From positions 124,001 through 188,000 of the forward strand of contig JAGVUB010000157.1 of assembly GCA_019136515.1 (NCBI GenBank): a DNA stretch of 64,000 nucleotides, read 5' to 3'. The notes under the pieces are model-generated. The model was not told the origin of the DNA. It saw nothing but the letters and a program-made list of their open reading frames with translations, and did not search any database. Origin of the DNA: Verrucomicrobiota bacterium. GTDB taxonomy: Bacteria; Verrucomicrobiota; Verrucomicrobiia; Opitutales; Opitutaceae. Position 1 is the stretch's first letter; the number at the start of each line of letters is the position of its first letter. The position numbers were made by a program, and so were the translations under genes. Of the stretch, positions 1 to 64,000 are shown one piece after another.

Positions 1-84
1 TTGTGGTCGTGCGGGCTTATGCCTGCCTTCGGGCATCGGCCGGTCGGCGGCAAACTGAAGCCGGTCGGCCCGCGGAGGAGGGGA

Positions 85-1035
85 TCAGAATCGCCGCTGG
101 TAGATGGCGCCGCGGAAATCGCGGAAGGTGAGGGTGCCCTCGGCGAAACTGACGAACGTGATGCCCAACTCGTCGTTGATGACATCGCCCGCGTTGTAGA
201 CCTTGGCGCCGAGCATCAAGGTGCCACCCCGACTGTTCATCCGCGCGCCCGAGATGGTCAGGGCGCTGACGGCGCTGGCCACGGTCGGGTCCTGCGGCAC
301 GGGCGGCGGCGCTGCGGGCTCGGGCTCCGGCTCGGGTTCCGGTTCCGGTGTCGGCTCGGCGACGATGGCCGGGACCTCCTCTTGGGGAACGGGTTCGGCG
401 GCCGGCTGGGCGACCGGTTCTTCGACCGGCGCCACGTTCGGCGGCGGGACACGGGTCGCTCCGAACAGGCCGAACGGGTCGGCGAAATAGACGAAGGCGG
501 CGCCGCCGATCACCAGCACGAGCAGTAGCAGCAGGGTGACGCTGGTCCGGGGGCCCTTCGCGGCGGGGGCGGGAGCGGTGGGCGCAGCCGCTGGCGCCGG
601 ACGCGCACCGCCGAAACCGGGCGGTGGCGGGAAGTTGGCGGCCTTGTTGGCCCGGGCCGGCGGCGGCGCCAAAGGCGGCGCGACTGGTCGGGGCGGGAGG
701 TTGGGGAAGGGCGGAGGTGTGGGGCTCGCCGCTTGCGGCGCGGCGGGGGGAGGCAGCACCGGGGGCTCGATGGTGGTTTCGGGGCCCGGCGCAGGGGTGA
801 GAGGTGGCGGCTCGGCGGGTGGCATGGCTGCCTCCGCGCCCGTGGGTGTGCCGAGGAGCGAGGTCAGGCGGGCCTTGCGGGCCGGGGCGGCGGGTGCCGG
901 TGTTGCCGGCTCGCCGGCCGGTTCGGCCGGGGGCGACGGGGGCTCGGCGGGGGGAGTGGAGCCGGGCGCGCTCTCGGGGCCGGTGGACAAGCCGCGGAGT
1001 CGCAGCGACAGGCGGGGGCGTTCCTCGTTGCTCAT
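85..1035 (-). CDS. Proline-rich single-pass membrane protein, function unknown
   Basis: About 316 residues starting at MSNEER. An upstream ATG would add 12 residues, but this start sits just before the first conserved-looking charged stretch. Residues 1-160 are a low-complexity Pro/Ala/Glu region. One hydrophobic helix follows at about 165-184, then a second Pro/Glu linker, then a compact C-terminal domain of about 60 residues (VASAVSALTISGARMNSRGG onward). The layout of cytoplasmic Pro-rich tail, one helix and small outer domain resembles PilP/GspB-like accessory proteins of secretion systems, but I cannot assign it. No secretion genes are nearby. It is the last gene of the minus-strand run that follows hutF. 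Confidence 0.7.
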   Translation of the reverse strand: MSNEERPRLSLRLRGLSTGPESAPGSTPPAEPPSPPAEPAGEPATPAPAAPARKARLTSLLGTPTGAEAAMPPAEPPPLTPAPGPETTIEPPVLPPPAAPQAASPTPPPFPNLPPRPVAPPLAPPPARANKAANFPPPPGFGGARPAPAAAPTAPAPAAKGPRTSVTLLLLLVLVIGGAAFVYFADPFGLFGATRVPPPNVAPVEEPVAQPAAEPVPQEEVPAIVAEPTPEPEPEPEPEPAAPPPVPQDPTVASAVSALTISGARMNSRGGTLMLGAKVYNAGDVINDELGITFVSFAEGTLTFRDFRGAIYQRRF

Positions 1036-1185
1036 GGCGGAAGATTGACGGGTTCCGGGGCGCGGTGGCAACTCAAGGCATCGCGGGACCGCAGCCTCCC
1101 GACCCCGCGCCGAGGATCGACGGATGGCGGTGCCGCGTCGAGGGAAATATCCAAGCCGGCGCGACAGCGATGGCGGTGGACCGGC

Positions 1186-2590
1186 TCATGGTTCGGACCA
1201 GAGGTCGCGCTGCAACGCCAGGAAGGCGGTCGTGATGGCGTGCTGCTGCGGGTGGCGCCCGTCCTCGACGATCGGACGGCCGCCTACCACCACATCGCGG
1301 ATACAGCTGCGGCCGCCGGCGAAGACGAGGGCGGCGGGGAGAGAGTCGGCGTCGGAGCCGGCGAGGGCGGGATCGTCGAGGGCGACGGTGAAGAAGTCGG
1401 ACGGCCGACCGGGCTCGAGGGTGCCGCCGGGCGCCCGGAGACAATCGGCTCCGTGGCGTGTGGCACAGGCGAGCAACAGGCCGGCCAGTGCGGCGGGCTC
1501 GGGCGGGGCCGAGGGTTCGGGGCGCGGCGCGAGCACGACTCGCTGGAGGTGTTTGAGCCGCAGGTGGGTGTCGAGTTCGCGGGCGTCCTCAAGCAGGTCG
1601 ATCTGGGCGTTGGTGTCGGTGCCGAGGGCCACGGGCACGCCGCGGGCGAAGAAGGTGTCGGCCGGGTTGATGCCGTCGCCGAGGCAACGCTCGGTGGTGG
1701 GGCAGGCGCAGACCCGGGCGCCGGCGCGGGCCAGCGCGGCCACCTCGTGGTTGGCGACATGGATGGCGTGGATCGCGGTGAAGCCGGCGTGCAGGGCGCC
1801 CTCGCGCTCCAGCAGGCCGATCGGGGTGGTGTCGTGCTCGGCCAGGCAGGCCTCGTTTTCGTTGGTCTGCTCGCAGACGTGCATATGCACCGGGGCGGGG
1901 GCGGCGCGCATGGCGGGGAGGAGCACCCGCAGGTAGTCGGGCGGCACGGCGCGCACCGAGTGCGGCGCGTAGCCGGTCCAGGCGAGTCCAGCTGCGGTGT
2001 CGGCGGCGAGGCTGGCGCGCAGGCGCTCGTAGGCGGCGAGGTAGTCGTCGGGCGAGGCGATGATGAAACGTTGCTGGGCCACGCTGGGGGCGCGCCGCCA
2101 GCCGGCGCGGGCGTAGGCGGCGTGCAGCAGGCAGATGCGCAGGCCCACGTCGCGCGCGGCACGCACGACGGCGAGTGCCATCGCGTTGGGTTCGGCGTAG
2201 GAGCGGCCCGCCGGATCGCGGTGGAGGTAGTGGAACTCGCCCACGGTGGTGATGCCGGCGAGCGCCATCTCGAGAAAGGCCATGCGCGAGGCGTCGTAGA
2301 CACCGTCGGGATCGAGCGAGGTGGCGGCGCGGAACATCATCTCGCGCCAGGTCCAGAAGGTATCGCGTTCGCCCGCGGATCACGCGTTGGAAGGCGTGGG
2401 AGTGGGTGTTGACGAGCCCAGGCAACAGCGCGCGGCCGGGCAGCCGGCGCGCGGCGGCGAGGTCCGCCGGGTCGCGGGAGAGGCGCAGGATGCGGCCGGC
2501 GGCATCGGCGACCAGGGCGAGTCCGGACTCGAAACGTCCGCCGGTGAACAACAGGTCGGGCAGCCAGACGGTGGTTGCGGGCGGGTTCAT
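1186..2590 (-). pseudogene. hutF: Formimidoylglutamate deiminase HutF, split by a frameshift
   Basis: HutF deaminates N-formimidoyl-glutamate in one branch of histidine degradation and belongs to the metal-dependent amidohydrolases. The N-terminal part (start at 2590, MNPPATTVWL) contains LPGLVNTHSHAFQRVIRG, the HxH metal motif. The rest, from about 2375 downward, lies in another frame and reads ERDTFWTWREMMFRA, then HMHVCEQTNE, AIHAIHV and GTDTNAQIDLL, all typical of HutF. The two frames meet near 2361-2380. Combined length is about 468 codons against roughly 450 for the family, so the gene is complete apart from a one-base indel. An ATG at 2340 could start only the C-terminal part, which would lack the HxH metal site. 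No other hut gene is in the window. Confidence 0.82.
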
Positions 2591-2740
2591 GCGGTGGTGG
2601 CGAGGTGTCCCGAATTTCGGGACCAGGAGCATAACAGCCCCGTCCGGCTTCGCGAATCCCCGCGCCAGAACACCTCCCGCGCCCGGGACACTGCAGAGCC
2701 GCGGCTTGTCGCGCGGACGGCGGGGCGCCAAGGTGCGGCC

Positions 2741-3508
2741 ATGAACCCGTGCCCGCCCTCCAAACCGCCTGCGGAGTCGCGGGTGTTTGCCGGGCTGCGA
2801 CTGCGGCCGACCCTGTGCGCGACGGGTGCCCGGGCGGCGCGCTGGCGTGCGGAGGGGGGAGAGTGGGTGCGGCCGGTCGTGACACCGGCGGACTGGCGGG
2901 CCGATTGGTCGGAGTGCGTGCCGCCGGAGCGGCGCTGGGCGGTGGATTTCCCGCCCGGCGCGGATGAGCGCGCGATCGCCGAGGCCGGCGGGGCAGGGCG
3001 GATCTTCGCACGTTCCAGGGCGCGGATCGCGCGCCGCGGGCCGGGCGCGGAGCTGCGCATCGCGTTGGCGAAATGCGACCGCTATCTGGCGACGCCGGCC
3101 GGGGCGCGGGCGGCGCGGTGGCGCTGGGTGCCGGCGCAGGTGCTGCCGTGCGGCGCGTTGGTCGTGGTCGCACGCGACGACGAGTTCCTAGCCGGAGTGC
3201 TCGCCTCGCGGTGGCTGGAGCTGTGGCGCCTCGCCCTGGGGCGGCGGCTCGATGTGGCGACGATCCGCGGGTTTCCGCTGCCGTGGCCGCCGGAGACGTT
3301 GCGCGGCTCCTTCACGCGCGAACAGGAGGAGCGGCGCGACGGGGTGGTGCGGGCGTGGCGGGCAGCCGGGGGTGGGGCGGCCGACTTCGATCCGGAAGGC
3401 TACGAGGCCGACGCACTGAGTGCCGCAGTGGCGGCGGCCTATGGCTGGCCGGCCGGGATCGGCGCGGATGAGGCGGTGCAGCGGTTGCGCGCTAGGGCGC
3501 CGGCATAG
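2741..3508 (+). CDS. Orphan C-terminal region of an MmeI-like DNA methyltransferase
   Basis: A 255-residue protein with no catalytic motif. Residues about 105-190 read KCDRYLATPAGARAARWRW, VPAQVLPCGALVVVARDDEF and LASRWLELWRL, then IRGFPLPWPPE. This matches the target-recognition and tail region of large class I adenine methyltransferases of the MmeI/type IIG kind, whose usual wording is 'YlATprvakhr.fvwl...vlP...livfARdDdy.fGvLhSr.HE.W...fPfP'. The end (LSAAVAAAYGWPAGIGADE) matches the usual 'LD.AVaaAYGWpadlsDeEil' tail. The SAM-binding FxGxG and NPPY motifs and the nuclease domain are absent, and the N-terminal 90 residues are unlike them. It may be a domesticated DNA-recognition module or a decayed remnant. 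Its end overlaps the convergent ExoD-like gene by 17 bases. Confidence 0.65.
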   Translation: MNPCPPSKPPAESRVFAGLRLRPTLCATGARAARWRAEGGEWVRPVVTPADWRADWSECVPPERRWAVDFPPGADERAIAEAGGAGRIFARSRARIARRGPGAELRIALAKCDRYLATPAGARAARWRWVPAQVLPCGALVVVARDDEFLAGVLASRWLELWRLALGRRLDVATIRGFPLPWPPETLRGSFTREQEERRDGVVRAWRAAGGGAADFDPEGYEADALSAAVAAAYGWPAGIGADEAVQRLRARAPA

Positions 3509-4202
3509 TCGTCGCCGGCGGGACGCCCGGGGGGAGGGCGCCGAAGTGGGCGACGTACCACTGGTGGAGGAACTGCATCACCTCGAAGCCGAAGAAACCG
3601 AGGAAGGCGAAGAACACGGCGGAGAGCAGCAGCGCCGCGAAGCCGACGAGCACCATGCCGCCGTCGTCCTCGAGCCGGCCGATCGCCAGCGCCACGATGG
3701 CGATGGCGGGCAGGGCATTGGAGAGCGGGATCGGAAGCGGCAGCATCAACAGCAGCGCCGCGGTCACGATGCCGGCGCCGATCAGGCGATGTGCGAGCAT
3801 GCCGGACACGAAAAGGGGCAGGCGCTTGCGGGTGATTCGCTCGAGCAGGCGGATGATCCGTTCGGCTCCGCGCAGCAGCAGGCCGAAGAAACGCGGCGGC
3901 AACCGTCGTTCGCGCAGCCGTGCGGGCAGATGCGGCTGGAGGCCGAGCGCGAGGCGCAGCCCGAGGTAGCCGATCACAGCGCCCACGACCGTGGAGATGC
4001 CGAGCAACGAGACGGGGGTGAAGAACGGCAACGCCAGCAGCACCAGCAGCAGCGAGTAGGCGCGGGCACCCATCACCTCGAGCACCTCGCCCACCTGCAC
4101 CTCGCCGTGGCCGAAGCGAGTGGTGAGCGCGTGCAGCTCGGCGGAGAGCTTGCGGCGCGGCGCGAGGGCGAGCGTGGTGGTGCTGGGCGATGGTTCGGCC
4201 AT
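3492..4202 (-). CDS. ExoD-family exopolysaccharide synthesis membrane protein
   Basis: A 236-residue protein of the ExoD family, linked in rhizobia to exopolysaccharide production; its biochemical role is unknown. It starts at MAEPSPSTTT. A conserved N-terminal segment (RFGHGEVQVGEVLEVMGARAY) is followed by hydrophobic helices at about 50-90, then a charged stretch rich in Arg (ARLRERRLPPRFFGLLLRG), then two further helix pairs around LLLMLPLPIPLSNALPAIAI and VGFAALLLSAVFFAFLGFF. The PxPxxNxLPA pattern is typical of the family. It stands alone on the minus strand between two plus-strand genes and overlaps the 3' end of the preceding convergent gene. Confidence 0.82.
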   Translation of the reverse strand: MAEPSPSTTTLALAPRRKLSAELHALTTRFGHGEVQVGEVLEVMGARAYSLLLVLLALPFFTPVSLLGISTVVGAVIGYLGLRLALGLQPHLPARLRERRLPPRFFGLLLRGAERIIRLLERITRKRLPLFVSGMLAHRLIGAGIVTAALLLMLPLPIPLSNALPAIAIVALAIGRLEDDGGMVLVGFAALLLSAVFFAFLGFFGFEVMQFLHQWYVAHFGALPPGVPPATTMPAP

Positions 4203-4333
4203 GGGAACGCCGCGGGCGACCGCGGCGGTGGAAGCACGATGTCCGGCCCCGCGGGGCGCGCAATGTTTGTCGGGCGTGGCCGGGGCGTGCCGGGTGCTTG
4301 CCGCGGTGGGGGCGGCACGTTTCGCTCGGGCGC

Positions 4334-4849
4334 ATGGCCGACCTTGCCCAGATTGTCGCGCGCCTGAAGCTGCAGCCGTTGCCGCGGGAGGGCGGCTGGT
4401 ACGCCCCGGTGTGGCGCAGCGAGGTGCGGCTGGCCGGTGCCGCATTGCCGGCGCGCTACGGGCCGGGTGCGGAACGCGTGGCCGCCTCATCGATCCTCTA
4501 CCTGCTGGCGGGAAACGACTTCTCGGCGCTGCACCGGTTGCGCAGCGACGAGGTGTGGCAGTTCCATGCGGGCGACGCGGTCGAGCTGCTCCGCCTCGGG
4601 CCGGACGGCGGATCCGGATCGTGGACACGGCTGGGGCCGGCCGTGGCCGCGGGCGATGCGCCGCAGGCGGTGGTGTCGCACGGGGTGTGGCAGGGTGCGC
4701 GGCTGGCCGCGGGCGGCCGGTGGGCGCTGGTGGGCTGCACGATGGCGCCCGGCTGGGACGACGCCGACTTCGAGCTCGGGCAACGCGCGGCGCTGGCGGC
4801 CGCGTGGCCCGAGTGGGGCGATGCGATCACCGCGCTCACGCGGGGATGA
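4334..4849 (+). CDS. Cupin-like protein, DUF985 family
   Basis: A 171-residue cupin of the DUF985 family. It opens with a helix (ADLAQIVARLKLQPL) and the signature PREGGWYAPVWRS. The cupin barrel follows: SSILYLLAGNDFSALHRLRSDEVWQFHAGDAVEL, then GVWQGARL, then LVGCTMAPGWDDADFELG near the end. These are the usual DUF985 motifs. Members bind a metal or small ligand in the barrel, but no reaction has been settled, so no substrate is given. It is followed after 52 bases by pdxH on the same strand, so the two may be cotranscribed. It diverges from the ExoD-like gene across a 131-base spacer. Confidence 0.88.
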   Translation: MADLAQIVARLKLQPLPREGGWYAPVWRSEVRLAGAALPARYGPGAERVAASSILYLLAGNDFSALHRLRSDEVWQFHAGDAVELLRLGPDGGSGSWTRLGPAVAAGDAPQAVVSHGVWQGARLAAGGRWALVGCTMAPGWDDADFELGQRAALAAAWPEWGDAITALTRG

Positions 4850-4901
4850 GCGGGAGGTTTTTGCATTCGCGCGCCGGATTGGGCCGTTGCAGAAGGGTGC
4901 C

Positions 4902-5639
4902 ATGTCCGGTCCGCGGCCCAAACTGCTCTCGTACCTGCTCGGCGTGCCCGGCGCGCTGAAGTCCTGGAAGCTGTTCACACATTCGCGCGCGCGGCTCAGC
5001 CTCTTCGACATGCGCCGGGAGTACTCGCTCGCCGGCCTGGCCGAGGCCGACGCGCCCGCCACCGACCCGTGGCCGCTGTGGGAGCGCTGGTTCGAGGAGG
5101 CGGTGAAGGGCGGCATCCGGGAGCCCAACGCGATGGTCGTCGCCACGGCCGACGCCGCCACGGGCCAGCCCTCCACGCGCACCGTGCTGCTCAAGGGTGC
5201 GGACCGGGGCGGCTTTGTCTTTTTCACCAACTACGAGAGCCGCAAGGGCGCCGAGCTCGCGGGCAATCCGCGCGCCTCGCTGCTGTTTCCCTGGCACGAT
5301 CTGGAGCGGCAGGTGATCGTGACGGGCGCAGTCGAGAAGACGAGCGCGGCGGAGACGGAGGCGTATTTCCATGTGCGCCCGTTGGGCAACCAGGTGGGTG
5401 CGTGGGCCTCGGCGCAGAGCGCGGTGCTGGCCGGTCGCGAGGAGTTGGAGCGGCGCGTCGAGGCGCGCATGGCGGAGTTCCAGGGCAAGGTGGTCCCCGT
5501 GCCGCCGTTCTGGGGCGGGTACCGGGTGATCCCGCACGCGATCGAGTTCTGGCAGGGCCGGCCGAGCCGCTTGCACGACCGGCTGCGCTACACCCGCCAG
5601 CCCGACGGCACGTGGCGCCGCGAGCGGCTCTCGCCCTGA
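4902..5639 (+). CDS. pdxH: Pyridoxine/pyridoxamine 5'-phosphate oxidase
   Basis: FMN enzyme that oxidises pyridoxine or pyridoxamine phosphate to pyridoxal phosphate. The core is complete: MRREYSLAGL, WFEEAV, EPNAMVVATAD, PSTRTVLLKG, GFVFFTNYESRKG, LFPWHDLERQVIVTG, YFHVRPLGNQVGAWAS and FWGGYRVIPHAIEFWQG, ending in WRRERLSP. The start at 4902 has a good ribosome site (AGAAGGGTG) but adds about 36 residues before MRREYS; the family usually begins near that ATG (5010), which would give 209 residues. The longer start is given for its ribosome site; the shorter cannot be excluded. It is the last gene before the first repeat mosaic. Confidence 0.93.
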   Translation: MSGPRPKLLSYLLGVPGALKSWKLFTHSRARLSLFDMRREYSLAGLAEADAPATDPWPLWERWFEEAVKGGIREPNAMVVATADAATGQPSTRTVLLKGADRGGFVFFTNYESRKGAELAGNPRASLLFPWHDLERQVIVTGAVEKTSAAETEAYFHVRPLGNQVGAWASAQSAVLAGREELERRVEARMAEFQGKVVPVPPFWGGYRVIPHAIEFWQGRPSRLHDRLRYTRQPDGTWRRERLSP

Positions 5640-6231
5640 GTGGCGGGCGCTACCCCGTGGGAATGTGGAAATCAGGAGAACGGGAACGGAGAACGCGGCG
5701 CGCGGTGTTTCCGGGCGGCGATCAGCGTCTATCCGCGTGCTCTGCCGTACGGCAGAGCGGTTCCACTTTCCGTAGCTCGGATCGGATTTCCGGCGGTTTT
5801 GAACCACTGATGGGCTTCGCCAATGGGCGAAGCCTTGGAGGTGTCCTGCGGCTGATCGCCGCAGGGAAGGCGGGGGTCGGCGCCCGCTGATCGCGGGCGG
5901 ATGGGGAGAATGTGGAAATCAGGGAATCAGGAAACGGAAACCGGAGTGTCAGCGTGACAGCGTAACAGGGTGACAGAGTGCGAAAGGACAGGGGGCGGCG
6001 CGGACTATCGCGGTGCTCACGCGCAGCGCTACGAGGAGAGCGCAGGGTCTTCCGGGTCCCATCAGCGCCTATCAGCGTTTATCAGTGGCTCCATTCTCCG
6101 CGGTTCGGTTTCCTGAGTTCGTGAGTTCCAGTTTCTCTGCGTCGGCGTCAACGGATCGCGGGCGGGGGGAGGATTGTTGCGCTGCATTCTTCGCGAACCT
6201 TGCTACCTTCTGGCGCGTCGCCGTTCTCCCG
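5640..6231. repeat. Non-coding repeat mosaic between pdxH and sixA
   Basis: No believable gene. In order it holds a GAATGTGGAAATCAGG arm, a run of ATCAGCG/ATCCGCG words, the 20-base palindrome GCTCTGCCGTACGGCAGAGC at 5739-5758, a triple-hairpin element at 5801-5900, a second GAATGTGGAAATCAGG arm, a GTGACAGCGTAACAGGGTGA run, a GCGCAGCGCTAC hairpin, CATCAGCG-type repeats, and finally an inverted arm (TTCCTGAGTTC near 6108). The same units recur in the following spacers. Confidence 0.85.
5801..5900 (+). repeat. Triple-hairpin element, copy 1
   Basis: Begins GAACCACTGATGGGCTTCGC and contains three adjacent stem-loops: GCTTCGCC/GGCGAAGC, CCTGCGGC/GCCGCAGG with a TGATC-type loop, and CGCCCGC/GCGGGCG with loop TGATC. 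One of eight copies, all on the plus strand. Confidence 0.88.
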
Positions 6232-6705
6232 ATGAAACTCTACCTCGTCCGCCACGCCCACGCCCTGTCCGATGCCGAGGATCCCGCGCGTCCGCTCAGT
6301 CCGAAGGGGCGGGAGGTGGCGCTGGCGATGGGGCGGTGGCTGGGCCGGCACGCCAAGCCGGCGGTGCTGGAACTCTGGCACAGTCCGCTGGTGCGCGCGC
6401 GGGAGACGGCGGAGCTGTTCGCCGAGGGCGCCCACCTGAAGGTGCCGCTGCGCGAGGCCGCGGGGCTGTTGCCGGAGGATCCGCCGGAGCCGATGGCCGC
6501 GGCGCTGGGCCGTCATGGCGATTCGGTGATGATCGTGGGGCACGAGCCGTTCCTCTCCGCGCTCGCCGGCCACCTGCTCGGCCTCGGCAACGGCGGGGTG
6601 GAGTTCCAGAAGGGCGCGGTGCTCTGCCTCGAGCGCGGACCGCGCGGCACGCCGTGGACGCTCGCCTGGCATGTGAGCCCGACGATCGTGGTCGGCGACG
6701 AGTGA
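6232..6705 (+). CDS. sixA: Phosphohistidine phosphatase SixA-like
   Basis: A 157-residue member of the histidine phosphatase superfamily, SixA type, which removes phosphate from phosphohistidine on signalling or phosphotransfer proteins. The catalytic RHA motif is at the N-terminus (MKLYLVRHAHA, His 8). The second motif pair is present (WHSPLVRARETAEL), and the late catalytic His lies in VMIVGHEPFLSAL. Length and motif spacing are normal for the short SixA form. Start is the ATG at 6232; the region upstream is repeat DNA. No kinase or phosphotransfer partner is adjacent, so the substrate is not evident. Confidence 0.88.
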   Translation: MKLYLVRHAHALSDAEDPARPLSPKGREVALAMGRWLGRHAKPAVLELWHSPLVRARETAELFAEGAHLKVPLREAAGLLPEDPPEPMAAALGRHGDSVMIVGHEPFLSALAGHLLGLGNGGVEFQKGAVLCLERGPRGTPWTLAWHVSPTIVVGDE

Positions 6706-7249
6706 TCAGTGGCCGGTAGGCGGTGGACGGTGGGCGGTGGACAGAAGGCGGATGACGGCCGACCGAGTGACAGGTACCGGAAACGGACGACGGACGGCTG
6801 ATGACGGATTGCGGCGCGGGCGGTCGCTGCCCTCGCGCGCCGCGCTACGGGTGGGAAGCTCGGATTCTTGGGACGTCATCAGCGTCCATCAGCGTTTATC
6901 AGCGGTTCCACTCTCCGGTGGCTCGGCTTCCTGATTTCCGCATTCTCCGTGTCCGGTTTCCGGAGTGTTGTGAACCACTGATGGGCTTCGCCAAGGGGCG
7001 AAGCCTTGGGCGTGTCCTGCGGCTGATCGCCGCAGGGGCGACGGGTGCCGGCGCCCGCTGATCGCGGGCGGTCGCTGCACTCACGCGCAGCGCTACAGAT
7101 GGCGGGTGTGGCAGGGTGCTTTGGATTTCCGGAATCCATCAGTGTGAATGAGTGTGCTCTGCCGTACGGCAGAGTGGTTCCAGTTTCCGTCGCTTGGTCC
7201 GGTTTCCGGAGTTGGATTGGCATCGGGTCCCGGCTGAGAATCGACGCCG
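6706..7249. repeat. Non-coding repeat mosaic between sixA and the RmlD-like gene
   Basis: No gene seen. It holds a purine-rich GGTGGACGGTGGGCGGTGGA tract, a hairpin-plus-GCTAC unit, CATCAGCG repeats, an inverted arm, a triple-hairpin element at 6972-7071, another hairpin-GCTAC unit, and a one-mismatch copy of the 20-base palindrome at about 7155-7174. Confidence 0.82.
6972..7071 (+). repeat. Triple-hairpin element, copy 2
   Basis: Same order and strand as copy 1: GAACCACTGATGGGCTTCGC, then CCTGCGGCTGATCGCCGCAGG-type and CGCCCGCTGATCGCGGGCG hairpins, followed directly by GGTCGCTGCACTCACGCGCA. Confidence 0.88.
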
Positions 7250-8179
7250 ATGCGAATCTTCCTCACCGGGGCCTCGGGCCTGCTCGGCGGCAACTTCGCC
7301 GCGGTGGCGGCGCGCGCCGGGCATGAGGTGACCGGTGTCGTGGGTTCGTGGAACGGCGCGCCGATCGCCGGGTTGGCGCGACAGCTCCGCCTCGACCTGA
7401 CCGATCTCGCGTCGATCGCCGCGGCGGTGCGGGCGGCCCGCCCGGAGGCGATCGTCAACTGCGCGGCGATGTCGGAACCGGCGCAGTGCGAGCGCGAGCC
7501 GGAACGCGCGGGGGCGCTCAACGTGGCGCTGCCGCGGCGGCTGGCGGAGCTGGCGGCGGAGCTCGGCGTGCGGCTGGTGCATGTCTCCAGCGAGCAGGTC
7601 TTCGATGGCACGCGGGCGCCGTACGGCGTCGCCGACCCGGTGGCGCCGCTCACGCTCTACGGTCGCCAGAAAGCGGAGTCGGAGCGCGCGGTGCGGGCCG
7701 CGGCGCCGGGGCTCGGGGCCGCGGTGCGCGTGCCGCTGCTGCTGGGCCACAGCCCGGGCGGCCGGCGCAGCGTGCACGAGCGGCTGCTGCGCGACTGGGC
7801 CGAGGGGCGCGCGGCGCGCCTCTTCACCGACGAGATCCGGCAGGTGTGCATGGCCGACAATCTCGCCGCCGTGTTGCTGGAGCTGTGCGGACCCGCGGCG
7901 CCGGGCGGGATTCTCCACTGGGCCGGCGCGCAACCGGTTTCCCGTTACGAACTCGGCCGGGCGATCGCGGCGCGGTTCGGTCTCGACGCGGCGCAGCTCA
8001 TCGTGCCCGTGCGGCTCGCGGGCACGGCGCTCGCGGCCGTGCGGCAGGCGGATCTCTCGCTGGATCTGCGGCCGCTGAGTGAAGCGCTCACGACGAAGCC
8101 CGAGCCGCTCGCCGTGCAGGTGGCGCGGTTGGCTGTGCCGGATGATCTGCGCGAGTCGCTGGCGCGGCTGGGCGCGTAG
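7250..8179 (+). CDS. Extended SDR, dTDP-4-dehydrorhamnose reductase (RmlD)-like
   Basis: A 309-residue NAD(P)-dependent extended short-chain dehydrogenase. The Rossmann motif is at the N-terminus (LTGASGLLGGNF). NCAAMSEPAQCEREPE is the RmlD-type 'NaAAyt.vD.aE' segment in variant form. The catalytic region has VHVSSEQVFDGT and then LYGRQKAESER, the YxxxK motif. Members reduce dTDP-4-keto-rhamnose or act on related nucleotide sugars, or serve as MAT2B-like proteins. The replacement of the usual AYTxVD suggests a substrate other than the standard one. No other rhamnose gene is nearby. It is flanked on both sides by repeat mosaics. Confidence 0.82.
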   Translation: MRIFLTGASGLLGGNFAAVAARAGHEVTGVVGSWNGAPIAGLARQLRLDLTDLASIAAAVRAARPEAIVNCAAMSEPAQCEREPERAGALNVALPRRLAELAAELGVRLVHVSSEQVFDGTRAPYGVADPVAPLTLYGRQKAESERAVRAAAPGLGAAVRVPLLLGHSPGGRRSVHERLLRDWAEGRAARLFTDEIRQVCMADNLAAVLLELCGPAAPGGILHWAGAQPVSRYELGRAIAARFGLDAAQLIVPVRLAGTALAAVRQADLSLDLRPLSEALTTKPEPLAVQVARLAVPDDLRESLARLGA

Positions 8180-8209
8180 TCGCTCGCCCGCCGATCGCAG
8201 GCCGAGGCA

Positions 8210-8376
8210 AATCTGGAACTCAGCGTAGACGCGCCGGGGCGCGGCCTTGCGGGGAAGCAACACGGCCGAGTCGTCGGAGCGGAGGATGACCACGGATCAC
8301 ACGGATGGGCACGGATGATCGGGGGACGATCCGTGGACATCCGTGAAATCCGTGGTTTCAGGTTCATGTTGCTTGA
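8210..8376 (+). repeat. ATCCGTG inverted-repeat element, copy 1
   Basis: Begins AATCTGGAACTCAGCGTAGA and ends TTCATGTTGCTTGAG. Its right half is one large inverted repeat whose arms each hold three spaced copies of ATCCGTG or its complement. A near-identical copy lies at 10044-10214. Confidence 0.85.
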
Positions 8377-8536
8377 GCGCGTGGACGCAGGAAACGAAGC
8401 CCGAAACGGCGGAGCGCCCGGGATTTCCGGGACCATCAGTGTGAATTAGTGTGGATTAGTGGTTCCACTCTCCGCGGCCTGGCTTCCTGAGTTCGTGGGT
8501 TCCAGATTCTCAGCGGTTCAGTATCCGGAGTTTTGT

Positions 8537-8636
8537 GAACCACTGATGGTCTTCGCCAAGGGGCGAAGCCTTGGGAGTGTCCTGCGGCTGATCGCCGCAG
8601 GGGCGGTGGGTGGCGGCGCCCGCTGATCGCGGGCGG
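8537..8636 (+). repeat. Triple-hairpin element, copy 3
   Basis: The three stem-loops are conserved; the first reads GGTCTTCGCC instead of GGGCTTCGCC. Same strand as the other copies. Confidence 0.87.
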
Positions 8637-8859
8637 ATGGGGAGAATGTGGAAATCAGGAATACGGGAACGGAGAGCGGGGAGCGCTTGGGGTTTTCCGG
8701 GATCCATCAGCGTCCATCAGCGTGCTCGGCCGTACGGCAGAGCAGTTCCATGCTCCGGGGGCCGTTTCCTGGTTCCCTGATTTCCACATTCCTTCCGCCG
8801 CCATCTGTTCCTGAGTTCGTGAGTTCCAGATTCTTCGGGAGCGGATCTTCGGAGGTTTT

Positions 8860-8959
8860 GAACCACTGATGGGCTTCGCCAAGGGGCGAAGCTTTGAGGG
8901 CGTCCTGCGGCTGATCGCCGCAGGGGCGGTGGGTGGCGGCGCCCGCTGATCGCGGGCGG
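8860..8959 (+). repeat. Triple-hairpin element, copy 4
   Basis: Follows copy 3 by only about 220 bases. The three stem-loops are intact, and it runs into GTCGCTGCGCTCACGCCCAG. Confidence 0.87.
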
Positions 8960-9009
8960 TCGCTGCGCTCACGCCCAGCGCTACAAGCGGAGGCGGTGCA
9001 TGGCGGCGC

Positions 9010-10008
9010 TCAGCGCTTCTTCCAGGGCGTGGCGGCGAGGGCGCGCTCGGCCTTGAGCTTGAGGTAGCTGGTCACGCGGCCGAGCTCGAGCGTGCCGGCG
9101 GCGAGCGCGGCCTGCACGGCGCAGCCGGGCTCGGTGCCGTGGCGGCAGTCGCGGAACCTGCACAACGCGGCGGCGGCGGCCACCTCGGGGAAGAGCTCCT
9201 CCAGCGGTGTATCCGCATCCCAGAACTGGAATTCGCGCATGCCGGGCGTGTCGAGCAGCAGCACGCCGCCGGGGCCGACGAGCAGCTCGCGGCTGGTGGT
9301 GCAGTGGCGCCCCTTGGCATCGGCCTCGCGCACCTCCTGCACGGCCTGCACCTCGTCGCCAAGCAGGCGGTTGACCAGCGACGACTTGCCCACGCCGGAG
9401 ACGCCGAGGAAGGCCACGGTCTCGCGTTTGCGCAGCCAGGGCTTGAGCGCCTTGGCGCCGCCGCGTTTCACGGCGTTGGCGGTGACGACCGGCGCGCCGC
9501 CCACGAGCGGTTCGAGCTCGGCGCGGAGGGAGTCGGGCGACTCGTGCAGGTCGGCCTTGTTGAGCACGACGACGGGGGCGATGCCGCCGGAGCGCACCGC
9601 CGTGAGGAAACGTTCGATGCGGCGGTGGTTCACCGGGGCGTCGAGGCCCACGACGATGAAGACGGTGTCGAGGTTGGCGGCGAGGATCTGCTGCTCCTCG
9701 CGGCGGAAACCGGCGGCCTGGCGGGAGAGCACGGTGCGGCGCGGGAGCACGGCGAGCAGGCGCGCGCGGGGTTCGTCGGCGCGCGGCTCCACGGCCACCC
9801 AGTCGCCCGCGACGGGCAGATCGGCGCGTTTGGCGGAGCGGTGGCGGAGCTTGCCGGCGGGTTCGGCGAGGATCTCGCCCTCGTCGGTGGTCACGCCCCA
9901 GCCGCGTCCGAAGTCGGCGGTGACGCGCGCGGGCACCACGCCCGGCGCGGCGAAGGGCGCGAAGGCGGCGGCGAGGGAGTCGTTCCAACCGAGGGCGGCG
10001 AGGGACAT
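9010..10008 (-). CDS. rsgA: Ribosome small-subunit GTPase RsgA (YjeQ)
   Basis: A 332-residue circularly permuted GTPase that acts in late 30S ribosome assembly. It has an N-terminal OB-fold region (residues 25-110), the early G4 motif VVVLNKADL (147-154), G1 GVSGVGKSS (202-210), G2-like GRHCTTSREL (233-242) and G3 LLDTPGMREF (251-260). A C-terminal zinc site is formed by Cys283, Cys288, His290 and Cys296 in CRFRDCRHGTEPGC. Order and length are normal. The start at 10008 (MSLAALGWND) excludes an in-frame upstream extension that runs into repeat DNA. Confidence 0.94.
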   Translation of the reverse strand: MSLAALGWNDSLAAAFAPFAAPGVVPARVTADFGRGWGVTTDEGEILAEPAGKLRHRSAKRADLPVAGDWVAVEPRADEPRARLLAVLPRRTVLSRQAAGFRREEQQILAANLDTVFIVVGLDAPVNHRRIERFLTAVRSGGIAPVVVLNKADLHESPDSLRAELEPLVGGAPVVTANAVKRGGAKALKPWLRKRETVAFLGVSGVGKSSLVNRLLGDEVQAVQEVREADAKGRHCTTSRELLVGPGGVLLLDTPGMREFQFWDADTPLEELFPEVAAAAALCRFRDCRHGTEPGCAVQAALAAGTLELGRVTSYLKLKAERALAATPWKKR

Positions 10009-10043
10009 GGCAGAGGACAGAGAGCAGAAGACGGAGACCGGAG

Positions 10044-10214
10044 GAATCTGGAACTCAGCGTAGACGCGCGCCGGGGCGCGGCCTGGCGGGGAAGCAACAA
10101 CGAGGAACCATTCCAGCAGAGGGTGACCACGGATCACACTGATGGGCACGGATGATCTCGGGACGATCCGTGTACATCCGTGAAATCAGTGGTTTCTGGT
10201 TCATGTTGCTTGAG
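10044..10214 (+). repeat. ATCCGTG inverted-repeat element, copy 2
   Basis: Near-identical to 8210-8376 over its whole length, including the GGCGCGGCCT segment, the triple ATCCGTG arms and the TTCATGTTGCTTGAG end. It lies just upstream of rsgA's start, so it may contain or displace that gene's promoter. Confidence 0.85.
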
Positions 10215-10288
10215 AGGAATCAGAAATGGACGACGGAGGGCGGACGACGGAATGGCGAAATGTGGGAATCAGGAAAACGGGAGGGGGC

Positions 10289-10729
10289 TCAGTCGAACTC
10301 GTTGAGCGTGAGGGTTGGGGGCACGGTGGACGGTGGTCGGTCAGCGGTGGACCGTGGCCGGTTGGCAGTGGCCGGTTGCCGGTGGTCGGTGAACGGTGGA
10401 CGGTGGTTGGCAGCTGGTGTGGCGCTGGGCGCGGGAGCAGCGCTCGGCTGCCGGGTGTCGGTGCCGGGGGTGGTCTGGCGGACGAGCTGCCGGAGCGTGG
10501 GGAAGAGGGGATGGGCGGCGTTGGCGCGGTAGTACCGGCGGTTGCCGTCGCGTTCGCTGACAACGAGTTGCGCGGCGGCGAGCTTGGCCAGCTCGGTCTG
10601 GATCGTACCGAGGGCGAGGCCGCTGCGGCGGGTGAGCTCGCGCAGGTGCAGCTCGGCGGAAGCGTCGGCGAAAAGCAGCCGCAGGACTTGGGCGCGGACT
10701 TGGGGGAAGAGGATGGAGAGCAGATCCAC
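10289..10729 (-). CDS. Winged-helix regulator with a repeat-derived C-terminal tail
   Basis: A 146-residue protein. Residues 1-82 form a winged helix (LFPQVRAQVLRLLFADASAE, LHLRELTRRSGLALGTIQTE, LVVSERDGNRRYYRANAAHP). In known proteins with this HTH wording, a nucleotidyltransferase domain usually follows. Here, from about residue 88, the sequence is DTRQPSAAPAPSATPA and then Arg/Pro/Thr-rich text encoded by the GGTCGGTGAACGGTGGACGG repeats that also fill spacers. The catalytic domain is therefore absent, and the tail and stop codon come from repeat DNA. It may still bind DNA, or be a decaying gene. Confidence 0.6.
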   Translation of the reverse strand: MDLLSILFPQVRAQVLRLLFADASAELHLRELTRRSGLALGTIQTELAKLAAAQLVVSERDGNRRYYRANAAHPLFPTLRQLVRQTTPGTDTRQPSAAPAPSATPAANHRPPFTDHRQPATANRPRSTADRPPSTVPPTLTLNEFD

Positions 10730-11149
10730 GACGACTGGTTAAAGCGGACGGATGACTGGATAAAGCGAACGAAAGGGGAGGCAAGACGGAAGCTGGAGGG
10801 CGGAGGGATGGACCACTAATGCACACTGATGGACACTAATGTCGGAGCGGAGGAGGGGGCGCGGACGACCGATGACAGAGGACCGATGACAGAGGACCGA
10901 TGACAGAGGACAGACGACAGAGGACGGAGGACAGAGGGCGGGGGGCGGAGGACGGGGTGACAAGTGGCAGGTGGGGCGGATGGCGGAAGACTGGGCGAAT
11001 CTGGAACTCAAGAAATCAGGAACGGATGGTGGCGGAAGGAATGTGGAAATCAGGGAATCAGGAACGGATGGTTCACAACGGAAGAGGGAAGGCCGGACGA
11101 ATCTGGAACGCAGGGAATCAGGAAACGCTCCCGGCGGACGGGCGGTGGC
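10730..11149. repeat. Purine-rich and arm-repeat spacer
   Basis: No gene seen. It contains the GATGACAGAGGACC tandem array at 10867-10960, then several copies of the 'GAATCTGGAACTCA' or 'GAATGTGGAAATCAGG' arm (10985-11125), all on the plus strand. Confidence 0.75.
10867..10960 (+). repeat. Purine-rich tandem repeat
   Basis: Three perfect 14-base units of GACCGATGACAGAG decay into GACAGACGACAGAGGACGG and GGGCGGGGGGCGG. Nearly all purine on this strand except for the C in each GAC. Confidence 0.85.
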
Positions 11150-11425
11150 CTATTCGGCGAGCAGGGCGGCGAGATCGAGCGGGTGGGTGGACATCGCCAG
11201 CGAGCCGTCGGGCGTGCGGGGCCATTGGTCCTGCGGGCGGTCGCGGTAGAGCTCCACGCCGTTGCCGTCGGGATCGCGGAGGTAGAGCGCCTCGCTCACG
11301 CCGTGATCGGCGGCGCCGTCGAGCGCGATGCCGGCGCGTTGGAGGCGCCGGAGGGCATCGGCCGAGGTGGCGCGGTCGGTCGGGTGGGCATGGGCGAAGG
11401 AAGCCGCGGAAAGCGCGGCCCGCAA
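11150..11425 (-). pseudogene. VOC/glyoxalase-fold dioxygenase, C-terminal half only
   Basis: About 90 residues matching the last half of a vicinal-oxygen-chelate protein: ATSADALRRLQRAGIALDGA, ADHGVSEALYLRDPDGNGVE and LYRDRPQDQWPRTPDG. This includes the metal-binding Glu of GNGVELY and the DHG motif. The N-terminal VOC module is missing. The homologous text begins at about 11415, some 12-20 bases from a 12-base palindrome at 11435-11446; upstream in frame there is a stop near 11444, and the only start is a TTG. The 5' half was evidently lost when the neighbouring restriction-type/defence DNA arrived. Confidence 0.78.
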
Positions 11426-11434
11426 CCGCCGCGC

Positions 11435-11473
11435 GTTTATGACTCATCGTCTATAAACTTCTGAGTCATAAAC
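11435..11473 (+). promoter_or_regulatory. Palindromic operator/promoter before a truncated XRE gene
   Basis: Perfect 12-base inverted repeat GTTTATGACTCA (11435-11446) and TGAGTCATAAAC (11462-11473) around a 15-base AT-rich spacer holding TATAAA. It precedes the XRE fragment start by 15 bases. The GACT...AGTC core resembles the C-boxes bound by controller proteins of restriction-modification systems. The palindrome is seen; the regulator assignment is inferred. Confidence 0.6.
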
Positions 11474-11488
11474 CTGTAGGATCGCCGG

Positions 11489-11605
11489 ATGCGAAAACAG
11501 AAGGCGAAGCCCCTCGTCCGCTTCGGCGAGAATGTCCGCGCGTTGCGCGAGAAGAAGGAGTGGACGCAGGAACGCTTGGCCGCCGAGACCCTTAGCAGGC
11601 GGTAA
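11489..11605 (+). pseudogene. XRE-family regulator, truncated after the first HTH helices
   Basis: A 38-residue open frame starting MRKQKAKPLVRFGENVRALR and continuing EKKEWTQERLAAET, the start of an XRE/Cro helix-turn-helix. After AAET the frame reads LSRR and stops at 11605. The break (about 11590) falls exactly where the lower-GC island begins, since the 3' end of the DUF2075 gene lies at 11592. I read this as a regulator cut by insertion of the island. Confidence 0.72.
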
Positions 11606-13583
11606 GGCTTCGGATTCCGCAGGTGAGCAGATAATCAGCGACCGGATCGTAGTATTCTGGAAGGCGGGTTGGATCGTTGGGATCGCCCTTGGGTACGAAG
11701 ATCACAAGGCCTTGTCGCGCGCGAGTTAGCAGAACGCGGTGAGCGTTGAGCAGGTATCGGCGGCTGGTCTCATCGCAAACTTGCTCCCACCTCGTCCCTC
11801 TGAATTTCCGGAACGCCCAAGCATTTCCATCCCGGCGCAAGTTTGCATCCCAGCCAACCAAGCTCCAGTCGAGCTCGAGGCCCTGAATGTCGAACTCGGT
11901 CGCGACTTCCTCCAGGTAATGACAGGAACGAACGTCAGCCGAGTCGTTCAAGAACCAGACTTCTGGCTCAATCTTCGCGGCGACATCCATCCCCTCGGGG
12001 CGAAGGCGTCTTGCCCCCGAATAGGCAGTCAGACCAATCAGCTCCGATCCTCGCTTCTTCCAGCGCAGCCACCGTTGACCAACAGGCAGGCTCCGAGTGA
12101 GGAGCACTGGGTAGTTCTCACGAATTGCGGAATAGCAGCTCGCGGCTTTGTCAGGCTCGTTGTCGATCACATGCCCAACGAATTTGGATAGGGTTTCTGC
12201 CCTGAAGGAGCGAAGCGAGACGCCGAGGTGTAAACTTGGTGACGACGATGAATGAAGGCCTGCCGTGAGCTCGCCAACAGGTTGATGGCTCGAGTACTCG
12301 TGCGTTGCGAAACGATCGGAGTAGAACACTTGCCAGTGTGAGAACCGCGCACGCAATGCTCGGAACCACTCAGGAAGGCCCGCTTCCCCTGAGTTGATTT
12401 CCTGCCCTCCACCAACTAGCGCGATGATCACACACCAATCGGCGTGCCGGTCCATGACCTCGATGAGAAACTCAGGCTCAGAAGAATGGAACTCCGTGAG
12501 GTCCCGCTTGGTGCGCATGAACTTTGATGTGTGCTCCTGATCCCATGCGCGCTGGGCTTCGTCGAAGACGACGACTTTTTCGACCGTGGCCAGATTGCTG
12601 GCGAGGTTCGAGTCACGAAAATGGTGTATGTTCTGAATGAACGCATGCGCGTTGCGATTCGCGTCCTTGAGTGAAACTGAAGTGCGTTCCTTCTGGTCTC
12701 GGGCAAGTGCAGCGCGCAGGACTGAAACGAGCGGGCCATTTCCGGAAAGAAAAACAGCATGCTCGTCGCTGTGGTGCCGCATGCGGTCAGTGGTGATGTT
12801 TAGGCCCGCCAGAGTCTTTCCCGCACCAGGAACGCCGGTCACGAAACAGATGGCTTTCTGCCGTTTGGCTTTCGCCGCCTCGATGATCTCGCTGATCGCC
12901 TGCGTTGTTTCACTGAGGTTGATCGCGCTCGCGTCGCTCCGCGCGATCTCAGCGACACTATGGTCTCGGTACAGCGCCCGAGCTGCCTCGATGATGGTCG
13001 GCGTCGGCTTATAGCGGGAGTTTGCCCATGCCTTTCCTTCGACTTCCGGGGCGGGGGGCAGGGCTGCGATAACCTCTGTCACCGTTTGCCGCAGGTCTCT
13101 GGCGTTGCAGCACTGACAATTTGCGACCCGGTCTGTGTGGAAGCTGATGGTGTTTTTCGCCGGGTTCGCGGCTGTCGCGATTACGATCGGGATGATACTC
13201 GCGGCGTGGCTGCCCTCGTGGAAATTTTTGAGGTCCAAGGCGTAGTCGACTGCCTGTGCCAAGGCAGCGGATGCATAGACCGACTCTCCTATCTTGAACT
13301 CAAGGACGATTACTGCACTGCGAATGATCAGTGCGGCATCAGCTCGCTTGCCCATCCTCGGGATCTTGAGCTCGAGGAACACCATACTGCAATCGGTGCC
13401 ATGAAGCTGATCCCTGAGGATCCGGATTTCGTCCCGCCAAGCGTTTCGCTGTTGGATGCTTTGGTCGTGCTCCGCAGCTGCTGCGAGGTGTCCCAGAATG
13501 GTGTTCTCATCCGCAGCCAAGAACTCCGCGAGCGATGCCGAGAAGTACGCTCGTCCGATTGGTGTGCAGCCGCTGGCGCTCAT
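11592..13583 (-). CDS. PD-(D/E)XK nuclease-SF1 helicase fusion, DUF2075 family
   Basis: A 663-residue protein. Residues 78-98 read GKRADAALII...VLEFKIG, with Asp82, Glu95 and Lys97 as a PD-(D/E)XK nuclease site. After a linker comes a DUF2075 (Schlafen group 3-like) helicase. Walker A is FVTGVPGAGKT (ending Thr257), Walker B VVVFDEAQRAWDQ (337-349), LVGGGQEINSG (motif III-like) follows, and helicase motif VI is VLLTRARQG (617-625). The family is found in mobile and defence loci, but its mechanism is not established; cutting or unwinding foreign nucleic acid is inferred. It follows the XRE gene by 14 bases in the same direction, so the two form an operon. Base composition is clearly less GC-rich than the neighbours, a sign of transfer. 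Confidence 0.85.
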   Translation of the reverse strand: MSASGCTPIGRAYFSASLAEFLAADENTILGHLAAAAEHDQSIQQRNAWRDEIRILRDQLHGTDCSMVFLELKIPRMGKRADAALIIRSAVIVLEFKIGESVYASAALAQAVDYALDLKNFHEGSHAASIIPIVIATAANPAKNTISFHTDRVANCQCCNARDLRQTVTEVIAALPPAPEVEGKAWANSRYKPTPTIIEAARALYRDHSVAEIARSDASAINLSETTQAISEIIEAAKAKRQKAICFVTGVPGAGKTLAGLNITTDRMRHHSDEHAVFLSGNGPLVSVLRAALARDQKERTSVSLKDANRNAHAFIQNIHHFRDSNLASNLATVEKVVVFDEAQRAWDQEHTSKFMRTKRDLTEFHSSEPEFLIEVMDRHADWCVIIALVGGGQEINSGEAGLPEWFRALRARFSHWQVFYSDRFATHEYSSHQPVGELTAGLHSSSSPSLHLGVSLRSFRAETLSKFVGHVIDNEPDKAASCYSAIRENYPVLLTRSLPVGQRWLRWKKRGSELIGLTAYSGARRLRPEGMDVAAKIEPEVWFLNDSADVRSCHYLEEVATEFDIQGLELDWSLVGWDANLRRDGNAWAFRKFRGTRWEQVCDETSRRYLLNAHRVLLTRARQGLVIFVPKGDPNDPTRLPEYYDPVADYLLTCGIRSLTAC

Positions 13584-13597
13584 CGGTGGGCTCAGGC

Positions 13598-13843
13598 CTA
13601 GGTCTCCATGCCGAGCAACCAGGTCGCTTTGACCTTCAGCACCTGCGCCAAAGCTTTCACTTCGAAATCGGATACGTAGCGGCGGCCGGTCTCGATCTTG
13701 GCGATTCCAGCTCGATCAATAGGGACACCGCGCACCGCGAGTTTCCCGGAAAGGTCGTCCTGCGATACGGCCGGAGTGCGCGCGAGACGAGCTTCACGCA
13801 CCTTCTTGCCGACAATGTTTACGTTCCTCTTTGGAACAGCCAC
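13598..13843 (-). CDS. XRE-family transcriptional regulator of the island
   Basis: An 81-residue helix-turn-helix protein with a GTG start at 13843. It reads VGKKVREARLARTPAVSQDD, then LSGKLAVRGVPIDRAGIAKI, ETGRRYVSDFEVKALAQVLK, and ends WLLGMET, the usual XRE/HTH_3 layout. Its own start region and upstream spacer carry GTTCC-N5-GGAAC palindromes (13823-13837 and 13877-13891), so it probably represses itself and the downstream nuclease-helicase. This phage-repressor-like arrangement is typical of accessory and defence operons. Autoregulation is inferred from the site positions. Confidence 0.85.
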   Translation of the reverse strand: MAVPKRNVNIVGKKVREARLARTPAVSQDDLSGKLAVRGVPIDRAGIAKIETGRRYVSDFEVKALAQVLKVKATWLLGMET

Positions 13844-13891
13844 GAAGCCAGGATACCAGGTCCCGGCTTGTCATGTGTTCCAAAATGGAAC
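13823..13891. promoter_or_regulatory. GTTCC-N5-GGAAC operator sites
   Basis: Two perfect inverted repeats: GTTCCTCTTTGGAAC at 13823-13837, overlapping the first codons of the XRE gene, and GTTCCAAAATGGAAC at 13877-13891, extended by TG/CA to 17 bases. A shortened version, GTTCCACAGAAC, follows at 13915-13926. Spacing and position suit a self-repressing XRE protein controlling divergent transcription. Confidence 0.68.
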
Positions 13892-13902
13892 AGCGAGACT
13901 GT

Positions 13903-14190
13903 ATGACGTCTCCTGTTCCACAGAACGGATTCTGCATCTTCATCCGTACCCTCTGCCAAGGGGTGGTTCCTTCATCGTTCGATGAAGGCGACCGTCCCGT
14001 CTTCTTTCGGGAGGAGATTGAGGCGCGGCGTGAGATTGCTGAGTACACGATCGAACGGCTTCAGCAGTTTCTCCGTGGAGAACGCGACTTTGAGGATGCG
14101 ATTTCCATCGAAGAGTTTGTTGCCCCCGTCATCCGCTATGCGGACGGAACCATCGTTGACGAAGCTGGCAACAGACTCAGCTCACTCTGA
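13903..14190 (+). CDS. Small hypothetical protein, divergent from the XRE gene
   Basis: About 95 residues; in-frame ATGs at 13873 and 13885 are alternative starts. The C-terminal 60 residues look like a folded acidic helical protein: VFFREEIEARREIAEYTIER, LQQFLRGERDFEDAISIEEF, then VAPVIRYADGTIVDEAGNRL. Base composition matches the island rather than the chromosome. It diverges from the XRE gene across the GTTCC-N5-GGAAC sites, so the same repressor may control it. A 9-base stem CCTTCATCG/CGATGAAGG (13969-13988) lies inside its 5' part. I do not recognise the family; a small partner or antidote of the nuclease-helicase is possible but unproven. Confidence 0.5.
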   Translation: MTSPVPQNGFCIFIRTLCQGVVPSSFDEGDRPVFFREEIEARREIAEYTIERLQQFLRGERDFEDAISIEEFVAPVIRYADGTIVDEAGNRLSSL

Positions 14191-14274
14191 TGGCGCGGAA
14201 CCGGTCGGCGGGAAACGCGTCGACGCTCTGCTGTTTCGCAGAGTCTCCGGCGCCCTGCGCCTCCGAGGCGGCTG

Positions 14275-14871
14275 GTGGCGCTGCTGCGGGCGGGCGGCAT
14301 CACGGGGTGGAGGCGGGGGCAGCGGTTGGCGCTGCGGCGACTGTGGCCGGTTGCCGGTGGACATGCGGACGAACGGGGGCTGAAGCATCCCGCCACGACG
14401 GACCGGAGCTGCGGCCACGGACCGGCTACCGGCCACCGTTCACTGGCCACCGGTACGGTGCAGCCCGACTTCGTGTTTCGGCGGGAGCGGCTGGTGGTGT
14501 TTGTCGACGGGTGCTTCTGGCACGGGTGTCCGCGGCACTACACGCGGCCGAAGGCGCGGCGGGCGTTCTGGGACGCCAAGATCGCGGCCAACCGGGCGCG
14601 CGACCGGCGGATCGACCGGGCGTTGCGCGCGGCGGGCTGGCGGGTGCTGCACGTGTGGGAGCATGCGCTGGCGCCGCGACAGCTCGGGCGCACGCTGGCG
14701 CGGGTGCGGCGGGCGGTAGCCGGTGGACGGTGGCCGGTTGCCGGTAGACGGAGGGCGGTGGACGGAGGGCGGTGGACGTTCTGCCGTTCGGCATTCGTGC
14801 CCCCGGCAGAACCTGCGGGAATCTTCGGCGCGGCGCCTCCGAGTGGGTGGGCGGTTTCCGGTAGCCGGTAG
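14275..14871 (+). CDS. Vsr-like (very short patch repair type) endonuclease invaded by repeats
   Basis: The core reads VQPDFVFRRERLVVFVDGCF, WHGCPRHYTRPKARRAFWDA, KIAANRARDRRIDRALRAAG and WRVLHVWEHAL, the conserved C-terminal part of Vsr and related PD-(D/E)XK nicking enzymes. The DFVF Asp, the WHGC segment and the final WEHAL are present. The expected N-terminal half survives only as LVALLRAGGITGWRRGQRL (the gene starts at a GTG within it). It is followed in frame by about 40 residues encoded by CCGGTTGCCGGTGGACATG-type repeat DNA. The last 55 residues are also repeat text, and 14770-14855 is identical to intergenic 16931-17016. Probably inactive. Vsr genes usually sit beside cytosine methyltransferases; none is left here. 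Confidence 0.68.
   Translation: MALLRAGGITGWRRGQRLALRRLWPVAGGHADERGLKHPATTDRSCGHGPATGHRSLATGTVQPDFVFRRERLVVFVDGCFWHGCPRHYTRPKARRAFWDAKIAANRARDRRIDRALRAAGWRVLHVWEHALAPRQLGRTLARVRRAVAGGRWPVAGRRRAVDGGRWTFCRSAFVPPAEPAGIFGAAPPSGWAVSGSR
14770..14855 (+). repeat. 86-base repeat unit, copy 1 (inside the Vsr-like gene)
   Basis: Begins CGGTGGACGTTCTGCCGTTC and ends GAGTGGGTGGGCGGT. By eye it is identical base for base to 16931-17016. It supplies the C-terminal residues of the Vsr-like frame. Confidence 0.9.
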
Positions 14872-15537
14872 CCGGTAGACGGAGGACGGAGGGCGGTGCG
14901 GGCTATCGCTGCGCTACGAGGAGGGGCGGTCGGGCATCTGCGTCCATCAGCGTTTATCCGCGGTTCCACTCTCCGCGGCTCGGTCCGGTTTCCTGATTTC
15001 CTGAGTTCCACATTCTCCCGTGTTCGAAATCCGGAGTGTTGTGAACCATTCTCCCGTGCGGAAGAACCTTCGGCTGATGGCCTTCGCCAAGGGGCGAGGC
15101 CTTGGAAGTGTCCTGCGGCTGATCGCCGCAGGGGAGGAGGGTGACGGCGCCCGCTGATCGCGGGCGGGTGGGGTGAATGTGGAAATCCGGAACACAGGAA
15201 CCGAGAAGACCAGGCGGGCGCGGTGCGCGGCCGCGAGATCCCGGAACGGTTCACGAGCAGGAACAAGTGGAGCCGGAGCGCTTCCTCTGTGCTCTCTGTG
15301 GACTCTGTGGTTCATTTCCGCTGTCAGCGTGCTCCTCGATACGGCAGAGCGGTTCCATGCTTCGCGGTCTGGTCCGGTTTCCTGAGTTCGTGAGTTCCAG
15401 ATTCTCCGGGCCCTGAAACGAGGGGGCGGTGCCGGCGGCCGGGCCGCTGGGCGGGCTTTGGCGCCGCTGGCGGCCCGGGACGCCCCGGTCGCAAGATTCG
15501 GTTCGCCGTAATGGCCGTCCGCTGACCATCCTCCGCC
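14872..15537. repeat. Non-coding repeat mosaic between the Vsr-like gene and the cyclase
   Basis: No gene seen. It holds GGTAGACGGAGGACGGAGGG runs, CATCAGCG words, an inverted arm, triple-hairpin copy 5 (15074-15168), a GAATGTGGAAATCCGG arm paired with GTTTCCTGAGTTC near 15380, a CTCTGTG run, and a degenerate 20-base palindrome at 15331-15350. Confidence 0.82.
15074..15168 (+). repeat. Triple-hairpin element, copy 5
   Basis: Divergent at its left end (CTGATGGCCTTCGCCAAGGG replaces the usual GAACCACTGATGGGC), but the second and third stem-loops are intact. Confidence 0.84.
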
Positions 15538-16893
15538 ATGGAAAACCGGACGCCCCTCGACCTGACCAACCAGGACCTCTCGAGCATCGAACAATACCGG
15601 CTGCGGCGGCAGACCTCCGTGCTGGTCATCCTGTTCACCGACATCAAGGGCTTCACCGAGATCGGGGAGCGCCGCGGCGAGCGGCATGCCGTGGAGCTGC
15701 TGCGCGGGCACGACGAGATCGTCGTGCGGGCAGTCGAGGAGGGCGGGGCCGGGCTGGTCGTGAAGCACATTGGCGACTCGGTCATGGCGGTGTTCGCGGA
15801 GCCCTCGACGGCCGTGGAGCGCGCGCTGCGCATCCAGGAGGAGACCGTCGCCTTCAACGAGTCCCACCCGGAGCTCGAGACGCTCGGCATCCGCATCGGC
15901 CTGCACATGGGCCAGGTGGCGGTGGAGAACCAGACGCAGCTCGACCTGGTGGGCCGGCACGTCAACCGCGCCTCGCGGGTGGAGGCGCTGGCCGACGCCG
16001 GGCAGATCTATCTCACGTATCCGGTCTTCGACAGCGCCCGCGGCTGGCTGCGCGCGCAGACCGGGCGCACGCTGGACTGGAAGCTGCACGGCAGCTACGT
16101 CCTGAAGGGGCTCGCGGACCCGGTGGAGATCTACGAGGTGGTCGATGTGCGACGCCGCGCGCCCGCGGCCCCGAAGGGGGTGCGGCGCAAGCTCCGGCTG
16201 CTGCCGGTCTGGCTGGCGGTGGGGGTGCTCGTGGCGGGCGCCGGGGTGCTCTACGGTTTCCACCGCTACCAGCGCACGGAGGTGTATTTCACGAACTGGA
16301 ACAAGGAGCTGACGCTTGTCGACCAGCAGCAGGTGCTCGCGTTGGCCGGCGACCGCGCGCAGGAGTCGCGCGCGGCGATCACGCCGTTCTCAGTCGGCCG
16401 GCACCTGCTGCACCAGGACATCAACGACCAGGTCCGGAACTACATGGAGGTCGACATCAAGCGCGGGCTCAACGTGATCCCGGCCGCGATGGTCCCGGTC
16501 TACCTCCCCGACTTGGAGCGCCGGCTGGACTTCGAGCCGGGCCGGCGCGAGCAGGTCGAGGCGCAGCAGAGCTTCGCGTATCCGGTCTACGACAAGGAGA
16601 ACCGCCGGCACGAGATGAAGGCGGAACTCTCTGTCGCGATCAAGGGGGTGCCGGACGCGGCCGATCCGGACCACATGGTCTTCCAGTGCACGTGGAAGGC
16701 GGTGGAGAACGGCGTCGTGATCGGGTCCGACACCTTCGAGCTGAAGAGCCCGACCAAGGAGGACGACCGGCAGACGCGCCGGATCGTGGTCCACGAGTCG
16801 CCCACGCATTTCTGGTATGTGCGTACCTACACCAACCGGCGCTCGGCCGAGCTCGAGGTCGGCGCGGCGTACATCGAATACAAGAACAAGTAG
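15538..16893 (+). CDS. Class III adenylate cyclase with a membrane helix and unknown C-terminal domain
   Basis: A 451-residue protein. Residues 24-205 form a class III cyclase domain with metal-binding Asp35 (FTDIKGFT) and Asp80 (KHIGDSVMAVF), Lys76 and Asp136 (QLDLVGRHVN) as adenine-selecting residues, and Asn143 and Arg147 for the transition state. All are present, so cAMP synthesis is expected. A single hydrophobic helix follows at 221-241 (LLPVWLAVGVLVAGAGVLYG). The remaining 205 residues, rich in charged and aromatic residues, match nothing I know. With the cyclase in the cytoplasm, this tail would lie outside the membrane and might sense a signal. Most membrane cyclases have the sensor before the catalytic domain, so the order is unusual. 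Confidence 0.88.
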   Translation: MENRTPLDLTNQDLSSIEQYRLRRQTSVLVILFTDIKGFTEIGERRGERHAVELLRGHDEIVVRAVEEGGAGLVVKHIGDSVMAVFAEPSTAVERALRIQEETVAFNESHPELETLGIRIGLHMGQVAVENQTQLDLVGRHVNRASRVEALADAGQIYLTYPVFDSARGWLRAQTGRTLDWKLHGSYVLKGLADPVEIYEVVDVRRRAPAAPKGVRRKLRLLPVWLAVGVLVAGAGVLYGFHRYQRTEVYFTNWNKELTLVDQQQVLALAGDRAQESRAAITPFSVGRHLLHQDINDQVRNYMEVDIKRGLNVIPAAMVPVYLPDLERRLDFEPGRREQVEAQQSFAYPVYDKENRRHEMKAELSVAIKGVPDAADPDHMVFQCTWKAVENGVVIGSDTFELKSPTKEDDRQTRRIVVHESPTHFWYVRTYTNRRSAELEVGAAYIEYKNK

Positions 16894-16930
16894 GAAGGTG
16901 GCCGGTTGTCGGTGGGCGGTAGCCGGTGGA

Positions 16931-17016
16931 CGGTGGACGTTCTGCCGTTCGGCATTCGTGCCCCCGGCAGAACCTGCGGGAATCTTCGGCGCGGCGCCTC
17001 CGAGTGGGTGGGCGGT
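16931..17016 (+). repeat. 86-base repeat unit, copy 2 (intergenic)
   Basis: Identical by eye to 14770-14855. It contains TTCTGCCGTTCGGCA and GGCGCGGCGCCTCCGAGTGG. A related shorter form lies at 18017-18065. Confidence 0.9.
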
Positions 17017-17191
17017 GGGCGGCGCGGACTATCGCTGCGCTCACGCGCCGCGCTGCGAGGCGGGCACGCGGTTTTTCCGGGATCCATCAGCGTGCATCAG
17101 CGTTTATCGGCGGTTCCACTCTCCGCGGCTCGGTCCGGTTTCCTGATTTCCTGAGTTCCACATTCTCCCGTGTCCGAAATCCGGAGGTTTT

Positions 17192-17291
17192 GAACCGCTG
17201 ATGGGCTTCGCCAATGGGCGAAGCCTTGAGCGTGTCCTGCGGCTGATCGCCGCAGGGAAGGTGGGTGTAGGTGCCCGCTGATCGCGGGCGG
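17192..17291 (+). repeat. Triple-hairpin element, copy 6
   Basis: GAACCGCTGATGGGCTTCGC, then the three stem-loops. One change (GCC to GAA) lies between hairpins 2 and 3, as in copy 1. Confidence 0.88.
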
Positions 17292-17456
17292 GAGAAGCTG
17301 CGCGGTGGTTGGTATTCGGAGATCGCGATCCTGCGAAGATCGAGCGGTTGGCCGGAGCCATCAGCGCCCATCAGCGTGCTCTGCCGTGCGGCAGAGCGGT
17401 TCCACTCTCTGGAACTCGATTCCTGATATCCTGAGTCCCGGATGCGCTCGTCCGGC

Positions 17457-17873
17457 TCAGAAACGGGGCAGCGGCTTCTTCTGCCAGGTCTCGCAGATGT
17501 GGGCGTACTCGGCCTGGAGCGCGTCGGCGCAGGGCAGCGTGCGGGCCTGGAGTTCGAGCGTCTTCGTGGTTTTGCCGAGCACCAGCCCGATGCCGCACAG
17601 CACGAGCACGACGGCCAGCCCGAGCAGGCCGGCGGTGAAGGCGAGCGTGACGCTGCCCAGGATGATGAGCGCGCCGAGCCCGATGATGGCGAGTGCGCCG
17701 TACATCTGGCCGCGGACGAGTTGCTTGAAGGCGACCAACGCGGCGTCGCCGTCGATCGCGGTGTGGGTGGCGAGGAACGCCTTCAGGCCGCGCTGTCCGA
17801 TCAACTGGACGCCGAGGAACACGAGCTGGAGGAGCAGATAGGGGATGAAGAGGGCGGGGAGGATGCTATTCAT
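17457..17873 (-). CDS. Hypothetical four-helix membrane protein
   Basis: A 138-residue protein with hydrophobic segments at about 4-25 (ILPALFIPYLLLQLVFLGVQ), 58-78 (YGALAIIGLGALIILGSVTL) and 79-100 (AGLLGLAVVLVLCGIGLVLG), plus a weaker one between the first two. The loop after helix 1 is LIGQRGLKAFLATHTAIDGD. A soluble tail (TKTLELQARTLPCADALQAE) ends in KKPLPRF. I do not recognise a family. It stands alone between two repeat-filled spacers and converges with the cyclase gene. Confidence 0.7.
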   Translation of the reverse strand: MNSILPALFIPYLLLQLVFLGVQLIGQRGLKAFLATHTAIDGDAALVAFKQLVRGQMYGALAIIGLGALIILGSVTLAFTAGLLGLAVVLVLCGIGLVLGKTTKTLELQARTLPCADALQAEYAHICETWQKKPLPRF

Positions 17874-18306
17874 GGGAGGGCGCGAGGCGCCGGCGGGGTT
17901 GCCGGTGTGCGAGAAGGATGGCGACGGGAGGGGCCGTGGCCATCCGTGCTGGATGAGTGGCCGCGGGAATCGGCGACCGGGCGGCGCGAATGGCGCGAGG
18001 GGCGGTTGCCGGTGGACGTTCTGCCGTGCGGCAGAATCTCCGGCGCGGTGCGCCTCCGAGTGGGTGGGCGGTTTCCGGTAGCCAGTAGCCAGTAGCCAGT
18101 AGCCGGTAGACGGAGGACGGAGCGGGCGGTCGCTGCGCTCACGCGCAGCGCTACGAGGAGGGCGCGAGGGTTTTCCGGGCCCCGTCAGCGTTTATCCGCG
18201 GTTCCAATCTCCGAGGTCCGGTTTCCTGATTCCCTGATTTCCACATTCCAGGGGTCGCTCCGCATCGGGTCTTGTGTCGGCGGCGACGGTGGACAGTGGT
18301 TGCGGC
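17874..18306. repeat. Repeat-containing spacer upstream of engB
   Basis: No gene seen. It holds the TTCTGCCGTGCGGCAGAA palindrome unit (18017-18046), GCCAGTAGCCAGTAGCCAGT short tandem copies, a GCTGCGCTCACGCGCAGC hairpin followed by GCTACGAGGAGG, and an inverted arm (TTCCTGATTTCCACATTCC) near 18225-18248. Confidence 0.8.
18017..18046 (+). repeat. 30-base palindrome-plus-tail unit (intergenic copy)
   Basis: Contains TTCTGCCGTGCGGCAGAA followed by TCTCCGGCGC. By eye all 30 bases are identical to 22584-22613, which lies inside the DUF748 coding sequence. Confidence 0.9.
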
Positions 18307-18897
18307 ATGATCATCAAATCCGCGGAGATCGAGGCCAGCACGCCGACCCTGCAGGGGGCGCCGAAGGACGCGCTGCCGGAGTTCGCCTTCATCGGGCGGT
18401 CAAACGTGGGCAAGTCGTCGCTGGTCAACCTGCTGGCGCAGCGGCGCGAGCTGGCGCTGGTCTCGGCCACGCCGGGCAAGACGCGGCTGCTGAACTTTTT
18501 CCGGATCAACAACGACTGGCGGATCGTCGACCTGCCCGGCTACGGCTTCGCGAAGGGCGCGAAGGGCGAGCGTGCGGACTTCAATGTGGCCGTGGCCGAC
18601 TACCTCGAGCGCGGCGCGAACGTGACGTGCGTGTTCGTGCTGGTCGATGGCTCAATACCACCCCAGCGGCTCGACCTGGAGTTCCTGCGCTGGCTGGACG
18701 GCTGCGACGTGCCGTTCGTGGTGGTCTTCACGAAGGCCGACAAGGTGGGCCGCGGGCGCTACAAGCAGGTGGCCGAGCAGTTCGGCCGCGAGCTGGCGGC
18801 GGCGGGCGTGGCGATGCCGGAGCACTTCTTCGTGTCGGCGACGAAGCGCGAGGGCCGCGAGGAGCTGCTGAAGTTCATCGAGGCGCAGCTGGGCTGA
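18307..18897 (+). CDS. engB: Ribosome biogenesis GTPase EngB (YsxC/YihA)
   Basis: A 196-residue GTPase needed for large-subunit assembly. G1 is IGRSNVGKSSL (29-39), followed by the family's TPGKTRLLNFF, G3 VDLPGYGFAKG, VFVLVDGSIPPQRLD, and G4 VVFTKADKVGRG with G5-like VSATKREG. The ATG at 18307 gives MIIKSAEIEAS, the usual EngB N-terminus; upstream in-frame residues come from repeat DNA. It stands as a single gene between repeat mosaics. Confidence 0.95.
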   Translation: MIIKSAEIEASTPTLQGAPKDALPEFAFIGRSNVGKSSLVNLLAQRRELALVSATPGKTRLLNFFRINNDWRIVDLPGYGFAKGAKGERADFNVAVADYLERGANVTCVFVLVDGSIPPQRLDLEFLRWLDGCDVPFVVVFTKADKVGRGRYKQVAEQFGRELAAAGVAMPEHFFVSATKREGREELLKFIEAQLG

Positions 18898-19183
18898 GCG
18901 GTGCCGGAGAAGAGAATGTGGAAGTCAGGAAAACGGGAACGGAACCCGGAGGGACAGGGTAACGAGGTGGCAGGGTTACAGCGTAACAGGGTGACAGAGT
19001 GAGAAAGGGCAGGGGCGGCGCGGACTATCGCTGCGCTCACGCGCAGCGCTACGAGGAGGGCATGCGGATTTGCCGCGCCCCATCGGCGTGCTCTGCCGTA
19101 CGGCAGAGCGGTTCCACTCTCCGCGGTCCGGCTCCTGATTTCCTGAGTTCCAGATTCTCTGGGGTCCGAAATCCGGAGGGTGT

Positions 19184-19283
19184 GAACCACTGATGGGCTC
19201 CGCCAAGGGGCGAAGCCTTGCAGGTGTCCTGCGGCTGATCGCCGCAGGGGCGGTGGGTGTCGGCGCCCGCTGATCGCGGGCGG
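19184..19283 (+). repeat. Triple-hairpin element, copy 7
   Basis: GAACCACTGATGGGCTCCGC, with one base weakening the first stem, then hairpins 2 and 3 intact and the GCTGCGCTCACGCGCAGC hairpin. Confidence 0.88.
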
Positions 19284-19436
19284 TCGCTGCGCTCACGCGC
19301 AGCGCTACCGGCAAGGCCGAGTGCCCGGGCGGCCGGGCATCAGCGTTTATCGGCGGTTCCCCTGCGTCCTGGCCTGGTCCGGTTTCCTGATTTCCCTGAT
19401 TTCCACATTCTCCCCGTTTGGGTTCCGGAGTGTTGT

Positions 19437-19536
19437 GAACCACTGATGGGCATTCGCCAATGGGCGAAGCCTTGGGAGTGTCCTGCGGCTGATCGCCGCA
19501 GGGATGGTTGATGGCGGCGCCCGCTAATCGCGGGCG
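19437..19536 (+). repeat. Triple-hairpin element, copy 8
   Basis: GAACCACTGATGGGCATTCG, one base longer at hairpin 1. The third loop is TAATC instead of TGATC. Last copy before the DUF748 gene. Confidence 0.87.
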
Positions 19537-19683
19537 ATCGCTGCGCTCACGCGCAGCGCTACCGGCAAGGCCGAGTGCTTGGGCGGCCGGGCATCAGCGT
19601 CTATCAGCGTTTATCAGCGGTTCCATTCTCCGATGTCCGGTTTCCGGATTCCCTGATTTCCACATATCCAGCCGGGTCGTTCC

Positions 19684-22600
19684 TCACTGGAGGTTGAAGA
19701 CGACGCGCGGGACGGTCGTGGCGCCGGCGGCGGGCGGGACCCCGGCGGGGGCGAGGAAGACGCGGGCGGCGTCGATCGAGCCCTTGGTGAGCAGGTATTC
19801 CTGGATGCGCTGGGCGCGCTGGGCGGCGAGTGCGGCGAAGGCGGAGTCGTCAGGGGTGAGCGTGGCGAGCACCTGTGCGCGGAGCTCCTCGGGCGTGAGC
19901 GCGGGCGGGGTGTCGGCGGCCGGTTGTCGGTTGCCGGTATCCGGTTGGCGGTTGTCGGTGGCCGGTTGTCGGTGGGCCGACCCGGAGGCGGCGGGATGCT
20001 GGGCACGCTCGGCGGGCGTCGGGTCGACGAAGAGGCGGCGGAGGGTGCGCACGACGAGGTTGGGCTTCGGGTTTCGTGTCTCCGTTTCCGGAGTGGTCGC
20101 GGCGCTGTGGGATGGCGTCGGGTCGTTGTCGGAAGTCCGGTCGGAGACCGGACCTACGGGCCGGCCTGTCGGCTGGTGGGACGGGGCGGCGATCGGCTTG
20201 GTTTGGCTCGGCTGCGTGGCGGATGTTTCGGGCGGGCAGCGTTCGGCGTGGAGTTCGGCGAGGTAGCGGGCGGTCTCCTCCGCGGTGGGTTGCACGGTGG
20301 CGGGATCGATGGGCTCCGCCGTGGTGGCGGCGAGCTCGCGCAGCTTGCGGGCGCGCAGGAGCGCCTCAAGCTGGGTCTCGCGCAGGCCGGCTAGGTCGAG
20401 CTCGCGTTGCGGCTGGCTGGAGATCTCGAGGCTGAGGCCGGGGCGCTCGGTGAGGGCCTTGGCGAGACCGTCGAGGCGGGCGAGCGCCTCGGGCGTGAAC
20501 TCGGCGGAGCCGGAGGCGAAGTCGACGGCGCTCAGGTCGTGGCCGCCGCCGAAGAGGCCGCCGAGCAGGGCGAAGGGCGCGGTGGCGGCCTTCACGACGA
20601 GGTTGCCGAGGGTGCGCATGACCATCCTGCCGTACTTGAAGTCCGGATCGTCGAGGTTGCCGCGGATGGGCAGGTCGATGGCGATGCGGCCGTCGCGGTC
20701 GCGCAGGATGGCCAGCGCGAGCTTGAGGGGGAGTTTCACCGCGTCGGGGCTCTCGACGGACTGGCCGAGGTAGAACTGGTCGAGCACGACGTTGTTCTCG
20801 GCGGCGAGCTCGCGGGCGGAGAGGTGGTAGGCGAGGTCGAAGCTGAGCTTGCCCTTGTCGACGGTGTAGCCGGCGAACTTGCCGGAGTACGGGGTGAAGG
20901 GCGGCAGCTCGATGCCGGTGAAGGTGATCTTCACGTCGGTGAAGGCGTCGCCGGCGAGGGGGTTGATCTTGCCGCTGACCTTGAGCGGCGCGAGGCCGAG
21001 GCGGCCGGCGAGGTCGACCTCGGCGCGGGCGAGCTGCTCGGAGGAGAGGCCGGAGATGGTGCCGCCGAAATCGGTGAGCTCGGTGGTGAACGCGGGCGAG
21101 ACGGAGCGGTCGGTGGCGGTGAAGCGGGCGCCGGCGAGCGTGACGCGGGCGATGGTGATCTGCGGTCGGGCGCCGGCAGCGGTCTCGGGTTTCGGGTTTT
21201 GGGTTTCGGGTTCTGGGACGGCGGAGACCGGGGCGGAGGCGGAGGTCGCAGGCAGGGACGCCTGCGCCACGGCCGGAGCGGGGGCCGCGGTCTTGAGGAT
21301 CGCGGTGAGGTTGAGGCGCTTGTCGGGGAAGACGATCGCGTGGGCGTAGGGGGCTCGGAGGGCGATCTCGTCGATGGCGACGGCGAGGGGTTGCGTGGTC
21401 GCGCGGATGTTGGCGAGGGCGAGGTCGGCGAAACCGAAGAGGGGTTCGGAAAACTCGCCGTCGACGGTGGCGAAGGCGGAGACCCCGGCCTCGCCCTGCC
21501 AACGGAGGTCGGGGGCGCCGTCGGCGGTGAGCGCGAAGGTGACGTGGCCCTTGGCGCGGGCGGCGCCGCCGGTGAGGCGGAGGTCGGCGAAGGGCGCGAG
21601 GTAGGGATCGAGCGGACGCAGGGCGAGGTCGGCGACCTCGAGCTGGAGATCGGCGGCGAGGGGTTGGGGGGTGACGGTGCCCTCGAGCGCGATGCGACCG
21701 GCGCCGCCCCAGCGCAGGGAGGTGGCGAGGGCGACGGGCTGGTCGAGGCGGGTGCTGGCGCCGGTGAGCTTGAGGGCGAGCTGATCGATCACGAGCTCGA
21801 CAGGGCGCGGGTTGGTGAGGTCGTGGAGGCGCAGCGTGGCGTCGGCGAGTTCAAGCGTGCCGAGGGTGGCGGACCACGGGGCGACGGCACTGCCGGTGCC
21901 CGGTGATCGGTTGTCGGTTGTCGGTGGCCGGTGGTCGGGCGCGGGCGCGGTTTTCGCAGGCACGGAGGACTGCGCCATGGCCGGGGCGAGCAGGGCGAGC
22001 CAGTCGATGGTGCCATCGGCGCGGCGGGTGGCGGAGAGATCGGCGCCGCGGACGAGGATGGTGGCGATGGAGGCCTCCTGTTTGGCGGTGTCGGAGGAGA
22101 GGCCGGAGAGTTCGACGAGGGGGATCGTGGCCAGCGGGGTGGTGGTGCCGCGGGCGGCGAGCTTGAGGTCGGTGAGGGTCACGCGGCCGTTGGCGAGGCG
22201 GGCGACGGGGGCGGCGCCCGAGAGGTCGAGGGTGTAGTCGAGTTCGACGCCGAGGCGGCCGGAAAGGAGATCGAGTTGGTGGAGATCGCGGTGGAAGGCG
22301 GCGTACTTGGGCAGGTTGAGATCGGTGATGGCGACACGGCCGGCGGAGCCGAGGGGCAGGAAGGTGAGGCTGCCCTGCCAGGCGAAGCGTTCGCCGGCCT
22401 CGGTGGCGGCCTCGAAGGTGTAAGCGCCGGCCTCGCGGGGGCGGGTGGTGAAGTTGCGCAGGACGAAGGAGGTGGGGCCGAAGCGGGTCTCGAAGGGCGC
22501 GCTGAGGGACTTGTCGGCGTAGGTGAACTCGCCCCGGGTGAGCTCGAACTTGGCGATGCGCAGGGGGGGCGGGAGCACGGGGGCGTTCTGCCGTGCGGCA

Positions 22601-23034
22601 GAATCTCCGGCGCTTCGCGCCTCAGAGGTGGCCGGCGGCGGGAGCAGGTCGGCGATGTTGAGGGCGCCGGCGGCGTCGCGGTAGAGGCGGGCGCGGGGGT
22701 GGACGAGGTGGATCTCCTCGAAGCTCCAGGCGAGCCGACCGAGGGAGGCGAGCGGGGAGAAGTCGACATGGAGCTCGTCCCAGCCTGCGAACTCGGCGCC
22801 GTCGTGGGCGGCGACGGCGAGGCCGCGGACGGTGAGGGAGCACGTCAGCGGGTTGATGCGTACCTGATCGATGGTGACGGGACGCTTGAGCGCGGCGGAG
22901 GCGTGCTTGACGGCCTGCTGCCGGACGACGACCGGAGCGAGGAAGAACCCGGCGAGCGTGTAGGCGGCGAAGAGGCCGGCGAGCCAGAGGAGGAGCCGGC
23001 GACGGCGCCGGAGGAAGGAGGGAAGCGAGCGCAT
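19684..23034 (-). CDS. Giant AsmA-like DUF748 envelope protein with repeat-encoded insertions
   Basis: A 1116-residue protein anchored by an N-terminal helix (about 13-35, LLLWLAGLFAAYTLAGFFLA). It opens with the DUF748 lead KHASAALKRPVTIDQVRINP and has beta-rich AsmA/TamB-like repeats (FAGWDELHVDFSPLASLGRL, FSFDLAYHLSARELAAENNV, VLDQFYLGQSVESPDAVKLP, RDRDGRIAIDLPIRGNLDDP). An OmpA-like piece (VDFASGSAEFTPEALARLDG) follows. Such proteins probably work in the periplasm in lipid or envelope traffic. At least eight stretches are encoded by genomic repeats: HRQPATDNRQPDTGNRQPA, PETETRNPKPN, HQPTGRPVGPVSDRTSD, PETQNPKPET, AQASLPA, DHRPPTTDNRSPG, AQSSVPA and RSAGDSAARQNAPV. All keep the frame and lie in loops. 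It is followed upstream by a transglycosylase gene in the same direction. Confidence 0.88.
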   Translation of the reverse strand: MRSLPSFLRRRRRLLLWLAGLFAAYTLAGFFLAPVVVRQQAVKHASAALKRPVTIDQVRINPLTCSLTVRGLAVAAHDGAEFAGWDELHVDFSPLASLGRLAWSFEEIHLVHPRARLYRDAAGALNIADLLPPPATSEARSAGDSAARQNAPVLPPPLRIAKFELTRGEFTYADKSLSAPFETRFGPTSFVLRNFTTRPREAGAYTFEAATEAGERFAWQGSLTFLPLGSAGRVAITDLNLPKYAAFHRDLHQLDLLSGRLGVELDYTLDLSGAAPVARLANGRVTLTDLKLAARGTTTPLATIPLVELSGLSSDTAKQEASIATILVRGADLSATRRADGTIDWLALLAPAMAQSSVPAKTAPAPDHRPPTTDNRSPGTGSAVAPWSATLGTLELADATLRLHDLTNPRPVELVIDQLALKLTGASTRLDQPVALATSLRWGGAGRIALEGTVTPQPLAADLQLEVADLALRPLDPYLAPFADLRLTGGAARAKGHVTFALTADGAPDLRWQGEAGVSAFATVDGEFSEPLFGFADLALANIRATTQPLAVAIDEIALRAPYAHAIVFPDKRLNLTAILKTAAPAPAVAQASLPATSASAPVSAVPEPETQNPKPETAAGARPQITIARVTLAGARFTATDRSVSPAFTTELTDFGGTISGLSSEQLARAEVDLAGRLGLAPLKVSGKINPLAGDAFTDVKITFTGIELPPFTPYSGKFAGYTVDKGKLSFDLAYHLSARELAAENNVVLDQFYLGQSVESPDAVKLPLKLALAILRDRDGRIAIDLPIRGNLDDPDFKYGRMVMRTLGNLVVKAATAPFALLGGLFGGGHDLSAVDFASGSAEFTPEALARLDGLAKALTERPGLSLEISSQPQRELDLAGLRETQLEALLRARKLRELAATTAEPIDPATVQPTAEETARYLAELHAERCPPETSATQPSQTKPIAAPSHQPTGRPVGPVSDRTSDNDPTPSHSAATTPETETRNPKPNLVVRTLRRLFVDPTPAERAQHPAASGSAHRQPATDNRQPDTGNRQPAADTPPALTPEELRAQVLATLTPDDSAFAALAAQRAQRIQEYLLTKGSIDAARVFLAPAGVPPAAGATTVPRVVFNLQ
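19916..19980 (+). repeat. GGTTGTCGGT-type repeat inside the DUF748 coding region
   Basis: Tandem-like CCGGTTGTCGGTTGCCGGTA and GGTTGTCGGTGGCCGGTTGT, the same words found in spacers at 10330-10420, 14717-14775 and 48412-48430. It encodes the HRQPATDNRQPDTGNRQPA linker on the minus strand. Confidence 0.85.
20136..20160. repeat. TCCGGTCGGAGACCGGAC hairpin inside the DUF748 coding region
   Basis: 25 bases that differ at one position from the intergenic copy at 41691-41715. It encodes GPVSDRTSD on the minus strand. Confidence 0.88.
21248..21272. repeat. GCAGGC/GCCTGC hairpin unit inside the DUF748 coding region
   Basis: The first 22 bases are identical to the intergenic copy at 39974-39995 (GCAGGC...GCCTGCGCCA). 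It encodes AVAQASLPA. A diverged copy is at 21956-21980 in the same gene and another in the transglycosylase gene near 24235-24254. Confidence 0.87.
22584..22613. repeat. TTCTGCCGTGCGGCAGAA unit inside the DUF748 coding region
   Basis: 30 bases identical by eye to intergenic 18017-18046. It encodes AGDSAARQN in the N-terminal third of the protein. Confidence 0.9.
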
Positions 23035-23101
23035 GACAGGAAAAGAGAAGGTGCCGGGTGGTGAACCCGAAGCGGTGAGCGACGACGCGCAGAAATCCCG
23101 C

Positions 23102-24358
23102 CTAGGGCTTGGCGGGCGCGGCGGCGACGGCGAGCGGCCGGGCCGGCGTGGGCGCGGGCAGGGAGAACGGGTCGATGTTCTCGCGGGCGGCGACGGTGGC
23201 GAGGACCTTGGGCACGTAGAAGCGGGTCTCGGCCGGGAGGCGGTCGGCGATCTCGTCGAAGCTGCGGCGCCTGGCCTTGTCGAGCTCGCGGGCGATGCGG
23301 CCCTCGCCGGCGTTGTAGGCGGCGAAGGCGAGCGGCCATTCGCCGAAGCGGCCGTGCAGGAAACGTAGATACTGCGCGGCGGCCCGGGCGCTCTTCTCGG
23401 GGTGCGTGCGCTCGTCGAAGGGGAACGTGCTCAGCCCGAAGCGCTTCGCCGTGGCGGGCATGAACTGGAACAGGCCCCGCGCCCCGGATGGGCTCTCCGC
23501 CTCGGGGTCGAAGGAGGACTCGACCTCGGCGAGCCAGACGCATTCGGGCGGGACGCCCTCGGCGCGGAAGATGTCCTTGAGTTTCGGAGCCAGCTCGGCG
23601 GCGCGCGGCGGGGGCGTGCGCTGGGCGATGCGGCGGGTCCAGGTGGGGTTGCTCGTCGCCGAGCGGTAGACGCGGTCGCGCACGACCTCGAAACGCAGGG
23701 TCGGTCGCGGGCGCACGGCGGGCGGGCGGGCAGGGTCGGGCGCGGGCAACGCGCGGAGGCGCTGCTGCTCGGCCTCCCATTGGCGGCGCGAGGTCTCGAC
23801 GGCCTCCGCGGCGAGATCGAGGTAGTCCATGCGCGGCGCGAGCCAGTCGGCGTACGGGCCGCCCCAAGGCTGGGTGCGCAACCACGCGAGCAACTGCGCG
23901 GCCTGCGGGCGCAGCGCGGCGAAATCCTCGATGCTGCCGAGGGCGAGGGCATCGGCCACGGGCTGGAGCTGTTTCACGAGCTGCTGGATCTGCTCGGGGG
24001 TGAGCGGCTCGAGCTCCTCGGTTTCGAAATTCTCTTCCAGCCAGGCGCGGCCGCTGTCGAGAATGCTGTCGATCAGGGCGGTGGTGGCGTCGCTGGTGGC
24101 GGGCGGCGCCGCGGTTTCGGGTTTCGGGCTTCGGGTATCAGTTTCTGTGGCGGCGGCCGGCTGGGCCACGGAAGCGGAGTTGGTGGTGCACGCCGGCGCG
24201 GCGGAGGCCTCCGTGCCGGCGGGACTGGAGCTCGCGGGCAGGGACGGCTGCGCCACGGCGAGAGAGCCGGCGGTGGCGAGCAAAGCGGCGAGTGTGCGAG
24301 GTCCGAGCACGGGGAAAAGTGTGGGTGTGCGACCGCGCGGAGTCGATGTCCGTTCCAC
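23102..24358 (-). CDS. Lytic transglycosylase, MltD/SLT family
   Basis: Periplasmic murein-cleaving enzyme of 418 residues. The catalytic domain (about 255-410) has VWLAEVESSFDPEAESPSGA with catalytic Glu280, then RGLFQFMPATAKRFGL, AAAQYLRFLHGRFGEWPLAF and AAYNAGEGRI, the usual SLT motifs, and ends near the VPKVLATVA helix. The N-terminus has a hydrophobic signal (LAALLATAGSLAVA). Both the listed GTG start and a GTG at 24310 fit; the latter gives a cleaner signal peptide. Residues about 36-86 are a Pro/Ala/Thr linker containing AQPSLPA and TDTRSPKPET, both encoded by genomic repeat units. No LysM domain is present. It lies 67 bases upstream of the DUF748 gene in the same direction, so an envelope operon is likely. 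Confidence 0.9.
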   Translation of the reverse strand: MERTSTPRGRTPTLFPVLGPRTLAALLATAGSLAVAQPSLPASSSPAGTEASAAPACTTNSASVAQPAAATETDTRSPKPETAAPPATSDATTALIDSILDSGRAWLEENFETEELEPLTPEQIQQLVKQLQPVADALALGSIEDFAALRPQAAQLLAWLRTQPWGGPYADWLAPRMDYLDLAAEAVETSRRQWEAEQQRLRALPAPDPARPPAVRPRPTLRFEVVRDRVYRSATSNPTWTRRIAQRTPPPRAAELAPKLKDIFRAEGVPPECVWLAEVESSFDPEAESPSGARGLFQFMPATAKRFGLSTFPFDERTHPEKSARAAAQYLRFLHGRFGEWPLAFAAYNAGEGRIARELDKARRRSFDEIADRLPAETRFYVPKVLATVAARENIDPFSLPAPTPARPLAVAAAPAKP

Positions 24359-24498
24359 CCCGGGGCCGGATGGTGTACGTCGACAGGGGCAATGTCTCGC
24401 CTTCTCGGCCCGCGACGGCCAAAGTCCGGGCCTTCATCGCCACCGCCCGCTGGTGGCGGCCCTTGCCCCGTTCCGGGTGCGCCCACCTCATTACCGCC

Positions 24499-25305
24499 AT
24501 GCCTGTCTTCAATCTCCGCTTTCTGAAACCGTGTTCCTGGATCTGCCTGCTCGGGCTGGCGGCCGGCGCCTGTGCTTCGGGGGGAAGCCCGGGAGTGAAC
24601 CACGCGGCCCTGCCGCCGTGGAACGAGAACGGCCGCATCGGCCACCAGCAGCTCGTCGAGAAGGCCAAGCAGGGGAAGATCGACGTGTATTTCCTCGGCG
24701 ACTCGATCACGCGGCGCTGGGGCGCGCTCGACTACCCCGAGTTCCTCGCGCACTGGCAGAAGAGCTTCCACGGCTGGAACGCCGCCGACTTTGGTTGGGG
24801 AGGGGACTCCACCCACAACATGCTCTGGCGGATCACCAACGGCGAGTTCGAGGGCCTGAGCCCCAAGGTGATCGTGTTCCTCGGCGGCACCAACAACATC
24901 GGCGACAAGCCCAGGCCTGGCGCGGCCGACGACACTGTCGAGGGCATCAAGGCGATCCTCGACACGCTGCAGGCCAAGGCGCCGCAGGCGACGATCGTCC
25001 TGATGGCGATCTTCCCGCGCAACGACAACCCGGAGTCGAACCGGATCGTGGCCGAGGTGAACGCGCGCATCGTGAAGTTTGCCGACGGTCAGCGCATCCG
25101 CTTCATCAACATCAACGACCAGCTCGCCGACAAGGACGGCACGCTCTTCGAGGGCATGACGGTCGACAAGCTGCACCTCTCCGTGAAGGGCTACGAGGTG
25201 TGGGCGAAGGCGCTGAAACCGGTGCTAACCGAGCTGCTCGGCGAGCCTGCTGCCGAGGACTTCGCGCCGCCGCCCACCGGCGACCCGAGTGCGCTGAAGA
25301 AGTAG
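24499..25305 (+). CDS. Secreted SGNH/GDSL-type esterase or acetylhydrolase
   Basis: A 268-residue protein with a signal peptide (FLKPCSWICLLGLAAGACAS; the Cys at 25 could be lipidated, though the lipobox is weak). The SGNH blocks are FLGDSITRRWG (catalytic Ser69), FGWGGDSTHNMLWR, VIVFLGGTNNIGD (Asn) and DKLHLSVKGYEVWA (catalytic Asp-His pair). It resembles the platelet-activating-factor acetylhydrolase-like secreted esterases that deacetylate sugars. A role in trimming acetylated polysaccharide fits the nearby GH2 glycosidase, but that is inference. It diverges from the transglycosylase gene. Confidence 0.9.
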   Translation: MPVFNLRFLKPCSWICLLGLAAGACASGGSPGVNHAALPPWNENGRIGHQQLVEKAKQGKIDVYFLGDSITRRWGALDYPEFLAHWQKSFHGWNAADFGWGGDSTHNMLWRITNGEFEGLSPKVIVFLGGTNNIGDKPRPGAADDTVEGIKAILDTLQAKAPQATIVLMAIFPRNDNPESNRIVAEVNARIVKFADGQRIRFININDQLADKDGTLFEGMTVDKLHLSVKGYEVWAKALKPVLTELLGEPAAEDFAPPPTGDPSALKK

Positions 25306-25320
25306 CGGAAGCGGAGAACC

Positions 25321-25491
25321 GTAGCGAAAGCCGCCAAGGCTTTCGACCCGGCGTGGCGGATCGAAATTCTGGCGAATTCCGCTACAACACTCGCAATGCG
25401 TCGGCGACCCGCTTGAGAGCAAGCGGGTCCACCGTGCGGAAACGTGCGCGCGTCGCTGCAACGGAACGAAACGCTTGGAGCGTTTCGCTAC
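25321..25491. repeat. GTAGCGAAA-type inverted-repeat element
   Basis: Begins GTAGCGAAAGC and ends GCGTTTCGCTAC, with an inner AACGAAACGCTTGGAGCGTT hairpin. The same TIR type bounds the element between cydA and cydB. It separates the convergent esterase and GH2 genes. Confidence 0.75.
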
Positions 25492-25531
25492 GCGGAAGCC
25501 GCTTTGGCAGCTCCCCGGGAGCGTTGCGGAA

Positions 25532-28500
25532 CTACTTCCCCACCACGCGCAGCTCGCGGATCATGAGCGGCTCGCCGGCGGGTTTTTCCAGGATGACGAG
25601 GCGGACGTGGCGCACCGATTGGCCGGCGAGGGAGTGGCTGCGGCGGGCGGTGGTGACCGAAGCGTCGTTTTCCTCAGCGAGCGGCCGCCAAGCGGCGCCG
25701 TCGAGCGAACCCTCGAGGCGGTAGCGGTAGCCGGGCTGGTCGTTGCCGAGCACGAGTTCGGCGGAGGCGAGCGCAGCGGGGGCGCCGAGGTCGACGGCGA
25801 GCCAGGGCTGCGTGTCGTCCTCGGCCGGGCGCCAGCGGGTGTTGCCGTCGCCGTCGAACGCGTGCAGCGGCTGCGGCACGAAGCCCCACGGCGGCTTGAA
25901 GCTGGTCGACGCGGTGGCGGGTTTGCCCTCGGCGAGCGAGGGCCGCAGGAGCGTGTCGAGCAGCGCGGGGTCGAGCGTGGCGGTGGGCGCGAAGGCGTCG
26001 CTGCCGGCGTACTGCAGGAGGCTGGCGAGGAGCTGGCGCGCGGCGGGTTTCGCGGCGAGTGCGGGGTCGAGCAGGTCGACGGCGCAGACGAGCAGGCGGC
26101 CGGGGCCGACGGCCGCCTCGAAGACGAGACCGAGCTTCTCGGTGCGCTCGTAGTTGTCGATCACCTGCACGAGCGGGCGGAAGGCGGCGAGCGTGGCGCT
26201 GAGGATCACCGGGCGCGAGGCGTGGGCGATCTCCGACCACTGGCGCTCGCTGTGGAAGCGCGTGGGGAAGGCGGCGAGTGCGGGGTGGTTGGGGTCGCAG
26301 AGCAGCCCCATGGTGCCGGGGGTACCGTTGAACATCGGCCAGTTCCAGAAATCGGTCGCGTAGGCGCCGGGGAGCGTGTTGCCCCACGACTTGCCGGCGG
26401 GCACGAGCACGACGCGCTTCCCGGCCGCGAGCGCGGCGCGGGCGGCCTCGTCGTAGGCGCGGGCGAGCACGACGCCGGCGGGCACCGCGGTGTCGACGGA
26501 CTCCGGGTACACCCAGACCGGCCAGCTCTGCTCGAGGTGCGTGGCGCCGGAGTCGACGCGGACAAAGAGGTCGTAACGCGCGGGGGCGGGCAGGCCGGCG
26601 AGCGGCACGGCGACGGCGCCGAGGTCGCGCAGGCCGCCGCGGGCGAGGTCGAGCGCGGGCAGCGTGCCGGTGCGCACGGGCGTGCCGGCGGCGTCGGCGA
26701 GCGTCCACGTGACGCGGGCGGCGGGGAGGTCGGCCGGGCCGTAGTGCGAGAGCTGAAGGTCGGCGCGGTAGGTCTCGGCGACGGTCCAGGCGTACTTGTC
26801 GAAGCGGGCGAGCGGAACGAGCGGCGAGTTGGAGCGGCGGAAGTGTGCGGCGGAGACGCCGTTCTTCGGCTCCATGAAGGCGTCGAGCAGGCCGACGAGC
26901 GCGGTGCCCTGGCCGGGGTAGTCCTGCAGGTCGAGGTGCTGGAAGCCGCCGATGCCGGGCGTGCGGTGGAAGAGCTCGTTCTCCTCGCGGTAGAGCTCCG
27001 CGGCGTGGGCGCCGGTGGCGCGCGCGAAGGCGGCGGCCTGGTCGAGCATGCCGGCGCGGGCGAGGCGGTCGCGGAAGCGGGCGAGGTTGTGGGCGCGGAG
27101 CACGCCGGTGTACTTCGGGATCTCCGTGAAGTCCGGATACACGGTCCACTGGCCGGTCTCGTGGCCGACGAAGGGCACGGGCAGGCCGGCGAGAGCGGCG
27201 CGCAGGTCGTGGCGCGTTTCGGCCGGGCCCCACTGCGTGTGGCCGTCGGCGCCGTCGAACACGCAGAAGCTGCCGCGGGCGGGGAGCTGCTGCGACGGGT
27301 CGGCGGGCGGGCGGGACTTGGCGGAGATGAAGAAGTCGTTGGTCGGCTGGAAGACGGGGTCCCAGAGAACGTTGTTGGAGCCGTCGGCATGGAGGCGGCT
27401 CGGGTCGAGCGCGCGCAGGTGCACGACGAGGGCGTTCATCAGCGCGCGGTCGCCGCCGACCTCGTTGCCGAGGGTGAGCATGACGAACGACGGGTGGTTG
27501 CCGTATTCACGCAGCAGCGCCTCGCCCTCGGGCTGCAGGAAGTCGCGCACGGCGGCGTCGAACGTGCCCCAGAAGGGCAGCTCCGGCTGGAGGTAGAGGC
27601 CGAGGCGGTCGGCGGCGACGAACGCGGCGCGCGGCGGGATCCAGGTGTGGCAACGGATGTGGTTGAAACCCCACTCCTGCACGGTGCGGAAGTAGCGCTC
27701 CCAGCTCGCGACATCCATCGGCGGGTGCGCCGTGAGCGGGAAGGCGCCGGCCTCGTGCTTGCCGCGCAGGAAGGTCGGGCGGCCGTTGATCGTGAACTGG
27801 CGGTCCTTGGTGCGGAACTCGCGCAGGCCGGTCTCGACTGTGCGGGTATCGGTAAACTGGGGCTGAGGCTGGACCTGCCGGGTGGCCGGCGCGGCCGTGA
27901 GCCGCACGGCGACGGAATAGAGCGCGGGCGAGAACTCGTCCCAGGGGCGCGCCTCGGCGCCGAGCGGGAGATCGAGCGTGACGGTGGTGGCGGCGTCCGC
28001 CGACGCGGTGAACGTGGCGGTTTGCGGCGCGGGGCGGTGGGCGGCGCCGTCGTGGTTGAAGCTCACGGCCTCGACGGTGACGATGCCGGTGGTGGCGGTG
28101 CCGGATATGTTGCCGACCTTCGCGGTGATGCGGAACGAGCGCGCGGCGAGATCGGAGCGGACTTGGACGTCGTCGAGCCAGACGGTGTCGGTGGCGGTGA
28201 GGGCGATGTCGCCGAGGAGGCCGTTCCAGTTGGTCTGCACGCTGTCGTCGAATTGGTGGGCCTGGCCCTTGACGGGGCGGCGCTCGGGGCGGTTGTCGAC
28301 AAGGACGGTGAGGGTGTGCGGGCCCGGGCGGAGGTCGGGGCCGAGGTCGAAGGTCTGCGGCGTGCCGTAGACGTGGCCGTCGCCGAGTGGGCGCTCGTCG
28401 AGCCAGACCTGCGTGTACTTGGTGCGCTCGAGACGGAGCTGCACACGCTTGCCGGACCAGTCGGCGGGGATGTCGACGGTGCGGCGGTACCACGCGGGGC

Positions 28501-28699
28501 CGACGAAGGGCCGCACGCGGGTGAGGCCGCCGGCGTCGGTCGCGGTGGAGACGGCGCCCTTGGCGCGCGTCTCGGTGGTGCCGGGCAGCTCGATCGTGTC
28601 GATGAAGGCCGCGGGCGGCGGCGGCTCGGAGGGAGGGACGGCGGCGTCGGGTGCGCCGAGGAGAAACAGCCAGGGGCCGGCGAGGAGGAGGTTTTGCAT
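25532..28699 (-). CDS. Secreted glycoside hydrolase family 2 enzyme with a C-terminal F5/8-type domain
   Basis: A 1055-residue protein starting MQNLLLAGPWLFLLGAPDAA, a possible signal sequence. A sugar-binding domain (WYRRTVDIPADWSGKRVQLR; VWLDERPLG) is followed by an Ig-like domain and a (beta/alpha)8 barrel. The barrel has EWGFNHIRCHTWIPP, acid/base Glu413 in MLTLGNEVGG and probable nucleophile Glu514 in VPFVGHETGQW. The GH2 enzymes nearest in wording act on beta-galactosides or related plant or host glycans; the substrate is not evident. Residues about 930-1050 form a discoidin/F5-8C-like carbohydrate-binding domain (HAFDGDGNTRWRPAEDDTQP, WLAVDLGAPA...YRYRLEGSLDG). It diverges from the secreted-family gene at 28888. 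Confidence 0.88.
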   Translation of the reverse strand: MQNLLLAGPWLFLLGAPDAAVPPSEPPPPAAFIDTIELPGTTETRAKGAVSTATDAGGLTRVRPFVGPAWYRRTVDIPADWSGKRVQLRLERTKYTQVWLDERPLGDGHVYGTPQTFDLGPDLRPGPHTLTVLVDNRPERRPVKGQAHQFDDSVQTNWNGLLGDIALTATDTVWLDDVQVRSDLAARSFRITAKVGNISGTATTGIVTVEAVSFNHDGAAHRPAPQTATFTASADAATTVTLDLPLGAEARPWDEFSPALYSVAVRLTAAPATRQVQPQPQFTDTRTVETGLREFRTKDRQFTINGRPTFLRGKHEAGAFPLTAHPPMDVASWERYFRTVQEWGFNHIRCHTWIPPRAAFVAADRLGLYLQPELPFWGTFDAAVRDFLQPEGEALLREYGNHPSFVMLTLGNEVGGDRALMNALVVHLRALDPSRLHADGSNNVLWDPVFQPTNDFFISAKSRPPADPSQQLPARGSFCVFDGADGHTQWGPAETRHDLRAALAGLPVPFVGHETGQWTVYPDFTEIPKYTGVLRAHNLARFRDRLARAGMLDQAAAFARATGAHAAELYREENELFHRTPGIGGFQHLDLQDYPGQGTALVGLLDAFMEPKNGVSAAHFRRSNSPLVPLARFDKYAWTVAETYRADLQLSHYGPADLPAARVTWTLADAAGTPVRTGTLPALDLARGGLRDLGAVAVPLAGLPAPARYDLFVRVDSGATHLEQSWPVWVYPESVDTAVPAGVVLARAYDEAARAALAAGKRVVLVPAGKSWGNTLPGAYATDFWNWPMFNGTPGTMGLLCDPNHPALAAFPTRFHSERQWSEIAHASRPVILSATLAAFRPLVQVIDNYERTEKLGLVFEAAVGPGRLLVCAVDLLDPALAAKPAARQLLASLLQYAGSDAFAPTATLDPALLDTLLRPSLAEGKPATASTSFKPPWGFVPQPLHAFDGDGNTRWRPAEDDTQPWLAVDLGAPAALASAELVLGNDQPGYRYRLEGSLDGAAWRPLAEENDASVTTARRSHSLAGQSVRHVRLVILEKPAGEPLMIRELRVVGK

Positions 28700-28887
28700 C
28701 GGGGGGGCTGCGATTGAAGGCGGACACGGCGCCGGAGCAAGGGCGGAGGGTGTCGGCGCGTCGGCACGGCGGGCGGGTGGTGAAACAGCGGATGCACAAA
28801 AGCTCGCCACGGCGGCGGGGTCTGGCAGGGTGGCGGGCGTGGCCTCCGGGGGATGGACCGCCGAGGGAGCCACCCCACCTCTACCCT

Positions 28888-30087
28888 ATGAAATACCGCC
28901 ACCTGTTCCTCCCTGTCGCCCTGGCGCTGCTCCCGGGCCTCCACCTTGTCCACGCGGCGCCGGACGATCCGCGGCCGCTCGCGTCCGGAGTCGTCGAGTA
29001 CGAGCTCTCGACCAGCGGCATGGGCTCCACCATGACCGGCACGCGCACCGAGTGGTGGACCGACCACGGGCGCAAGGTGGCGACGTTGGAGAAGTCGACC
29101 ACGAGGACCGAGCTCTTCGGCCAGAAGCAGACCGAGCGGAAGGAGGAGCTGACGATCGTCGACGGCGACACCGTGTACACGATCGATCTGCTCCAGAAGA
29201 CCGGCACCAAGGGCAACCTCGCGGAGCTCAAGAAACTGGGCGCGGCCTTTGCGAACCGGATGGGCGGCGCGGAGGACCCGAAGAAGTTCGTCGAGAAGAA
29301 CGGCGGCAAATGGCTGCCCGCCGAGACGTTCCTCGGCCGCAAGTGCGACGTGGTCGAGATGATGGGGGTGAAGACGTGGACCTACAAAAACGTGACGCTC
29401 AAGAGCGAGGGTGCGATGATGGGCATCACGACCTCGCAGGTGGCGAAGAAGTTCGAGGAGAACGTGCGCGTGCCGGCCTCGAAGTTCGAGGTGCCCGAGG
29501 GCATCGAGTTCGAGACGCAGGAGACGCCCGCCGAGGCGGCGGCCTTCCTGCAGGCGCTCGCCGGCGGTGGCGGTGAAGACGACGAGGACGGTGGGACGCC
29601 GAACTTCCTCGCGCAGGCGATGCAGCAGGCGCAGGCGGAGTCCGGCGACGACGAGGACGAGGAGAGCGACTGGCCCGACCTCCGCCTCCCGCTTGAGGAA
29701 TTCCGCGCGATCGTCGCCAATTTCAAGGTGCCCGGCTACCGGCAGATGCCGCTCATGCATACGAAGAAAGAATACGGTCTGATCATGGCGAACAACTCGG
29801 GTTCCGCCATCGCGGTGGGAGCGACGCCCGCGGAAGCCGTCAAGGGCCGGGACGAAGACCCCAACTACACACGGGTCGCCCGCTTCAAACATGCGGGGTA
29901 TCAGTGCGAGCTCATCGAGGTGACCGACGAGGGCGACGAGATGGACGGTGAGCCGATCGGGCCGGTGGAAATCTCGTCCGGCGTGGTGATCCACATGCCT
30001 CGCAAGGGTTGCGTGCTGGTCGTCACCTCGAAGCCGAAGCGCTCGAAGGCGGAGATGATGAAGCTGGTCGAGCTGCTCGACCTCTGA
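28888..30087 (+). CDS. Secreted protein of an unrecognised two-domain family, member A
   Basis: A 399-residue protein with a signal peptide (LFLPVALALLPGLHLVHA). Domain 1 (about 30-215) contains VVEYELSTSGMGSTMTGTRT, KKFVEKNGGKWLPAETFLGR, KTWTYKNVTLKSEGAMMGIT and KKFEENVRVPASKFEVPEGI. These are near-identical in the protein at 40188-41429. An acidic linker (GGGGEDDEDGG; GDDEDEESDWPDL) follows. Domain 2 (about 285-399) has LPLEEFRAIVANFKVPGYRQ and ends PKRSKAEMMKLVELLDL, matching the end of both other members. Domain 1 probably adopts a DUF4412/LolA-like beta fold, judging from 'vtYe..ttt....g..t.W...g.k.a'. The binding partner is unknown. Confidence 0.8.
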   Translation: MKYRHLFLPVALALLPGLHLVHAAPDDPRPLASGVVEYELSTSGMGSTMTGTRTEWWTDHGRKVATLEKSTTRTELFGQKQTERKEELTIVDGDTVYTIDLLQKTGTKGNLAELKKLGAAFANRMGGAEDPKKFVEKNGGKWLPAETFLGRKCDVVEMMGVKTWTYKNVTLKSEGAMMGITTSQVAKKFEENVRVPASKFEVPEGIEFETQETPAEAAAFLQALAGGGGEDDEDGGTPNFLAQAMQQAQAESGDDEDEESDWPDLRLPLEEFRAIVANFKVPGYRQMPLMHTKKEYGLIMANNSGSAIAVGATPAEAVKGRDEDPNYTRVARFKHAGYQCELIEVTDEGDEMDGEPIGPVEISSGVVIHMPRKGCVLVVTSKPKRSKAEMMKLVELLDL

Positions 30088-30108
30088 GCGGGCAGATTTC
30101 TCCCCGGC

Positions 30109-30145
30109 CATCCGCGGACCGGTCCTGCGCCGGCCGCGGATGGTC
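30109..30145 (+). terminator. Stem-loop after the secreted-family gene
   Basis: Ten-base stem CCATCCGCGG/CCGCGGATGG 22 bases after the stop codon. There is no T-run, so it is a weak or factor-assisted terminator candidate. Confidence 0.4.
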
Positions 30146-30340
30146 GTCGGGCGAGGGCGGGGGCGGTTGCCGGGCCTGCGATCCGAGCGTGTGCCGGCGG
30201 CGTGGATTGCAGCGCCGGCAGGGGGGAGGGAAGACTGAAGTGGCGCGTTGGCATTTGCGGACGGCTGCGTATCCTCGGTCGCAAGTCGCAGGGAGCCGCT
30301 GGACCGGCCCCATCCTGCGCGGCGAAACCCCGGTTATCCC

Positions 30341-32284
30341 ATGAATACTCGTTCCTCCTCCCGCCGCGCCGTCGGCGCGGGTTTGCTCCTGGTTGCGTGG
30401 TTGGTTGTCGGGTTGATCCCGCCGGTGCCCGCCGCCGACTCCCCGGCGCCGGGCGCGCCGCGAGCCCTCGCCCCCGTGCTGCGCCAATCGGCGCTGGCTC
30501 CGCTGATGGAGCGGGCCGACCGCGAGTCGTTGGTGTTGCGATTGAGTGCGAAGCAGGCGCCGCAGCGGGTGCTGGACCGGGCGGCGTTCGCCACGCTCCA
30601 GCTCGAGCCGGTCGCGGGGCAGCGCGTGCCGGCGGCGGCGTTGTTCGACCGGGCGACCGCGTCGCACCGCGTGCTGGCGGCCGACCTCGCCCGGATCCCG
30701 GCGGCGGCGCTCGCCGCGAAGGCGGAGACGCTCGAGGCGGCGGTCGAGTTCGAGGATCGGGTGGTGCTGGTGCGCACGGTGCGGCTCGTGGTGCGGGATT
30801 CGGTACAGGCGGCGGCGAACTCCCCCGAGTTTGCGGGGATGCTGGCCAACGTGGATCGCGCGCGGCTGGCGCGGGCGACGGTGGCCGACCTCACGCCCGC
30901 GCAGCGGGCGGGGTTCCGCCGGTTCATGGCGACCGAGTTTCCCACGCTGCCGGCGGACGATCCGCTGAAGCAGGCGTTTGCGCGGGGCGGTGAGGATGCG
31001 GTGCTCCGCGCCGAGTTGGGCGGGGAGGGCGAACTCGAGGTCACCGAGGAGATCGAGGTGCTGCGCGCGCCGGTCGCGGACTGGCGCAAGGTGTTGCCGG
31101 CCGGATACGCCGACGGATTGGCCCGGCCGGCCGAAGGGGCCGCGCCCGCGCGGGCGCCGGTCCACGAGGGGCCGGGGCGCGGCAAGGCCGGGGCGGCCGC
31201 GGCGGCGAAGCCCCCGGCTGGCGTGGGGTCGCGGCCGGCGAATCCCGCCGCCTTCGATCCGGCGACGCATGTTTTCAAGTACCCGGCGGGCGAACAGGCG
31301 GGTGGCGAGCATGTATTCGAGGCTCCGTTTCTGGCGGGGTTCACGCTCGGCAGCGGGTGCGCGTGGGAACGGCGGTGGAAGTTCGGCCGGCTGGGCTGGC
31401 TGCGGCTGTCGTTCAGCTACGGCCTCGGGCTGGGGCTGCGCATCCCGCTGGCGGTCGACGGCCGGTTGCAGCCGGCCTTGATCGAGCGCAGCGCGCCCGA
31501 CTGCCCCGCGCGCGAGCTGGAGCTGCGGCTGCAGGCGCGCGCGTTCGACGCCCCGGCGGCCTACTATCGCGAGCGCGGCGTGCCGGAGGCGCAGGTGTTC
31601 GAGGGCCGGGAGCTGGTGCTCATGGCCGGCACGCGGTTCGGCTACAAGCTGGTCGCGTTCGGCGAGACGGTCACCAGCGGCTCGCTCGAGGGGCCCGGCG
31701 TGGACCGGGGCGCGGATTTCGCGCCGCCGCTGAGCGAGCGGCGCGACTTGTGCACGGTGTGGATACCCCCGGAGGCGACGAACAGCCAGGTGAACTACGG
31801 CGTGCTCACCGCGTTTGTGGAGCTTGGCGTGGGTTTGCAGGGGCGCGGCACGGTGCGCACCCGCGTGCGGCCCTGGATCGACGGGCGCTCCGGCGAGGCC
31901 TTCGCCCCGGCGCTCGGCTCGGCGCCGTATGGCGGCACGGTGACTCTGCCCGCACTCGCGCCGCGGTCCCCCGGTTCGGTGCAGGGCCAGCCCTACGGTT
32001 TCGAGCTGGCGCTGGTCGGCTACCACCTCGACCTCAATGCGGTGGTGAAGATCACCGCCGGCGCCACGGTCACCGTGTCGGACTTCAAACGCACCGTGCG
32101 CCTGCCGGCGCTCGATCTGATGACGCTGGACCTGCCGGACTTCGCGCTCGGGCCCCATGCCGGGACGCCGGACTCGCATGCGTGGCGGGAGGGCCTGCGC
32201 GCCTTCGAGCATCGTCCGGAGTCGGCAGTGCCGATGAAACCGAAACGCATGAAGCCCGCGAAGCCGGTGAAGCCGGCGAAGTAG
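30341..32284 (+). CDS. Large secreted protein of unknown function with a KPxK tail
   Basis: A 647-residue protein. A long signal or anchor (AVGAGLLLVAWLVVGLIPPV) is followed by an alpha-rich N-terminal region (ALAPLMERADRESLVLRLSA; RVLAADLARIPAAALAAKAE). After a Pro/Ala linker near 280-310 comes a beta-rich domain with FAGFTLGSGCAWERRWKFGR-like text (FLAGFTLGSG), FSYGLGLGLRIPL, AQVFEGRELVLMAGTRFGYK and LVGYHLDLNAVVKITAG. The last 17 residues are a Lys/Pro repeat (PMKPKRMKPAKPVKPAK). I do not recognise it. The beta region suggests an envelope or surface role, and the basic tail could bind an acidic polymer; both are guesses. It is downstream of family member A, separated by 253 bases. Confidence 0.75.
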   Translation: MNTRSSSRRAVGAGLLLVAWLVVGLIPPVPAADSPAPGAPRALAPVLRQSALAPLMERADRESLVLRLSAKQAPQRVLDRAAFATLQLEPVAGQRVPAAALFDRATASHRVLAADLARIPAAALAAKAETLEAAVEFEDRVVLVRTVRLVVRDSVQAAANSPEFAGMLANVDRARLARATVADLTPAQRAGFRRFMATEFPTLPADDPLKQAFARGGEDAVLRAELGGEGELEVTEEIEVLRAPVADWRKVLPAGYADGLARPAEGAAPARAPVHEGPGRGKAGAAAAAKPPAGVGSRPANPAAFDPATHVFKYPAGEQAGGEHVFEAPFLAGFTLGSGCAWERRWKFGRLGWLRLSFSYGLGLGLRIPLAVDGRLQPALIERSAPDCPARELELRLQARAFDAPAAYYRERGVPEAQVFEGRELVLMAGTRFGYKLVAFGETVTSGSLEGPGVDRGADFAPPLSERRDLCTVWIPPEATNSQVNYGVLTAFVELGVGLQGRGTVRTRVRPWIDGRSGEAFAPALGSAPYGGTVTLPALAPRSPGSVQGQPYGFELALVGYHLDLNAVVKITAGATVTVSDFKRTVRLPALDLMTLDLPDFALGPHAGTPDSHAWREGLRAFEHRPESAVPMKPKRMKPAKPVKPAK

Positions 32285-32305
32285 CGCCGGCGGTGCGCGC
32301 TGCGC

Positions 32306-33421
32306 TCAGAACGGGAGGTCGTCCGGATCGTCCGGCGGAGCGGGCCGGTGCGGCTTGCCCCGGCGGGGGCGCGCCCTGCGGCGGGGTGGGTAGGATTCCT
32401 CCCAATAATCGAACGTGTCGGCCACCTCGTGGAGCGCAGAGCGCATGTCCTCGATCTGCTGGCGGAGTTCGCCCTCGGTGCGGCGCGCGAGGGCGGCGCG
32501 GCGGTCGGCGAGGGCGGAGAAACGCCAGGCCGGATGGCTGCGATAGGAACGCACCCGGCGGTCGGCGTCGCGGCGGGCGCAGTCGATTTCGCGCAGGGCG
32601 CTGACGAGTCGCCCCACCGGACTGGCGGGGCCGAGCACTTCGGCGGCGGTTTCCCATTCGGCCTCAAGGCGGGCGAGCCAGTCGAGGTCGTGCGTGGCCC
32701 AGGCTTGTTGCACTTCGTGCCAGAGGCGGGCGCGGGCGGGAGTCCACTCGCCGCCGCGGTCGGGGTGGAGGTGTTGGACGAGGCGCCGGTAGATCTCGCG
32801 GGCGGGATCGGCGGCGGGGGTCGGGCGCTCGGTTGGAGCGAAGCCGAGGAAGCCGCCGATGTTCTCGCGGAAGGCGGCGGCCTCCGGGCCATCGGGGTCG
32901 ATGGCGTGTTCGGCGAAGAAGGCCTTCATGAGCTCTTCGTATTCGTTCGATCCGAACGGGTTATTGTCCGGTTCATGCCCCGGATTCCGTGGTCCGAAGG
33001 GCTCGTCGGTGCCGGGGTGTCGGGACGCGGTGGTGCCGTCCGGTGCGGCGCCGTCCGCGGGCGGGTGGCGCCGGCGGTACCACACTTGGGCGGGGGAGCG
33101 GCCGGTGTGGAAGGCCTCGTATTCGATCGAGGCGATGAGGCGGCTTTTCTCGGCGAACTGGGCGGCCAGTTCGCGTAGTTCGGTGAGCAGAGTCGGGAAG
33201 GTGGTGGCGGTCCAGGCGAGGAAGGCCGGCTCGTCGGTGTTCTCGTGGCGGTGAAGATCGGCGGTGGCCTTGGCGAGGCGCTTGCGGGCGGCCGCGAGCC
33301 GATTCCAGGCGGCCTGCTGAAGCGGCCGGTTGTCGATGACCAGCAGGGCCGTTCCGGCGGGCTGGCGTTGGCGTGCCGCGCGGGCGGCGGCAAAGGCAGA
33401 GCGTGGCGAACGGCGGGACAC
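32306..33421 (-). CDS. J-domain-like protein
   Basis: A protein of about 371 residues; the start is uncertain (GTG at 33421 chosen; a TTG at 33505 would add 28 Pro-rich residues). The N-terminal third is helical (WNRLAAARKRLAKATADLHR, LLTELRELAAQFAEKSRLIA). A short acidic stretch (NPFGSNEYEELMKAFFAEHA) leads to AREIYRRLVQHLHPDRGGEW, which carries the HPD of a J domain, then ARLWHEVQQAWATHDLDWLA. The C-terminus is Arg/Pro-rich and ends DDPDDLPF. A J domain would stimulate an Hsp70 ATPase; no DnaK is here. It follows the secreted TPR gene in the same direction. Confidence 0.72.
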   Translation of the reverse strand: MSRRSPRSAFAAARAARQRQPAGTALLVIDNRPLQQAAWNRLAAARKRLAKATADLHRHENTDEPAFLAWTATTFPTLLTELRELAAQFAEKSRLIASIEYEAFHTGRSPAQVWYRRRHPPADGAAPDGTTASRHPGTDEPFGPRNPGHEPDNNPFGSNEYEELMKAFFAEHAIDPDGPEAAAFRENIGGFLGFAPTERPTPAADPAREIYRRLVQHLHPDRGGEWTPARARLWHEVQQAWATHDLDWLARLEAEWETAAEVLGPASPVGRLVSALREIDCARRDADRRVRSYRSHPAWRFSALADRRAALARRTEGELRQQIEDMRSALHEVADTFDYWEESYPPRRRARPRRGKPHRPAPPDDPDDLPF

Positions 33422-33528
33422 GGGGGCTGGAGGCTGGGTGACCCCAACCGCGGGGCAAGGCGGGAGTGGGGTGGTGCAAGCCGGCGACACAGACCGCGGG
33501 GTCAAGCGAGTGCCGTATCGCCAATGGG

Positions 33529-35766
33529 CTACTCGGTCTGGAGGCCGACGGTGTCGTTGAGGAGGATCTTGCCGGCGAGCTTGGCCTCGAGCTGGGTGTT
33601 GATCGAAGCCTCGCCGGAGACCGTGAGGCCTCCGGCCTCAATGCTGACCTCGCTCTTGGCGCCGTAGCTTTCGCTGTAGGTGCCCTTTTCGAAGTCCCAG
33701 GTGGCGGTCTTCCCGATGAACTCGCCCTTGGCGTCGACCCCGAGCTTGGCCCCGAACACGTTGATGCCCACGCGGGCCTTCGCGGCGAGGCCGGTGCGGG
33801 TCTCCAACTCCTGCTTGGCCCAATCGTACTTCAGGCTGGCGGCGGGGCCGTAGGCCCAGGCCTCGAACTCGATGCTGTGCGCGGTGATCTTGAGCGCGAG
33901 GAACTGGCAGGCGAGCTCGAGCACGAGGTGTTTCTCGAGCCAGGCGGAGAGGTCGAACTCGGGCTCGCGGAACGCCTTTTCCATGGCGGGGCGTTCGCGT
34001 TCGACCTTCTCGCGGGAGTCCTCAATGGCCGCCTCCAGTTCCCGCTCGAGGTCTTCGGTCTCGGCGTGGAACCGGAACTCGCGACCGCCCTCCAGCAGGT
34101 GGCCGGCGGCGGCGAGCAGCCCGCCGAAGGCGCCGGCGGTGCGGTCGTATTCACGAAGAAGGATGCGGGGGTCCTGCATGTTGCGCACCTGGAGCATCGT
34201 CGTGCGCCAATGCGCCTCGAGGGTCGGCTTCAGTTTCTGGGTATAGAGCGGGAAGGTGATGGTGGCCCATTGTTGGTAGGCGGACTGCGAAAGTTGGTTG
34301 AGGGTGCGGACGTGGCTGAGGGCCTCCTGGGCCTCGGCCACGGGGTTTTTGCGTTTGGCCGCAGCGAAGGCGGCCATGCGCTCGGCATGCCTGGTGTTCT
34401 CCTGTTTGACCAGGAGGTCGTAGACCCGGGAGATCTCGCCCAGGCGCTCGTCGTGCTCGGCGTACAGGCGGGCGAGATAACGCTCGTAGGTCCCGGCGAT
34501 GCGCTCGTAGTCGCGGAAGTTCTGCTCGGCGAACGGGCCGCCGTGGTCGCGGCCGGGGATGGTCGCGGGCGGCGGCGCGGCGGGGTCGAGCGCGACCCCC
34601 TGCTGCTGCGCGGCCTTCTGGAGGCGTTGTTTGGCCTTCTGGAGTTTGGCGCGTTGGGCGGGGGGCAGGTTCTCCATGTTCTCCAGCAGGGCGAGCATGC
34701 CCTGCCCCTCCTGCATGCGGGTGGCGATCTCGGTGCGGGCGGCGGCGCGCGCCTGCTTGCGCATCGTCTTGCGGTCGGCGTCGATGTTGATGCCGAGGCG
34801 GGCGGCGCTGCGGCGGGCGAGGTTCTTGTGCCGGCGGTCGAAGATCTCGATCCACTCGTCGATGACGGGGCGGTTGCGCCGGTAGCCCTCAGGGGAGGTG
34901 AGGTCGACGCCCGGCAGGTTCGGCAACCCGAACTGTGCCGGAATGGCGAGTTGGCCGTACGCCTCGCGGATCTTGGCGGCCGCGGCGGGAAGCTCGTCCT
35001 CGATCAGGTCCGCGGTGGTGAGCGGGACCTCCTCCTCCAGCGCCTTGGTCTTGCGGGCGAGCGTCTCGGTGGAGTCGGTGTCGTGGCCCTCGTTCTCGGC
35101 GATGCGGCGGTTCTTGCGGTCGGTCTTCTTGCGCGCGAGCCCCTTGTATTGAGCGGCCTTGAACAGCTCCTCGTGGAAGCGGCCGAGGTTCTTCTTCTCG
35201 TACCAATACCAGGCGAGCAGCTTGTGGGCGGGGCGGCATTCGGCGTCGCGTTGCAACACCTCCTCGGCGAGCCCGCGCAGCTCCTCCCAGCGCCCGAGGT
35301 CGGCATAGACGGCGCCGAGGTTGAGCTTCAGCAGCGCGTTGGCGGGCGCGAGGGTGCGGGCGTATTCGAGGAGGAGGGCGGCGTCGCGGTCGTGGTCGGC
35401 GGTGTGGAGCACGGAGCCGAGGAGGTTGGCGGCGCGCCAGTTGCCCGGTGCGGTCTGCACGAGGAGCGCGGCGGCGCCGGTGAGGGCGTCGAAGTCCTTG
35501 AGCGCGGCAAGGTCGAGGGTGAACTGGTCGACGGCCCCGCCGACCAGTTTGGCGGTCTCGGTGGGGCCCAGCAGCGCGGCGGTCTCGAGGCGTCGGCGCA
35601 GGTCGGCGAGGTGGCGGCGGGCGTCGTCGTCGAGTCGCGGCTCGACCGCGCCGAGGTGGTGCACGGCGAGGTCGAGCGCGGCGTGCGCGTCCGGTGTGGT
35701 GGGCGCGTCGGCACGAAGGGGCAGGAAGGGCAGCAGGAGGGCGGCGAAGGCTAGGACGGTGCGCAT
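33529..35766 (-). CDS. Secreted TPR/coiled-coil protein, unknown function
   Basis: A 745-residue protein starting MRTVLAFAALLLPFLPLRAD, a clear signal peptide. Residues about 85-200 contain TPR-like helices (WRAANLLGSVLHTADHDRDA, LKLNLGAVYADLGRWEELRG, HKLLAWYWYEKKNLGRFHEE). A long helical, Glu/Arg/Gln-rich middle follows (MRKQARAAARTEIATRMQEG, AQRAKLQKAKQRLQKAAQQQ, DYERIAGTYERYLARLYAEH), probably coiled coil. The last 120 residues are beta-rich (AYGPAASLKYDWAKQELETR; GKTATWDFEKGTYSESYGAK; SVSIEAGG-type text). No family is recognised. A periplasmic scaffold is a reasonable inference. It is the first gene of a pair with the J-domain gene. Confidence 0.75.
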   Translation of the reverse strand: MRTVLAFAALLLPFLPLRADAPTTPDAHAALDLAVHHLGAVEPRLDDDARRHLADLRRRLETAALLGPTETAKLVGGAVDQFTLDLAALKDFDALTGAAALLVQTAPGNWRAANLLGSVLHTADHDRDAALLLEYARTLAPANALLKLNLGAVYADLGRWEELRGLAEEVLQRDAECRPAHKLLAWYWYEKKNLGRFHEELFKAAQYKGLARKKTDRKNRRIAENEGHDTDSTETLARKTKALEEEVPLTTADLIEDELPAAAAKIREAYGQLAIPAQFGLPNLPGVDLTSPEGYRRNRPVIDEWIEIFDRRHKNLARRSAARLGINIDADRKTMRKQARAAARTEIATRMQEGQGMLALLENMENLPPAQRAKLQKAKQRLQKAAQQQGVALDPAAPPPATIPGRDHGGPFAEQNFRDYERIAGTYERYLARLYAEHDERLGEISRVYDLLVKQENTRHAERMAAFAAAKRKNPVAEAQEALSHVRTLNQLSQSAYQQWATITFPLYTQKLKPTLEAHWRTTMLQVRNMQDPRILLREYDRTAGAFGGLLAAAGHLLEGGREFRFHAETEDLERELEAAIEDSREKVERERPAMEKAFREPEFDLSAWLEKHLVLELACQFLALKITAHSIEFEAWAYGPAASLKYDWAKQELETRTGLAAKARVGINVFGAKLGVDAKGEFIGKTATWDFEKGTYSESYGAKSEVSIEAGGLTVSGEASINTQLEAKLAGKILLNDTVGLQTE

Positions 35767-36027
35767 GGCGGGGAGGTTCCGGTGCCGGGGCAGATCCATG
35801 GATACAGCTCGCCGGTGCCGAGGCGAGCACGGGTTGATCGCGACCCGGCCCTGGGGCCGGGTGCGGAGCGGCATTTTTGCCGTGCGTGAAGAGGTGATGC
35901 TGGTCGGGCCCGGGCGGGGCGGCGGGGCGCGGAAAACGCTCGCGCGGCGGTCGGGCTCCTCCGACAGTGCGCGACGCAGACGTGGTCCCGCGTCCCGTTT
36001 CCCGCCCATCCGACCCGAACCTCCGCC

Positions 36028-36558
36028 ATGACGTCGCTCCGCATTTCCTCGCTGCTGCTCGTGTTTGCCGCCCTGGGGGGCGCCCCGGCCGCGCTCGCGC
36101 AGGCGGCGGACGAGCCGGGACGGCCAGCGGCGGAGGCGTACTGGATGGGTGTGCCCGTTGCGCGGGACGACGACAAGCCACTGTCGGCGCTTTCGCTGGC
36201 GCAGTTCAAGGAGGCCGTGGCGAAGGTGCAGGTGGACGGGTTCCACCGCATGCCGGAGATGTCGGAGGGCGGCGACCACCAGCTGATTCTGGTGGGGCCG
36301 TCCGAGCGCGCCTTCTATATCATGGCCCAGCGGGCGAGCATCGGGGAAAAGTTCGAAAAAGGCGCGGCGGGGAAGCTGTCGCGCTTCGTGCACAACGGGC
36401 GCGAGGCCTTTTTCGCGCAGCTGAAGGACGAGGAGGGGGAGGAGACAGCCTTCATCATCGTGAAATACCCCGAGCACAACATGGGGTTGTTCGTCTCCGC
36501 CAAGCCGATGGTCCGCCGCGCCGAACTCCTGAAGCTGCTCGCGCAGGTGGAGCTGTGA
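36028..36558 (+). CDS. Secreted protein, member B of the two-domain family (C-terminal domain only)
   Basis: A 176-residue protein with a signal peptide (LLLVFAALGGAPAALAQA). After it comes ALSLAQFKEAVAKVQVDGFH, then MPEMSEGGDHQLILVG and IIVKYPEHNMGLFVSAKPMV, ending RRAELLKLLAQVEL. This aligns with the second domain of the protein at 40188-41429 (LSAKEFGEVVAKIHVTGYTT; VLVRYPERKLALLVSSTPVK; KEELLKVLAQIEL) and more distantly with that at 28888-30087. Domain 1 is absent, so the second domain can stand alone. It starts 261 bases from the divergent TPR gene, and the next gene starts 37 bases after its stop. Confidence 0.8.
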   Translation: MTSLRISSLLLVFAALGGAPAALAQAADEPGRPAAEAYWMGVPVARDDDKPLSALSLAQFKEAVAKVQVDGFHRMPEMSEGGDHQLILVGPSERAFYIMAQRASIGEKFEKGAAGKLSRFVHNGREAFFAQLKDEEGEETAFIIVKYPEHNMGLFVSAKPMVRRAELLKLLAQVEL

Positions 36559-36595
36559 GACGGGGTGCCCCGCGACGAAGCGACCTTTCTCCGAA

Positions 36596-37102
36596 ATGAG
36601 GCGTATCGACTCCTTCATCCGGTATCACGAAATCGATGTCGCCCGGTGTCTCGCGGTGCTGTGGTTCGCCGATGCGGTTTCGCATCTTTACGGCATGGTT
36701 TTCGGCGGCCTGTTCTTCGCGGCCGACAACGGCCTCCTGCGCCATGCTGGCGGTTGGGCGTGGATGATGGCGGGCGTGTTCCTGGGTCTGGGGGTGTTCG
36801 CAGCGGTGGAGCTGTGGTTCGCCGTGGCGCTTTGGCAGCATCGGCCGACGGCCCGGGCCATCGCGGTGGGGCTGGCGTGGTTGGCCCTCGGCGCGCTGGT
36901 GGCGTTTGCGGTGGTCGGCCCTTTTCTTCCGAACTACGAGGTGTCGTTTGGCGGCTTTTCGGCCAAGAACCCGGGGCCGGTTCTGCGGGTGGTCGGGCCG
37001 CTGCTGTTGCTACCGGTCGGGTGGCTCGTGCTCCAAGCGTTGAGGGCTCCGGCGACTTCCGATCGCTTCGACCGCCTCGTGGCGCCCTCGCCCCTCCGGT
37101 AG
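36596..37102 (+). CDS. Hypothetical four-helix membrane protein
   Basis: A 168-residue protein with hydrophobic segments at about 16-43 (ARCLAVLWFADAVSHLYGMV), 53-80 (WAWMMAGVFLGLGVFAAVEL), 86-110 (ARAIAVGLAWLALGALVAFA) and 130-150 (VVGPLLLLPVGWLVLQALRA). Charged termini (RRIDSFIRYHEIDVAR; ATSDRFDRLVAPSPLR) frame it. I do not recognise a family. It lies between secreted-family member B and cydA on the same strand, so cotranscription with either is possible. Confidence 0.7.
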   Translation: MRRIDSFIRYHEIDVARCLAVLWFADAVSHLYGMVFGGLFFAADNGLLRHAGGWAWMMAGVFLGLGVFAAVELWFAVALWQHRPTARAIAVGLAWLALGALVAFAVVGPFLPNYEVSFGGFSAKNPGPVLRVVGPLLLLPVGWLVLQALRAPATSDRFDRLVAPSPLR

Positions 37103-37205
37103 GCCAGCGGGTCGGGGCCGGCCGACCTTCCCCGCTCGAAGGAGCCGCAGACGCTCTGCCGGCTTGCGGTCGACCGCGGCGGGGCGGCACAGTGGTGGCT
37201 GCACC

Positions 37206-38591
37206 ATGGACGTCCTCCTGCTCTCGCGCCTGCAGTTCGCGCTCACGACCGCGTTCCACTACCTCTACCCGCCGCTGAGCATCGGGCTCGGGCTGCTGCT
37301 GGTGCTCAACGAGGGGATGTGGCTGTGGACGAAGAAGCCGCTCTACCACCAGATGGCGCGGTTCTGGACGAAGGTCTTCGCCCTCACCTTCGCGCTGGGC
37401 GTGGCGACGGGCATCGTGCTGGAGTTCGAGTTCGGCACGAACTGGGCGACGTACTCGCGCTACGTGGGCGACGTCTTCGGCAGCGCGCTGGCGGCGGAGG
37501 GGATCTTCGCGTTCTTCCTCGAGTCGGGCTTCCTGGCGATCCTGCTCTTCGGCTGGGACAAGGTCGGCCCGAAGCTGCATTTCTTCGCGACCTGCATGGT
37601 GGCCTTCGGCGCGCACTTCTCCGCGGTCTGGATCATCGTGGCCAACTCCTGGATGCAGACGCCGGCCGGTTTCCACATCATGGGCGAGGGGCTGGCGGCG
37701 CGCGCGGAGATCACGGATTTCTGGGCGATGGTCTTCAACCCCTCGTCGCTGGACCGGCTCACGCACACCGTCATCGGCTGCTGGCAGGCCGGCGCGTGGC
37801 TGATGGTGAGCGTGGGCGCGTGGTACCTGCTGAAGAAGCGCCACCGCGAGTTCGCGTTGGCCTCGGTGAAGCTCGGGCTTGCGGTGGCCGCCGGCTCGGC
37901 GCTGCTCTCGCTGGCCACCGGGCACAAGAGCGCGGAGGGCGTGGCGCACAACCAGCCCGCGAAGCTCGCCGCCTTCGAGGGCCAGTATGAGACGACCGCG
38001 CAGGCGCCGCTCTACCTCTTCGGCTGGGTCGACGAGAAGACCGAGCAGACCCGCGGCGTCGCTATCCCCGGTATGCTCAGCTACCTGGTCGGCGGGGACA
38101 CGCAGACCGTGGTCAAGGGCCTCAACGACCCGGCGGTGCTGCCCGACGGCCGGCCGCCGGTGAACTTCACGTTCCAGCTTTATCACATCATGGTGGCGGT
38201 CGGCATGGCGCTGATCGGGCTCGCGGCATGGGCGGGCTGGGCGCTGTGGCGGGGGAAGCTGGAGACATCGCGGCTGCTGCTCGGGGCGCTCACGCTCTCG
38301 GTGCTCGGGCCGCAGATCGCGAACCAGGCCGGCTGGTGGGCGGCGGAGGTCGGGCGCCAGCCGTGGATCGTGTACCGGTTGTTGAAGACCTCGGAGGCGC
38401 TCTCGAAGGTCGTCACCGCCAACCACGTCGTCGCCTCGATGGTGATGTTCGGCATCGTGTACGTGCTGCTCTTCGCGGTGTTCGTCTTCCTGCTCAACGA
38501 GAAGATCCAGCACGGGCCGGACGACTCGGACCTGCAGCCCAGCGGCAAGCTCGGGCTGGGCTTCGGCGGCGGCAAGGGAGGTGCGAAATGA
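37206..38591 (+). CDS. cydA: Cytochrome bd ubiquinol oxidase subunit I
   Basis: A 461-residue integral membrane subunit that oxidises quinol and holds the haems. It starts MDVLLLSRLQFALTTAFHYL with His18 for the high-spin haem. Glu98 (ALAAEGIFAFFLES) and Glu106 correspond to the proton-path glutamates, and His187 (LDRLTHTVIGCWQAG) to the b558 ligand. The quinol loop has HNQPAKLAAFEGQYETTAQA with the conserved Lys and Glu, and GRQPW lies in WWAAEVGRQPWIVYRLLKT. Length fits the short Q-loop subclass. cydB follows on the same strand after 169 bases that hold a hairpin element. Confidence 0.96.
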   Translation: MDVLLLSRLQFALTTAFHYLYPPLSIGLGLLLVLNEGMWLWTKKPLYHQMARFWTKVFALTFALGVATGIVLEFEFGTNWATYSRYVGDVFGSALAAEGIFAFFLESGFLAILLFGWDKVGPKLHFFATCMVAFGAHFSAVWIIVANSWMQTPAGFHIMGEGLAARAEITDFWAMVFNPSSLDRLTHTVIGCWQAGAWLMVSVGAWYLLKKRHREFALASVKLGLAVAAGSALLSLATGHKSAEGVAHNQPAKLAAFEGQYETTAQAPLYLFGWVDEKTEQTRGVAIPGMLSYLVGGDTQTVVKGLNDPAVLPDGRPPVNFTFQLYHIMVAVGMALIGLAAWAGWALWRGKLETSRLLLGALTLSVLGPQIANQAGWWAAEVGRQPWIVYRLLKTSEALSKVVTANHVVASMVMFGIVYVLLFAVFVFLLNEKIQHGPDDSDLQPSGKLGLGFGGGKGGAK

Positions 38592-38627
38592 GCGCGGTTT
38601 TCAGTGGAGCACGATCGCTCGTCTCCC

Positions 38628-38720
38628 GTAGCGGAACGCTTTGCGTTCCGCGCGGAAGGCCGCGCCTAACGCCGTGCGCAGACCGGCGACCCGGAGGCGG
38701 AACGCGAAGCGTTCCGCTAC
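38628..38720. repeat. GTAGCGGAACGC inverted-repeat element between cydA and cydB
   Basis: 93 bases with perfect 12-base terminal inverted repeats GTAGCGGAACGC (38628-38639) and GCGTTCCGCTAC (38709-38720). Each end folds alone as GCGGAACGC-TTT-GCGTTCCGC and GCGGAACGC-GAA-GCGTTCCGC. It sits inside an operon normally transcribed as one unit, so it would be part of the cydAB message. Confidence 0.88.
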
Positions 38721-38760
38721 GCCAGACGGTCCGGCAGCAGAAGGCGGAAGGACTTTCCAC

Positions 38761-39795
38761 ATGAACTTCGGCACTCTCGATCTGAACACGGTGTGGTTCG
38801 CCCTCGTGGGCGTGCTGTTCACCGGCTACGTGATCCTCGACGGCTTCGACCTCGGCGTGGGCGTGCTCCACCTCTTCGCGGTGAAAAAGGACGAGGAGCG
38901 GCGCGTGTTCCTCAATGCCATCGGCCCGGTGTGGGACGGCAACGAGGTGTGGCTGGTCACCGGCGGCGGCGCGCTCTTCGCGGCGTTTCCGGATGTGTAC
39001 GCGACGGTGTTCTCGGGCTTCTACCTCGCGTTCATGCTGCTGCTGTGCGCGTTGATCTTCCGCGCGGTCGCGATCGAGTTCCGCAGCAAGCACCCCTCGC
39101 CGGTCTGGCGGCGGTGTTGGGATGTCGGATTCGCGGCGGGCAGCACGGGCTCCGCGCTGCTGATTGGCGTGGCGATGGGCAACATCGCCTGGGGTATCCC
39201 GCTCGACGTCGACGGCGAGTTCGCCGGGAGTTTTCTCGGGCTGCTGCACCCGTACGCGCTGGCCATGGGCGTGACGACCGTCGCGTTGTTTGCGATGCAC
39301 GGCGCGATCTACCTCGTGCTCAAGACCGAGGGCGAGCTGCAGGCGCGGGTGCGGCGCTGGGTGAACCCGCTGATCATTGCCTTCATCCTCTGCTACGTGA
39401 TCGTGACGCTCGCCACGCTGCTCTACATCCCGCACATCACCGAGGCGTTCCGGCGTGAGCCGTGGTTCTTCGGCATCGTGGTGCTGGTGGTGCTGGCGAT
39501 CGCGAACATCCCGCGCGAGGTGAACCGCGGGAAGGAGTTCTTCGCCTTCCTCTCGTCGTGCGCCGCGATGGCCGGCCTCATGGCGATCTTCGGCGTGGGC
39601 GCGTACCCGAATCTTGTGTTCAGCAACCCGCACCCGGAGCACAGCCTCACGGCCTTCAACGCCGCCTCGTCGCAGAAGACGCTCGGGGTGATGCTCACGA
39701 TCGCGTTGATCGGCGTGCCCGCCGTGCTCGCTTACACGGCGAGCATCTACTGGGTCTTCCGCGGCAAGGTGAAGCTGGACAAGACGAGCTACTGA
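38761..39795 (+). CDS. cydB: Cytochrome bd ubiquinol oxidase subunit II
   Basis: A 344-residue, multi-helix subunit of the bd oxidase, with the expected opening TVWFALVGVLFTGYVILDGF, DLGVGVLH, then GPVWDGNEVWLVTGGGALFA, FPDVYATVFSGFYLAFMLLL and ALIFRAVAIEFRSKH. The start at 38761 (MNFGTLDLNTVW) has a purine-rich stretch (GGCGGAAGGAC) upstream. An unusual 169-base gap to cydA is filled by the hairpin element. No cydX-like gene follows directly, and no cydCD is in the window. Confidence 0.96.
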   Translation: MNFGTLDLNTVWFALVGVLFTGYVILDGFDLGVGVLHLFAVKKDEERRVFLNAIGPVWDGNEVWLVTGGGALFAAFPDVYATVFSGFYLAFMLLLCALIFRAVAIEFRSKHPSPVWRRCWDVGFAAGSTGSALLIGVAMGNIAWGIPLDVDGEFAGSFLGLLHPYALAMGVTTVALFAMHGAIYLVLKTEGELQARVRRWVNPLIIAFILCYVIVTLATLLYIPHITEAFRREPWFFGIVVLVVLAIANIPREVNRGKEFFAFLSSCAAMAGLMAIFGVGAYPNLVFSNPHPEHSLTAFNAASSQKTLGVMLTIALIGVPAVLAYTASIYWVFRGKVKLDKTSY

Positions 39796-40187
39796 GCGGG
39801 TGCGGCGCAGGAGCGCAGAAGGAGTGAATGTGGAACGCTGGAAACAGGCAGGAACGGGCGGCGGCAGGCGGAGGAACCAGAGAATCTGGAACTCATGAAC
39901 TCAGGAAGCGGGGGCGAAACGTGGCACGGTGCTTCAGCCCGTGCCGGCGATGGCCGGCGTGGGAGGGTGGGGCGCAGGCAGGGACGCCTGCGCCATGGTT
40001 CGCCGGTCCCCGATCCCGCGGCCGAGAATAGGGTTGCCCGTATTGGCCGAGGCGGGCGAAGGTCGGGGAGCGAAGAATACCGCGCCGGAGCCGGATTCTC
40101 GCCGCGGTACCCAGGGTCGTTTCGGCGGCCCGCCCGCGACGTGGAGACGGAACCGGTGGATCCCCTGTTCCACCCTGCCTTCCCGCC
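39796..40187. repeat. Repeat-containing spacer between cydB and secreted-family member C
   Basis: No gene seen. It holds GAATGTGGAACGCTGG and GAATCTGGAACTCATGAACT arms, a GGCACGG/CCCGTGCC hairpin near 39920-39945, and the GCAGGC/GCCTGC hairpin unit at 39974-39995. The remaining 190 bases before the gene show nothing clear. Confidence 0.7.
39974..39995 (+). repeat. GCAGGC/GCCTGC hairpin unit (intergenic copy)
   Basis: 22 bases identical by eye to the copy at 21248-21269 inside the DUF748 coding region. Confidence 0.88.
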
Positions 40188-41429
40188 ATGCACCTGCGTT
40201 TCCCCATCGTGTCGCTTGTCCTCGCCGCGCTGTTCGCCGCCCTCCCGGCCAGCGCCCAGAAGAAGGAATACCTCTTCGAGTTGAAGTCGGCCATCGTCGA
40301 ATACCAGACGACCACCACCGGCAAGGGCGTCAACGCCACCGGCACGGAGACGTTCTGGATCGGCGACTCCGGCCGGAAGACCGCCCGCCTCCAGAAGTCG
40401 ACCAGCACCACGAAGGTGTTCGGCCGGTCCAAGACGGAGGAGACGGAGAACATGAGCTGGCTGCTCGACGGCTGGATCTACAACGCCGACCTCAAGAAGA
40501 AGACCGGCGTGAAGATGAGCCTCGAGCAGGCGGAGAAGATGGCCAAGCAGATGGGCAAGGGCGCGCAGGGCGACAGCAGCCGCGCGTTCGTGAAGGACTT
40601 CGTCGAGAAGAACGGCGGCCGGATCCTGCCGCCCGAGGAGTTTCTCGGCCGCACCTGTCTGGTGTTCGAACTGTGGGGCTTCAAGACGTGGAGCTACAAG
40701 GGCGTGCCGCTCAAGACCGAGGGCACGATGATGGGCATCACCACGAAGTCGGTGGCGACGAAGTTCGAGGAGAACGCCTCGATCCCCGGCTCGGTGTTCG
40801 AACTGCCGAAGGATGTGAAATTTGAGGACATGCCGGATCTCTCCGGCATGCTCGGTGCGTTGATGGGTGGCGGCCAGATGCCGGGCGACGAGGAGGCCGC
40901 GCCCGCCCGCCAGTCGGCCAAACCCGCGGCGCGCAAGCCGGTGACACAGGACGACGGCGAAGCCGCCGCGCCCGCCCCGAAGCCGGCGCCCAAACCGGTG
41001 GCGGAGAAGAAACCCGCGCCGAAACCCGCTCCGAAGACCGACACGGCGGCGGTCCGCCTCTCGGCCAAGGAGTTCGGCGAGGTCGTGGCGAAGATCCATG
41101 TGACCGGCTACACGACGATGGCGCCGGAGAGCGAGGGCGGCGGCCACACGGTCAACCTGATAGACACTCGCGGCGGCGCGATGGGCGTGACGGTGCTGCC
41201 GTTGAAGATTGCCGACAGTCTCGAGAAGAGCCCGAGCCTGAAGGTGGAGTCGAAGTTCGACCACGAGGGACACGCGGCGATCGCCGGTGTGCTTGCCGAT
41301 CCGAACGAGGGCGACTCTGCCGTGGTGCTGGTCCGTTATCCCGAGCGCAAGCTGGCCCTGCTCGTGAGCAGCACGCCGGTGAAGCCGAAGGAGGAGCTGC
41401 TGAAGGTGCTCGCTCAGATCGAGCTGTGA
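40188..41429 (+). CDS. Secreted protein of an unrecognised two-domain family, member C
   Basis: A 413-residue protein with a signal peptide (LVLAALFAALPASAQ). Domain 1 (20-210) shares with the protein at 28888-30087 the segments IVEYQTTTTGKGVNATGTET, KDFVEKNGGRILPPEEFLGR, KTWSYKGVPLKTEGTMMGIT and TKFEENASIPGSVFELPKDV. A linker of Lys/Pro/Ala repeats (PAPKPAPKPVAEKKPAPKPA) joins domain 2 (about 285-413), which begins LSAKEFGEVVAKIHVTGYTT and ends VKPKEELLKVLAQIEL, as in member B. The fold of domain 1 looks LolA/DUF4412-like. Function unknown; three copies within 13 kb suggest an expanded lineage-specific family. Confidence 0.82.
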   Translation: MHLRFPIVSLVLAALFAALPASAQKKEYLFELKSAIVEYQTTTTGKGVNATGTETFWIGDSGRKTARLQKSTSTTKVFGRSKTEETENMSWLLDGWIYNADLKKKTGVKMSLEQAEKMAKQMGKGAQGDSSRAFVKDFVEKNGGRILPPEEFLGRTCLVFELWGFKTWSYKGVPLKTEGTMMGITTKSVATKFEENASIPGSVFELPKDVKFEDMPDLSGMLGALMGGGQMPGDEEAAPARQSAKPAARKPVTQDDGEAAAPAPKPAPKPVAEKKPAPKPAPKTDTAAVRLSAKEFGEVVAKIHVTGYTTMAPESEGGGHTVNLIDTRGGAMGVTVLPLKIADSLEKSPSLKVESKFDHEGHAAIAGVLADPNEGDSAVVLVRYPERKLALLVSSTPVKPKEELLKVLAQIEL

Positions 41430-41796
41430 GGCGCGAGTAGCTGGACGAGGGACGAGAGCGGGAAGACCGCGGATAGACCGGAGCGGGGCAACCGAGGTCG
41501 CACCCTACGGGGCGACTTGGGCCGCTCCCGAACCACGGCTGGCCGGCCCGGGTCAGCGCCTCCGGCTACAGCAGGCCGCGCCGTCGGGGGGGGGAGGTCA
41601 GCCGTGATCATGCAGTCCGCGAGCAGGTCCAGTCTCTGGCTGGACCTGCCGGAGCACGTGAGCCGGCGGTCATGGCTGGAGTCGGAGGTGTCCGGTCGGA
41701 GACCGGACCCACGGGGCGAGCATGCCGGCCGGTGGTGTCACCAACGGTGGCCGGAGGTTCGCTCGTGGATTCGCATGCACCCGCAGCTCTGGACGC
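41430..41796. repeat. Spacer between convergent genes with hairpin units
   Basis: No gene seen. It holds a GGTCCAG/CTGGACC hairpin near 41628-41647, the TCCGGTCGGAGACCGGAC unit at 41691-41715, and otherwise unremarkable GC-rich DNA. Confidence 0.65.
41691..41715. repeat. TCCGGTCGGAGACCGGAC hairpin unit (intergenic copy)
   Basis: 24 of 25 bases match the copy inside the DUF748 gene at 20136-20160. Confidence 0.88.
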
Positions 41797-42651
41797 TCAG
41801 ACGCCGGAGTACGCGGAGAAGCCGCCGTCGACCGGGATCACCGTGCCGGTGACGAAGCCGCTGGCCTTGTCGTCGCAGAGCCAGCGCAGCGCGCCGACGA
41901 GTTCCTCTGGCTTACCGAGGCGGCGCATCGGGGTGTGGTCGACGATCTTCTTGGTGCGCGCGGTGGGCGTGCCGTCGGCGTTCCAGAGCAGGGCCTTGTT
42001 CTGCTCGGTGGAGAAGAAGCCGGGGGCGATGGCGTTGACGCGCAGGCCGGCCTCGGCGAAGTGCACGGCCATCCAGTAGGTGAAGTTGTTGAGCGCGGCC
42101 TTGGCGGCGCAGTAGGCGGGGACCTTCGTCATCGGGTAGTAGGAACCCATGGACGAGATGTTGATGACGGTGGCGCCGGGGCGGCCGAGCAGCAGCGGGA
42201 GAAACACCTGCGTGGGCAGGAGCGCGCCCATGAAGTTGAGGTCGAAGACGGAGCGGATGCCGGCCTCGTCGAGATCGAGGAAGCTGCCGGGGCCGGTGGT
42301 GACGGCGGCCTTGGCGGCGCCTTCCCACGTCTCGGTGGCGGTGGTGCCGCGCGGGTGGTTGCCGCCGGCGCCGTTGAGGAGGATGTCGACCCCGCCCCAG
42401 AGTTTATTCACCTCGTCGCGCGCGGCCTCGAGGGAGGCGCGGTCGAGGACGTTGGCGGCGAGGGCGACGGCTTCGCCGCCGGCGGCGCGGATCTCCTGGG
42501 CCACGGCTTCGCCCTTGGCAGCGGTGCGGTTGAGGATGGCGACCTTCACGCCGTCGGCGCCGAGGGCGCGGGCCATGGCGCCGCAGAGCACGCCGCCGCC
42601 GCCGGTGACGACGGCGACCTTGCCGGAGAGAGGAGTGATGGGAGTTTTCAT
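41797..42651 (-). CDS. SDR-family fructuronate reductase / D-mannonate oxidoreductase
   Basis: A 284-residue classical short-chain dehydrogenase starting MKTPITPLSGKVAVVTGGGG. The nucleotide-binding TGGGGVLCGAMARALG is present, with NGAGGNHPRGTT, INISSMGSYYPMTKVPAY (catalytic Ser) and YCAAKAALNNFTYWMAVHFA (YxxxK), and the end is GFVTGTVIPVDGGFSAYSGV. NHPRGTT and the STEQNKALL segment are typical of the SDR type found beside uxuA, which interconverts fructuronate and mannonate. uxuA is 80 bases upstream in the same direction, so the pair makes a hexuronate operon. The classical UxuB belongs to another family, so no symbol is given. Confidence 0.88.
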   Translation of the reverse strand: MKTPITPLSGKVAVVTGGGGVLCGAMARALGADGVKVAILNRTAAKGEAVAQEIRAAGGEAVALAANVLDRASLEAARDEVNKLWGGVDILLNGAGGNHPRGTTATETWEGAAKAAVTTGPGSFLDLDEAGIRSVFDLNFMGALLPTQVFLPLLLGRPGATVINISSMGSYYPMTKVPAYCAAKAALNNFTYWMAVHFAEAGLRVNAIAPGFFSTEQNKALLWNADGTPTARTKKIVDHTPMRRLGKPEELVGALRWLCDDKASGFVTGTVIPVDGGFSAYSGV

Positions 42652-42731
42652 GAAAGGGATGAAGCGAGAGGTGGAGGCGGACGAATGGGTGGCGCGAGGA
42701 ATCGCGTGCGAGCACGCTCCTACAGGGCGGA

Positions 42732-43829
42732 TCAGGTGCGGCGCTTGGCGCCGTCGAGGGCGACGCCCTTGGCGATGGCTTCCCAGAGGCCGTTGAGGTA
42801 GGCGATGCCGAGGGCGCGGTCGTAGAGGCCGTAGCCGGGGCGGCCGGTCTCGTTCCAGATCATGCGGCCGTGGTCGGGGCGCATGTAGCCGGTGAAACCG
42901 ACATCGTGATACGCCTTCATCACCTCGTACATGTCGATCGAGCCGTCGGTGGAGAGATGGGAGGACTCGGTGAAGTCGCCGTTGGGGAAGCGCAGGAGGT
43001 TGCGGCAGTGGGCGAAGTGGATGCGGCCCATGGCGCCGAAGCGGCGGATCATGGCCGGGAGGTTGTTGGCGGGGTTGGCGCCGAGCGAGCCGGTGCAGAA
43101 CGTCAGGCCGTGGTAGCGGCTGGGGTTGAGCGAGAGGACGCGCGCGAGGTCCGCCTCGTTGGTGACGATGCGCGGCAGGCCGAACATCGGCCACGGCGGG
43201 TCGTCGGGGTGGATGGCCATGCGGATGTCGAACTCCTCGCACACGGGCATGAGCGCATCGATGAAGTACTTGAGGTTGGCGACAAGCCTGCCGGCATCGA
43301 CGACCGAATACTTCGCGAAGAGCTCCTTGAGCTGGGCGAGGCGCTCGGGCTCCCACCCGGGGAGCTTGAAGCCGTTGGAGCTGCGGGAGAACAGCTCGAG
43401 GACGGTGGCGGGGGTGAGGTCCTTGACCTTGGCGGCCTCGTAGAAGAGGGCGTTGGAGCCGTCGGGCAGGGGGTGGGCGAGGTCGGTGCGCAGCCAGTCG
43501 AAGACCGGCATGAAGTTGTAGCAGACGACCTTCACGCCGGCGCGGCCGAGGCGGCGGAGGGTCTCGCGGTAGTTCTCGATGTAGCGGTCGCGCGAGGGCA
43601 CGCCGAGTTTGATGTCGTCGTGGACGTTGACGCTTTCGATGACCTCGAGGGCGAGGCCGGCGGCCTCGACGGTGCTTTTCAGGTGGGCGATCTTCTCGAC
43701 CGGCCACACCTCGCCGACGGGCACATCGAAGAGCGCGCCGACGATGCCGGGCGCGCCGGGGATCTGCCGCACCTGCCAGAGGTGGATGCAGTCGTCGTGT
43801 TCCCCGAACCAACGGAAGGTCATTTTCAT
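42732..43829 (-). CDS. uxuA: Mannonate dehydratase
   Basis: A 365-residue enzyme that converts D-mannonate to 2-keto-3-deoxygluconate in glucuronate breakdown. It opens [20 protein letters not shown] and has [56 protein letters not shown] with metal-binding His and the Asp pair, [29 protein letters not shown], and [14 protein letters not shown] near the end. All are signature positions. It precedes the SDR gene, giving two steps of the pathway. No kdgK, kdgA or uxaC is in the window. Confidence 0.95.
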
Positions 43830-44047
43830 GGGCTGGAAGATGGCGAAAGGGGCGCAGATTGCAGGCGGGCGCGCGGCGCGGCGAACCGGCGGAAGGTAGC
43901 CGTTCACTGTGGGGCGGCGAGGCCGGGGGCCGCCTCGGGGTGGGGCCGCGCGGCATGGGCCGCGGGCGTAAGGAAGCGGTCAACCCGGCGCGGGCGCCGG
44001 CTTTCGGCTCGAAAATCCGGCGGTGGGCGGTAGCGTGGCGCTCACCC

Positions 44048-44389
44048 ATGAGTTACTGGCTTGCTGCGCTGCAATGGTCGAAGGTCACCGAGAAGCTGCC
44101 GCCCGACTTCTTGTCGAAGACCGGCGTGTTCCTGCTGATCGTCCTGGTGATCGTGATCGCCGTGAAGATCTATCAGGGCTCGAACAAGATCATGCTCTCG
44201 ATCCTGCTCGCGGCCGGCGTGGGCATCGTCTTCTTCAGCTGGGTCTACAACCGCAACGAGCCCGCGTTTCTCACCCCGGTGATCGAGCCGTTGTCGAGTT
44301 TCTTCCCGACCAAGGAGTACACGCGACCCGAGGCGGGCGACCTCGACAAGACGGGCAAGGGCGGCAACAAGCCGAAGCCCAAGCCGTAG
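44048..44389 (+). CDS. Small hypothetical membrane protein
   Basis: A 113-residue protein starting [20 protein letters not shown]. Two adjacent hydrophobic helices lie at about 27-43 ([18 protein letters not shown]) and 48-66 ([20 protein letters not shown]). A soluble tail ([20 protein letters not shown]) ends in a Lys/Pro run (GGNKPKPKP). Unrecognised. Divergent from uxuA and 146 bases upstream of queD on the same strand. Confidence 0.7.
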
Positions 44390-44535
44390 CAGGAGCGAGG
44401 AGCGAGCAGTGGGTAGCGAGTAGACCTCGCGGCAGCGGGCGATCCATGGGCAGCCATGCCGCGGGCGCCGCGCGCCGATGCGGCTGCCCTCGCCTTTTGG
44501 CTTTCCCCCGCGCCGCCGGCGCATTCGCTCGCGCC

Positions 44536-44964
44536 ATGCTCACCTGCTCGAAGACGTACAACGACATCCCGTTCGCCCACCGGCAGCATCTGCACGACGG
44601 GCATTGCGCGAACATCCACGGGCACAACTGGAGCCTCACGCTCACGTTCGCCTGCACCGCGCCGGACGCCAACGGCTTCGTGGTGGACTTCGGGCGGTTG
44701 AAATACATCCGCCAGTGGATCGACAAGAATCTCGACCACGCCTGCCTCTTCAACGCCGACGACCCGATGCGCGAGGTGCTGCTCGAGGCTGCGCCCACCG
44801 TCTGGAAGGCGACCATCGTGCCCAACTGCTCGTGCGAGGGCCTGGCCGAGTGGACGTTCCGCAGCCTCGATCCGCTGGTGCGCGAGCAGTCCGGCGGCCG
44901 GGTGTGGCTGACGGCGGTCGAAGTGGGCGAGGACGCGCGCAACTTCGCGCGCTTCACGCCCTGA
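44536..44964 (+). CDS. queD: 6-carboxy-tetrahydropterin synthase (QueD family)
   Basis: A 142-residue T-fold enzyme of queuosine (7-deazaguanine) synthesis. The zinc site is formed by [20 protein letters not shown], giving His15 and the later HGH pair, and the catalytic Cys lies in [24 protein letters not shown] follows with the His of the catalytic dyad, then [14 protein letters not shown] with the substrate-binding Glu, and AVEVGED near the end. Length is normal. No other que gene is adjacent. Confidence 0.9.
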
Positions 44965-44994
44965 AAACAAAAAGGGCCCGGATCGACCGGGCCC
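44964..44994 (-). terminator. Intrinsic terminator downstream of adk
   Basis: Perfect 8-base stem GGGCCCGG/CCGGGCCC with loop ATCGA, preceded on the plus strand by AAAACAAAAA, which becomes the U-run for minus-strand transcripts. It ends the adk message. Confidence 0.88.
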
Positions 44995-45031
44995 TGGGTG
45001 GGAAAGAAGCTGCCGGTGGTGTGGCTCGCGC

Positions 45032-45796
45032 TCAGACGGCGAGCAACACCTTGTGGGTGAGCTCGAAGGTCTCCTGCGGCGTGCGGCCGACGCGGATCTC
45101 GTGCAAGAGGCCCTTCTGCCGGTAGAACTCCAGCACCGGGTTGGCGGTGGCGTGGTAGGTCGCGAGGCGGTTGCGCACGACCTCGGGCTTGTCGTCATCG
45201 CGCTGGTACAGCTCGCCGCCGCACTTGTCGCACACGCCCGCGGTGCGGGGCGGCGACATCTCGAGGTTGAAGGTGGCCTTGCAGGCGCGGCAGACGCGCC
45301 GGCCGGAGATGCGCGAGACGATCTCGGAGTCGTCGGCGAGGAAGGCGATGGCGGCGTCGAGCTTCACGCTGGCCTTGTCGAGGATGCCCTCGAGGGCCTG
45401 GGCCTGGGCGGCGGTGCGGGGGAAGCCGTCGAGCAGGAAGCCCTGCTGGCAGGCCATGCAGCCGATGCGTTCGCGCACGATCTCGACAACGAGCTCGTCG
45501 GGCACGAGGGCGCCGCGCTGCATCTCGACGAGGGCCTGGCGCATGGCGGGCGAGGCCTTGTCGAGGCCGGCGGCGATGGCGGCGCGGAAGATGTCGCCGG
45601 TGGAGAGGTGGCAGGCGCCGATGGTCTGGACGATCAAGTCGGCCTGGGTGCCTTTGCCGACGCCCGGAGGCCCGAGCAGGACGACATGCCAAGGGCGGCG
45701 CGGGCCGGGACCCTCGAGGTTACAGGATGAGGTGGGGCCCTTGAGCCAGACCGCGCGGTCGGCGGGCTTGTGGGGATGCGAACGAGTCGTGGACAC
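45032..45796 (-). CDS. adk: Adenylate kinase, zinc-type
   Basis: A 254-residue enzyme converting AMP and ATP to two ADP. The P-loop is VVLLGPPGVGKGTQADLIVQ (residues 38-57). ACHLSTGDIFRAAIAAG is the AMP-binding segment, and GFLLDGFPRTAAQAQALEGI and RISGRRVCRACKATFN follow. The lid carries four Cys (CRAC and CDKCGG) for zinc. A 36-residue N-terminal extension from the GTG at 45796 is longer than in most adenylate kinases and is the least certain part. ppnP lies 50 bases upstream, in the same direction. Confidence 0.94.
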   Translation of the reverse strand: MSTTRSHPHKPADRAVWLKGPTSSCNLEGPGPRRPWHVVLLGPPGVGKGTQADLIVQTIGACHLSTGDIFRAAIAAGLDKASPAMRQALVEMQRGALVPDELVVEIVRERIGCMACQQGFLLDGFPRTAAQAQALEGILDKASVKLDAAIAFLADDSEIVSRISGRRVCRACKATFNLEMSPPRTAGVCDKCGGELYQRDDDKPEVVRNRLATYHATANPVLEFYRQKGLLHEIRVGRTPQETFELTHKVLLAV

Positions 45797-45846
45797 GGCG
45801 AAAAGTGGGATTGGCGTGGCGGGAGAAAACGGGCGGCGCGGGGCGC

Positions 45847-46173
45847 TCAGGCGAGATAGGAGCAGACGTATTCGCACAGGCCTGCCTCGACGGCGATGGC
45901 GAAGCCGCTGTTGCCGGGCACGTCGAAGTGCTGGCCGGCGCCGTAGGTCTGCACGGCACTCTGGCCGTCGAGGGTTACCTTGCAGGAGCCGGCGACGATC
46001 TCCATGCGCTCGGGGGCGCCGGTGCCGAAATGGTAGTTGCCGGCGCGGATCAGCCCGAGGGTCTTCTTGGTGCCGTCGGCGAACACCACGGTGTGGGAGA
46101 CCACATTGCCGTCGAAGTAGATGTTGGCCTTCGTCAGGACGCTGACGCCGGAAAATTGGGAAGGTGCGCTCAT
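45847..46173 (-). CDS. ppnP: Pyrimidine/purine nucleoside phosphorylase
   Basis: A 108-residue single-domain cupin of the PpnP family (formerly DUF1255), which splits nucleosides with phosphate. Signature segments are ANIYFDGNVVSHTVVFADGT, KKTLGLIRAGNYHFGTGAPE, RMEIVAGSCKVTLDG and FDVPGNSGFAIAVEAGLCEY VCSYLA (split here only for length). Same strand and 50 bases upstream of adk: two nucleotide salvage genes in one probable operon. Diverges from maeA. Confidence 0.95.
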   Translation of the reverse strand: MSAPSQFSGVSVLTKANIYFDGNVVSHTVVFADGTKKTLGLIRAGNYHFGTGAPERMEIVAGSCKVTLDGQSAVQTYGAGQHFDVPGNSGFAIAVEAGLCEYVCSYLA

Positions 46174-46330
46174 GTGGAACGATCGACCGTGGGGAATTTC
46201 GGGGCGCTGACAAGCGAGCGTTGCGCGGCTCGTTATAACGAGGGAGCGGCGCGCCGGCGGCGCCTCCTTGGTCTTTCATGAAAAACATTCTTTCAAACCA
46301 CGGGCCGTCCCGCATTAAGGTGAACCACTT

Positions 46331-48004
46331 ATGGCTCTGAGACCTCTCCAAGGTGGCCTGCAACCCTATGCCGGCCCCATGCTCCCACGCGGCACTGCGC
46401 TTCTCGGGAACCCGATCCTCAACAAAGGGACGGGATTCACCGAACGCGAGCGCGACGCCCTCGGACTGCGCGGACTCCTCCCTCCGCGAGTATTTCCGAT
46501 CAAGCAGCAGGTCCAGCGCGCCATCGCCAACTTCCGCAAGAAGACCGACCCGCTCGACAAGTACACCTTCCTCTCGAACCTCCAGGGGCGCAACGAGACG
46601 CTGTTCTACCGCCTGCTCGAGGAGTTCCCTGAGGAGATGATTCCGATCATCTACACGCCCACCGTCGGCCAGGCGTGCTTGGAATTCGGTGCCATCTACC
46701 GCCGCCAGCGCGGCCTCTACATCACCATCAAGGACAAGGGCCGCATCGCCGAGATCCTCGGCAACTGGCCCAACCCTGATGTGCGCATGATCGTCGTCAC
46801 CGATGGCGAACGCATCCTCGGCCTCGGCGATCTCGGCGCCTACGGCATGGGCATTCCGATCGGCAAGCTCGGCCTCTACACCTCCTGCGCCGGCGTGCAT
46901 CCCTACTACTGCCTGCCCATCACCATCGATGTCGGCACGGACAACCCGAAGCTGCACGAGGACCCGATGTACGTCGGTCTCCCGCAGAAACGCGTCCGCG
47001 GCCCTGAATACGACGAGCTCATCGAGGAGTTTGTCACCGCGGTGCAGAAGGCCTACCCGAAGGTGCTCATCCAGTGGGAGGACTTCGGCAACACCAACGC
47101 CTTCCGCATCCTCCACAAGTACCAGAAGCGCGTCCTCAGCTTCAACGACGACATCCAGGGCACGGCCTCCATCGCCATCGCCGGCATCCTCGGCGCCCTG
47201 AAGCTCAACGGCGGCAAACTCGTCGACCAGAAGATCCTCTTCCTCGGCGCCGGCGAAGCCGGCACCGGCATCGGCGATCTCTTCGTCGAAGCGGCGGTGC
47301 AGGCCGGCCTCAGCGAGGCCGAGGCCCGCAAGCGCTGCTGGTACGTCGATTCCCAGGGCCTCGTCGTCAAGGGCCGCCCGGGCAAGCTCGCCGAGCACAA
47401 GCTCCCCTACGCCCACGAGGGCCAGTTCGTCGCCACCCTCTCCGAGGCCGTGGACGCGATCAAGCCCACCATCCTCATCGGCGTGTCCGGCATGGCGAAG
47501 GCCTTCACCAAGGAGATCGTCACGAAGATGGCGGCCATCAACAAGCAGCCGGTCATCTTCGCGCTCTCCAACCCGACCTCGAAGGCCGAGTGCACCGCCG
47601 AGGAAGCCTACACCTGGACCGAGGGCCGCGCGATCTTCGCCAGCGGCAGCCCGTTCCCCCAGTGCACCGTCAACGGCAAGACCTTCGTGCCCGGCCAGTG
47701 CAACAACGTGTATATCTTCCCCGGCGTCGGCCTGGGCGTGCTCGCCTGCGAAGCCACGCAGGTCACCAACGGGATGTTCCTCATCGCCGCGCAGAAGCTG
47801 GCGTCGCTCGTCGGCCCCGAGGATTTCGCCCTCGGCCGCGTGTTCCCGCCGCTCTCGAAGATCCGCGAGGTCTCAGCCAAGATTGCCGCCGCGGTCGTCG
47901 AGGAGTGCCATCGCGAGAAATTCGCGCAGCTGCCGAAGCCGGCCGATGTCGAGGCCGACGTGCGCGCGCGCATGTTCCAGCCCGACTACGGCGAATACAT
48001 CTGA
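46331..48004 (+). CDS. maeA: NAD-dependent malic enzyme
   Basis: A 557-residue enzyme decarboxylating malate to pyruvate. It is of the large (eukaryote/SfcA) type: NKGTGFTERERDALGLRGLL, PIIYTPTVGQACLEFGAIYR with the catalytic Tyr, RGLYITIKDKGRIAEIL, VVTDGERILGLGDLGAYGMG, QWEDFGNTNAFRILHKYQ and VLSFNDDIQGTASIAIAGIL with metal-binding Asp residues, and FLGAGEAGTGIGDLF for NAD. The start has an AAGGTG ribosome site seven bases before the ATG. A terminator follows the stop. Together with PPi-PEPCK downstream it links C3 and C4 metabolism. Confidence 0.95.
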   Translation: MALRPLQGGLQPYAGPMLPRGTALLGNPILNKGTGFTERERDALGLRGLLPPRVFPIKQQVQRAIANFRKKTDPLDKYTFLSNLQGRNETLFYRLLEEFPEEMIPIIYTPTVGQACLEFGAIYRRQRGLYITIKDKGRIAEILGNWPNPDVRMIVVTDGERILGLGDLGAYGMGIPIGKLGLYTSCAGVHPYYCLPITIDVGTDNPKLHEDPMYVGLPQKRVRGPEYDELIEEFVTAVQKAYPKVLIQWEDFGNTNAFRILHKYQKRVLSFNDDIQGTASIAIAGILGALKLNGGKLVDQKILFLGAGEAGTGIGDLFVEAAVQAGLSEAEARKRCWYVDSQGLVVKGRPGKLAEHKLPYAHEGQFVATLSEAVDAIKPTILIGVSGMAKAFTKEIVTKMAAINKQPVIFALSNPTSKAECTAEEAYTWTEGRAIFASGSPFPQCTVNGKTFVPGQCNNVYIFPGVGLGVLACEATQVTNGMFLIAAQKLASLVGPEDFALGRVFPPLSKIREVSAKIAAAVVEECHREKFAQLPKPADVEADVRARMFQPDYGEYI

Positions 48005-48033
48005 GCGCACGCCAGACGTTCCGTCTCCCTTCG

Positions 48034-48063
48034 AAGCCCTGGCCTCACCGCCGGGGCTTTTTT
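48034..48063 (+). terminator. Intrinsic terminator of maeA
   Basis: Stem AAGCCC-(T)-GGC with CGCC-(G)-GGGCTT followed by six T. It starts 30 bases after the stop codon. Confidence 0.85.
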
Positions 48064-48158
48064 GCGGCCCGCGCGGGCGGCGCTGATCGCCACCGGCTAC
48101 GGCTCCCCGGAACCTGCGCGCCGTCGAGGCGCGTCGATCCCGGGATGCGGGGCTGCCG

Positions 48159-48395
48159 CTAACGGGGGGCTGCGCCCGCCTCCGCCTGCCCGGAGTCGCC
48201 GCGGCCGGCCCGAGGCGACTCCCGCTCGCGCTCGCGGCGGGCCTGCTCCTTCTCGCGGATACGTTCTTCGACGGGGAAGAGGAACACGCTCTTGCCGCGC
48301 AGCACGCAGCCCGGACGGCCGGGCACGCAGTCCGTCTTCAGGAGCTGGCACCAGTCCTCGGGGACGTTGTGGTGGGAGCAGGTGAAGGTGGACAT
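48159..48395 (-). CDS. Small Cys-containing protein, unknown
   Basis: A 78-residue protein. The first 40 residues have four Cys (MSTFTCSHHNVPEDWCQLLK, TDCVPGRPGCVLRGKSVFLF) plus a His pair, a layout that could bind a metal ion. The rest is a charged helix (VEERIREKEQARRERERESP) and a low-complexity tail. Unrecognised. It is downstream of PPi-PEPCK in the same direction, with a strong hairpin between them. Confidence 0.6.
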   Translation of the reverse strand: MSTFTCSHHNVPEDWCQLLKTDCVPGRPGCVLRGKSVFLFPVEERIREKEQARRERERESPRAGRGDSGQAEAGAAPR

Positions 48396-48434
48396 GGACG
48401 GTGAACAGTAGCCGGTGGTCGGTGGACGGTGTGT

Positions 48435-48466
48435 CGCTCGATCCGACCGAACAGCCGGATCGAGCG
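48435..48466 (-). terminator. Hairpin after PPi-PEPCK
   Basis: Perfect 11-base stem CGCTCGATCCG/CGGATCGAGCG, 20 bases beyond the gene's stop codon. There is no T-run, and GGTGGTCGGTGGACGGTG repeat words are adjacent. Confidence 0.5.
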
Positions 48467-48486
48467 GAACCCAGGGCTGCCAACAC

Positions 48487-51400
48487 TCAGCGCCGGTAGA
48501 GCGGGTCGAGACCGAGGGTGCCGTGGAGCGAGTCGAGGTGGGCCTTGCCGCGGAGGCGGGTGAGCGTCTCCTGGGCGCGGTCGAGCCGGGCGGCGATGCC
48601 GAGGCGCTCGGCTTCGTCGTGGTGGCTGGCGCGGGCGAGGAACTGCTTGAGGTAGGCGATGTGCTTCTTCCACGCGGCCTCGTCGGCGAGCTGCTTGCGG
48701 GTGAGGCGGTCGTGGTACCAGTCGCTGGCGAGCACGGCCTCGCGGGTGAAGAGCTGGCGGATCGCGGGATCGGCCAGCGTCTTCCCCTCGTACTGGCCGT
48801 CGCGCATGATGTGCAGGAGGGCGCGCAGCGGCGGGCAGGCCGCCTCGATGGAACCGTCCTCGAAGTAGAGCGCGGCGACGCGGCGCATGGTGGCGAGGAT
48901 CGTCTCCAGGCTCTGGGCGTACACGGCGGCGTCCTGCAGCTCGGGCCGGAGCATCTCGGGGGTGAGAACGAGCTGGGGGCTGGTGAACACCCGGCCGAAG
49001 AAGGTGGAGACGAAACGCTCGGTGACGCGCCAGCCCAGCAGGCTGGCGGGCAGCGTGCGGCCCTCGTGCGCGAAGTCGGCGCAGCGTTCGAGGTAGCGGT
49101 GCTCGATGAGCCAGGCGGGGTTCTGCTCCTCGGCGCCCATGCGGGAGAAGACCTCGGGGACGAGCAGGGAGATGTCGTGGTCGACGCGGCGGTGCGGGCC
49201 GACGGTGCCGGCGGTGGTGACGAACGGGTGGGCGCCGGTGAGCGCCATGGCGACGAACGCGTTGTTGAGGTCGGTGATCGGGCAGAGGGCGTTGAAGGGG
49301 CCCTTGGTGAGCGCGCCCTCGCTGCCGGCGCCGGTGGTCGAGGGGCTCTTGCCCGTCATACTGGTGATGGCGTCGGCGAAGAACTCGGGCAGCTCGAGGT
49401 AGTGGATCGGGCTGAAGCAGCACAGCGGCGGCACGTTCTTCTCCGGGCCGTTGGCGCGGCGGCCGGGCAGGAGGATCGAGACCGGGATGTGCAGCGGCTG
49501 GCCGTCGGGGATGCGGCGGGCCAGCCGCATGGTGGTCGTGCGCAGGTGGACCTCGGCCGGGGTGAGCAGATCGGGCCGGACTTGCAGGTAGCGGGGATTC
49601 TTGGACGGCTTGCCATCGACCAGCCGGGGCTGGTGCGGCGAGACGAAGGCCTCGGCCCGGCCCTGCTCGGCGACCTCGCGGATGAGGCGCTGGAGGGGCG
49701 GGGTGAACTGCTCGAAGCCGATGGTGTCCTTGATGAGCTCCCAGGCCTGGGCGCGGGAGAGCGGCTCGTAGTTGGAGAAGAAGTTGCCCGGGCCGGACAT
49801 GTCCAACTCGGTCTGCTTGTCGTAGCCGCGGTGGACGGCGTCGTCGGGGCGCTGGAAGAGGCGGTACTCGCAGTTGCGCACGAGCTTCACGGAGCCGGCG
49901 GGCTGGTCCTGGCGCAGGCCGGAGAGGGCGGTGGTGGGGACGACGATGGAGGCGGTGATGTCGTCCTCGGTCTGGAGCTTGGCGGCGGGATGGAAGTCCT
50001 TGCGCAGGGAGAAGACGCGCCAGGAGCCGTCGTCGGCGTAGCCGACGCGCAGGCAGGTGGAGAGGAGCTTGCGGCGGCCGAGTTTGAGCTCGTTGCCGGG
50101 CACGCCGTTGATGATGTCGACGCTGAAGTGGCTGCGCCAGTTGTCGCCCCACTCGGCTTTGTGGAAGCGCTTCACGGTGAAGACGAGGTCCTTGATGTGC
50201 TGGGGCAGGGCGCGCAGCCAGTCGTTGTACTCGTCGGTGAACTCGGTGGGGTTGGGCGTGAGCAGCTTGATGACCGAGCCGAGGGAGCGGGCGGCGCCGA
50301 GGATGGAGCGGCTGGGTGTGGCCTTGGCGAACTCGGGTTTGAAGCGGGTGGAGTAGTCCTTCTTGAGGATGGCCTCGACCTGGTCGAAGTCCTTCTGGAA
50401 ATCGGCGACGAAGACGGGTCCGAAGAGGATGGCGTCGGTGATGGACTTGGAGATCTCGCTCTTGCCGCCGCCGGAGACGGTGCAGGGTTTGTGGCAGAGG
50501 CGGCCGTCGGCGATGGTGCCGATGAGGCGCCAGGAGCGGCCGCCGGCGGGCTTGTGCATGCGCACGGTGTAGCCCCATGGATACACGTAGGTCTCGCCGG
50601 GGGCGAGGCGCAGGGACTGCTCCTTGCCGTCGCGGGTCCAGAGCACGCGCTGGGTGGCGAGGTCGAAGCGGGAGTTGCCCGGCACATAGACGATGTGCGG
50701 GTGGTTCTTGTCGAAAGCATGGCCCTCGGGGCAGTAACGCGCGTGGTGGCCGAGCACGACGGCCATGTCCTCCATCGTGCGCGGCGGGTGGGGGAAATGG
50801 GTGTCCCAGGTGTAGTCCTCGCCGAGGTCGTAGCTGGGGAAGGCGAGCGTGCCGCCGGAGTGTTCCTCCTCGGCCAAGCCGAAGAGGTTGGCGGAGTAGC
50901 TGATCTGGGTCTTCACCTCCTTCTTGCAGTAGCCGAAATAGTTGTCGGCGATGAGGGTGACGATGACGCCGTTCTCGTCGCGGGCGCAGAGCTTGAAGGC
51001 CTGACCGTCGTTGTAGAGTTCCTCGGGGGTCTTCCAGGCCATGCCGTCGCGGCGCTGGCGGTCGGTGGCCTGATCCCAGGCGGGCAGGCCGAGGTCGATC
51101 TTGCGCGCGCCGATGAGGTGGGGGGCGAGGATGATGCAGCCGGTGTGGCCGGTCCAGTGGACGGGGTCGAGGCCGGCATCGTTGCGGGGGAGGGCGGGGT
51201 CGCCGGCGTTGCCGAAGATGCTTTCGACGAAGTCGAGGTTGGCGACGAGGCTGCCGGGAACGAAGAAGCGGATCTCCATCGACTTCTCGGGCGAGACGCC
51301 GGGGATCGCCGGGACGACGACCGGGCGCAGCAACAACGAGACGAAGCAGTGCGCGGGTGTCTTCTGGGTGGCCGTGAACGGCAGGAGCGTGTGCTCGGCG

Positions 51401-51957
51401 GGCGGCTGGAGGGCGAGGGCGAAGAGGCGGGCGAAGGTCTCGCGCGGCACGGCGAGCTTGTCGGCGGGGATGGGTAGGCCGCCTTCGGCGATGTGGAAGA
51501 CGCCGGCGGTGGTGCGGCGGTCGGACTTGGGGTTGTGGAGGATGCCGTTGGCCAGGCGGTGGCTGGAGAGGATCGGGGAGGTGTAGGTGTTGCGGTCCGG
51601 CGGGAGGGAGAGCAGGCGGGCGAGGCCCCAACGATCGAGCACGAAGCTCTGGCTGGGCAGGCGCACGGCGACGCCGGCCGGGAGGGCGTTTTCGAGGTAG
51701 CGCTCGAGCCAGTCCTGGATGCGGCGGTCGGCCGGGGCGAGGTAGCTGCTGAGCAGCCGGTTCTTCTCGAGGTGGTTGGCGAGCAGGGCCTGGGCGATCT
51801 CCTGGAAGGCCGGATCGTCGCCGCTGGCGCTCGGCACGGAGAAGCCGAGGGCGGCCAGCTTGAGCTGGATGTAGCGCACGAGCTTGGGCTCGTTGGCGGG
51901 ATCTTGGGAGGCCGGATCGAGGCCGATCGCGGCGAGGGAGGGCGGCAAAGCGTTCAT
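48487..51957 (-). CDS. PPi-dependent phosphoenolpyruvate carboxykinase
   Basis: A 1156-residue enzyme that interconverts PEP, CO2 and phosphate with oxaloacetate and pyrophosphate. It is unrelated in length to ATP/GTP PEPCK (about 530-620). I recognise it from the actinobacterial (Propionibacterium) and Entamoeba PPi-PEPCK wording: LHNPKSDRRTTAGVFHIAEG, LDFVESIFGNAGDPALPRND, WTGHTGCIILAPHLIGARK, CARDENGVIVTLIADNYFGY, CKKEVKTQISYSANLFGLAE, CHKPCTVSGGGKSEISKSI, FTVKRFHKAEWGDNWRSHFS, FQRPDDAVHRGYDKQ, SKNPRYLQVRP and SSMTGKSPSTTGAGSEGALT-like text (residues about 865-885). The start is the ATG at 51957. Length is as expected. It is monocistronic or followed only by the small Cys protein. Confidence 0.93.
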   Translation of the reverse strand: MNALPPSLAAIGLDPASQDPANEPKLVRYIQLKLAALGFSVPSASGDDPAFQEIAQALLANHLEKNRLLSSYLAPADRRIQDWLERYLENALPAGVAVRLPSQSFVLDRWGLARLLSLPPDRNTYTSPILSSHRLANGILHNPKSDRRTTAGVFHIAEGGLPIPADKLAVPRETFARLFALALQPPAEHTLLPFTATQKTPAHCFVSLLLRPVVVPAIPGVSPEKSMEIRFFVPGSLVANLDFVESIFGNAGDPALPRNDAGLDPVHWTGHTGCIILAPHLIGARKIDLGLPAWDQATDRQRRDGMAWKTPEELYNDGQAFKLCARDENGVIVTLIADNYFGYCKKEVKTQISYSANLFGLAEEEHSGGTLAFPSYDLGEDYTWDTHFPHPPRTMEDMAVVLGHHARYCPEGHAFDKNHPHIVYVPGNSRFDLATQRVLWTRDGKEQSLRLAPGETYVYPWGYTVRMHKPAGGRSWRLIGTIADGRLCHKPCTVSGGGKSEISKSITDAILFGPVFVADFQKDFDQVEAILKKDYSTRFKPEFAKATPSRSILGAARSLGSVIKLLTPNPTEFTDEYNDWLRALPQHIKDLVFTVKRFHKAEWGDNWRSHFSVDIINGVPGNELKLGRRKLLSTCLRVGYADDGSWRVFSLRKDFHPAAKLQTEDDITASIVVPTTALSGLRQDQPAGSVKLVRNCEYRLFQRPDDAVHRGYDKQTELDMSGPGNFFSNYEPLSRAQAWELIKDTIGFEQFTPPLQRLIREVAEQGRAEAFVSPHQPRLVDGKPSKNPRYLQVRPDLLTPAEVHLRTTTMRLARRIPDGQPLHIPVSILLPGRRANGPEKNVPPLCCFSPIHYLELPEFFADAITSMTGKSPSTTGAGSEGALTKGPFNALCPITDLNNAFVAMALTGAHPFVTTAGTVGPHRRVDHDISLLVPEVFSRMGAEEQNPAWLIEHRYLERCADFAHEGRTLPASLLGWRVTERFVSTFFGRVFTSPQLVLTPEMLRPELQDAAVYAQSLETILATMRRVAALYFEDGSIEAACPPLRALLHIMRDGQYEGKTLADPAIRQLFTREAVLASDWYHDRLTRKQLADEAAWKKHIAYLKQFLARASHHDEAERLGIAARLDRAQETLTRLRGKAHLDSLHGTLGLDPLYRR

Positions 51958-52253
51958 GCGGGAGGAGGCGGGAACGGGAGAAGGAGCCGGAAGCGGGCGA
52001 AAGACCGCCGGCGTGGTACCGGCCATTTTTCGCGAGCTGGGAGGTTCCCGGGCAAAAGGGGAAGTGTCAAAAACGATAGCGGGCCCAACGGAGGAAAGAA
52101 AAGGCGGGTGCGGCGGCTGGTGCATTGCTCTAACGACAGAAGAACGCGGGGGCGGAAACCGGGTTGAGCCGCGGGGCGCCGCCGCCCAGCCTGTGCCTTT
52201 CCGCCGGCGCCTTTGCCGCCAGTCCGGCGTCCCCACCCGCCCCCGTCTCCACC

Positions 52254-53612
52254 ATGTCCTCCTCCGCCCCAACCCTTCCGGATGCGCCTGCGACGCGTCC
52301 CGGCTCCGTCCTCGCCAACGTGAAGCATCCGCTGTTCTGGGTGCCGTCGCTCTATCTCGCGATGGGCCTGCCCAACGTGGCGGTGTCTCAGGTGTCGAAG
52401 TACATGTACAAGAACCTCGGCATCTCGAACACGGACATCGTGCTCTACACGAGCCTGCTCTACCTGCCGTGGGTGCTGAAGCCGCTCTGGGCGCCGTTCA
52501 TGGAGCCATACCTTTCGAAGCGGAAATGGGTGCTCGGGATGGAGTTTCTCCTGGCGGCCGTGCTTGCGCTGGTGGCCCTCACGTTGCCGCTGCCGGGCTT
52601 CTTCAAGCTGTCGCTGGTGCTGTTCTGGGTCGGCGGCTTCGCCTCGGGCACGCAGGACATCGCCGCCGACGCCGTCTACCTCACGACCCTGCCGCCCAAG
52701 GAGCAGGCGAAGTACATCGGGATCCAGGGCATCTGCTGGAACTGCGGCAGCATCGTCGCCTCGGGCCCGCTGGTCTGGCTGACCGGATACCTGCATGAGA
52801 GCCGCGGGCTGGACTGGACGCATTCCTGGATGGTCGTGATGGTCCTGTTCGGCGTGATCATGGCCGGACTGGGGCTCTGGCACCTGAAGCACCTGCCGGA
52901 GGGCGAGAAGTCCTCGATGCATGGCGGCGGGATGGCCGGCGCAATGACGGCCTTGAGGGAGTCGTGGGTGTCGTTCTTCCAGAAGAAGAGCATCTGGCTC
53001 ATGCTCGCCGTGGTCTTCATGTATCGGTTCGGCGAGGGCTTCATCGAGAATTTCGGCCCGCTCTTCCTGCTGGATTCGCGTGCGGTGGGCGGGCTCGAGT
53101 TCACCAACCAGCAGATCGGCAACATCTACGGAACCTACGGCACGGTCGGCTTCCTCGCCGGCGCGATGCTCGGCGGCTTCTTCTGCGCCAAGTTCACGCT
53201 GCGCCGTTCCTTCTTCTTCCTCGCGGTCGCGCTCAACGTGCCGCACGTGACCTACTTCTACCTAAGCCACGCCATGCCGGACAACATCTGGCTGATTACC
53301 TCGGTGGTGACAGTCGAGAAGTTCTTCTTCGGCTTCGGCTCCGTGGGCCACATGCTCTACATGATGCAGCAGGTCGCGCCCGGGCCGTTCAAGATGACCC
53401 ACTACGCGTTCGCCACCGGCGTGATGGCCTTCACGAAGATGGCGACAGGCTGGATCAGTGCACCGATCTACGAGGGGCTGAACAAGAACTACCCGAATTT
53501 CTTCCTCGTCGTCCTGCTCGCCTCGATCCCGCCGATCATCTTCGCCTGGTTTGCGCCCTTCCCGCACCGCGATGCCGAAAGCGCCGGGTCCGGCGGGCCC
53601 GCCGGACACTGA
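52254..53612 (+). CDS. MFS transporter, AmpG-like
   Basis: A 452-residue permease with about 12 helices. It opens VKHPLFWVPSLYLAMGLPNV, then YKNLGISNTDIVLYTSLLYL PWVLKPLW, VLFWVGGFASGTQDIAADAV, YLTTLPPKEQAKYIGIQGIC, and later GPFKMTHYAFATGVMAFTKM and WFAPFPHRD. The QDIAADA motif and PWVLKPLWAP are typical of the AmpG/PAT-type MFS group, which carries muropeptides or acetyl-CoA-like and sugar solutes. Relatives in Bacteroidota and Verrucomicrobiota often sit with glycan genes. The solute cannot be told from this window. A very strong terminator follows. Confidence 0.87.
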   Translation: MSSSAPTLPDAPATRPGSVLANVKHPLFWVPSLYLAMGLPNVAVSQVSKYMYKNLGISNTDIVLYTSLLYLPWVLKPLWAPFMEPYLSKRKWVLGMEFLLAAVLALVALTLPLPGFFKLSLVLFWVGGFASGTQDIAADAVYLTTLPPKEQAKYIGIQGICWNCGSIVASGPLVWLTGYLHESRGLDWTHSWMVVMVLFGVIMAGLGLWHLKHLPEGEKSSMHGGGMAGAMTALRESWVSFFQKKSIWLMLAVVFMYRFGEGFIENFGPLFLLDSRAVGGLEFTNQQIGNIYGTYGTVGFLAGAMLGGFFCAKFTLRRSFFFLAVALNVPHVTYFYLSHAMPDNIWLITSVVTVEKFFFGFGSVGHMLYMMQQVAPGPFKMTHYAFATGVMAFTKMATGWISAPIYEGLNKNYPNFFLVVLLASIPPIIFAWFAPFPHRDAESAGSGGPAGH

Positions 53613-53639
53613 GCCGCCCCACCAGACGGTCTCTCTCCT

Positions 53640-53667
53640 AGGCGCGCACCGCGGTGCGCGCCTTTTT
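53640..53667 (+). terminator. Intrinsic terminator of the MFS gene
   Basis: Perfect 11-base stem AGGCGCGCACC/GGTGCGCGCCT with a 2-base centre, followed by TTTTT. 28 bases after the stop codon. Confidence 0.9.
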
Positions 53668-53787
53668 CCTCCCCGGCCGGGCAGGGGAGGCGCACCGAAA
53701 CACCCGTGGGTAATGCTTCGGCGGAGTGCCCAGGCGGTTTTGCGTTTGGCAGCACCCGCCCCACGCGCCGTCCTTCTCGGGAACCTC

Positions 53788-55206
53788 ATGACGACGCCCG
53801 CCCCTTCCTCGGCCTCGGTCAACTGCGGCCTCGCGCCCTTCGCCCATGTCAGTGCGGCCGTGCCGGGTGAAGCTTCCTTCGACCTCGTCCGGCAGGAGTT
53901 CACGATCCGTTCCCCCGCGGCGCTCGGCGGTGCGGGCGACACCGGCCTGCTGCTCTGGCGGCGCCTGCGGGGCGGCTGCATCCTGCAGGCGCATACTGCG
54001 CTCGCCGGCGGCAGCTCGGCCGCGCTCGTCGTGCGCGCGAGCCCGGAGCCGTATGCACCCGCGCTCGCGGTGGTGCGCCAGGCGGGCGGGGCCGCGCTGA
54101 TCCGTGTGCGCCGCACCGCGGGCGGCCCGCTCGAGGAGATCCACCTCGCCGACGCCGCGGCCGACATGCTCCAGCTCGAGCAACACGGCGGCGAGGTGAC
54201 CGTCTCCGTCGCGCGGTTCGGGGAGATCTTCACCCGGCATGTATGCCACGGGATCGGATTCGGCCCGGAGGTGGTGTTCGGCCTCGCGGCCGGCGACGGC
54301 GAGGCGCGGTTCCACAACGTCCGCCTCGTGCGCCCGGCTCCGGCCGGCTTCCGGCCGTACCACGACTACATCGGCAGCGAGCTCGAGCTGATCGATGCCG
54401 CCACCGGCCGCCGCACCATCGTGCACCACGAGGACGACTCGTTGCAGGCGCCGAACTGGACGCCCGACGGCACCGCGCTGCTGTGCAACCGCAACGGCCG
54501 GATCTGGCGCTTCGACCTCGCCACGCGCGCGATGGCGCTCGTCGACACCGGCGACCAGGTGCGGAACAACAACGACCACGCGCTCTCGTTCGACGGCGCG
54601 ATGCTCGGCATCAGCAGCGGCGAGGTGTCGCGCGTGTACACGCTGCCCGTCGGCGGCGGGCAGCCGCGGCTGCTCACCCCCGAGGGCCCGTCGTACTTCC
54701 ACAGCTGGTCGCCGGACGGCCGATACCTGATCTTCACGGCCGCGCGCGGCGGCTGCGGCCCGTTGATGAGCCTCTATCGCGTGCCCGCCGCCGGCGGCCC
54801 GGAGGAGCGGTTGACGAACACGCCCGGTGCGCTCGACGACGGCAGCGAGTACACGCCCGACGGCCGCTGGATCTACTTCAACTCCACCCGTACCGGCCGC
54901 ATGCAGATCTGGCGCATGCGCCCCGACGGCTCGGGCCAGGAGCAGCTCACCTTCGACGACACCAACAACTGGTTCCCGCACGTGGCGCCCGATGGGCGGT
55001 CGATCGTCTTCATCACCTACGGCCCGGAGATCGCGGCGGCGGATCATCCGTTCTACAAGCACGTGTACTTCCGCTCGCTCCCGCCCGACGGCGGCACGCC
55101 GCGTGTGCTCGCCTACGTGTACGGCGGGCAGGGCTCGATGAACGTGAACTCGTGGGCGCCCGACAGCCGCCGCTTCGCCTTCGTGAGCAACTCGGACGTG
55201 CTCTGA
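53788..55206 (+). CDS. TolB-like WD40/PD40 beta-propeller protein
   Basis: A 472-residue protein. Residues 1-190 are a laminin/concanavalin-like beta domain (FDLVRQEFTIRSPAALGGAG; RFGEIFTRHVCHGIGFGPEV). Residues 200-472 carry PD40 propeller repeats: LQAPNWTPDGTALLCNRNGR, NNDHALSFDGAMLGISSGEV, FHSWSPDGRYLIFTAARGGC, SEYTPDGRWIYFNSTRTGRM, QIWRMRPDGSGQEQLTFDDT and NSWAPDSRRFAFVSNSDVL. No signal peptide is evident from the ATG at 53788, so it may be cytoplasmic. Similar propellers occur in sugar-catabolic loci of this phylum as 'TolB' biopolymer-like proteins. The ligand is unknown. Confidence 0.86.
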   Translation: MTTPAPSSASVNCGLAPFAHVSAAVPGEASFDLVRQEFTIRSPAALGGAGDTGLLLWRRLRGGCILQAHTALAGGSSAALVVRASPEPYAPALAVVRQAGGAALIRVRRTAGGPLEEIHLADAAADMLQLEQHGGEVTVSVARFGEIFTRHVCHGIGFGPEVVFGLAAGDGEARFHNVRLVRPAPAGFRPYHDYIGSELELIDAATGRRTIVHHEDDSLQAPNWTPDGTALLCNRNGRIWRFDLATRAMALVDTGDQVRNNNDHALSFDGAMLGISSGEVSRVYTLPVGGGQPRLLTPEGPSYFHSWSPDGRYLIFTAARGGCGPLMSLYRVPAAGGPEERLTNTPGALDDGSEYTPDGRWIYFNSTRTGRMQIWRMRPDGSGQEQLTFDDTNNWFPHVAPDGRSIVFITYGPEIAAADHPFYKHVYFRSLPPDGGTPRVLAYVYGGQGSMNVNSWAPDSRRFAFVSNSDVL

Positions 55207-55582
55207 AGCGCGGTCTACAACCCACGTAGGGGACGACCTTGGTCGCCCGCCGGGCACGGGCGGCGGTCAGCGGGCTGAGCAAGCTCAGCCCCGACAATCG
55301 GAAGCAGGGGCCCGGCGTGGCGCAGGCCTGAAAGCGCAGAGAGACCCGCCAGAAGCTGGGAACTCGTCCGGCCGAGGGATCTCGGGAGAGGAACGCCCCG
55401 GCATCTCCTGCATCCGGAGCGGGCATAGACCACGGATTGCACGGATCATCACGGAGAGGCTCCCGGTCATCCGTGCCCATCCGCGGAATCTATGGTCCCT
55501 TCCCAGCTGAATCGAGTCGGCCCCTGCCTCGGCGTTGACGAGGGGCGCGGATTCGGGCCCGGGAGTGGGCCGGGTGTCTCCC
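55207..55582. other. Spacer with an ATCCGTG inverted repeat, otherwise nothing clear
   Basis: No gene seen between the TolB-like gene and the dead DUF2752 gene. The only structure is the ATCCGTG-type inverted repeat at 55425-55496. Confidence 0.6.
55425..55496. repeat. ATCCGTG-type inverted repeat, diverged copy
   Basis: Arms ACCACGGATTGCACGGATCA and TCATCCGTGCCCATCCGCGG, with outer ATAGACC/TCTATGGT. Same word structure as 8210-8376 and 10044-10214, but without their left half. Confidence 0.75.
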
Positions 55583-55970
55583 TCAACCGAGCGGCGCCAG
55601 CAACGGACCGGGCCACCACGGCAGGTTGCGCACGAGGAAGAAGAGCAACACGGCGCCGCCGAGTGCGATCGCCGCGGAGCGTGGCAACCGGGGCAGGGGC
55701 GACTTCGGCCGGGCGCCCCGCCAAGCCAGGTGCAGCAGCCAGACGGCGCCGAAAGGCAATGCCGCGATGAGCAGCGCGTTCTGGCGCCAGGCGCGCGCGA
55801 GTTCCCCGCGCAGCAGCGCATGGACGGCGCGCGTGCTCCAGCAGAAGGGACGGTGCCAGCCCGTCGCCGCGTGGAAGGGGCAGCGTGGATACTAAGACGG
55901 CGGCACCGGGCCGAGCGCGCGCACGACGACCAGGATCAGCAGGCTGGCCAGGAGAAGGAGGGCGGCGCCC
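55583..55970 (-). pseudogene. DUF2752 membrane protein, inactivated
   Basis: The minus strand reads AALLLLASLLILVVVRALGP VPPS, then a TAG stop, then YPRCPFHAATGWHRPFCWST, RAVHALLRGELARAWRQNAL, LIAALPFGAVWLLHLAWRGA and, at the end, LLFFLVRNLPWWPGPLLAPLG before the natural stop. This is the DUF2752 pattern (CPFHAxTGxxCPGCGSTRAxHALLhG). There are two in-frame stops (one upstream near 55968, one before YPRC), and the conserved CPGCG is degraded to RPFCW, so the gene is dead. It lies head-to-head with the ECF transporter genes. Confidence 0.75.
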
Positions 55971-56064
55971 CGCTAACTCGGCGCGGACGGGGGCGCGGCG
56001 GAGGCGCGGCGATTTCCGGCTTTGCGCCGCGGCGGGGTTCTGCGGTTACTGGGAGCCTCCCACG

Positions 56065-56703
56065 ATGAGCGGCATCCATTTTGGCGAAACTCACGCCCAT
56101 TCCTGCGCTGGCGCCGGGATCGGGATGGGGCCGCATGCGTCGGGTCCGCTGCAGCGCTGGCCGGCGGGACCGAAACTGGCCGCGATGCTGGTGCTGGTCG
56201 CGGGTACGGCGGTGCTGCCGGTGACGTGGCTATGGTGGCACGGTGCGGTGGGGACGCTGCTGGTGGCGGCCATCGTGGTCGGCCGGGTGCCGGTGACGCG
56301 GGTCTTGTGGCGGCTGGCGTGGTTCGCGCCGTTTGTCGCTGGCGCAGCGCTGGCGGCGGCCTGGCACGGCGGCCTCGGCCCGGGCTGGCGGGCGGTGGCG
56401 CTGCGCGGCGGGACCGTGGTCGTTTTCGGCGCGGTGACGCCCTTTGCGGCGCTGCCGGGGGTCCTGCGGCGGGCGGGGGTGCCGGCTCTGCTGGTGAGCA
56501 CGCTGACGCTGATGCACCGGTACCTGTTCGTGCTCGCCGACGAGGCCCAGCGGATGCAACGGGCGCGGGCGAGCCGCTCGCTGGTGCGCCGGTCGCCATG
56601 GACCTGGGCGCGGCCGGCGGAGGTGGTGGGGCGGCTGTTCGTGCGGGCCTCGGAACGCGCGGAACGGATCTATCTGGCGATGTGCGCAAGGGGGTGGCGA
56701 TGA
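56065..56703 (+). CDS. cbiQ: ECF transporter transmembrane component, CbiQ family
   Basis: A 212-residue membrane component of an energy-coupling-factor importer, typically for cobalt or nickel. It starts MSGIHFGETHAHSCAGAGIG, a His-rich lead that may bind metal. Helices include KLAAMLVLVAGTAVLPVTWL, VGTLLVAAIVVGRVPVTRVL and APFVAGAALAAAW. The conserved coupling motif near the end is ARASRSLVRR, followed by GRLFVRASERAERIYLAMCA and RGW. Its stop overlaps the ATG of the ATPase gene (ATGA). No CbiM/NikM-type substrate component is in the window, so the transported metal is unproven. Confidence 0.87.
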   Translation: MSGIHFGETHAHSCAGAGIGMGPHASGPLQRWPAGPKLAAMLVLVAGTAVLPVTWLWWHGAVGTLLVAAIVVGRVPVTRVLWRLAWFAPFVAGAALAAAWHGGLGPGWRAVALRGGTVVVFGAVTPFAALPGVLRRAGVPALLVSTLTLMHRYLFVLADEAQRMQRARASRSLVRRSPWTWARPAEVVGRLFVRASERAERIYLAMCARGWR

Positions 56704-57542
56704 CTCCGGCAATCGAGGTTGCGGGCGGCCTGAGCTACCGTTATCCGGACGGCACCGTGGCGTTGAGCGATGTGGGGTTCTCGGTGGCCCGGGGCGAGTG
56801 CGTGGGCCTGCTCGGCCCCAACGGCTCGGGCAAATCGACGCTCTTGCTCCACCTCAACGGCATCCTGCCGGAGAGGCCCGGTGCGGCGGCCGCGGTGCGG
56901 ATCCAGGGAGGGCCGGTCACGGCTGCCACGGTGGAGACGGTGCGGCGGCAGGTCGGGCTGCTCTTCCAGGACCCGGACGACCAGTTGTTTTGCGCGACGG
57001 TGGAGGAGGACGTGGCGTTCGGCCCGCAACAACTCGGACTGGACGCCGAGACGGTCGCGGCGCGGGTGCGCTCGGCGCTCGAACGCGTGGGGCTGACCGG
57101 CTACGCGCAACGCACCCCGCACCATCTCAGCCAAGGCGAGAAAAGGCGCGCCTGCCTGGCCGGCGTGCTCGCGTACGAGCCGTCGATCCTCGTGCTCGAC
57201 GAGCCCACGAGCGGGCTGGATCCGCGGGGCCGGCGGGAATTCAAGACGTTGTTGCAGGCGGTGCCGGCCACCAAACTGATTGCGACGCACGACCTGGAGC
57301 TGGTTGTCGAACTGTGCCCGCGTTCGATCGTGCTCGATCGCGGGCGGGTCGTGGCCGACGGGCCGACGGTGGAGCTGCTCGGCAACGAGGAGCTGATGCT
57401 GGCCCACGGGCTGGAGCGTCCGCACATCCTCCAGCATCGGCATCCGCATGCGCCCTACGCCTGGAAACCGCGGACCGACGAGGCCGGGCGGGGTGGGGAC
57501 GAGGCCGACGGCCACGCAGGGTTCTTCCGGCGGATCGGGTGA
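56700..57542 (+). CDS. cbiO: ECF transporter ATPase, CbiO family
   Basis: A 280-residue ABC ATPase. Walker A is GLLGPNGSGKSTLLLHLNGI, the Q-loop VGLLFQDPDDQLFCATVEED VAFGPQQL (ECF type), the signature LSQGEKRRACLAGVLA, Walker B ILVLDEPTSGLDP and the switch His IATHDLELV. A C-terminal His-rich stretch (RPHILQHRHPHAPYAWK) is typical of metal-transport versions. It overlaps cbiQ by four bases, so the two are translationally coupled. Together with cbiQ it lacks a substrate-binding partner here. Confidence 0.92.
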   Translation: MTPAIEVAGGLSYRYPDGTVALSDVGFSVARGECVGLLGPNGSGKSTLLLHLNGILPERPGAAAAVRIQGGPVTAATVETVRRQVGLLFQDPDDQLFCATVEEDVAFGPQQLGLDAETVAARVRSALERVGLTGYAQRTPHHLSQGEKRRACLAGVLAYEPSILVLDEPTSGLDPRGRREFKTLLQAVPATKLIATHDLELVVELCPRSIVLDRGRVVADGPTVELLGNEELMLAHGLERPHILQHRHPHAPYAWKPRTDEAGRGGDEADGHAGFFRRIG

Positions 57543-57564
57543 ACCTGAAAAGCGCAGTTGGAAC

Positions 57565-57720
57565 CGACAGAAGGCAACGAAGGGAACGAAGAGTGAACGA
57601 GTTGAATAAGGGGATCGGGGGTTTTGGCCTTCACCTGGCGGGTGAAGGCAGCGCCCGGGCCTGTGGGCGTTGGTTTCCCATGGTACGGAGTCCCTTTGTT
57701 GCCTTCGTTACCTTCTGTCG
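57565..57720 (+). repeat. 156-base element with CGACAGAAGGCAACGAAGG ends, copy 1
   Basis: Begins CGACAGAAGGCAACGAAGGG and ends CCTTCGTTACCTTCTGTCG, imperfect terminal inverted repeats of about 19 bases. The interior matches that of 58922-59076 read in the opposite orientation (CTTCACCTGGCGGG against CTTCACGTGGCAGG). Too short to code for a transposase: MITE-like. Confidence 0.85.
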
Positions 57721-57735
57721 TCTGGGGAATTTGGG

Positions 57736-58371
57736 ATGAACGTCGCCGTGCGACCGGCGTGGGCGCGGAAGGCGGGCGAGGGCTGCAGTGGCAGTCGGCG
57801 GTGGGGTGAGGCGGAGGCCGGCATTGCCAAAGGACGGCAGGTCGGTTCGTTTGCCGCTGTGGACCTGAAATGGCGCATCTCGCACGTTCGCGGTTATCTG
57901 GAGCTCGGCATGGCCAAGGAGGCCAAGGCCGAGCTGGATGCCATTCCCGATGCGGAGGCGCGGCGGCCGGAGGTGGTGGCACTGCGCGTGGGAATGTTGC
58001 AGGCCACCGAACAGTGGCGGGAGCTGCGCAAGTACGCCCGCGCCCTGGTCGAGGCGGATCCGACCGAAGCGGGGTGGTGGATCATCTGGGCCTACGCCGC
58101 TCGCCGCGCGACCACGGTGAAAGCCGCGGAGAAGATTCTCCAGGAGGCGGCGGAACGGCATCCGCAGGATGCAACGATCCAGTTCAACCTCGGCTGTTAC
58201 GCCTGTCTGCTCGGCGACCTCGGTGCCGCGAAGGCTCGGCTGATTCGCGCGATCACCATCGACAGCTCGTTCCTGAAAAACGCGATGGAGGACCCCGACC
58301 TGCAGGCGCTGCGCGACAAGGAGCCGGACTGGATCAACTCCGAGGGCGGGGAAGCGCGGCAGGAAGGCTGA
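57736..58371 (+). CDS. TPR-repeat protein
   Basis: About 211 residues from the ATG at 57736. The first 40 residues are poorly structured and the true start may be later (GTG at 57859, VDLKWRISHVRGYLELGMAK). TPR motifs are AKEAKAELDAIPDAEARRPE, WRELRKYARALVEADPTEAG and AAERHPQDATIQFNLGCYAC LLGDLGAAKARL. Such small TPR proteins bind partner proteins; no catalytic feature is present. It begins 16 bases after the MITE-like element, which may have changed its promoter or start. Confidence 0.75.
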   Translation: MNVAVRPAWARKAGEGCSGSRRWGEAEAGIAKGRQVGSFAAVDLKWRISHVRGYLELGMAKEAKAELDAIPDAEARRPEVVALRVGMLQATEQWRELRKYARALVEADPTEAGWWIIWAYAARRATTVKAAEKILQEAAERHPQDATIQFNLGCYACLLGDLGAAKARLIRAITIDSSFLKNAMEDPDLQALRDKEPDWINSEGGEARQEG

Positions 58372-58610
58372 GCGGTGCGGCGCCTCACCCGAGCGGCGCA
58401 GGATCAACGTCCACCTCGAAGGGGTGCCTTTTGTAAGGTGTTGGAGGACAATGTCGGAAGCCTCCGTAACTCGATTGTTTCCTTCGCCAGCGGAACAGTT
58501 GGTTGACTTCACGGTATTATCCGATGTTCTAGGCCTCGTTCTTTACCACCTGCAGTTGCGGGAAGCGTCCCCGATGAGGCGCCCGCCCGCCCCCCAAGAC
58601 TGATTTTCCC
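58372..58610. other. Spacer upstream of the small-ORF leader, possible promoter
   Basis: No gene. TTGACT at 58503-58508, then 17 bases, then GTTCTA at 58526-58531 could be a promoter for the downstream leader and small ORF. The -10 match is weak. Confidence 0.35.
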
Positions 58611-58690
58611 AAGCCCGGTTAACGCCGGGTGAGAGAAACGCCGAAGCTCCGTGTCTCCCACGGTGTGGAGGCCTTAACCAAAAGGAGGAT
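58611..58690 (+). promoter_or_regulatory. Structured leader with strong ribosome site before a 27-residue ORF
   Basis: AAGCCCGGTTAACGCCGGGT can form a short stem. Alternatively GGTTAA (58618-58623) can pair with TTAACC (58674-58679), enclosing a CCGTG-TCTCC-CACGG hairpin. Right after this lies AAAAGGAGGA (58680-58689), a near-perfect Shine-Dalgarno, eight bases before the ATG. The two exclusive foldings next to a ribosome site suggest translational control. I recognise no known riboswitch. Confidence 0.45.
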
Positions 58691-58696
58691 CAAACC

Positions 58697-58780
58697 ATGA
58701 TCACCCTCATCATCGCCTGTGTGGCCGTTGCCGGTATCTTCTGGATCGCCGGGTACGACTACAACAGCGTCAAAGAGTAA
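58697..58780 (+). CDS. 27-residue membrane micro-protein
   Basis: ATG to TAA gives a peptide opening MITLIIACVAVAGIFWIAGY and ending DYNSVKE. A single hydrophobic helix covers residues 2-18 with a polar, acidic end, like the small single-helix subunits of respiratory or transport complexes (CydX, KdpF class), although the sequence matches none I know. Support: a very strong Shine-Dalgarno (AAGGAGG) eight bases before the start, a structured leader upstream, and a perfect 13-base terminator stem six bases after the stop. It is a free-standing unit between the TPR gene and a MITE-like element. Confidence 0.62.
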   Translation: MITLIIACVAVAGIFWIAGYDYNSVKE

Positions 58781-58785
58781 TACAC

Positions 58786-58822
58786 CTCCGGCCCGGACAG
58801 AAGTCCGGGCCGGAGTCATTTT
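58786..58822 (+). terminator. Strong intrinsic terminator of the micro-protein gene
   Basis: Perfect 13-base stem CTCCGGCCCGGAC/GTCCGGGCCGGAG with loop AGAA, followed by TCATTTTC. Confidence 0.85.
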
Positions 58823-58921
58823 CGGAGGTCGCGATCAGGCGCAGGTCGCGAGTGCCTCTGGTAAACAATCAGTTGCGCAGCTCCGGAGCGAGCGTCGGGC
58901 GATCGACCCACGTTCTGCAGA

Positions 58922-59076
58922 CGACAGAAGGCAACGAAGGAAACGAAGGCCGTCGGACCAACGGAGATCAGCCCGCAGGTCTGAGCGCCTCCCCTTTTCC
59001 TGCCACGTGAAGACCGCGGACCGGGAGCTTGTCCTTCAATCCGTCCCTATTGCGTTCCCTTCGTTGTCTTCTGTCG
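58922..59076 (-). repeat. 155-base element with CGACAGAAG ends, copy 2 (inverted)
   Basis: Begins CGACAGAAGGCAACGAAGGA and ends CTTCGTTGTCTTCTGTCG. The interior matches 57565-57720 on the opposite strand. Same length to within one base. Confidence 0.85.
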
Positions 59077-59098
59077 GTTCCGGTTGTGTGTTCCGCGA

Positions 59099-59710
59099 TC
59101 ATTCGCCGGTCGGGACGCCCGGAGGCGGGGGTGTCGGGGCGGACTCCTCGGCGAGGACCCGCTGGCGGAATCTCTCGACGTCGAGCTTGGCGAGCAGCTC
59201 GAGGAGATTGGGGTACCACTTTTCGTGGAAGCCGTAGCCACCGTGGCGAAACTCGTCCGCCGCGGCCTCCCGGGTCCACCCTTCGAAGACGATGCGGTAC
59301 GCGGCGACGAAGACGCCGGTGCGGTCGCTCCCGTGCCAGCAGTGCACCAGCACCGGTTTGGGCGCGGCGCGGAACTTCCGCAGCGCCGACACCAGCAGCG
59401 CTTCGGTGACCTCGCCGGCGTTCATGGGTTCGGCGAGCAGCTCGAAGCCGGCCTCAGCGAGTTTGCGCGAGTCGGTGTGGTGGTTGCGCAGATTGAGGAT
59501 CGAACGCACGCCGAGGGCCTTCAGGTCGGCGCTGTCCGCCGGGGTGGGCTGCTCGCAGCGGTAGAGCTCGGGGCTCACGCGGTAGGCGTTGCCGAGCGAG
59601 GTCTCGAGGAGCGGCTCGGCCCAAGTGGCCGGACGCGTGCGGGGCGCAGCGGAGGCGATCGGCGCAGACGCCAAGACGAGAACGAGGAGCAGGGGTAGCA
59701 GGCGTTTCAC
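59099..59710 (-). CDS. Secreted dual-specificity (tyrosine-type) phosphatase
   Basis: A 203-residue protein with a GTG start at 59710, giving signal peptide KRLLPLLLVLVLASAPIASA. The CX5R active site is VLVHCWHGSDRTGVFVAAYR (Cys and Arg of HCxxGxxRT with one variant, Trp-His). GVRSILNLRNHHTDSRKLAE is upstream as in PTP/DSP-like cysteine phosphatases, and ADEFRHGGYGFHEKWYPNLL is downstream. The expected general acid would lie near the NAGE segment. This secreted group may act on phosphoproteins or inositol phosphates; the substrate is unknown. It diverges from the peroxiredoxin gene by 75 bases. Confidence 0.88.
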   Translation of the reverse strand: MKRLLPLLLVLVLASAPIASAAPRTRPATWAEPLLETSLGNAYRVSPELYRCEQPTPADSADLKALGVRSILNLRNHHTDSRKLAEAGFELLAEPMNAGEVTEALLVSALRKFRAAPKPVLVHCWHGSDRTGVFVAAYRIVFEGWTREAAADEFRHGGYGFHEKWYPNLLELLAKLDVERFRQRVLAEESAPTPPPPGVPTGE

Positions 59711-59785
59711 GCGGCGAAGCTGAAGCGGGCGGGCCGTTTGCGCGAGCCCGCGCTTTGCGTACCCTCCCCGCCCTTTCCTCAGCCC

Positions 59786-60292
59786 ATGAAACGTCATCTC
59801 GTTCTCTCTGCCATGATCCTCTCCCTTCTCGGTCTGCGCGCCGCAGCTGCTCCCCTCGAACTCGGGGCGGCCGCTCCCGCCGTGGTTGCGGTCACGGACG
59901 CGGGCACCGAGCTCGATCTTGCGGCCCACTGCGCCGCGGGGTTCACCCTCGTGTACTTCTACCCGAAGGCGGACACCAGCGGCTGCACCGCCCAAGGTTG
60001 CAGCCTGCGCGACGCCTATGCCGATCTCACCGCCCAAGGCGTGAAGGTCGTCGGGGTGAGCACCGACGCCGTGGCGGCGCAGAAGGCATTCCGGGAGAAA
60101 TACCGGTTCCCGTTCCCGCTCGTGGCCGACACCGACAAGAAGGTGACCGCGGCCTTCGGCGTGCCGACAACACTGGGCTTCGCATCCCGGCAGGCGTTTC
60201 TCTTCAAGGACGGCAAACTCGTCTGGCGCGACCTGAAGGCCTCGACGGCCCAGCAGGCCGCCGACGTGCTCGCAGCGCTGAAGACGCTGTAG
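59786..60292 (+). CDS. Exported peroxiredoxin, Bcp/PrxQ type
   Basis: A 168-residue thiol peroxidase with a signal peptide (LVLSAMILSLLGLRAAAA), so it is probably periplasmic. The active site is FTLVYFYPKADTSGCTAQGC with peroxidatic Cys and a resolving Cys five residues later, the PrxQ layout. SLRDAYADL, VKVVGVSTDAVAAQKAFREK and FPFPLVADTDKKVTAAFGVP follow. It reduces hydrogen peroxide or organic peroxides. Start is the ATG at 59786. A GTAGGTCC hairpin element follows the stop. Confidence 0.9.
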   Translation: MKRHLVLSAMILSLLGLRAAAAPLELGAAAPAVVAVTDAGTELDLAAHCAAGFTLVYFYPKADTSGCTAQGCSLRDAYADLTAQGVKVVGVSTDAVAAQKAFREKYRFPFPLVADTDKKVTAAFGVPTTLGFASRQAFLFKDGKLVWRDLKASTAQQAADVLAALKTL

Positions 60293-60297
60293 GCCAA

Positions 60298-60386
60298 GTA
60301 GGTCCGGTCTTTGACCGGACCGCTGAGATGCCGCTGCTCCGCGGGCGCTGGTCCTCTCGGAGGACCAGCCGGAGGCATGGTCCTAC
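60298..60386. repeat. GTAGGTCCGGTC hairpin element
   Basis: Starts GTAGGTCCGGTC, ends GGTCCTAC, with inner GGTCCGGTC/GACCGGACC and CTGGTCCTC/GAGGACCAG stems. Related to the TCCGGTCGGAGACCGGAC units at 20136 and 41691. Confidence 0.75.
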
Positions 60387-60420
60387 TCGCAGGCGTTCGC
60401 CGGTTGTGCCCGGGTTTGCT

Positions 60421-61727
60421 TCACACCCGGAACCACCGGCCCGCCGCCGCGGTGGCGGCGGTGCCGAAGCCGACGAGCACCAGCAGCGGTTTCACGACCG
60501 AGCCGAGATCGCCGCCGAAACTGATCAGCCGGTGCAGGGCATCGAGTGCCCAACCGGTGGGTACGCAATGGCCCGCGGTGCGCAGCGCCTCGGGCGCGAG
60601 CTCCAGCGGGAACCAGCAGCCGCCGGCCGCCGCCATGAGGATGCTGGCCAGCACGCACACGCCGACGACGCGGTCCGGCGCGTCGAGCAACGACCCGATC
60701 AGCAGGCCCGTCGCGGCCGCGACCCAGCTGTAGACGAGCAGCACGAGGAGCACGCCCGGCAGGTTCGCGCCGACGTTGAGGTGGAAGAGGAGTTTTCCGA
60801 CAAGCAGCAGGAAGCCGATCTGCACCGCGCCAAGCAGCCAGAGCCCGTAGAGCTGGCCGGCGATGAGTTCGCTGCGGCGCACGGGCAAGGTGAGCAGCCG
60901 CTTCAACACGCCGCTGCGGCGGGTGGCGGCGATCGTCGCCCCGCCGAAGATCAGCAGGTTCATCGTGAGGAAGTACACCAGGTTGCCCGGCAGCGAGAAC
61001 CCGACACCGCTGGGGATCGGGTCGCGCCCGGCGTACTTCGCGTCGAGCGCGACCTGTGCCGGCTTGGCCATCACGGCGCGCAACGCCTCCTCGCTCGGCG
61101 GCCAGGGGTGGCCGTTGCGAGGTCGGAGCCGGCGACGGCCGGCCCGGCGGGAAGGTCAATCCGGCGGAGTGAAGAGTCGGTGACTGACGGCGCGGTGGCC
61201 GTCACCGCGGCCGGGGCGGAGCCCGAAGGCGCAGGCCGTGGCGCCGCCACGCCTGCCGTGCCGCCGGCCTCGGTGTCCGCGGAGGCGGCCTCGAGCAGGT
61301 GCGAGTTGAGCGCGACGAGGGCGCGCAGGAGCCGCGCCTCGATCACGAGCGCGTCGCCCTGGGCGTCCTCGCGGCCGGGAACCGGCAGGAGCTCGACGTT
61401 GGTCGCGCGTTTGGCGAGCACGCGGTCGGTGAAGTCGGCCGGTATGCGGATTCTACGCACCGGCTTGTTTTTCTTGTCCTTTGCCGGATCGAGGCGCCAC
61501 AGGCCCTGGGCGCTGAGCACGTCGACGAAGACGTTACCGAGATAGCCGGTGTCGGCGTTCTCGATGAGGACCGGCGGGAAACGGTTCGAGGACTTGCCGT
61601 CGCCGTACGAGACGCGCGACATGACCGCGACGAACGCGAACGGCAGGACGAAGAGCCAGAAGTAGGAGGTGCGGCTCTTGAGGAAGAGGCGCAGCTCGTT
61701 GTGGCCGATGGCGAGGATGTTTCTCAT
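60421..61727 (-). pseudogene. ABC-2 type permease, second subunit, interrupted by a frameshift
   Basis: The first part (start 61727, MRNILAIGHNELRLFLKSRT SYFWLFVLPFAFVAVMSRV) is a typical ABC-2 membrane subunit with a large extracytoplasmic loop, and reads in one frame to AVAGSDLA near 61118. The rest (NGHPWPPSEEALRAVMAKPA, then GFSLPGNLVYFLTMNLLIFG, RRSGVLKRLLTLPVRRSELI and helices to the stop at 60421) is in another frame. One missing base around 61117 joins them exactly. Span 1307 bases, one short of a multiple of three. Without correction the protein lacks its membrane half and the exporter is dead. Confidence 0.83.
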
Positions 61728-63004
61728 GCGCGGCCTCCCTTCGCGAACTGGCGGCGGAAGAGCCAGGCGGCGAGCGCGAGCAGCGCGGCGCCGAGGAGCG
61801 CGAGTTGGAGCGCGGCGGGCGCCCAGGCCCCGGGGCCGGCGCCGCCGTACTCCACGGCGCGCGCGGTCGAGGTGTACCAGTGGGTCGGCAGCAGCGGCAT
61901 CACATGCGTGCGGAAGAACAGCGGCAGCATCTCCGCCGGAAACGCACAACCGCCGGCCATGCCGAGCACGATGCTCACCATCGAGCGGATCGGGTCGGCC
62001 TTGCGCTCGTCGGGAATCCACGCGACGAGCACGGTCATCAGCCCGGCGACGAACAGCGCGTACGCGACCGTGAGCACGCCCAGCGCGAGCGGCTGGTGCC
62101 ACCGCACCCCGAAGGCCGCCATGCCGCTGCCGAGGATGATCACGGCGCAGAGCACGAGCATCAGGCCGGTGAACACGACCTTGGCGGCGAGGAACGGCGT
62201 GAGCGAGACGTGCAGCGTCTGGTAGCGCGCCAGCGTGCGCAGCTGGATCTCGCGGTGCAGGTCGCCCAGGCCGAGCCCGCCGAGGAAGAGCAGGAACATC
62301 GCGGCCATGCCGAGCAGCAGGTGTCCGAAGAGATTGAAGCCGGAGCCTCGACCGCCCGTGCCGCCGCCGGTCGCGGCGTCGCCGGGCTTCTTGTAGCCGA
62401 CGAGCGGCGGATTGAGGAACGACTCGAGCGAGCGCAGCTTCCGCCCGAGCTGGGTGAGCAGCGGGCCGGCCTGCTCGAGGTCGGCGTCGCCCTCGAGCAC
62501 CTTGCGCCACTCGGCGAGATCCGGGGCGAAGTTGCGCGCGAGGCCGTCGAGCCCCGCGGTGAGGATGCCGAGACCCTCCTCGATGATCGTCGGCTTGATC
62601 GACTCGGCAGGATTCTTGATCAGCCCGAGCGTGACCTTCTTGCCGTCGAGGAAGTCGCTCGAGAAACCCGCGGGGATGATGACGACCGCGCTGAGCTGGT
62701 TGTCGTCGAGCTGGGCGAGGGCCGGGCCGCGCTCCAGCAGCACGGGTTCGAGCGGGACCTCGGAACGGCGCTCGCCGCCGAGGTTGCCCTGGTTGAGGCC
62801 GCCGCGCAGGAAGCGCGAGACGATGGTGTTGTCCTCGTCGACGAGGGCGAAGCGGATACGACTGATCTTCTGCTCCTTGGCGCCGCCGCCGAAGGCGAAG
62901 CCGATGATCCCGGCCACGCAGAGCGGCGCGAGGAGGAAGATGACCCACGGCAACGGGTTGCGGCGGGCGCGGGCGAAGTCCTTGGCGAGCAGGGCGCGGA
63001 ACAT
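61724..63004 (-). CDS. ABC-2 type transporter permease, first subunit
   Basis: A 426-residue membrane subunit. N-terminal helix FARARRNPLPWVIFLLAPLC is followed by a large extracytoplasmic domain (about 40-225: RIRFALVDEDNTIVSRFLRG, QLSAVVIIPAGFSSDFLDGK), then a five-helix ABC-2 domain with LFGHLLLGMAAMFLLFLGGL, EIQLRTLARYQTLHVSLTPF, and SMVSIVLGMAGGCAFPAEML PLFF. The architecture is of the YhhJ/DrrB or linearmycin-type exporters. Its stop overlaps the start of the second permease by four bases and it begins six bases after the ATPase gene, so the three form one operon. Confidence 0.9.
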   Translation of the reverse strand: MFRALLAKDFARARRNPLPWVIFLLAPLCVAGIIGFAFGGGAKEQKISRIRFALVDEDNTIVSRFLRGGLNQGNLGGERRSEVPLEPVLLERGPALAQLDDNQLSAVVIIPAGFSSDFLDGKKVTLGLIKNPAESIKPTIIEEGLGILTAGLDGLARNFAPDLAEWRKVLEGDADLEQAGPLLTQLGRKLRSLESFLNPPLVGYKKPGDAATGGGTGGRGSGFNLFGHLLLGMAAMFLLFLGGLGLGDLHREIQLRTLARYQTLHVSLTPFLAAKVVFTGLMLVLCAVIILGSGMAAFGVRWHQPLALGVLTVAYALFVAGLMTVLVAWIPDERKADPIRSMVSIVLGMAGGCAFPAEMLPLFFRTHVMPLLPTHWYTSTARAVEYGGAGPGAWAPAALQLALLGAALLALAAWLFRRQFAKGGRA

Positions 63005-63010
63005 GGCGGC

Positions 63011-63997
<987 letters not shown>

Positions 63998-64000
63998 GGC

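What the first reader, a model, noticed from the sequence alone, without database searches (positions are those of the whole stretch)
11435..14871. Defence-type island spliced into an older restriction-like locus
A lower-GC segment carrying a PD-(D/E)XK nuclease-DUF2075 helicase fusion plus XRE regulator begins exactly where an XRE gene is cut (about 11590) and ends just before a Vsr-like endonuclease. On the left lies half a VOC gene next to a C-box-like palindrome. Vsr enzymes and C-proteins belong with cytosine restriction-modification systems, so the flanks look like the two ends of a lost R-M locus whose middle was replaced by a newer system. The nuclease-helicase, its regulator and the small divergent ORF at 13903-14190 are a candidate uncharacterised antiphage module.
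Basis: partly seen in the sequence, partly recalled or inferred. Interest (0 to 1): 0.75.

Follow-up and report, generated by a model that had tools for sequence, protein, structure and literature searches.

The report
Swappable nuclease module beside decaying vsr
A bacterium carries an imported, probably antiviral DNA-cutting gene, with its own switch and a small acidic protein, installed at the edge of an old DNA-repair gene where relatives carry other restriction modules instead, so the spot looks like an exchange site for such defences.

Summary
A low-GC block (helicase gene GC3 0.67, small ORF 0.60, neighbours 0.89-0.95) runs from a cut XRE gene (about 11,590) to a vsr relic (about 14,190). 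The helicase is full-length PADLOC PDC-S41 (E 3e-276), a catalogued but untested defence candidate. The 95-aa ORF founds an unannotated acidic family ("SMALL") in 42 of 252 family genomes. In 53 of 58 SMALL loci an interchangeable nuclease lies within 3 kb: HNH_2, PDC-S41, SRA-HNH, PLD-helicase-DUF3427 or McrBC; a C5-methyltransferase in 2. Vsr lies downstream of SMALL, same strand, in 34 of 58. Vsr genes without SMALL sit with C5-methyltransferases in 17 of 26 loci; the two contexts are mixed on the Vsr tree, and Vsr copies near SMALL are more often fragments (17 of 31 against 4 of 35). The XRE has a 17-bp operator at all 10 XRE-bearing SMALL loci and at none of 48 others. But the same-genus relative sharing both flanks holds another methyltransferase-less nuclease set, not an R-M system. 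That PDC-S41 restricts modified phage DNA is inferred.

The parts
11150..11425 (-). Second half of a VOC/glyoxalase gene, first half missing
   Evidence: tblastn to 163-aa relative, residues 72-151 only; weak PF00903
11435..11473 (.). Perfect inverted repeat, 12-bp arms, 15-nt spacer, upstream of the cut XRE gene
   Evidence: left arm kept and right arm degraded in G001
11489..11605 (+). Start of an XRE / control-protein-like gene (38 codons), cut where the helicase gene ends
   Evidence: its first part is 79% identical in same-genus G001
11592..13583 (-). PDC-S41 effector: N-terminal PD-(D/E)XK nuclease (E71, D82, E95, K97) fused to a Schlafen-group-3 SF1 helicase (residues 243-631)
13598..13843 (-). 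81-aa XRE regulator, upstream of and co-directional with the effector
   Evidence: 67-68% identical to the XRE of cassettes with other effectors
13823..13837 (.). Putative XRE operator 1, GTTCCTCTTTGGAAC, overlapping the start of the XRE gene
13876..13892 (.). Putative XRE operator 2, TGTTCCAAAATGGAACA, just before the small ORF
   Evidence: the motif is present in 10 of 10 XRE-bearing SMALL loci and 0 of 48 others
13903..14190 (+). SMALL: 95-aa acidic protein of an unannotated conserved family
14190..14871 (+). vsr relic: N-terminal piece in one frame (14190..), core 14275-14871 in another, interrupted by genomic repeats

Best explanation
This is a foreign, methyltransferase-less restriction-type module (PDC-S41 effector, XRE repressor, acidic SMALL protein) installed at the 5' edge of a resident vsr gene. 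The place belongs to a class of vsr-edge exchange slots in which either cytosine R-M genes or one of several SMALL-linked nuclease effectors are found. Likely working: the XRE binds two 17-bp palindromes in the roughly 60-bp divergent promoter and holds down both its own effector operon and SMALL; on invasion repression is lifted; the SF1 motor of PDC-S41 loads on foreign DNA and its PD-(D/E)XK domain cuts it. As no methyltransferase protects host sites, discrimination must come from the target, most likely modified (for example 5mC/5hmC-type) phage DNA, as in the SRA-HNH and McrBC enzymes that occupy the same position elsewhere. Vsr, whose job needs a cytosine methyltransferase, is left without purpose and decays. 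Shown: gene association, operator conservation, catalytic invariance, foreign composition, different middles between shared flanks in two same-genus genomes, vsr fragmentation. Inferred: repression, antiviral effect, modification dependence, role of SMALL.
For: PDC-S41 full-length match and invariant catalytic residues. Effector within 3 kb of SMALL in 53 of 58 loci: HNH2 27, PDC-S41 16, SRA-HNH 4, PLD-DUF3427 3, HNH2+PLD-DUF3427 1, HNH2+SRA-HNH 1, McrBC 1. Held-out check: 15 of 15 out-of-family loci, none used as seeds of the effector models, have an effector. C5-methyltransferase near SMALL in 2 of 58, against 17 of 26 vsr loci without SMALL (among vsr-bearing loci Fisher 6e-7). XRE 67-68% conserved across different effectors; operator in 10 of 10 XRE-bearing against 0 of 48 other SMALL loci, two exact sites in 4.1 Mb of own genome, one of them here. 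G000 and G001 share the XRE start (79%) and vsr (85-88%) but have different middles. GC3 of vsr near host (-0.02), effector -0.19, SMALL -0.22; vsr above effector in 22 of 23 loci. Vsr contexts mixed on the tree: 14 changes, shuffled mean 13.4. Vsr fragments: near SMALL 17 of 31, near C5-MTase 4 of 35. C5-MTase in 9 of 42 SMALL genomes against 91 of 210 others, none in G000. A vsr-like protein causes the DNA damage response of Caulobacter cells that lost their solitary C5-methyltransferase (PMC12907096, abstract and one section read).
Against: No functional data. PDC-S41 has no recognised modified-base reader domain, and 9 of 42 SMALL genomes do hold a C5-methyltransferase. The 9/42 against 91/210 contrast is not corrected for kinship. 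14 of 31 vsr rows near SMALL are full-length, and a viral contig carries HNH2-SMALL-VSR as one co-directional run (L282), so vsr can travel with the cassette. 23 of 58 SMALL loci show no vsr within 5 kb. Both flanks were seen shared with one relative only (G001), whose contig ends just past vsr; no empty site was found. PDC-S41 lies in a SMALL cassette in only 11 of the 24 family genomes that have it, and in none of 80 loci fetched elsewhere.
Confidence: 0.6

Rival explanations
1. Vsr is a working subunit: SMALL and the Vsr-like nickase form one machine with the effector, and fragments are merely dying copies of whole cassettes.
For: Vsr is on the same strand as SMALL in 35 of 35 loci that have it and downstream in 34; full-length in 14 of 31 rows; HNH2-SMALL-VSR run on viral contig L282.
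Against: Vsr GC3 is host-like while effector and SMALL are not; vsr contexts are mixed with R-M on the tree; 23 of 58 SMALL loci lack vsr within 5 kb; fragments are commoner near SMALL than near methyltransferases, and 14 of the 17 lack the cassette-facing N-terminal part.
Confidence: 0.2
2. PDC-S41 senses free DNA ends or replication intermediates (RecBCD-, Gabija- or Nhi-like) and does not read base modification.
For: Nuclease-helicase architecture; best solved folds are SLFN11/SLFN14, RecD and UvrD; weak PADLOC Nhi and AbiO matches; no modified-base reader domain found; outside this group it has no fixed partners among those tested.
Against: It occupies the same position as SRA-HNH, McrBC and DUF3427-type enzymes that PADLOC or Pfam files as modification-dependent; SMALL genomes are poorer in C5-methyltransferases.
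Confidence: 0.35
3. One reading: an R-M locus (control protein ... methyltransferase, nuclease ... vsr) whose middle was replaced once by an unrelated island.
For: Control_protein match of the cut XRE; vsr kin next to C5-methyltransferases; exact break points.
Against: No relative was found with the cut XRE joined to a methyltransferase; G001 shares both flanks and has no R-M genes between them. Vsr next to SMALL is frequent (34 of 58), not a single accident.
Confidence: 0.3

Closest known systems
PDC-S41 (PADLOC-DB phage defence candidate, PDLC05014)
   Same: Full-length match E 3e-276, residues 11-661 to profile 3-654 of 657
   Different: The PADLOC profile is one gene; here it comes with XRE, two operators, SMALL and a vsr relic
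Schlafen group 3 helicase domain (PF09848, formerly DUF2075); human SLFN11/SLFN14
   Same: PF09848 241 bits; SLFN11 is the top Foldseek hit, E 3e-10, with VIA Z 16.7-17.0
   Different: N-terminal nuclease has PD-(D/E)XK spacing D82-x12-E95-x-K97; overall TM about 0.3; 14% identity
SRA-HNH modification-dependent endonucleases (TagI, PMC6212794, abstract read)
   Same: A SAD_SRA+HNH protein sits in the same slot, next to the same XRE, operators and SMALL (L151, L158, L159, L244, L248)
   Different: Unrelated domains; shared slot, not shared ancestry
Cytosine R-M loci with vsr
   Same: Same vsr subfamily near a C5-methyltransferase in 17 of 26 loci
   Different: No methyltransferase here
Nhi / AbiO nuclease-helicases
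   Same: Nuclease-helicase idea; weak profile overlap around the Walker A motif (E 0.002)
   Different: No full-length similarity

Membership tests
PDC-S41 (PADLOC) | full-length profile match | tested here: met
   E 3e-276, 915.8 bits
PDC-S41 (PADLOC) | antiphage activity | not testable with these tools
   candidate only; 'PDC-S41' occurs in no paper of the library searched
PD-(D/E)XK nuclease | conserved E..D..E-x-K on the core strands | tested here: met
   E71, D82, E95, K97 invariant in 54 of 54; strands 65-74, 79-87, 90-97 then helix 105-121 in the model. The fold of this domain alone was not searched
Schlafen group 3 helicase (PF09848) | score above the gathering cut-off | tested here: met
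   241 bits, cut-off 24
Schlafen protein (animal type) | N-terminal Schlafen nuclease core | tested here: inconclusive
   no Schlafen-core Pfam match listed; PD-(D/E)XK-type motif instead; VIA rows cover mainly residues 193-663
Type II R-M system | cognate DNA methyltransferase in the locus | tested here: not met
   no C5-methyltransferase HMM hit in the 64-kb window; no PF00145 match in G000 at E 1e-10; N-type methyltransferases sought by motif only, in 4001-24000
Type IV (modification-dependent) restriction | no cognate methyltransferase | tested here: met
   (C5 type by profile; N type by motif only)
Type IV (modification-dependent) restriction | cleavage depends on modified DNA | not testable with these tools
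   inferred from slot sharing only
Vsr endonuclease | profile match | tested here: inconclusive
   PF03852 33 bits above cut-off 27; TIGR00632 92.8 below 97.85; PADLOC Vsr E 9e-16; frame broken
R-M control protein (cut XRE) | C-protein fold and C-boxes | tested here: inconclusive
   25-residue match E 4e-5; palindrome present but not compared with C-box models
XRE regulator with own operator (13598-13843) | conserved palindrome at its promoter in relatives | tested here: met
   10 of 10 XRE-bearing SMALL loci, plus L280 and L281 without SMALL; binding itself not tested

The most novel reading that the evidence does not exclude
A plug-in restriction chassis: one small acidic protein (SMALL), with or without a dedicated XRE switch and an 80-aa companion, works with at least five unrelated nucleases, so SMALL would be a general licensing or inhibitory partner (for example a DNA mimic that restrains whichever nuclease is installed, or lifts the XRE repressor). 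Modules are swapped against cytosine R-M systems by recombination at the 5' end of vsr, leaving stranded, decaying vsr genes as scars of past R-M systems.
Probability: 0.3. Interest if true: 0.8.

Novelty: new variant of a known kind. Interest (0 to 1): 0.6.

Why it matters
If right, it gives PDC-S41, a widespread but untested defence candidate (325 tblastn-confirmed candidates in one scan), a testable function by position: it stands where 5mC-type readers stand. It names a new small protein family as a marker for methyltransferase-less restriction modules, and it offers decaying vsr genes as a readable trace of lost cytosine methylation, in line with the reported harm of vsr without its methyltransferase (PMC12907096).

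Tried and rejected
The idea that Vsr is simply one end of a single lost R-M locus was my starting point; it was narrowed when SMALL-Vsr pairs turned up in many genomes. The opposite idea, that Vsr is a functional part of the cassette, was my view; moved me back to a resident or stranded vsr. Defence-gene enrichment around PDC-S41 in other phyla: 90 of 256 near ORFs and 90 of 162 far ORFs scanned, no visible gradient. Structure of SMALL: low confidence (pLDDT 70, two sequences) and no solved fold with E below 0.88; no Pfam or PDB sequence relative. SMALL in phage and plasmid records: no match. Exact palindrome of the cut XRE in viral contigs: none. Second operator-like site in the genome (C192) lies in unrelated surroundings and was not pursued. 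Literature: searches listed nothing that I recognised from titles and abstract starts as describing SMALL, a vsr-edge exchange slot or a characterised PDC-S41; a preprint cited inside PMC12839542 (bacterial Schlafens; passages of the citing paper read) was not read. PMC12458937 and PMC11090510 were read as found passages only.

Caveats on counts: effector models were seeded from SMALL neighbours themselves, so only the 15 out-of-family loci are an independent check. The 26 vsr loci without SMALL were picked from high-scoring rows (20) plus six fetched earlier, hence biased to full-length vsr; the full/fragment comparison therefore uses the genome-wide lists (119 vsr rows entered by hand), from which I dropped about 31 rows of the canonical Vsr type (about E 1e-27 to 3e-22) and in which weak rows were cut by the tool. 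In that comparison 41 methyltransferase rows were entered by hand, nearly all of them on contigs that also carry a vsr row, from a list the tool had also cut.
Full report
What is there. The window lies in G000:C2. Between a cut XRE gene and a vsr relic sits a block of low GC and low GC3 with three genes: a 663-aa nuclease-helicase (11592-13583, minus), an 81-aa XRE (13598-13843, minus) and a divergent 95-aa ORF (13903-14190, plus). The left edge is sharp: the helicase stop codon falls inside the cut XRE, which keeps 38 codons. Further left lies the second half of a VOC gene. On the right the small ORF stops at 14188-14190 and a vsr-like reading starts with an overlapping ATG at 14190; the vsr is out of frame after about a dozen codons and is interrupted by repeats.

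The helicase. It matches PADLOC candidate PDC-S41 from end to end and Pfam PF09848, now named Schlafen group 3 helicase. In 54 aligned sequences E71, D82, E95, K97, Walker A and Walker B residues are invariant. The AlphaFold model is confident (mean pLDDT 87.3). Its nearest solved relatives by Foldseek are human SLFN11 and SLFN14 and RecD; by VIA-align UvrD, SLFN11 and others at Z up to 17.9 over the helicase part. No PDB sequence relative was found at E 0.1. One scan of genome contigs gave 325 confirmed candidates; the best 80 come from bacteria of many phyla and some archaea at 48-56% identity.

The small ORF. It is a real protein family with no Pfam or PDB relative, found in 42 of 252 genomes of the window's family and in 18 out-of-family genomes among the 384 searched in the class (26 of 384 with a match in all). 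It was not found in phage and plasmid records, but one viral contig carries it. Most members are acidic (pI 4.0-4.9 in 12 of 14).

The cassette. I annotated 58 SMALL loci with locally built models. An effector lies within 3 kb in 53 of 58: HNH_2 in 29 (one also with PLD-ResIII-DUF3427, one also with SRA-HNH), PDC-S41 in 16, SAD_SRA-HNH in 5, PLD-ResIII-DUF3427 in 4, McrBC in 1 (overlaps counted twice). Pfam and PADLOC classify representatives accordingly. Because the models were seeded from SMALL neighbours, the independent check is the 15 out-of-family loci: 15 of 15 have an effector and 8 of 15 a vsr. The XRE subfamily accompanies 10 of 58, an 80-aa companion 16 of 58. The XRE is 67-68% identical to four counterparts, one next to PDC-S41 and three next to SRA-HNH.

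The switch. Every XRE-bearing SMALL locus (10 of 10) has GTTCY-N5-RGAAC once or twice upstream of SMALL; none of the 48 others has it. In 595 kb of these loci the motif occurs 19 times, 17 of them at these promoters. In the 64-kb window it occurs only twice, both between XRE and SMALL (2 of 100 shuffles reach two); the longer form occurs at two places in the whole 4.1-Mb genome, one here.

Vsr as the edge of an exchange slot. Vsr lies within 5 kb of SMALL in 35 of 58 loci, always on its strand and downstream in 34. Of 26 vsr loci without SMALL, 17 have a C5-methyltransferase within 6 kb; of the 35 with SMALL, 2 have one. On a 50-row vsr tree (short alignment, many unresolved forks) the two contexts are as mixed as shuffled labels; window and G001 are sisters (98/94). 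Vsr codon composition is host-like while effector and SMALL are not (vsr above effector in 22 of 23). In R-M loci vsr is likewise above the methyltransferase in 14 of 17, so this holds for both contexts. Vsr rows near SMALL are fragments in 17 of 31, near methyltransferases in 4 of 35, near neither in 17 of 53; 14 of the 17 lack the N-terminal part that faces the cassette (one search counted 15 of 18, including one row just beyond the 5-kb limit). In the same genus, G001 shares the cut XRE start and the vsr with the window, but between them holds HNH_2, a 223-aa ORF and a PLD-helicase-DUF3427 gene, also of low GC3 (0.63-0.73). So the two genomes have different middles between nearly the same edges. 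I conclude that vsr marks an edge where modules are swapped.

Why vsr should decay. Vsr repairs deamination products of 5-methylcytosine (established knowledge). In Caulobacter a vsr-like protein causes the DNA damage response of cells that lost their solitary C5-methyltransferase (PMC12907096; abstract and one results section read). A module swap that removes the methyltransferase should thus leave a useless or harmful vsr (inference). G000 has no PF00145 match at E 1e-10, and genomes with SMALL have such a gene less often (9 of 42 against 91 of 210, p 0.009 without kinship correction).

Function. Antiviral restriction is inferred from PADLOC candidacy, the intact nuclease and motor motifs, and above all from exchange with SRA-HNH, McrBC and other restriction-type enzymes in the same position. 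TagI, an SRA-HNH enzyme, acts on DNA with 5mC or 5hmC (PMC6212794, abstract). I therefore favour a target-side cue such as base modification for PDC-S41, but rate end or replication-intermediate sensing about as likely (0.35). The part played by SMALL is unknown; its charge and its divergent place beside a basic repressor suggest an antirepressor or nuclease inhibitor (speculation).

Against. PDC-S41 has many homologues without any of these partners: 0 of 80 loci from genome contigs have SMALL or vsr, 3 have the XRE. No relative with an empty site was found. G001's contig ends 184 bases past the vsr match. Several vsr genes near SMALL are intact.

Noticed in passing
L282 (IMGVR_UViG_3300045972_000789), 6885-8829: A 51.7-kb viral contig carries HNH_2, SMALL and vsr as one co-directional run, so the cassette can be virus- or prophage-borne.
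   Followed up: partly
window 14320-14460, 14714-14900 and other intergenic places: Dispersed GC-rich repeats (CCGGTTGCCGGTGGAC type and others) fill intergenic regions and interrupt the vsr gene.
   Followed up: partly
L159 7205-7450, L149 5999-6220 and others: A second ~80-aa unannotated family precedes SMALL in 16 of 58 loci and is fused to it in L153.
   Followed up: partly
L119 3672-4343: 223-aa ORF without any Pfam match between HNH_2 and the PLD-helicase gene in G001, in the place SMALL takes elsewhere.
   Followed up: no
L297, L127: Vsr of the same subfamily beside a pair of larger genes that look like AIPR-type and companion defence genes (label recalled, not tested).
   Followed up: no
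Vsr alignment A3: Most of this Vsr subfamily reads VDGCFWHGC where E. coli Vsr has a histidine (recalled H64); catalytic meaning not tested.
   Followed up: no
G085:C20 and C97, G005:C1:811603-813559: PDC-S41 genes broken into frames (G005) or split across contigs (G085), so the effector may decay too in some genomes.
   Followed up: no

Follow-up and report, generated by a model that had tools for sequence, protein, structure and literature searches.

The question raised by this locus is whether stretches of a large envelope protein gene that recur in intergenic spacers are inserted repeats that have become protein and, if so, why several of them are found in the same gene. The window (the whole stretch of DNA that was analysed, 64,000 nucleotides from an Opitutaceae genome, here G000) carries a gene that the initial annotation had assigned to DUF748, and a PF05359 match bears this out (Table 1). 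The spacer matches quoted for it are exact: 22584-22613 is identical to 18017-18046 (30/30), 21248-21269 is identical to 39974-39995 (22/22), and 20136-20160 agrees with 41691-41715 at 24/25 positions. The last of these, from family A, is real but had been quoted too short, as 20135-20196 aligns with a complete spacer twin-REP; its GTAG REP is intact at 20135-20159 and the inverted partner has decayed.

Table 1. Repeat segments of the DUF748 gene, its neighbour and related spacer copies (window positions)
Feature	Position	Strand	Reading or evidence
DUF748 / AsmA-like envelope protein gene, 1116 aa	19684..23034	-	PF05359 E 9.5e-260; gene call; orthologues family-wide
Family G1, CGGTNNN heptamer array	19923..19973	+	gene-strand reading HRQPATDNRQPDTGNRQP; nhmmer E 1.8e-9
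GGGTTTC-type short stretch, weak candidate	20058..20092	+	TPETETRNPKP; 16/28 period-7 matches, a score also met by 1.2% of 51-bp windows
Family A twin-REP	20135..20196	+	peptide PIAAPSHQPTGRPVGPVSDRT; aligns at 51/63 with the intergenic twin C29:8409-8471
Family H, GGGTTTC heptamer array	21180..21222	+	reading VPEPETQNPKPETAA; period-7 array
Family I REP	21246..21272	+	reading AVAQASLPA; nhmmer E 1e-6; left half of 59-bp twin element
Family G2, CGGTNNN heptamer array	21892..21938	+	reading PDHRPPTTDNRSPGTGS; nhmmer E 1.3e-6
Degenerate family I copy	21956..21980	+	GCAGGCACGGAGGACTGCGCCATGG, reading MAQSSVPA; 2 mismatches to G002 variant GCAGGCACGGAGGCCTGCGCCAC
Family B palindrome and tail	22584..22627	+	reading TSEARSAGDSAARQNA; nhmmer E 1.5e-12; 30/30 identity to 18017-18046
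SLT transglycosylase gene, DUF748 neighbour	23102-24283	-	repeats at 24108..24258 (+): GGGTTTC-type stretch and 59-bp family I twin (24198-24256; VAQPSLPASSSPAGTEASA)
Spacer composite: family B between two CGGTNNN arrays	14710..14900	+	
Spacer composite: CGGTNNN array, then family B	16902..17004	+	
Spacer: family B (18017-18060) between CGGTNNN arrays	17986..18124	+	
Family I spacer copy	39974..39996	+	
Family A spacer copy with its spacer flank	41690..41735	+	40/46

The repeat words found in the DUF748 gene belong to genuine dispersed repeat families, and chance is excluded: the genome counts, proposed beforehand as a test, are far above control for A, CGGTNNN, I and B. Family A, which carries the GTAG REP tag (GTAGGTCCGGTCTCCGACCGGAC), has 173 copies in the genome against 0 for the reversed control; 70 of 85 copies lie at most 200 bp from another, the pairs being mostly 62-67 bp apart. 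Family I (GTGGCGCAGGC..GCCTGC, with the GTAG form in relatives) is low-copy here, with 9 copies against 0 in the control, and reaches 25 copies in G016, 23 in G025 and 12 in G017; its twin element is exactly 59 bp. Families A and I are REP elements, often paired, with twins of 59-62 bp. Family B is an 18-bp palindrome followed by a tail (~44 bp in all) without the GTAG tag, found as 25 perfect palindromes against 0 in the control. An Rfam search for the repeats returned no match.

The segments had all been described as palindromic repeats, which holds for A, I and B; the GGTTGTC and GGGTTTC segments, by contrast, consist of heptanucleotide arrays. Four consecutive units of CGGTNNN match 179 times in the genome against 1 in the control, and the pattern occurs ~200 times in G000 and in the sister species G002, and once in the congener G001. 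Since the arrays share a common degenerate pattern and are not copies of each other, each of them may have grown locally, in place. As regards G-quadruplex potential, the GGGTTTC array has four GGG runs by sequence, and CGGTNNN has GG runs only. Period-7 arrays number 56 in 1.19 Mb (47 per Mb), against 0-2 at periods 5, 8, 10, 11 and 13; such 7-base units, dispersed, mostly intergenic and sometimes within genes, with the G-rich strand avoided as coding strand, are known as GGGNATC in Xanthomonas and Nostoc (PMC4692102), GGGACCG in Geobacter metallireducens (PMC2700814) and TAACTGA in Beggiatoaceae (PMC4679880). The arrays described here differ by their motifs, by the degeneracy of CGGTNNN, by its association with a palindrome (B) and by their repeated use as protein linkers in housekeeping enzymes. 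The reading of 20058-20092 as a GGGTTTC-type repeat copy is weak (Table 1).

Comparison with orthologues was used to establish insertion. It had been named beforehand as a test of the proposal, and the more distant orthologues of DUF748 lack the inserted peptides; neither this comparison nor the genome counts, the two refuting conditions set at the start, refuted the proposal. The G002 orthologue (72% identity) is without A, B and CGGTNNN arrays and has different heptamer arrays of its own in the same linkers. A gap covers the family A site, where 28 matching residues are missing; the family B linker holds a GGGTTTC array instead; no array corresponds to G1 (also missing in G001) or to G2 (likewise absent from G001). 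A relative of the family H array is present in G002, and H has a 28/30 match in the MoxR gene. At the site matching 21246..21272, G002 has the whole 59-bp I twin, equal in length to an intergenic twin of G002 and to the copies found in two further genes. All DUF748 segments lie in linkers whose length varies among orthologues, with a mean gap fraction of 0.20-0.87 at the inserted columns against 0.07 gene-wide. The fraction is 0.29 at G1 and 0.20 at the weak 20058 stretch, where orthologues carry other linker residues, so that the change there may be partly replacement and not insertion. The initial description, of dispersed repeats from several unrelated families inserted in frame in linkers of one gene, is supported.

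These comparisons bear on two other explanations. The peptides could be old conserved linker motifs, their DNA likeness coming from protein ancestry or codon bias, and VAQASLPA does recur in the same frame in several unrelated proteins. However, spacer copies have the same palindromic structure and also form inverted twins, distant orthologues are without the peptides, and the host proteins are unrelated, which makes this origin extremely improbable; for A, B and I, the codon-composition and homology readings were rejected on account of the spacer copies and empty orthologues. Misjoining of repeats in a metagenome-type assembly is conceivable, as there are 202 contigs and repeats are a common cause of assembly breaks. 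We regard such an artefact as highly unlikely: frames are open over all joins, coding sequence continues on both flanks, and the orthologue from an independent genome has related inserts in the same linkers.

Other host genes were compared as well. LarC of G000 contains a VAQASLPA insert (GSTVAQASLPAVLGS), with nothing at that site in the 86%-identical LarC of G002, and is a cleaner insertion case than DUF748. Heptamer linkers in MoxR are restricted to this genus, and RsmB linkers differ among G000, G002 and G001. Mobile repeats have thus made protein linkers in this Opitutaceae lineage. The initial interpretation is borne out in part, a still active route and a targeting of the DUF748 gene being unsupported extensions of it.

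Coding and spacer densities were compared over a 1.19-Mb sample, which covers 29% of the genome and was chosen in part for carrying repeats, using a codon-usage gene caller built for the analysis (not a published one) and excluding matches in one low-scoring gene call (C135:31816-33420). Densities per Mb in coding sequence against spacers were 2.3 vs 354 for A (2 copies in genes and 77 intergenic), 4.6 vs 83 for B and 14.9 vs 129 for G (CGGTNNN), a depletion in genes of 9- to 150-fold for these families. Host genes are mostly genuine conserved genes (Pfam). Within genes the orientation is one-way (G 13/13, I 5/5, B 4/4), and all five I copies read VAQxSLPA. All segments of the DUF748 gene keep the frame, as had been noted; this reflects survivorship, a surviving gene being necessarily in frame.

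Very probably, several dispersed families were inserted into genes and kept in frame in linkers, the DUF748 gene tolerating such insertions and not attracting them. Under this model the A and I elements would enter as whole twin-REP units, copied, by analogy with known systems, by RAYT transposases; the B palindrome is often lodged within CGGTNNN arrays, and heptamer arrays (CGGTNNN, GGGTTTC, others) would spread by some route and lengthen by slippage. Insertions in genes would be under strong counter-selection, the survivors being those with an open frame, placed between domains or directly downstream of a signal peptide, in the orientation whose translation is rich in P/T/N/D/R/Q and probably disordered. 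Accumulation in DUF748 would follow from its being large and envelope-exposed, with several long linkers of free length.

The DUF748 gene, called a hotspot initially, has the most repeat segments among the genes sampled: 5 against 0.08 expected (Poisson test, P 2.7e-8 per gene, ~7e-6 corrected), with families defined without using this gene. A first count of 7 segments against 0.12 expected was dropped, its families having been derived from DUF748 itself. The crowding is therefore real, and it could be taken, together with the finding that a given linker can hold one family in G000 and another in G002, to mean that the gene is a preferred insertion site whose new linkers benefit the cell. No shared target sequence was identified, however; all segments lie where insertion is harmless, as selection alone predicts, and other linker-rich genes carry two or three segments each. 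A gene-level excess would also follow if genes differ in tolerance, a factor that the Poisson test leaves out of account. Tolerance is the simpler explanation, and a preferred target is improbable.

For the heptamer segments, a different origin was considered, in which they are immobile, replication slippage having created them on the spot in linkers that are rich in proline and under low constraint. The arrays are degenerate and locus-specific, the corresponding linkers of G002 contain different heptamers, and slippage at 7-base units has already been proposed for bacteria (PMC4679880). This origin is nevertheless rather unlikely: the distribution of CGGTNNN among G000, G002 and G001 and its frequent position flanking family B in spacers argue against it, convergence alone leaves one shared pattern unexplained, and A, B and I are not accounted for.

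We tentatively raise the possibility that heptamer arrays act as a frame-independent linker generator across Opitutaceae, with lineage-specific heptamers repeatedly rebuilding loops. Seven being indivisible by 3, each of the three frames of an array encodes one and the same heptapeptide repeat, so that entry into a gene can occur at any phase. If so, each array would contribute an identical peptide rich in proline, threonine and asparagine whatever its phase, the lineage heptamers would be CGGTNNN here and CTCTCAA in G005 and G006, and the rebuilt loops would include those of the core enzymes MoxR, RsmB and UvrA and of envelope proteins. The same peptide in any frame, with few stops on one strand, is a plain reason for arrays to be tolerated.

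In-frame repeat insertion has precedents in Rickettsia and Opitutus; the mix of elements and their crowding in one gene are unusual. The GTAG REPs of Di Nocera et al. 2013 (PMC3733652) are short hairpins and dimers, intragenic in bacteria including Opitutus terrae, whose families are likened to those found here by description. O. terrae belongs to the same bacterial family, and both sets have GTAG-tagged hairpins and dimers inside ORFs; theirs are REPs only, whereas in the present genome arrays of heptamers and a palindrome lacking the GTAG tag behave likewise, one gene gathers several families, and insertion is seen against 86%- and 72%-identical orthologues. Rickettsia RPEs (Ogata et al. 2000, as described in PMC2229807) are single palindromes of 105-146 bp located in spacers and fused in-frame in conserved protein genes; according to that description the gmk product can stay functional. 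Palindromic repeats in spacers and in-frame in conserved genes are also what is found here, but the elements measure 25-62 bp, are unrelated in sequence and include several families and arrays, and are not classed as RPE. As in the REPIN / RAYT system outlined by Bertels and Rainey 2011 (PMC3116915), A and I have a GTAG (or GTGG) tag and inverted pairs with a short spacer, A has a high copy number and is mainly intergenic, and the genome has RAYT genes; unlike the system as outlined there, copies also lie in coding sequence and no RAYT gene is flanked by A or I (13 own loci and ~30 from relatives), so that RAYTs are putative mobilisers. Y1_Tnp genes are present, several flanked by other GTAG hairpins.

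Additions to these precedents are the arrays giving the same heptapeptide in any frame, the one-way orientation and the repeated insertion in one gene. This lineage is one outside Rickettsia where the change of non-coding repeats into protein can be followed in steps that are dated, since related genomes offer both occupied and vacant sites, and heptamer arrays are a second class, beside palindromic elements, able to become protein sequence. For annotation, recurrent VAQASLPA or PATDNRQP in Opitutaceae proteins should be considered as repeat-derived and not as evidence of homology. The degenerate family I copy at 21956-21980 is an addition to the segments listed initially.

The DNA of the DUF748 gene matched 57 places when searched against its own genome (G000, the source Opitutaceae genome; 4.11 Mb in 202 contigs), in separate short blocks corresponding to the stretches reported in the initial annotation, and the matches quoted there all proved exact on re-check. 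The window occupies G000:C2:124001-188000. Family A (GTAGGTCCGGTCTCCGACCGGAC) is a REP present in 173 copies in this genome (at most 2 mismatches), against 0 for a reversed control; of 85 copies sampled, 70 have a neighbouring A copy within 200 bp, mostly inverted and 62-67 bp away. Complete copies of the second REP family, I (GTGGCGCAGGCGTCCCTGCCTGC), are 59-bp twins in which the second REP is inverted (GCAGGCACGGAGGCCTGCGCCAC); the family is commoner in the relatives G016, G025 and G017, with GTAG in place of the GTGG of G000. Family B (TTCTGCCGNNCGGCAGAA plus a tail) often sits within CGGTNNN arrays, and its perfect palindromes number 25 in G000, 3 in the sister species (G002) and 1 in the congener (G001). 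Families G and H are tandem CGGTNNN and GGGTTTC heptamers, G having 179 matches in G000, 217 in G002, 1 in G001 and few in other genomes. Period-7 arrays reach 47 per Mb in G000, against 0-2 at neighbouring periods; period 7 is also prominent in G002 and in the relatives G014 and G006, the figure for G002 being inflated because its contigs were picked for carrying repeats. Period-8 arrays are also in excess (30 per Mb) in G014 (loci L195-L204), the other genomes being without such an excess.

Coordinates of the repeat-bearing genes and associated features
Feature	Location	Strand	Remarks
DUF748 gene	window 19684-23034	minus	1116 aa; DUF748, weak YhdP/AsmA similarity
SLT transglycosylase gene	window 23102-24283		adjoins the DUF748 gene and shares its pair of GGGTTTC-type stretch and I twin
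Spacer words	window 19657-19676 and many G000 spacers		further words abundant by k-mer counts (CGCCCGCGATCAGCGGGCG, GAATGTGGAAATCAGG, GGCGATCAGCCGCAGGAC, AGCGAAAGCCGCCAAGG)
Pectin/rhamnogalacturonan enzymes	L050 (G000:C119:40001-60000), 2103-13113		RGL11 lyase, GDSL lipases, BNR_4; all with CGGTNNN, B or I peptides directly after the signal peptide
UvrA-like gene	L100:6680-12757 (G000:C136:46680-52757)		2025 aa, three heptamer linkers
RAYT-like gene	L227 (G002:C129), ~22132-22368		

The DUF748 orthologue of G002 (72% identity) lacks the family A insert, which is covered by a 28-residue alignment gap and whose DNA aligns to a whole spacer twin-REP. The family B site is occupied by a GGGTTTC-type array in G002 and by a short plain linker in G001. 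The family I site holds a complete 59-bp twin in G002 (VAQASLPAISQPAGTETGAT), only the left half in G000, and none in G001, and this insertion either took place after the split of G001 and before that of G000 and G002, or occurred twice. The 26 bases shared at the I site are identical in G000 and G002, the third-position identity of the gene being 68%; slow change, copy-to-copy exchange or repeated insertion may each explain this. In other genes, LarC carries a VAQASLPA insert in G000 at a site that is empty in the G002 orthologue (86% identity), ETGNxKPETGN linkers of MoxR are confined to G000, G002 and G001, and the linkers of RsmB vary from species to species, the relative G005 having a CTCTCAA array.

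Densities inside and outside genes were counted on 1.19 Mb of G000, partly picked for carrying repeats, using our own gene calls. As copies per Mb in coding and spacer DNA, respectively, they are 2.3 and 354 for A, 4.6 and 83 for B, and 14.9 and 129 for G, so that gene insertions are mostly removed, or retained only in special places. Family I is the exception (5.7 and 9.2), and looks like an old family surviving chiefly in genes. Repeat-bearing genes are real according to Pfam (rhamnogalacturonan lyase, RsmB/F, MoxR, LarC (Ni_insertion), UvrA-like, SLT and others).

The description of the DUF748 gene as a hotspot was evaluated using families definable without it (A, B and G by k-mer counts) and any period-7 array. 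The gene has 5 segments, against 0.08 expected from the rate in other genes (Poisson P 2.7e-8, ~7e-6 corrected), and ranks first of 634 genes, the runners-up having 3. As the Poisson null takes genes as alike in linker length, which varies, the excess supports tolerance as much as preferential targeting. In the other orthologues, the alignment columns that hold the inserts all have gap fractions of 0.20-0.87, against 0.07 over the whole gene. Since the G002 orthologue carries three period-7 arrays of its own, tolerance of insertions would be a lasting property of the protein.

Relative to the consensus orientation adopted here for each family, the in-gene copies of G (13/13), I (5/5) and B (4/4) are all translated from the opposite strand. 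All five in-gene I copies give VAQxSLPA, and the likely signal-peptidase site of several secreted proteins, judging from sequence only, is where their I peptide (VAQASLPA, VAQTALPA, VAQPSLPA) lies. Because the share of open frames in spacer G copies is 54-68% for one strand and 93-96% for its complement, stop codons account for part of the G bias, but not all (P ~0.002 for 13/13 at the predicted 0.61); avoidance of G-rich mRNA, described for other heptamers, is an alternative. Since 7 is not divisible by 3, period-7 arrays give the same seven residues in every frame; the coding strand is C-rich in 38 of 45 in-gene arrays from five genomes.

In-frame palindromic elements are described for Rickettsia in a review (PMC2229807), and intragenic GTAG REPs for several species in PMC3733652, where O. 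terrae tops the list of GTAG elements and both its uvrA genes are hit or interrupted by REPs; the UvrA-like gene of G000 has heptamer linkers. Geobacter (PMC2700814), Xanthomonas and Nostoc (PMC4692102) and Beggiatoaceae are known to have heptanucleotide elements both in genes and in spacers, and for Beggiatoaceae the heptapeptide reading of TAACTGA was already remarked (PMC4679880). The phenomenon itself is therefore of a known type; what is new is the meeting of several unrelated repeat classes in one gene, the presence or absence of inserts resolved to single species, and heptamer arrays as frame-independent linkers of core enzymes.

For the repeat families, insertions, linker positions and orientation observed, we propose that REP twins would be copied by RAYT transposases, and that heptamer arrays would spread, then lengthen or shorten through slippage. 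Selection would purge insertions that disrupt domains or introduce stops, leaving as survival sites the segment behind the signal peptide in secreted enzymes and, in a large envelope protein, its long linkers. RAYT-like Y1_Tnp genes at seven loci (L068, L070, L071, L072, L073, L226, L243) are flanked by GTAG hairpins of other families in a REPtron-like arrangement, with no A or I copies beside them. The RAYT-like gene of G002 (L227) is flanked by GTAGCGGCAGGCAT..GCCTGCC hairpins resembling family I, and is a candidate partner for that family.
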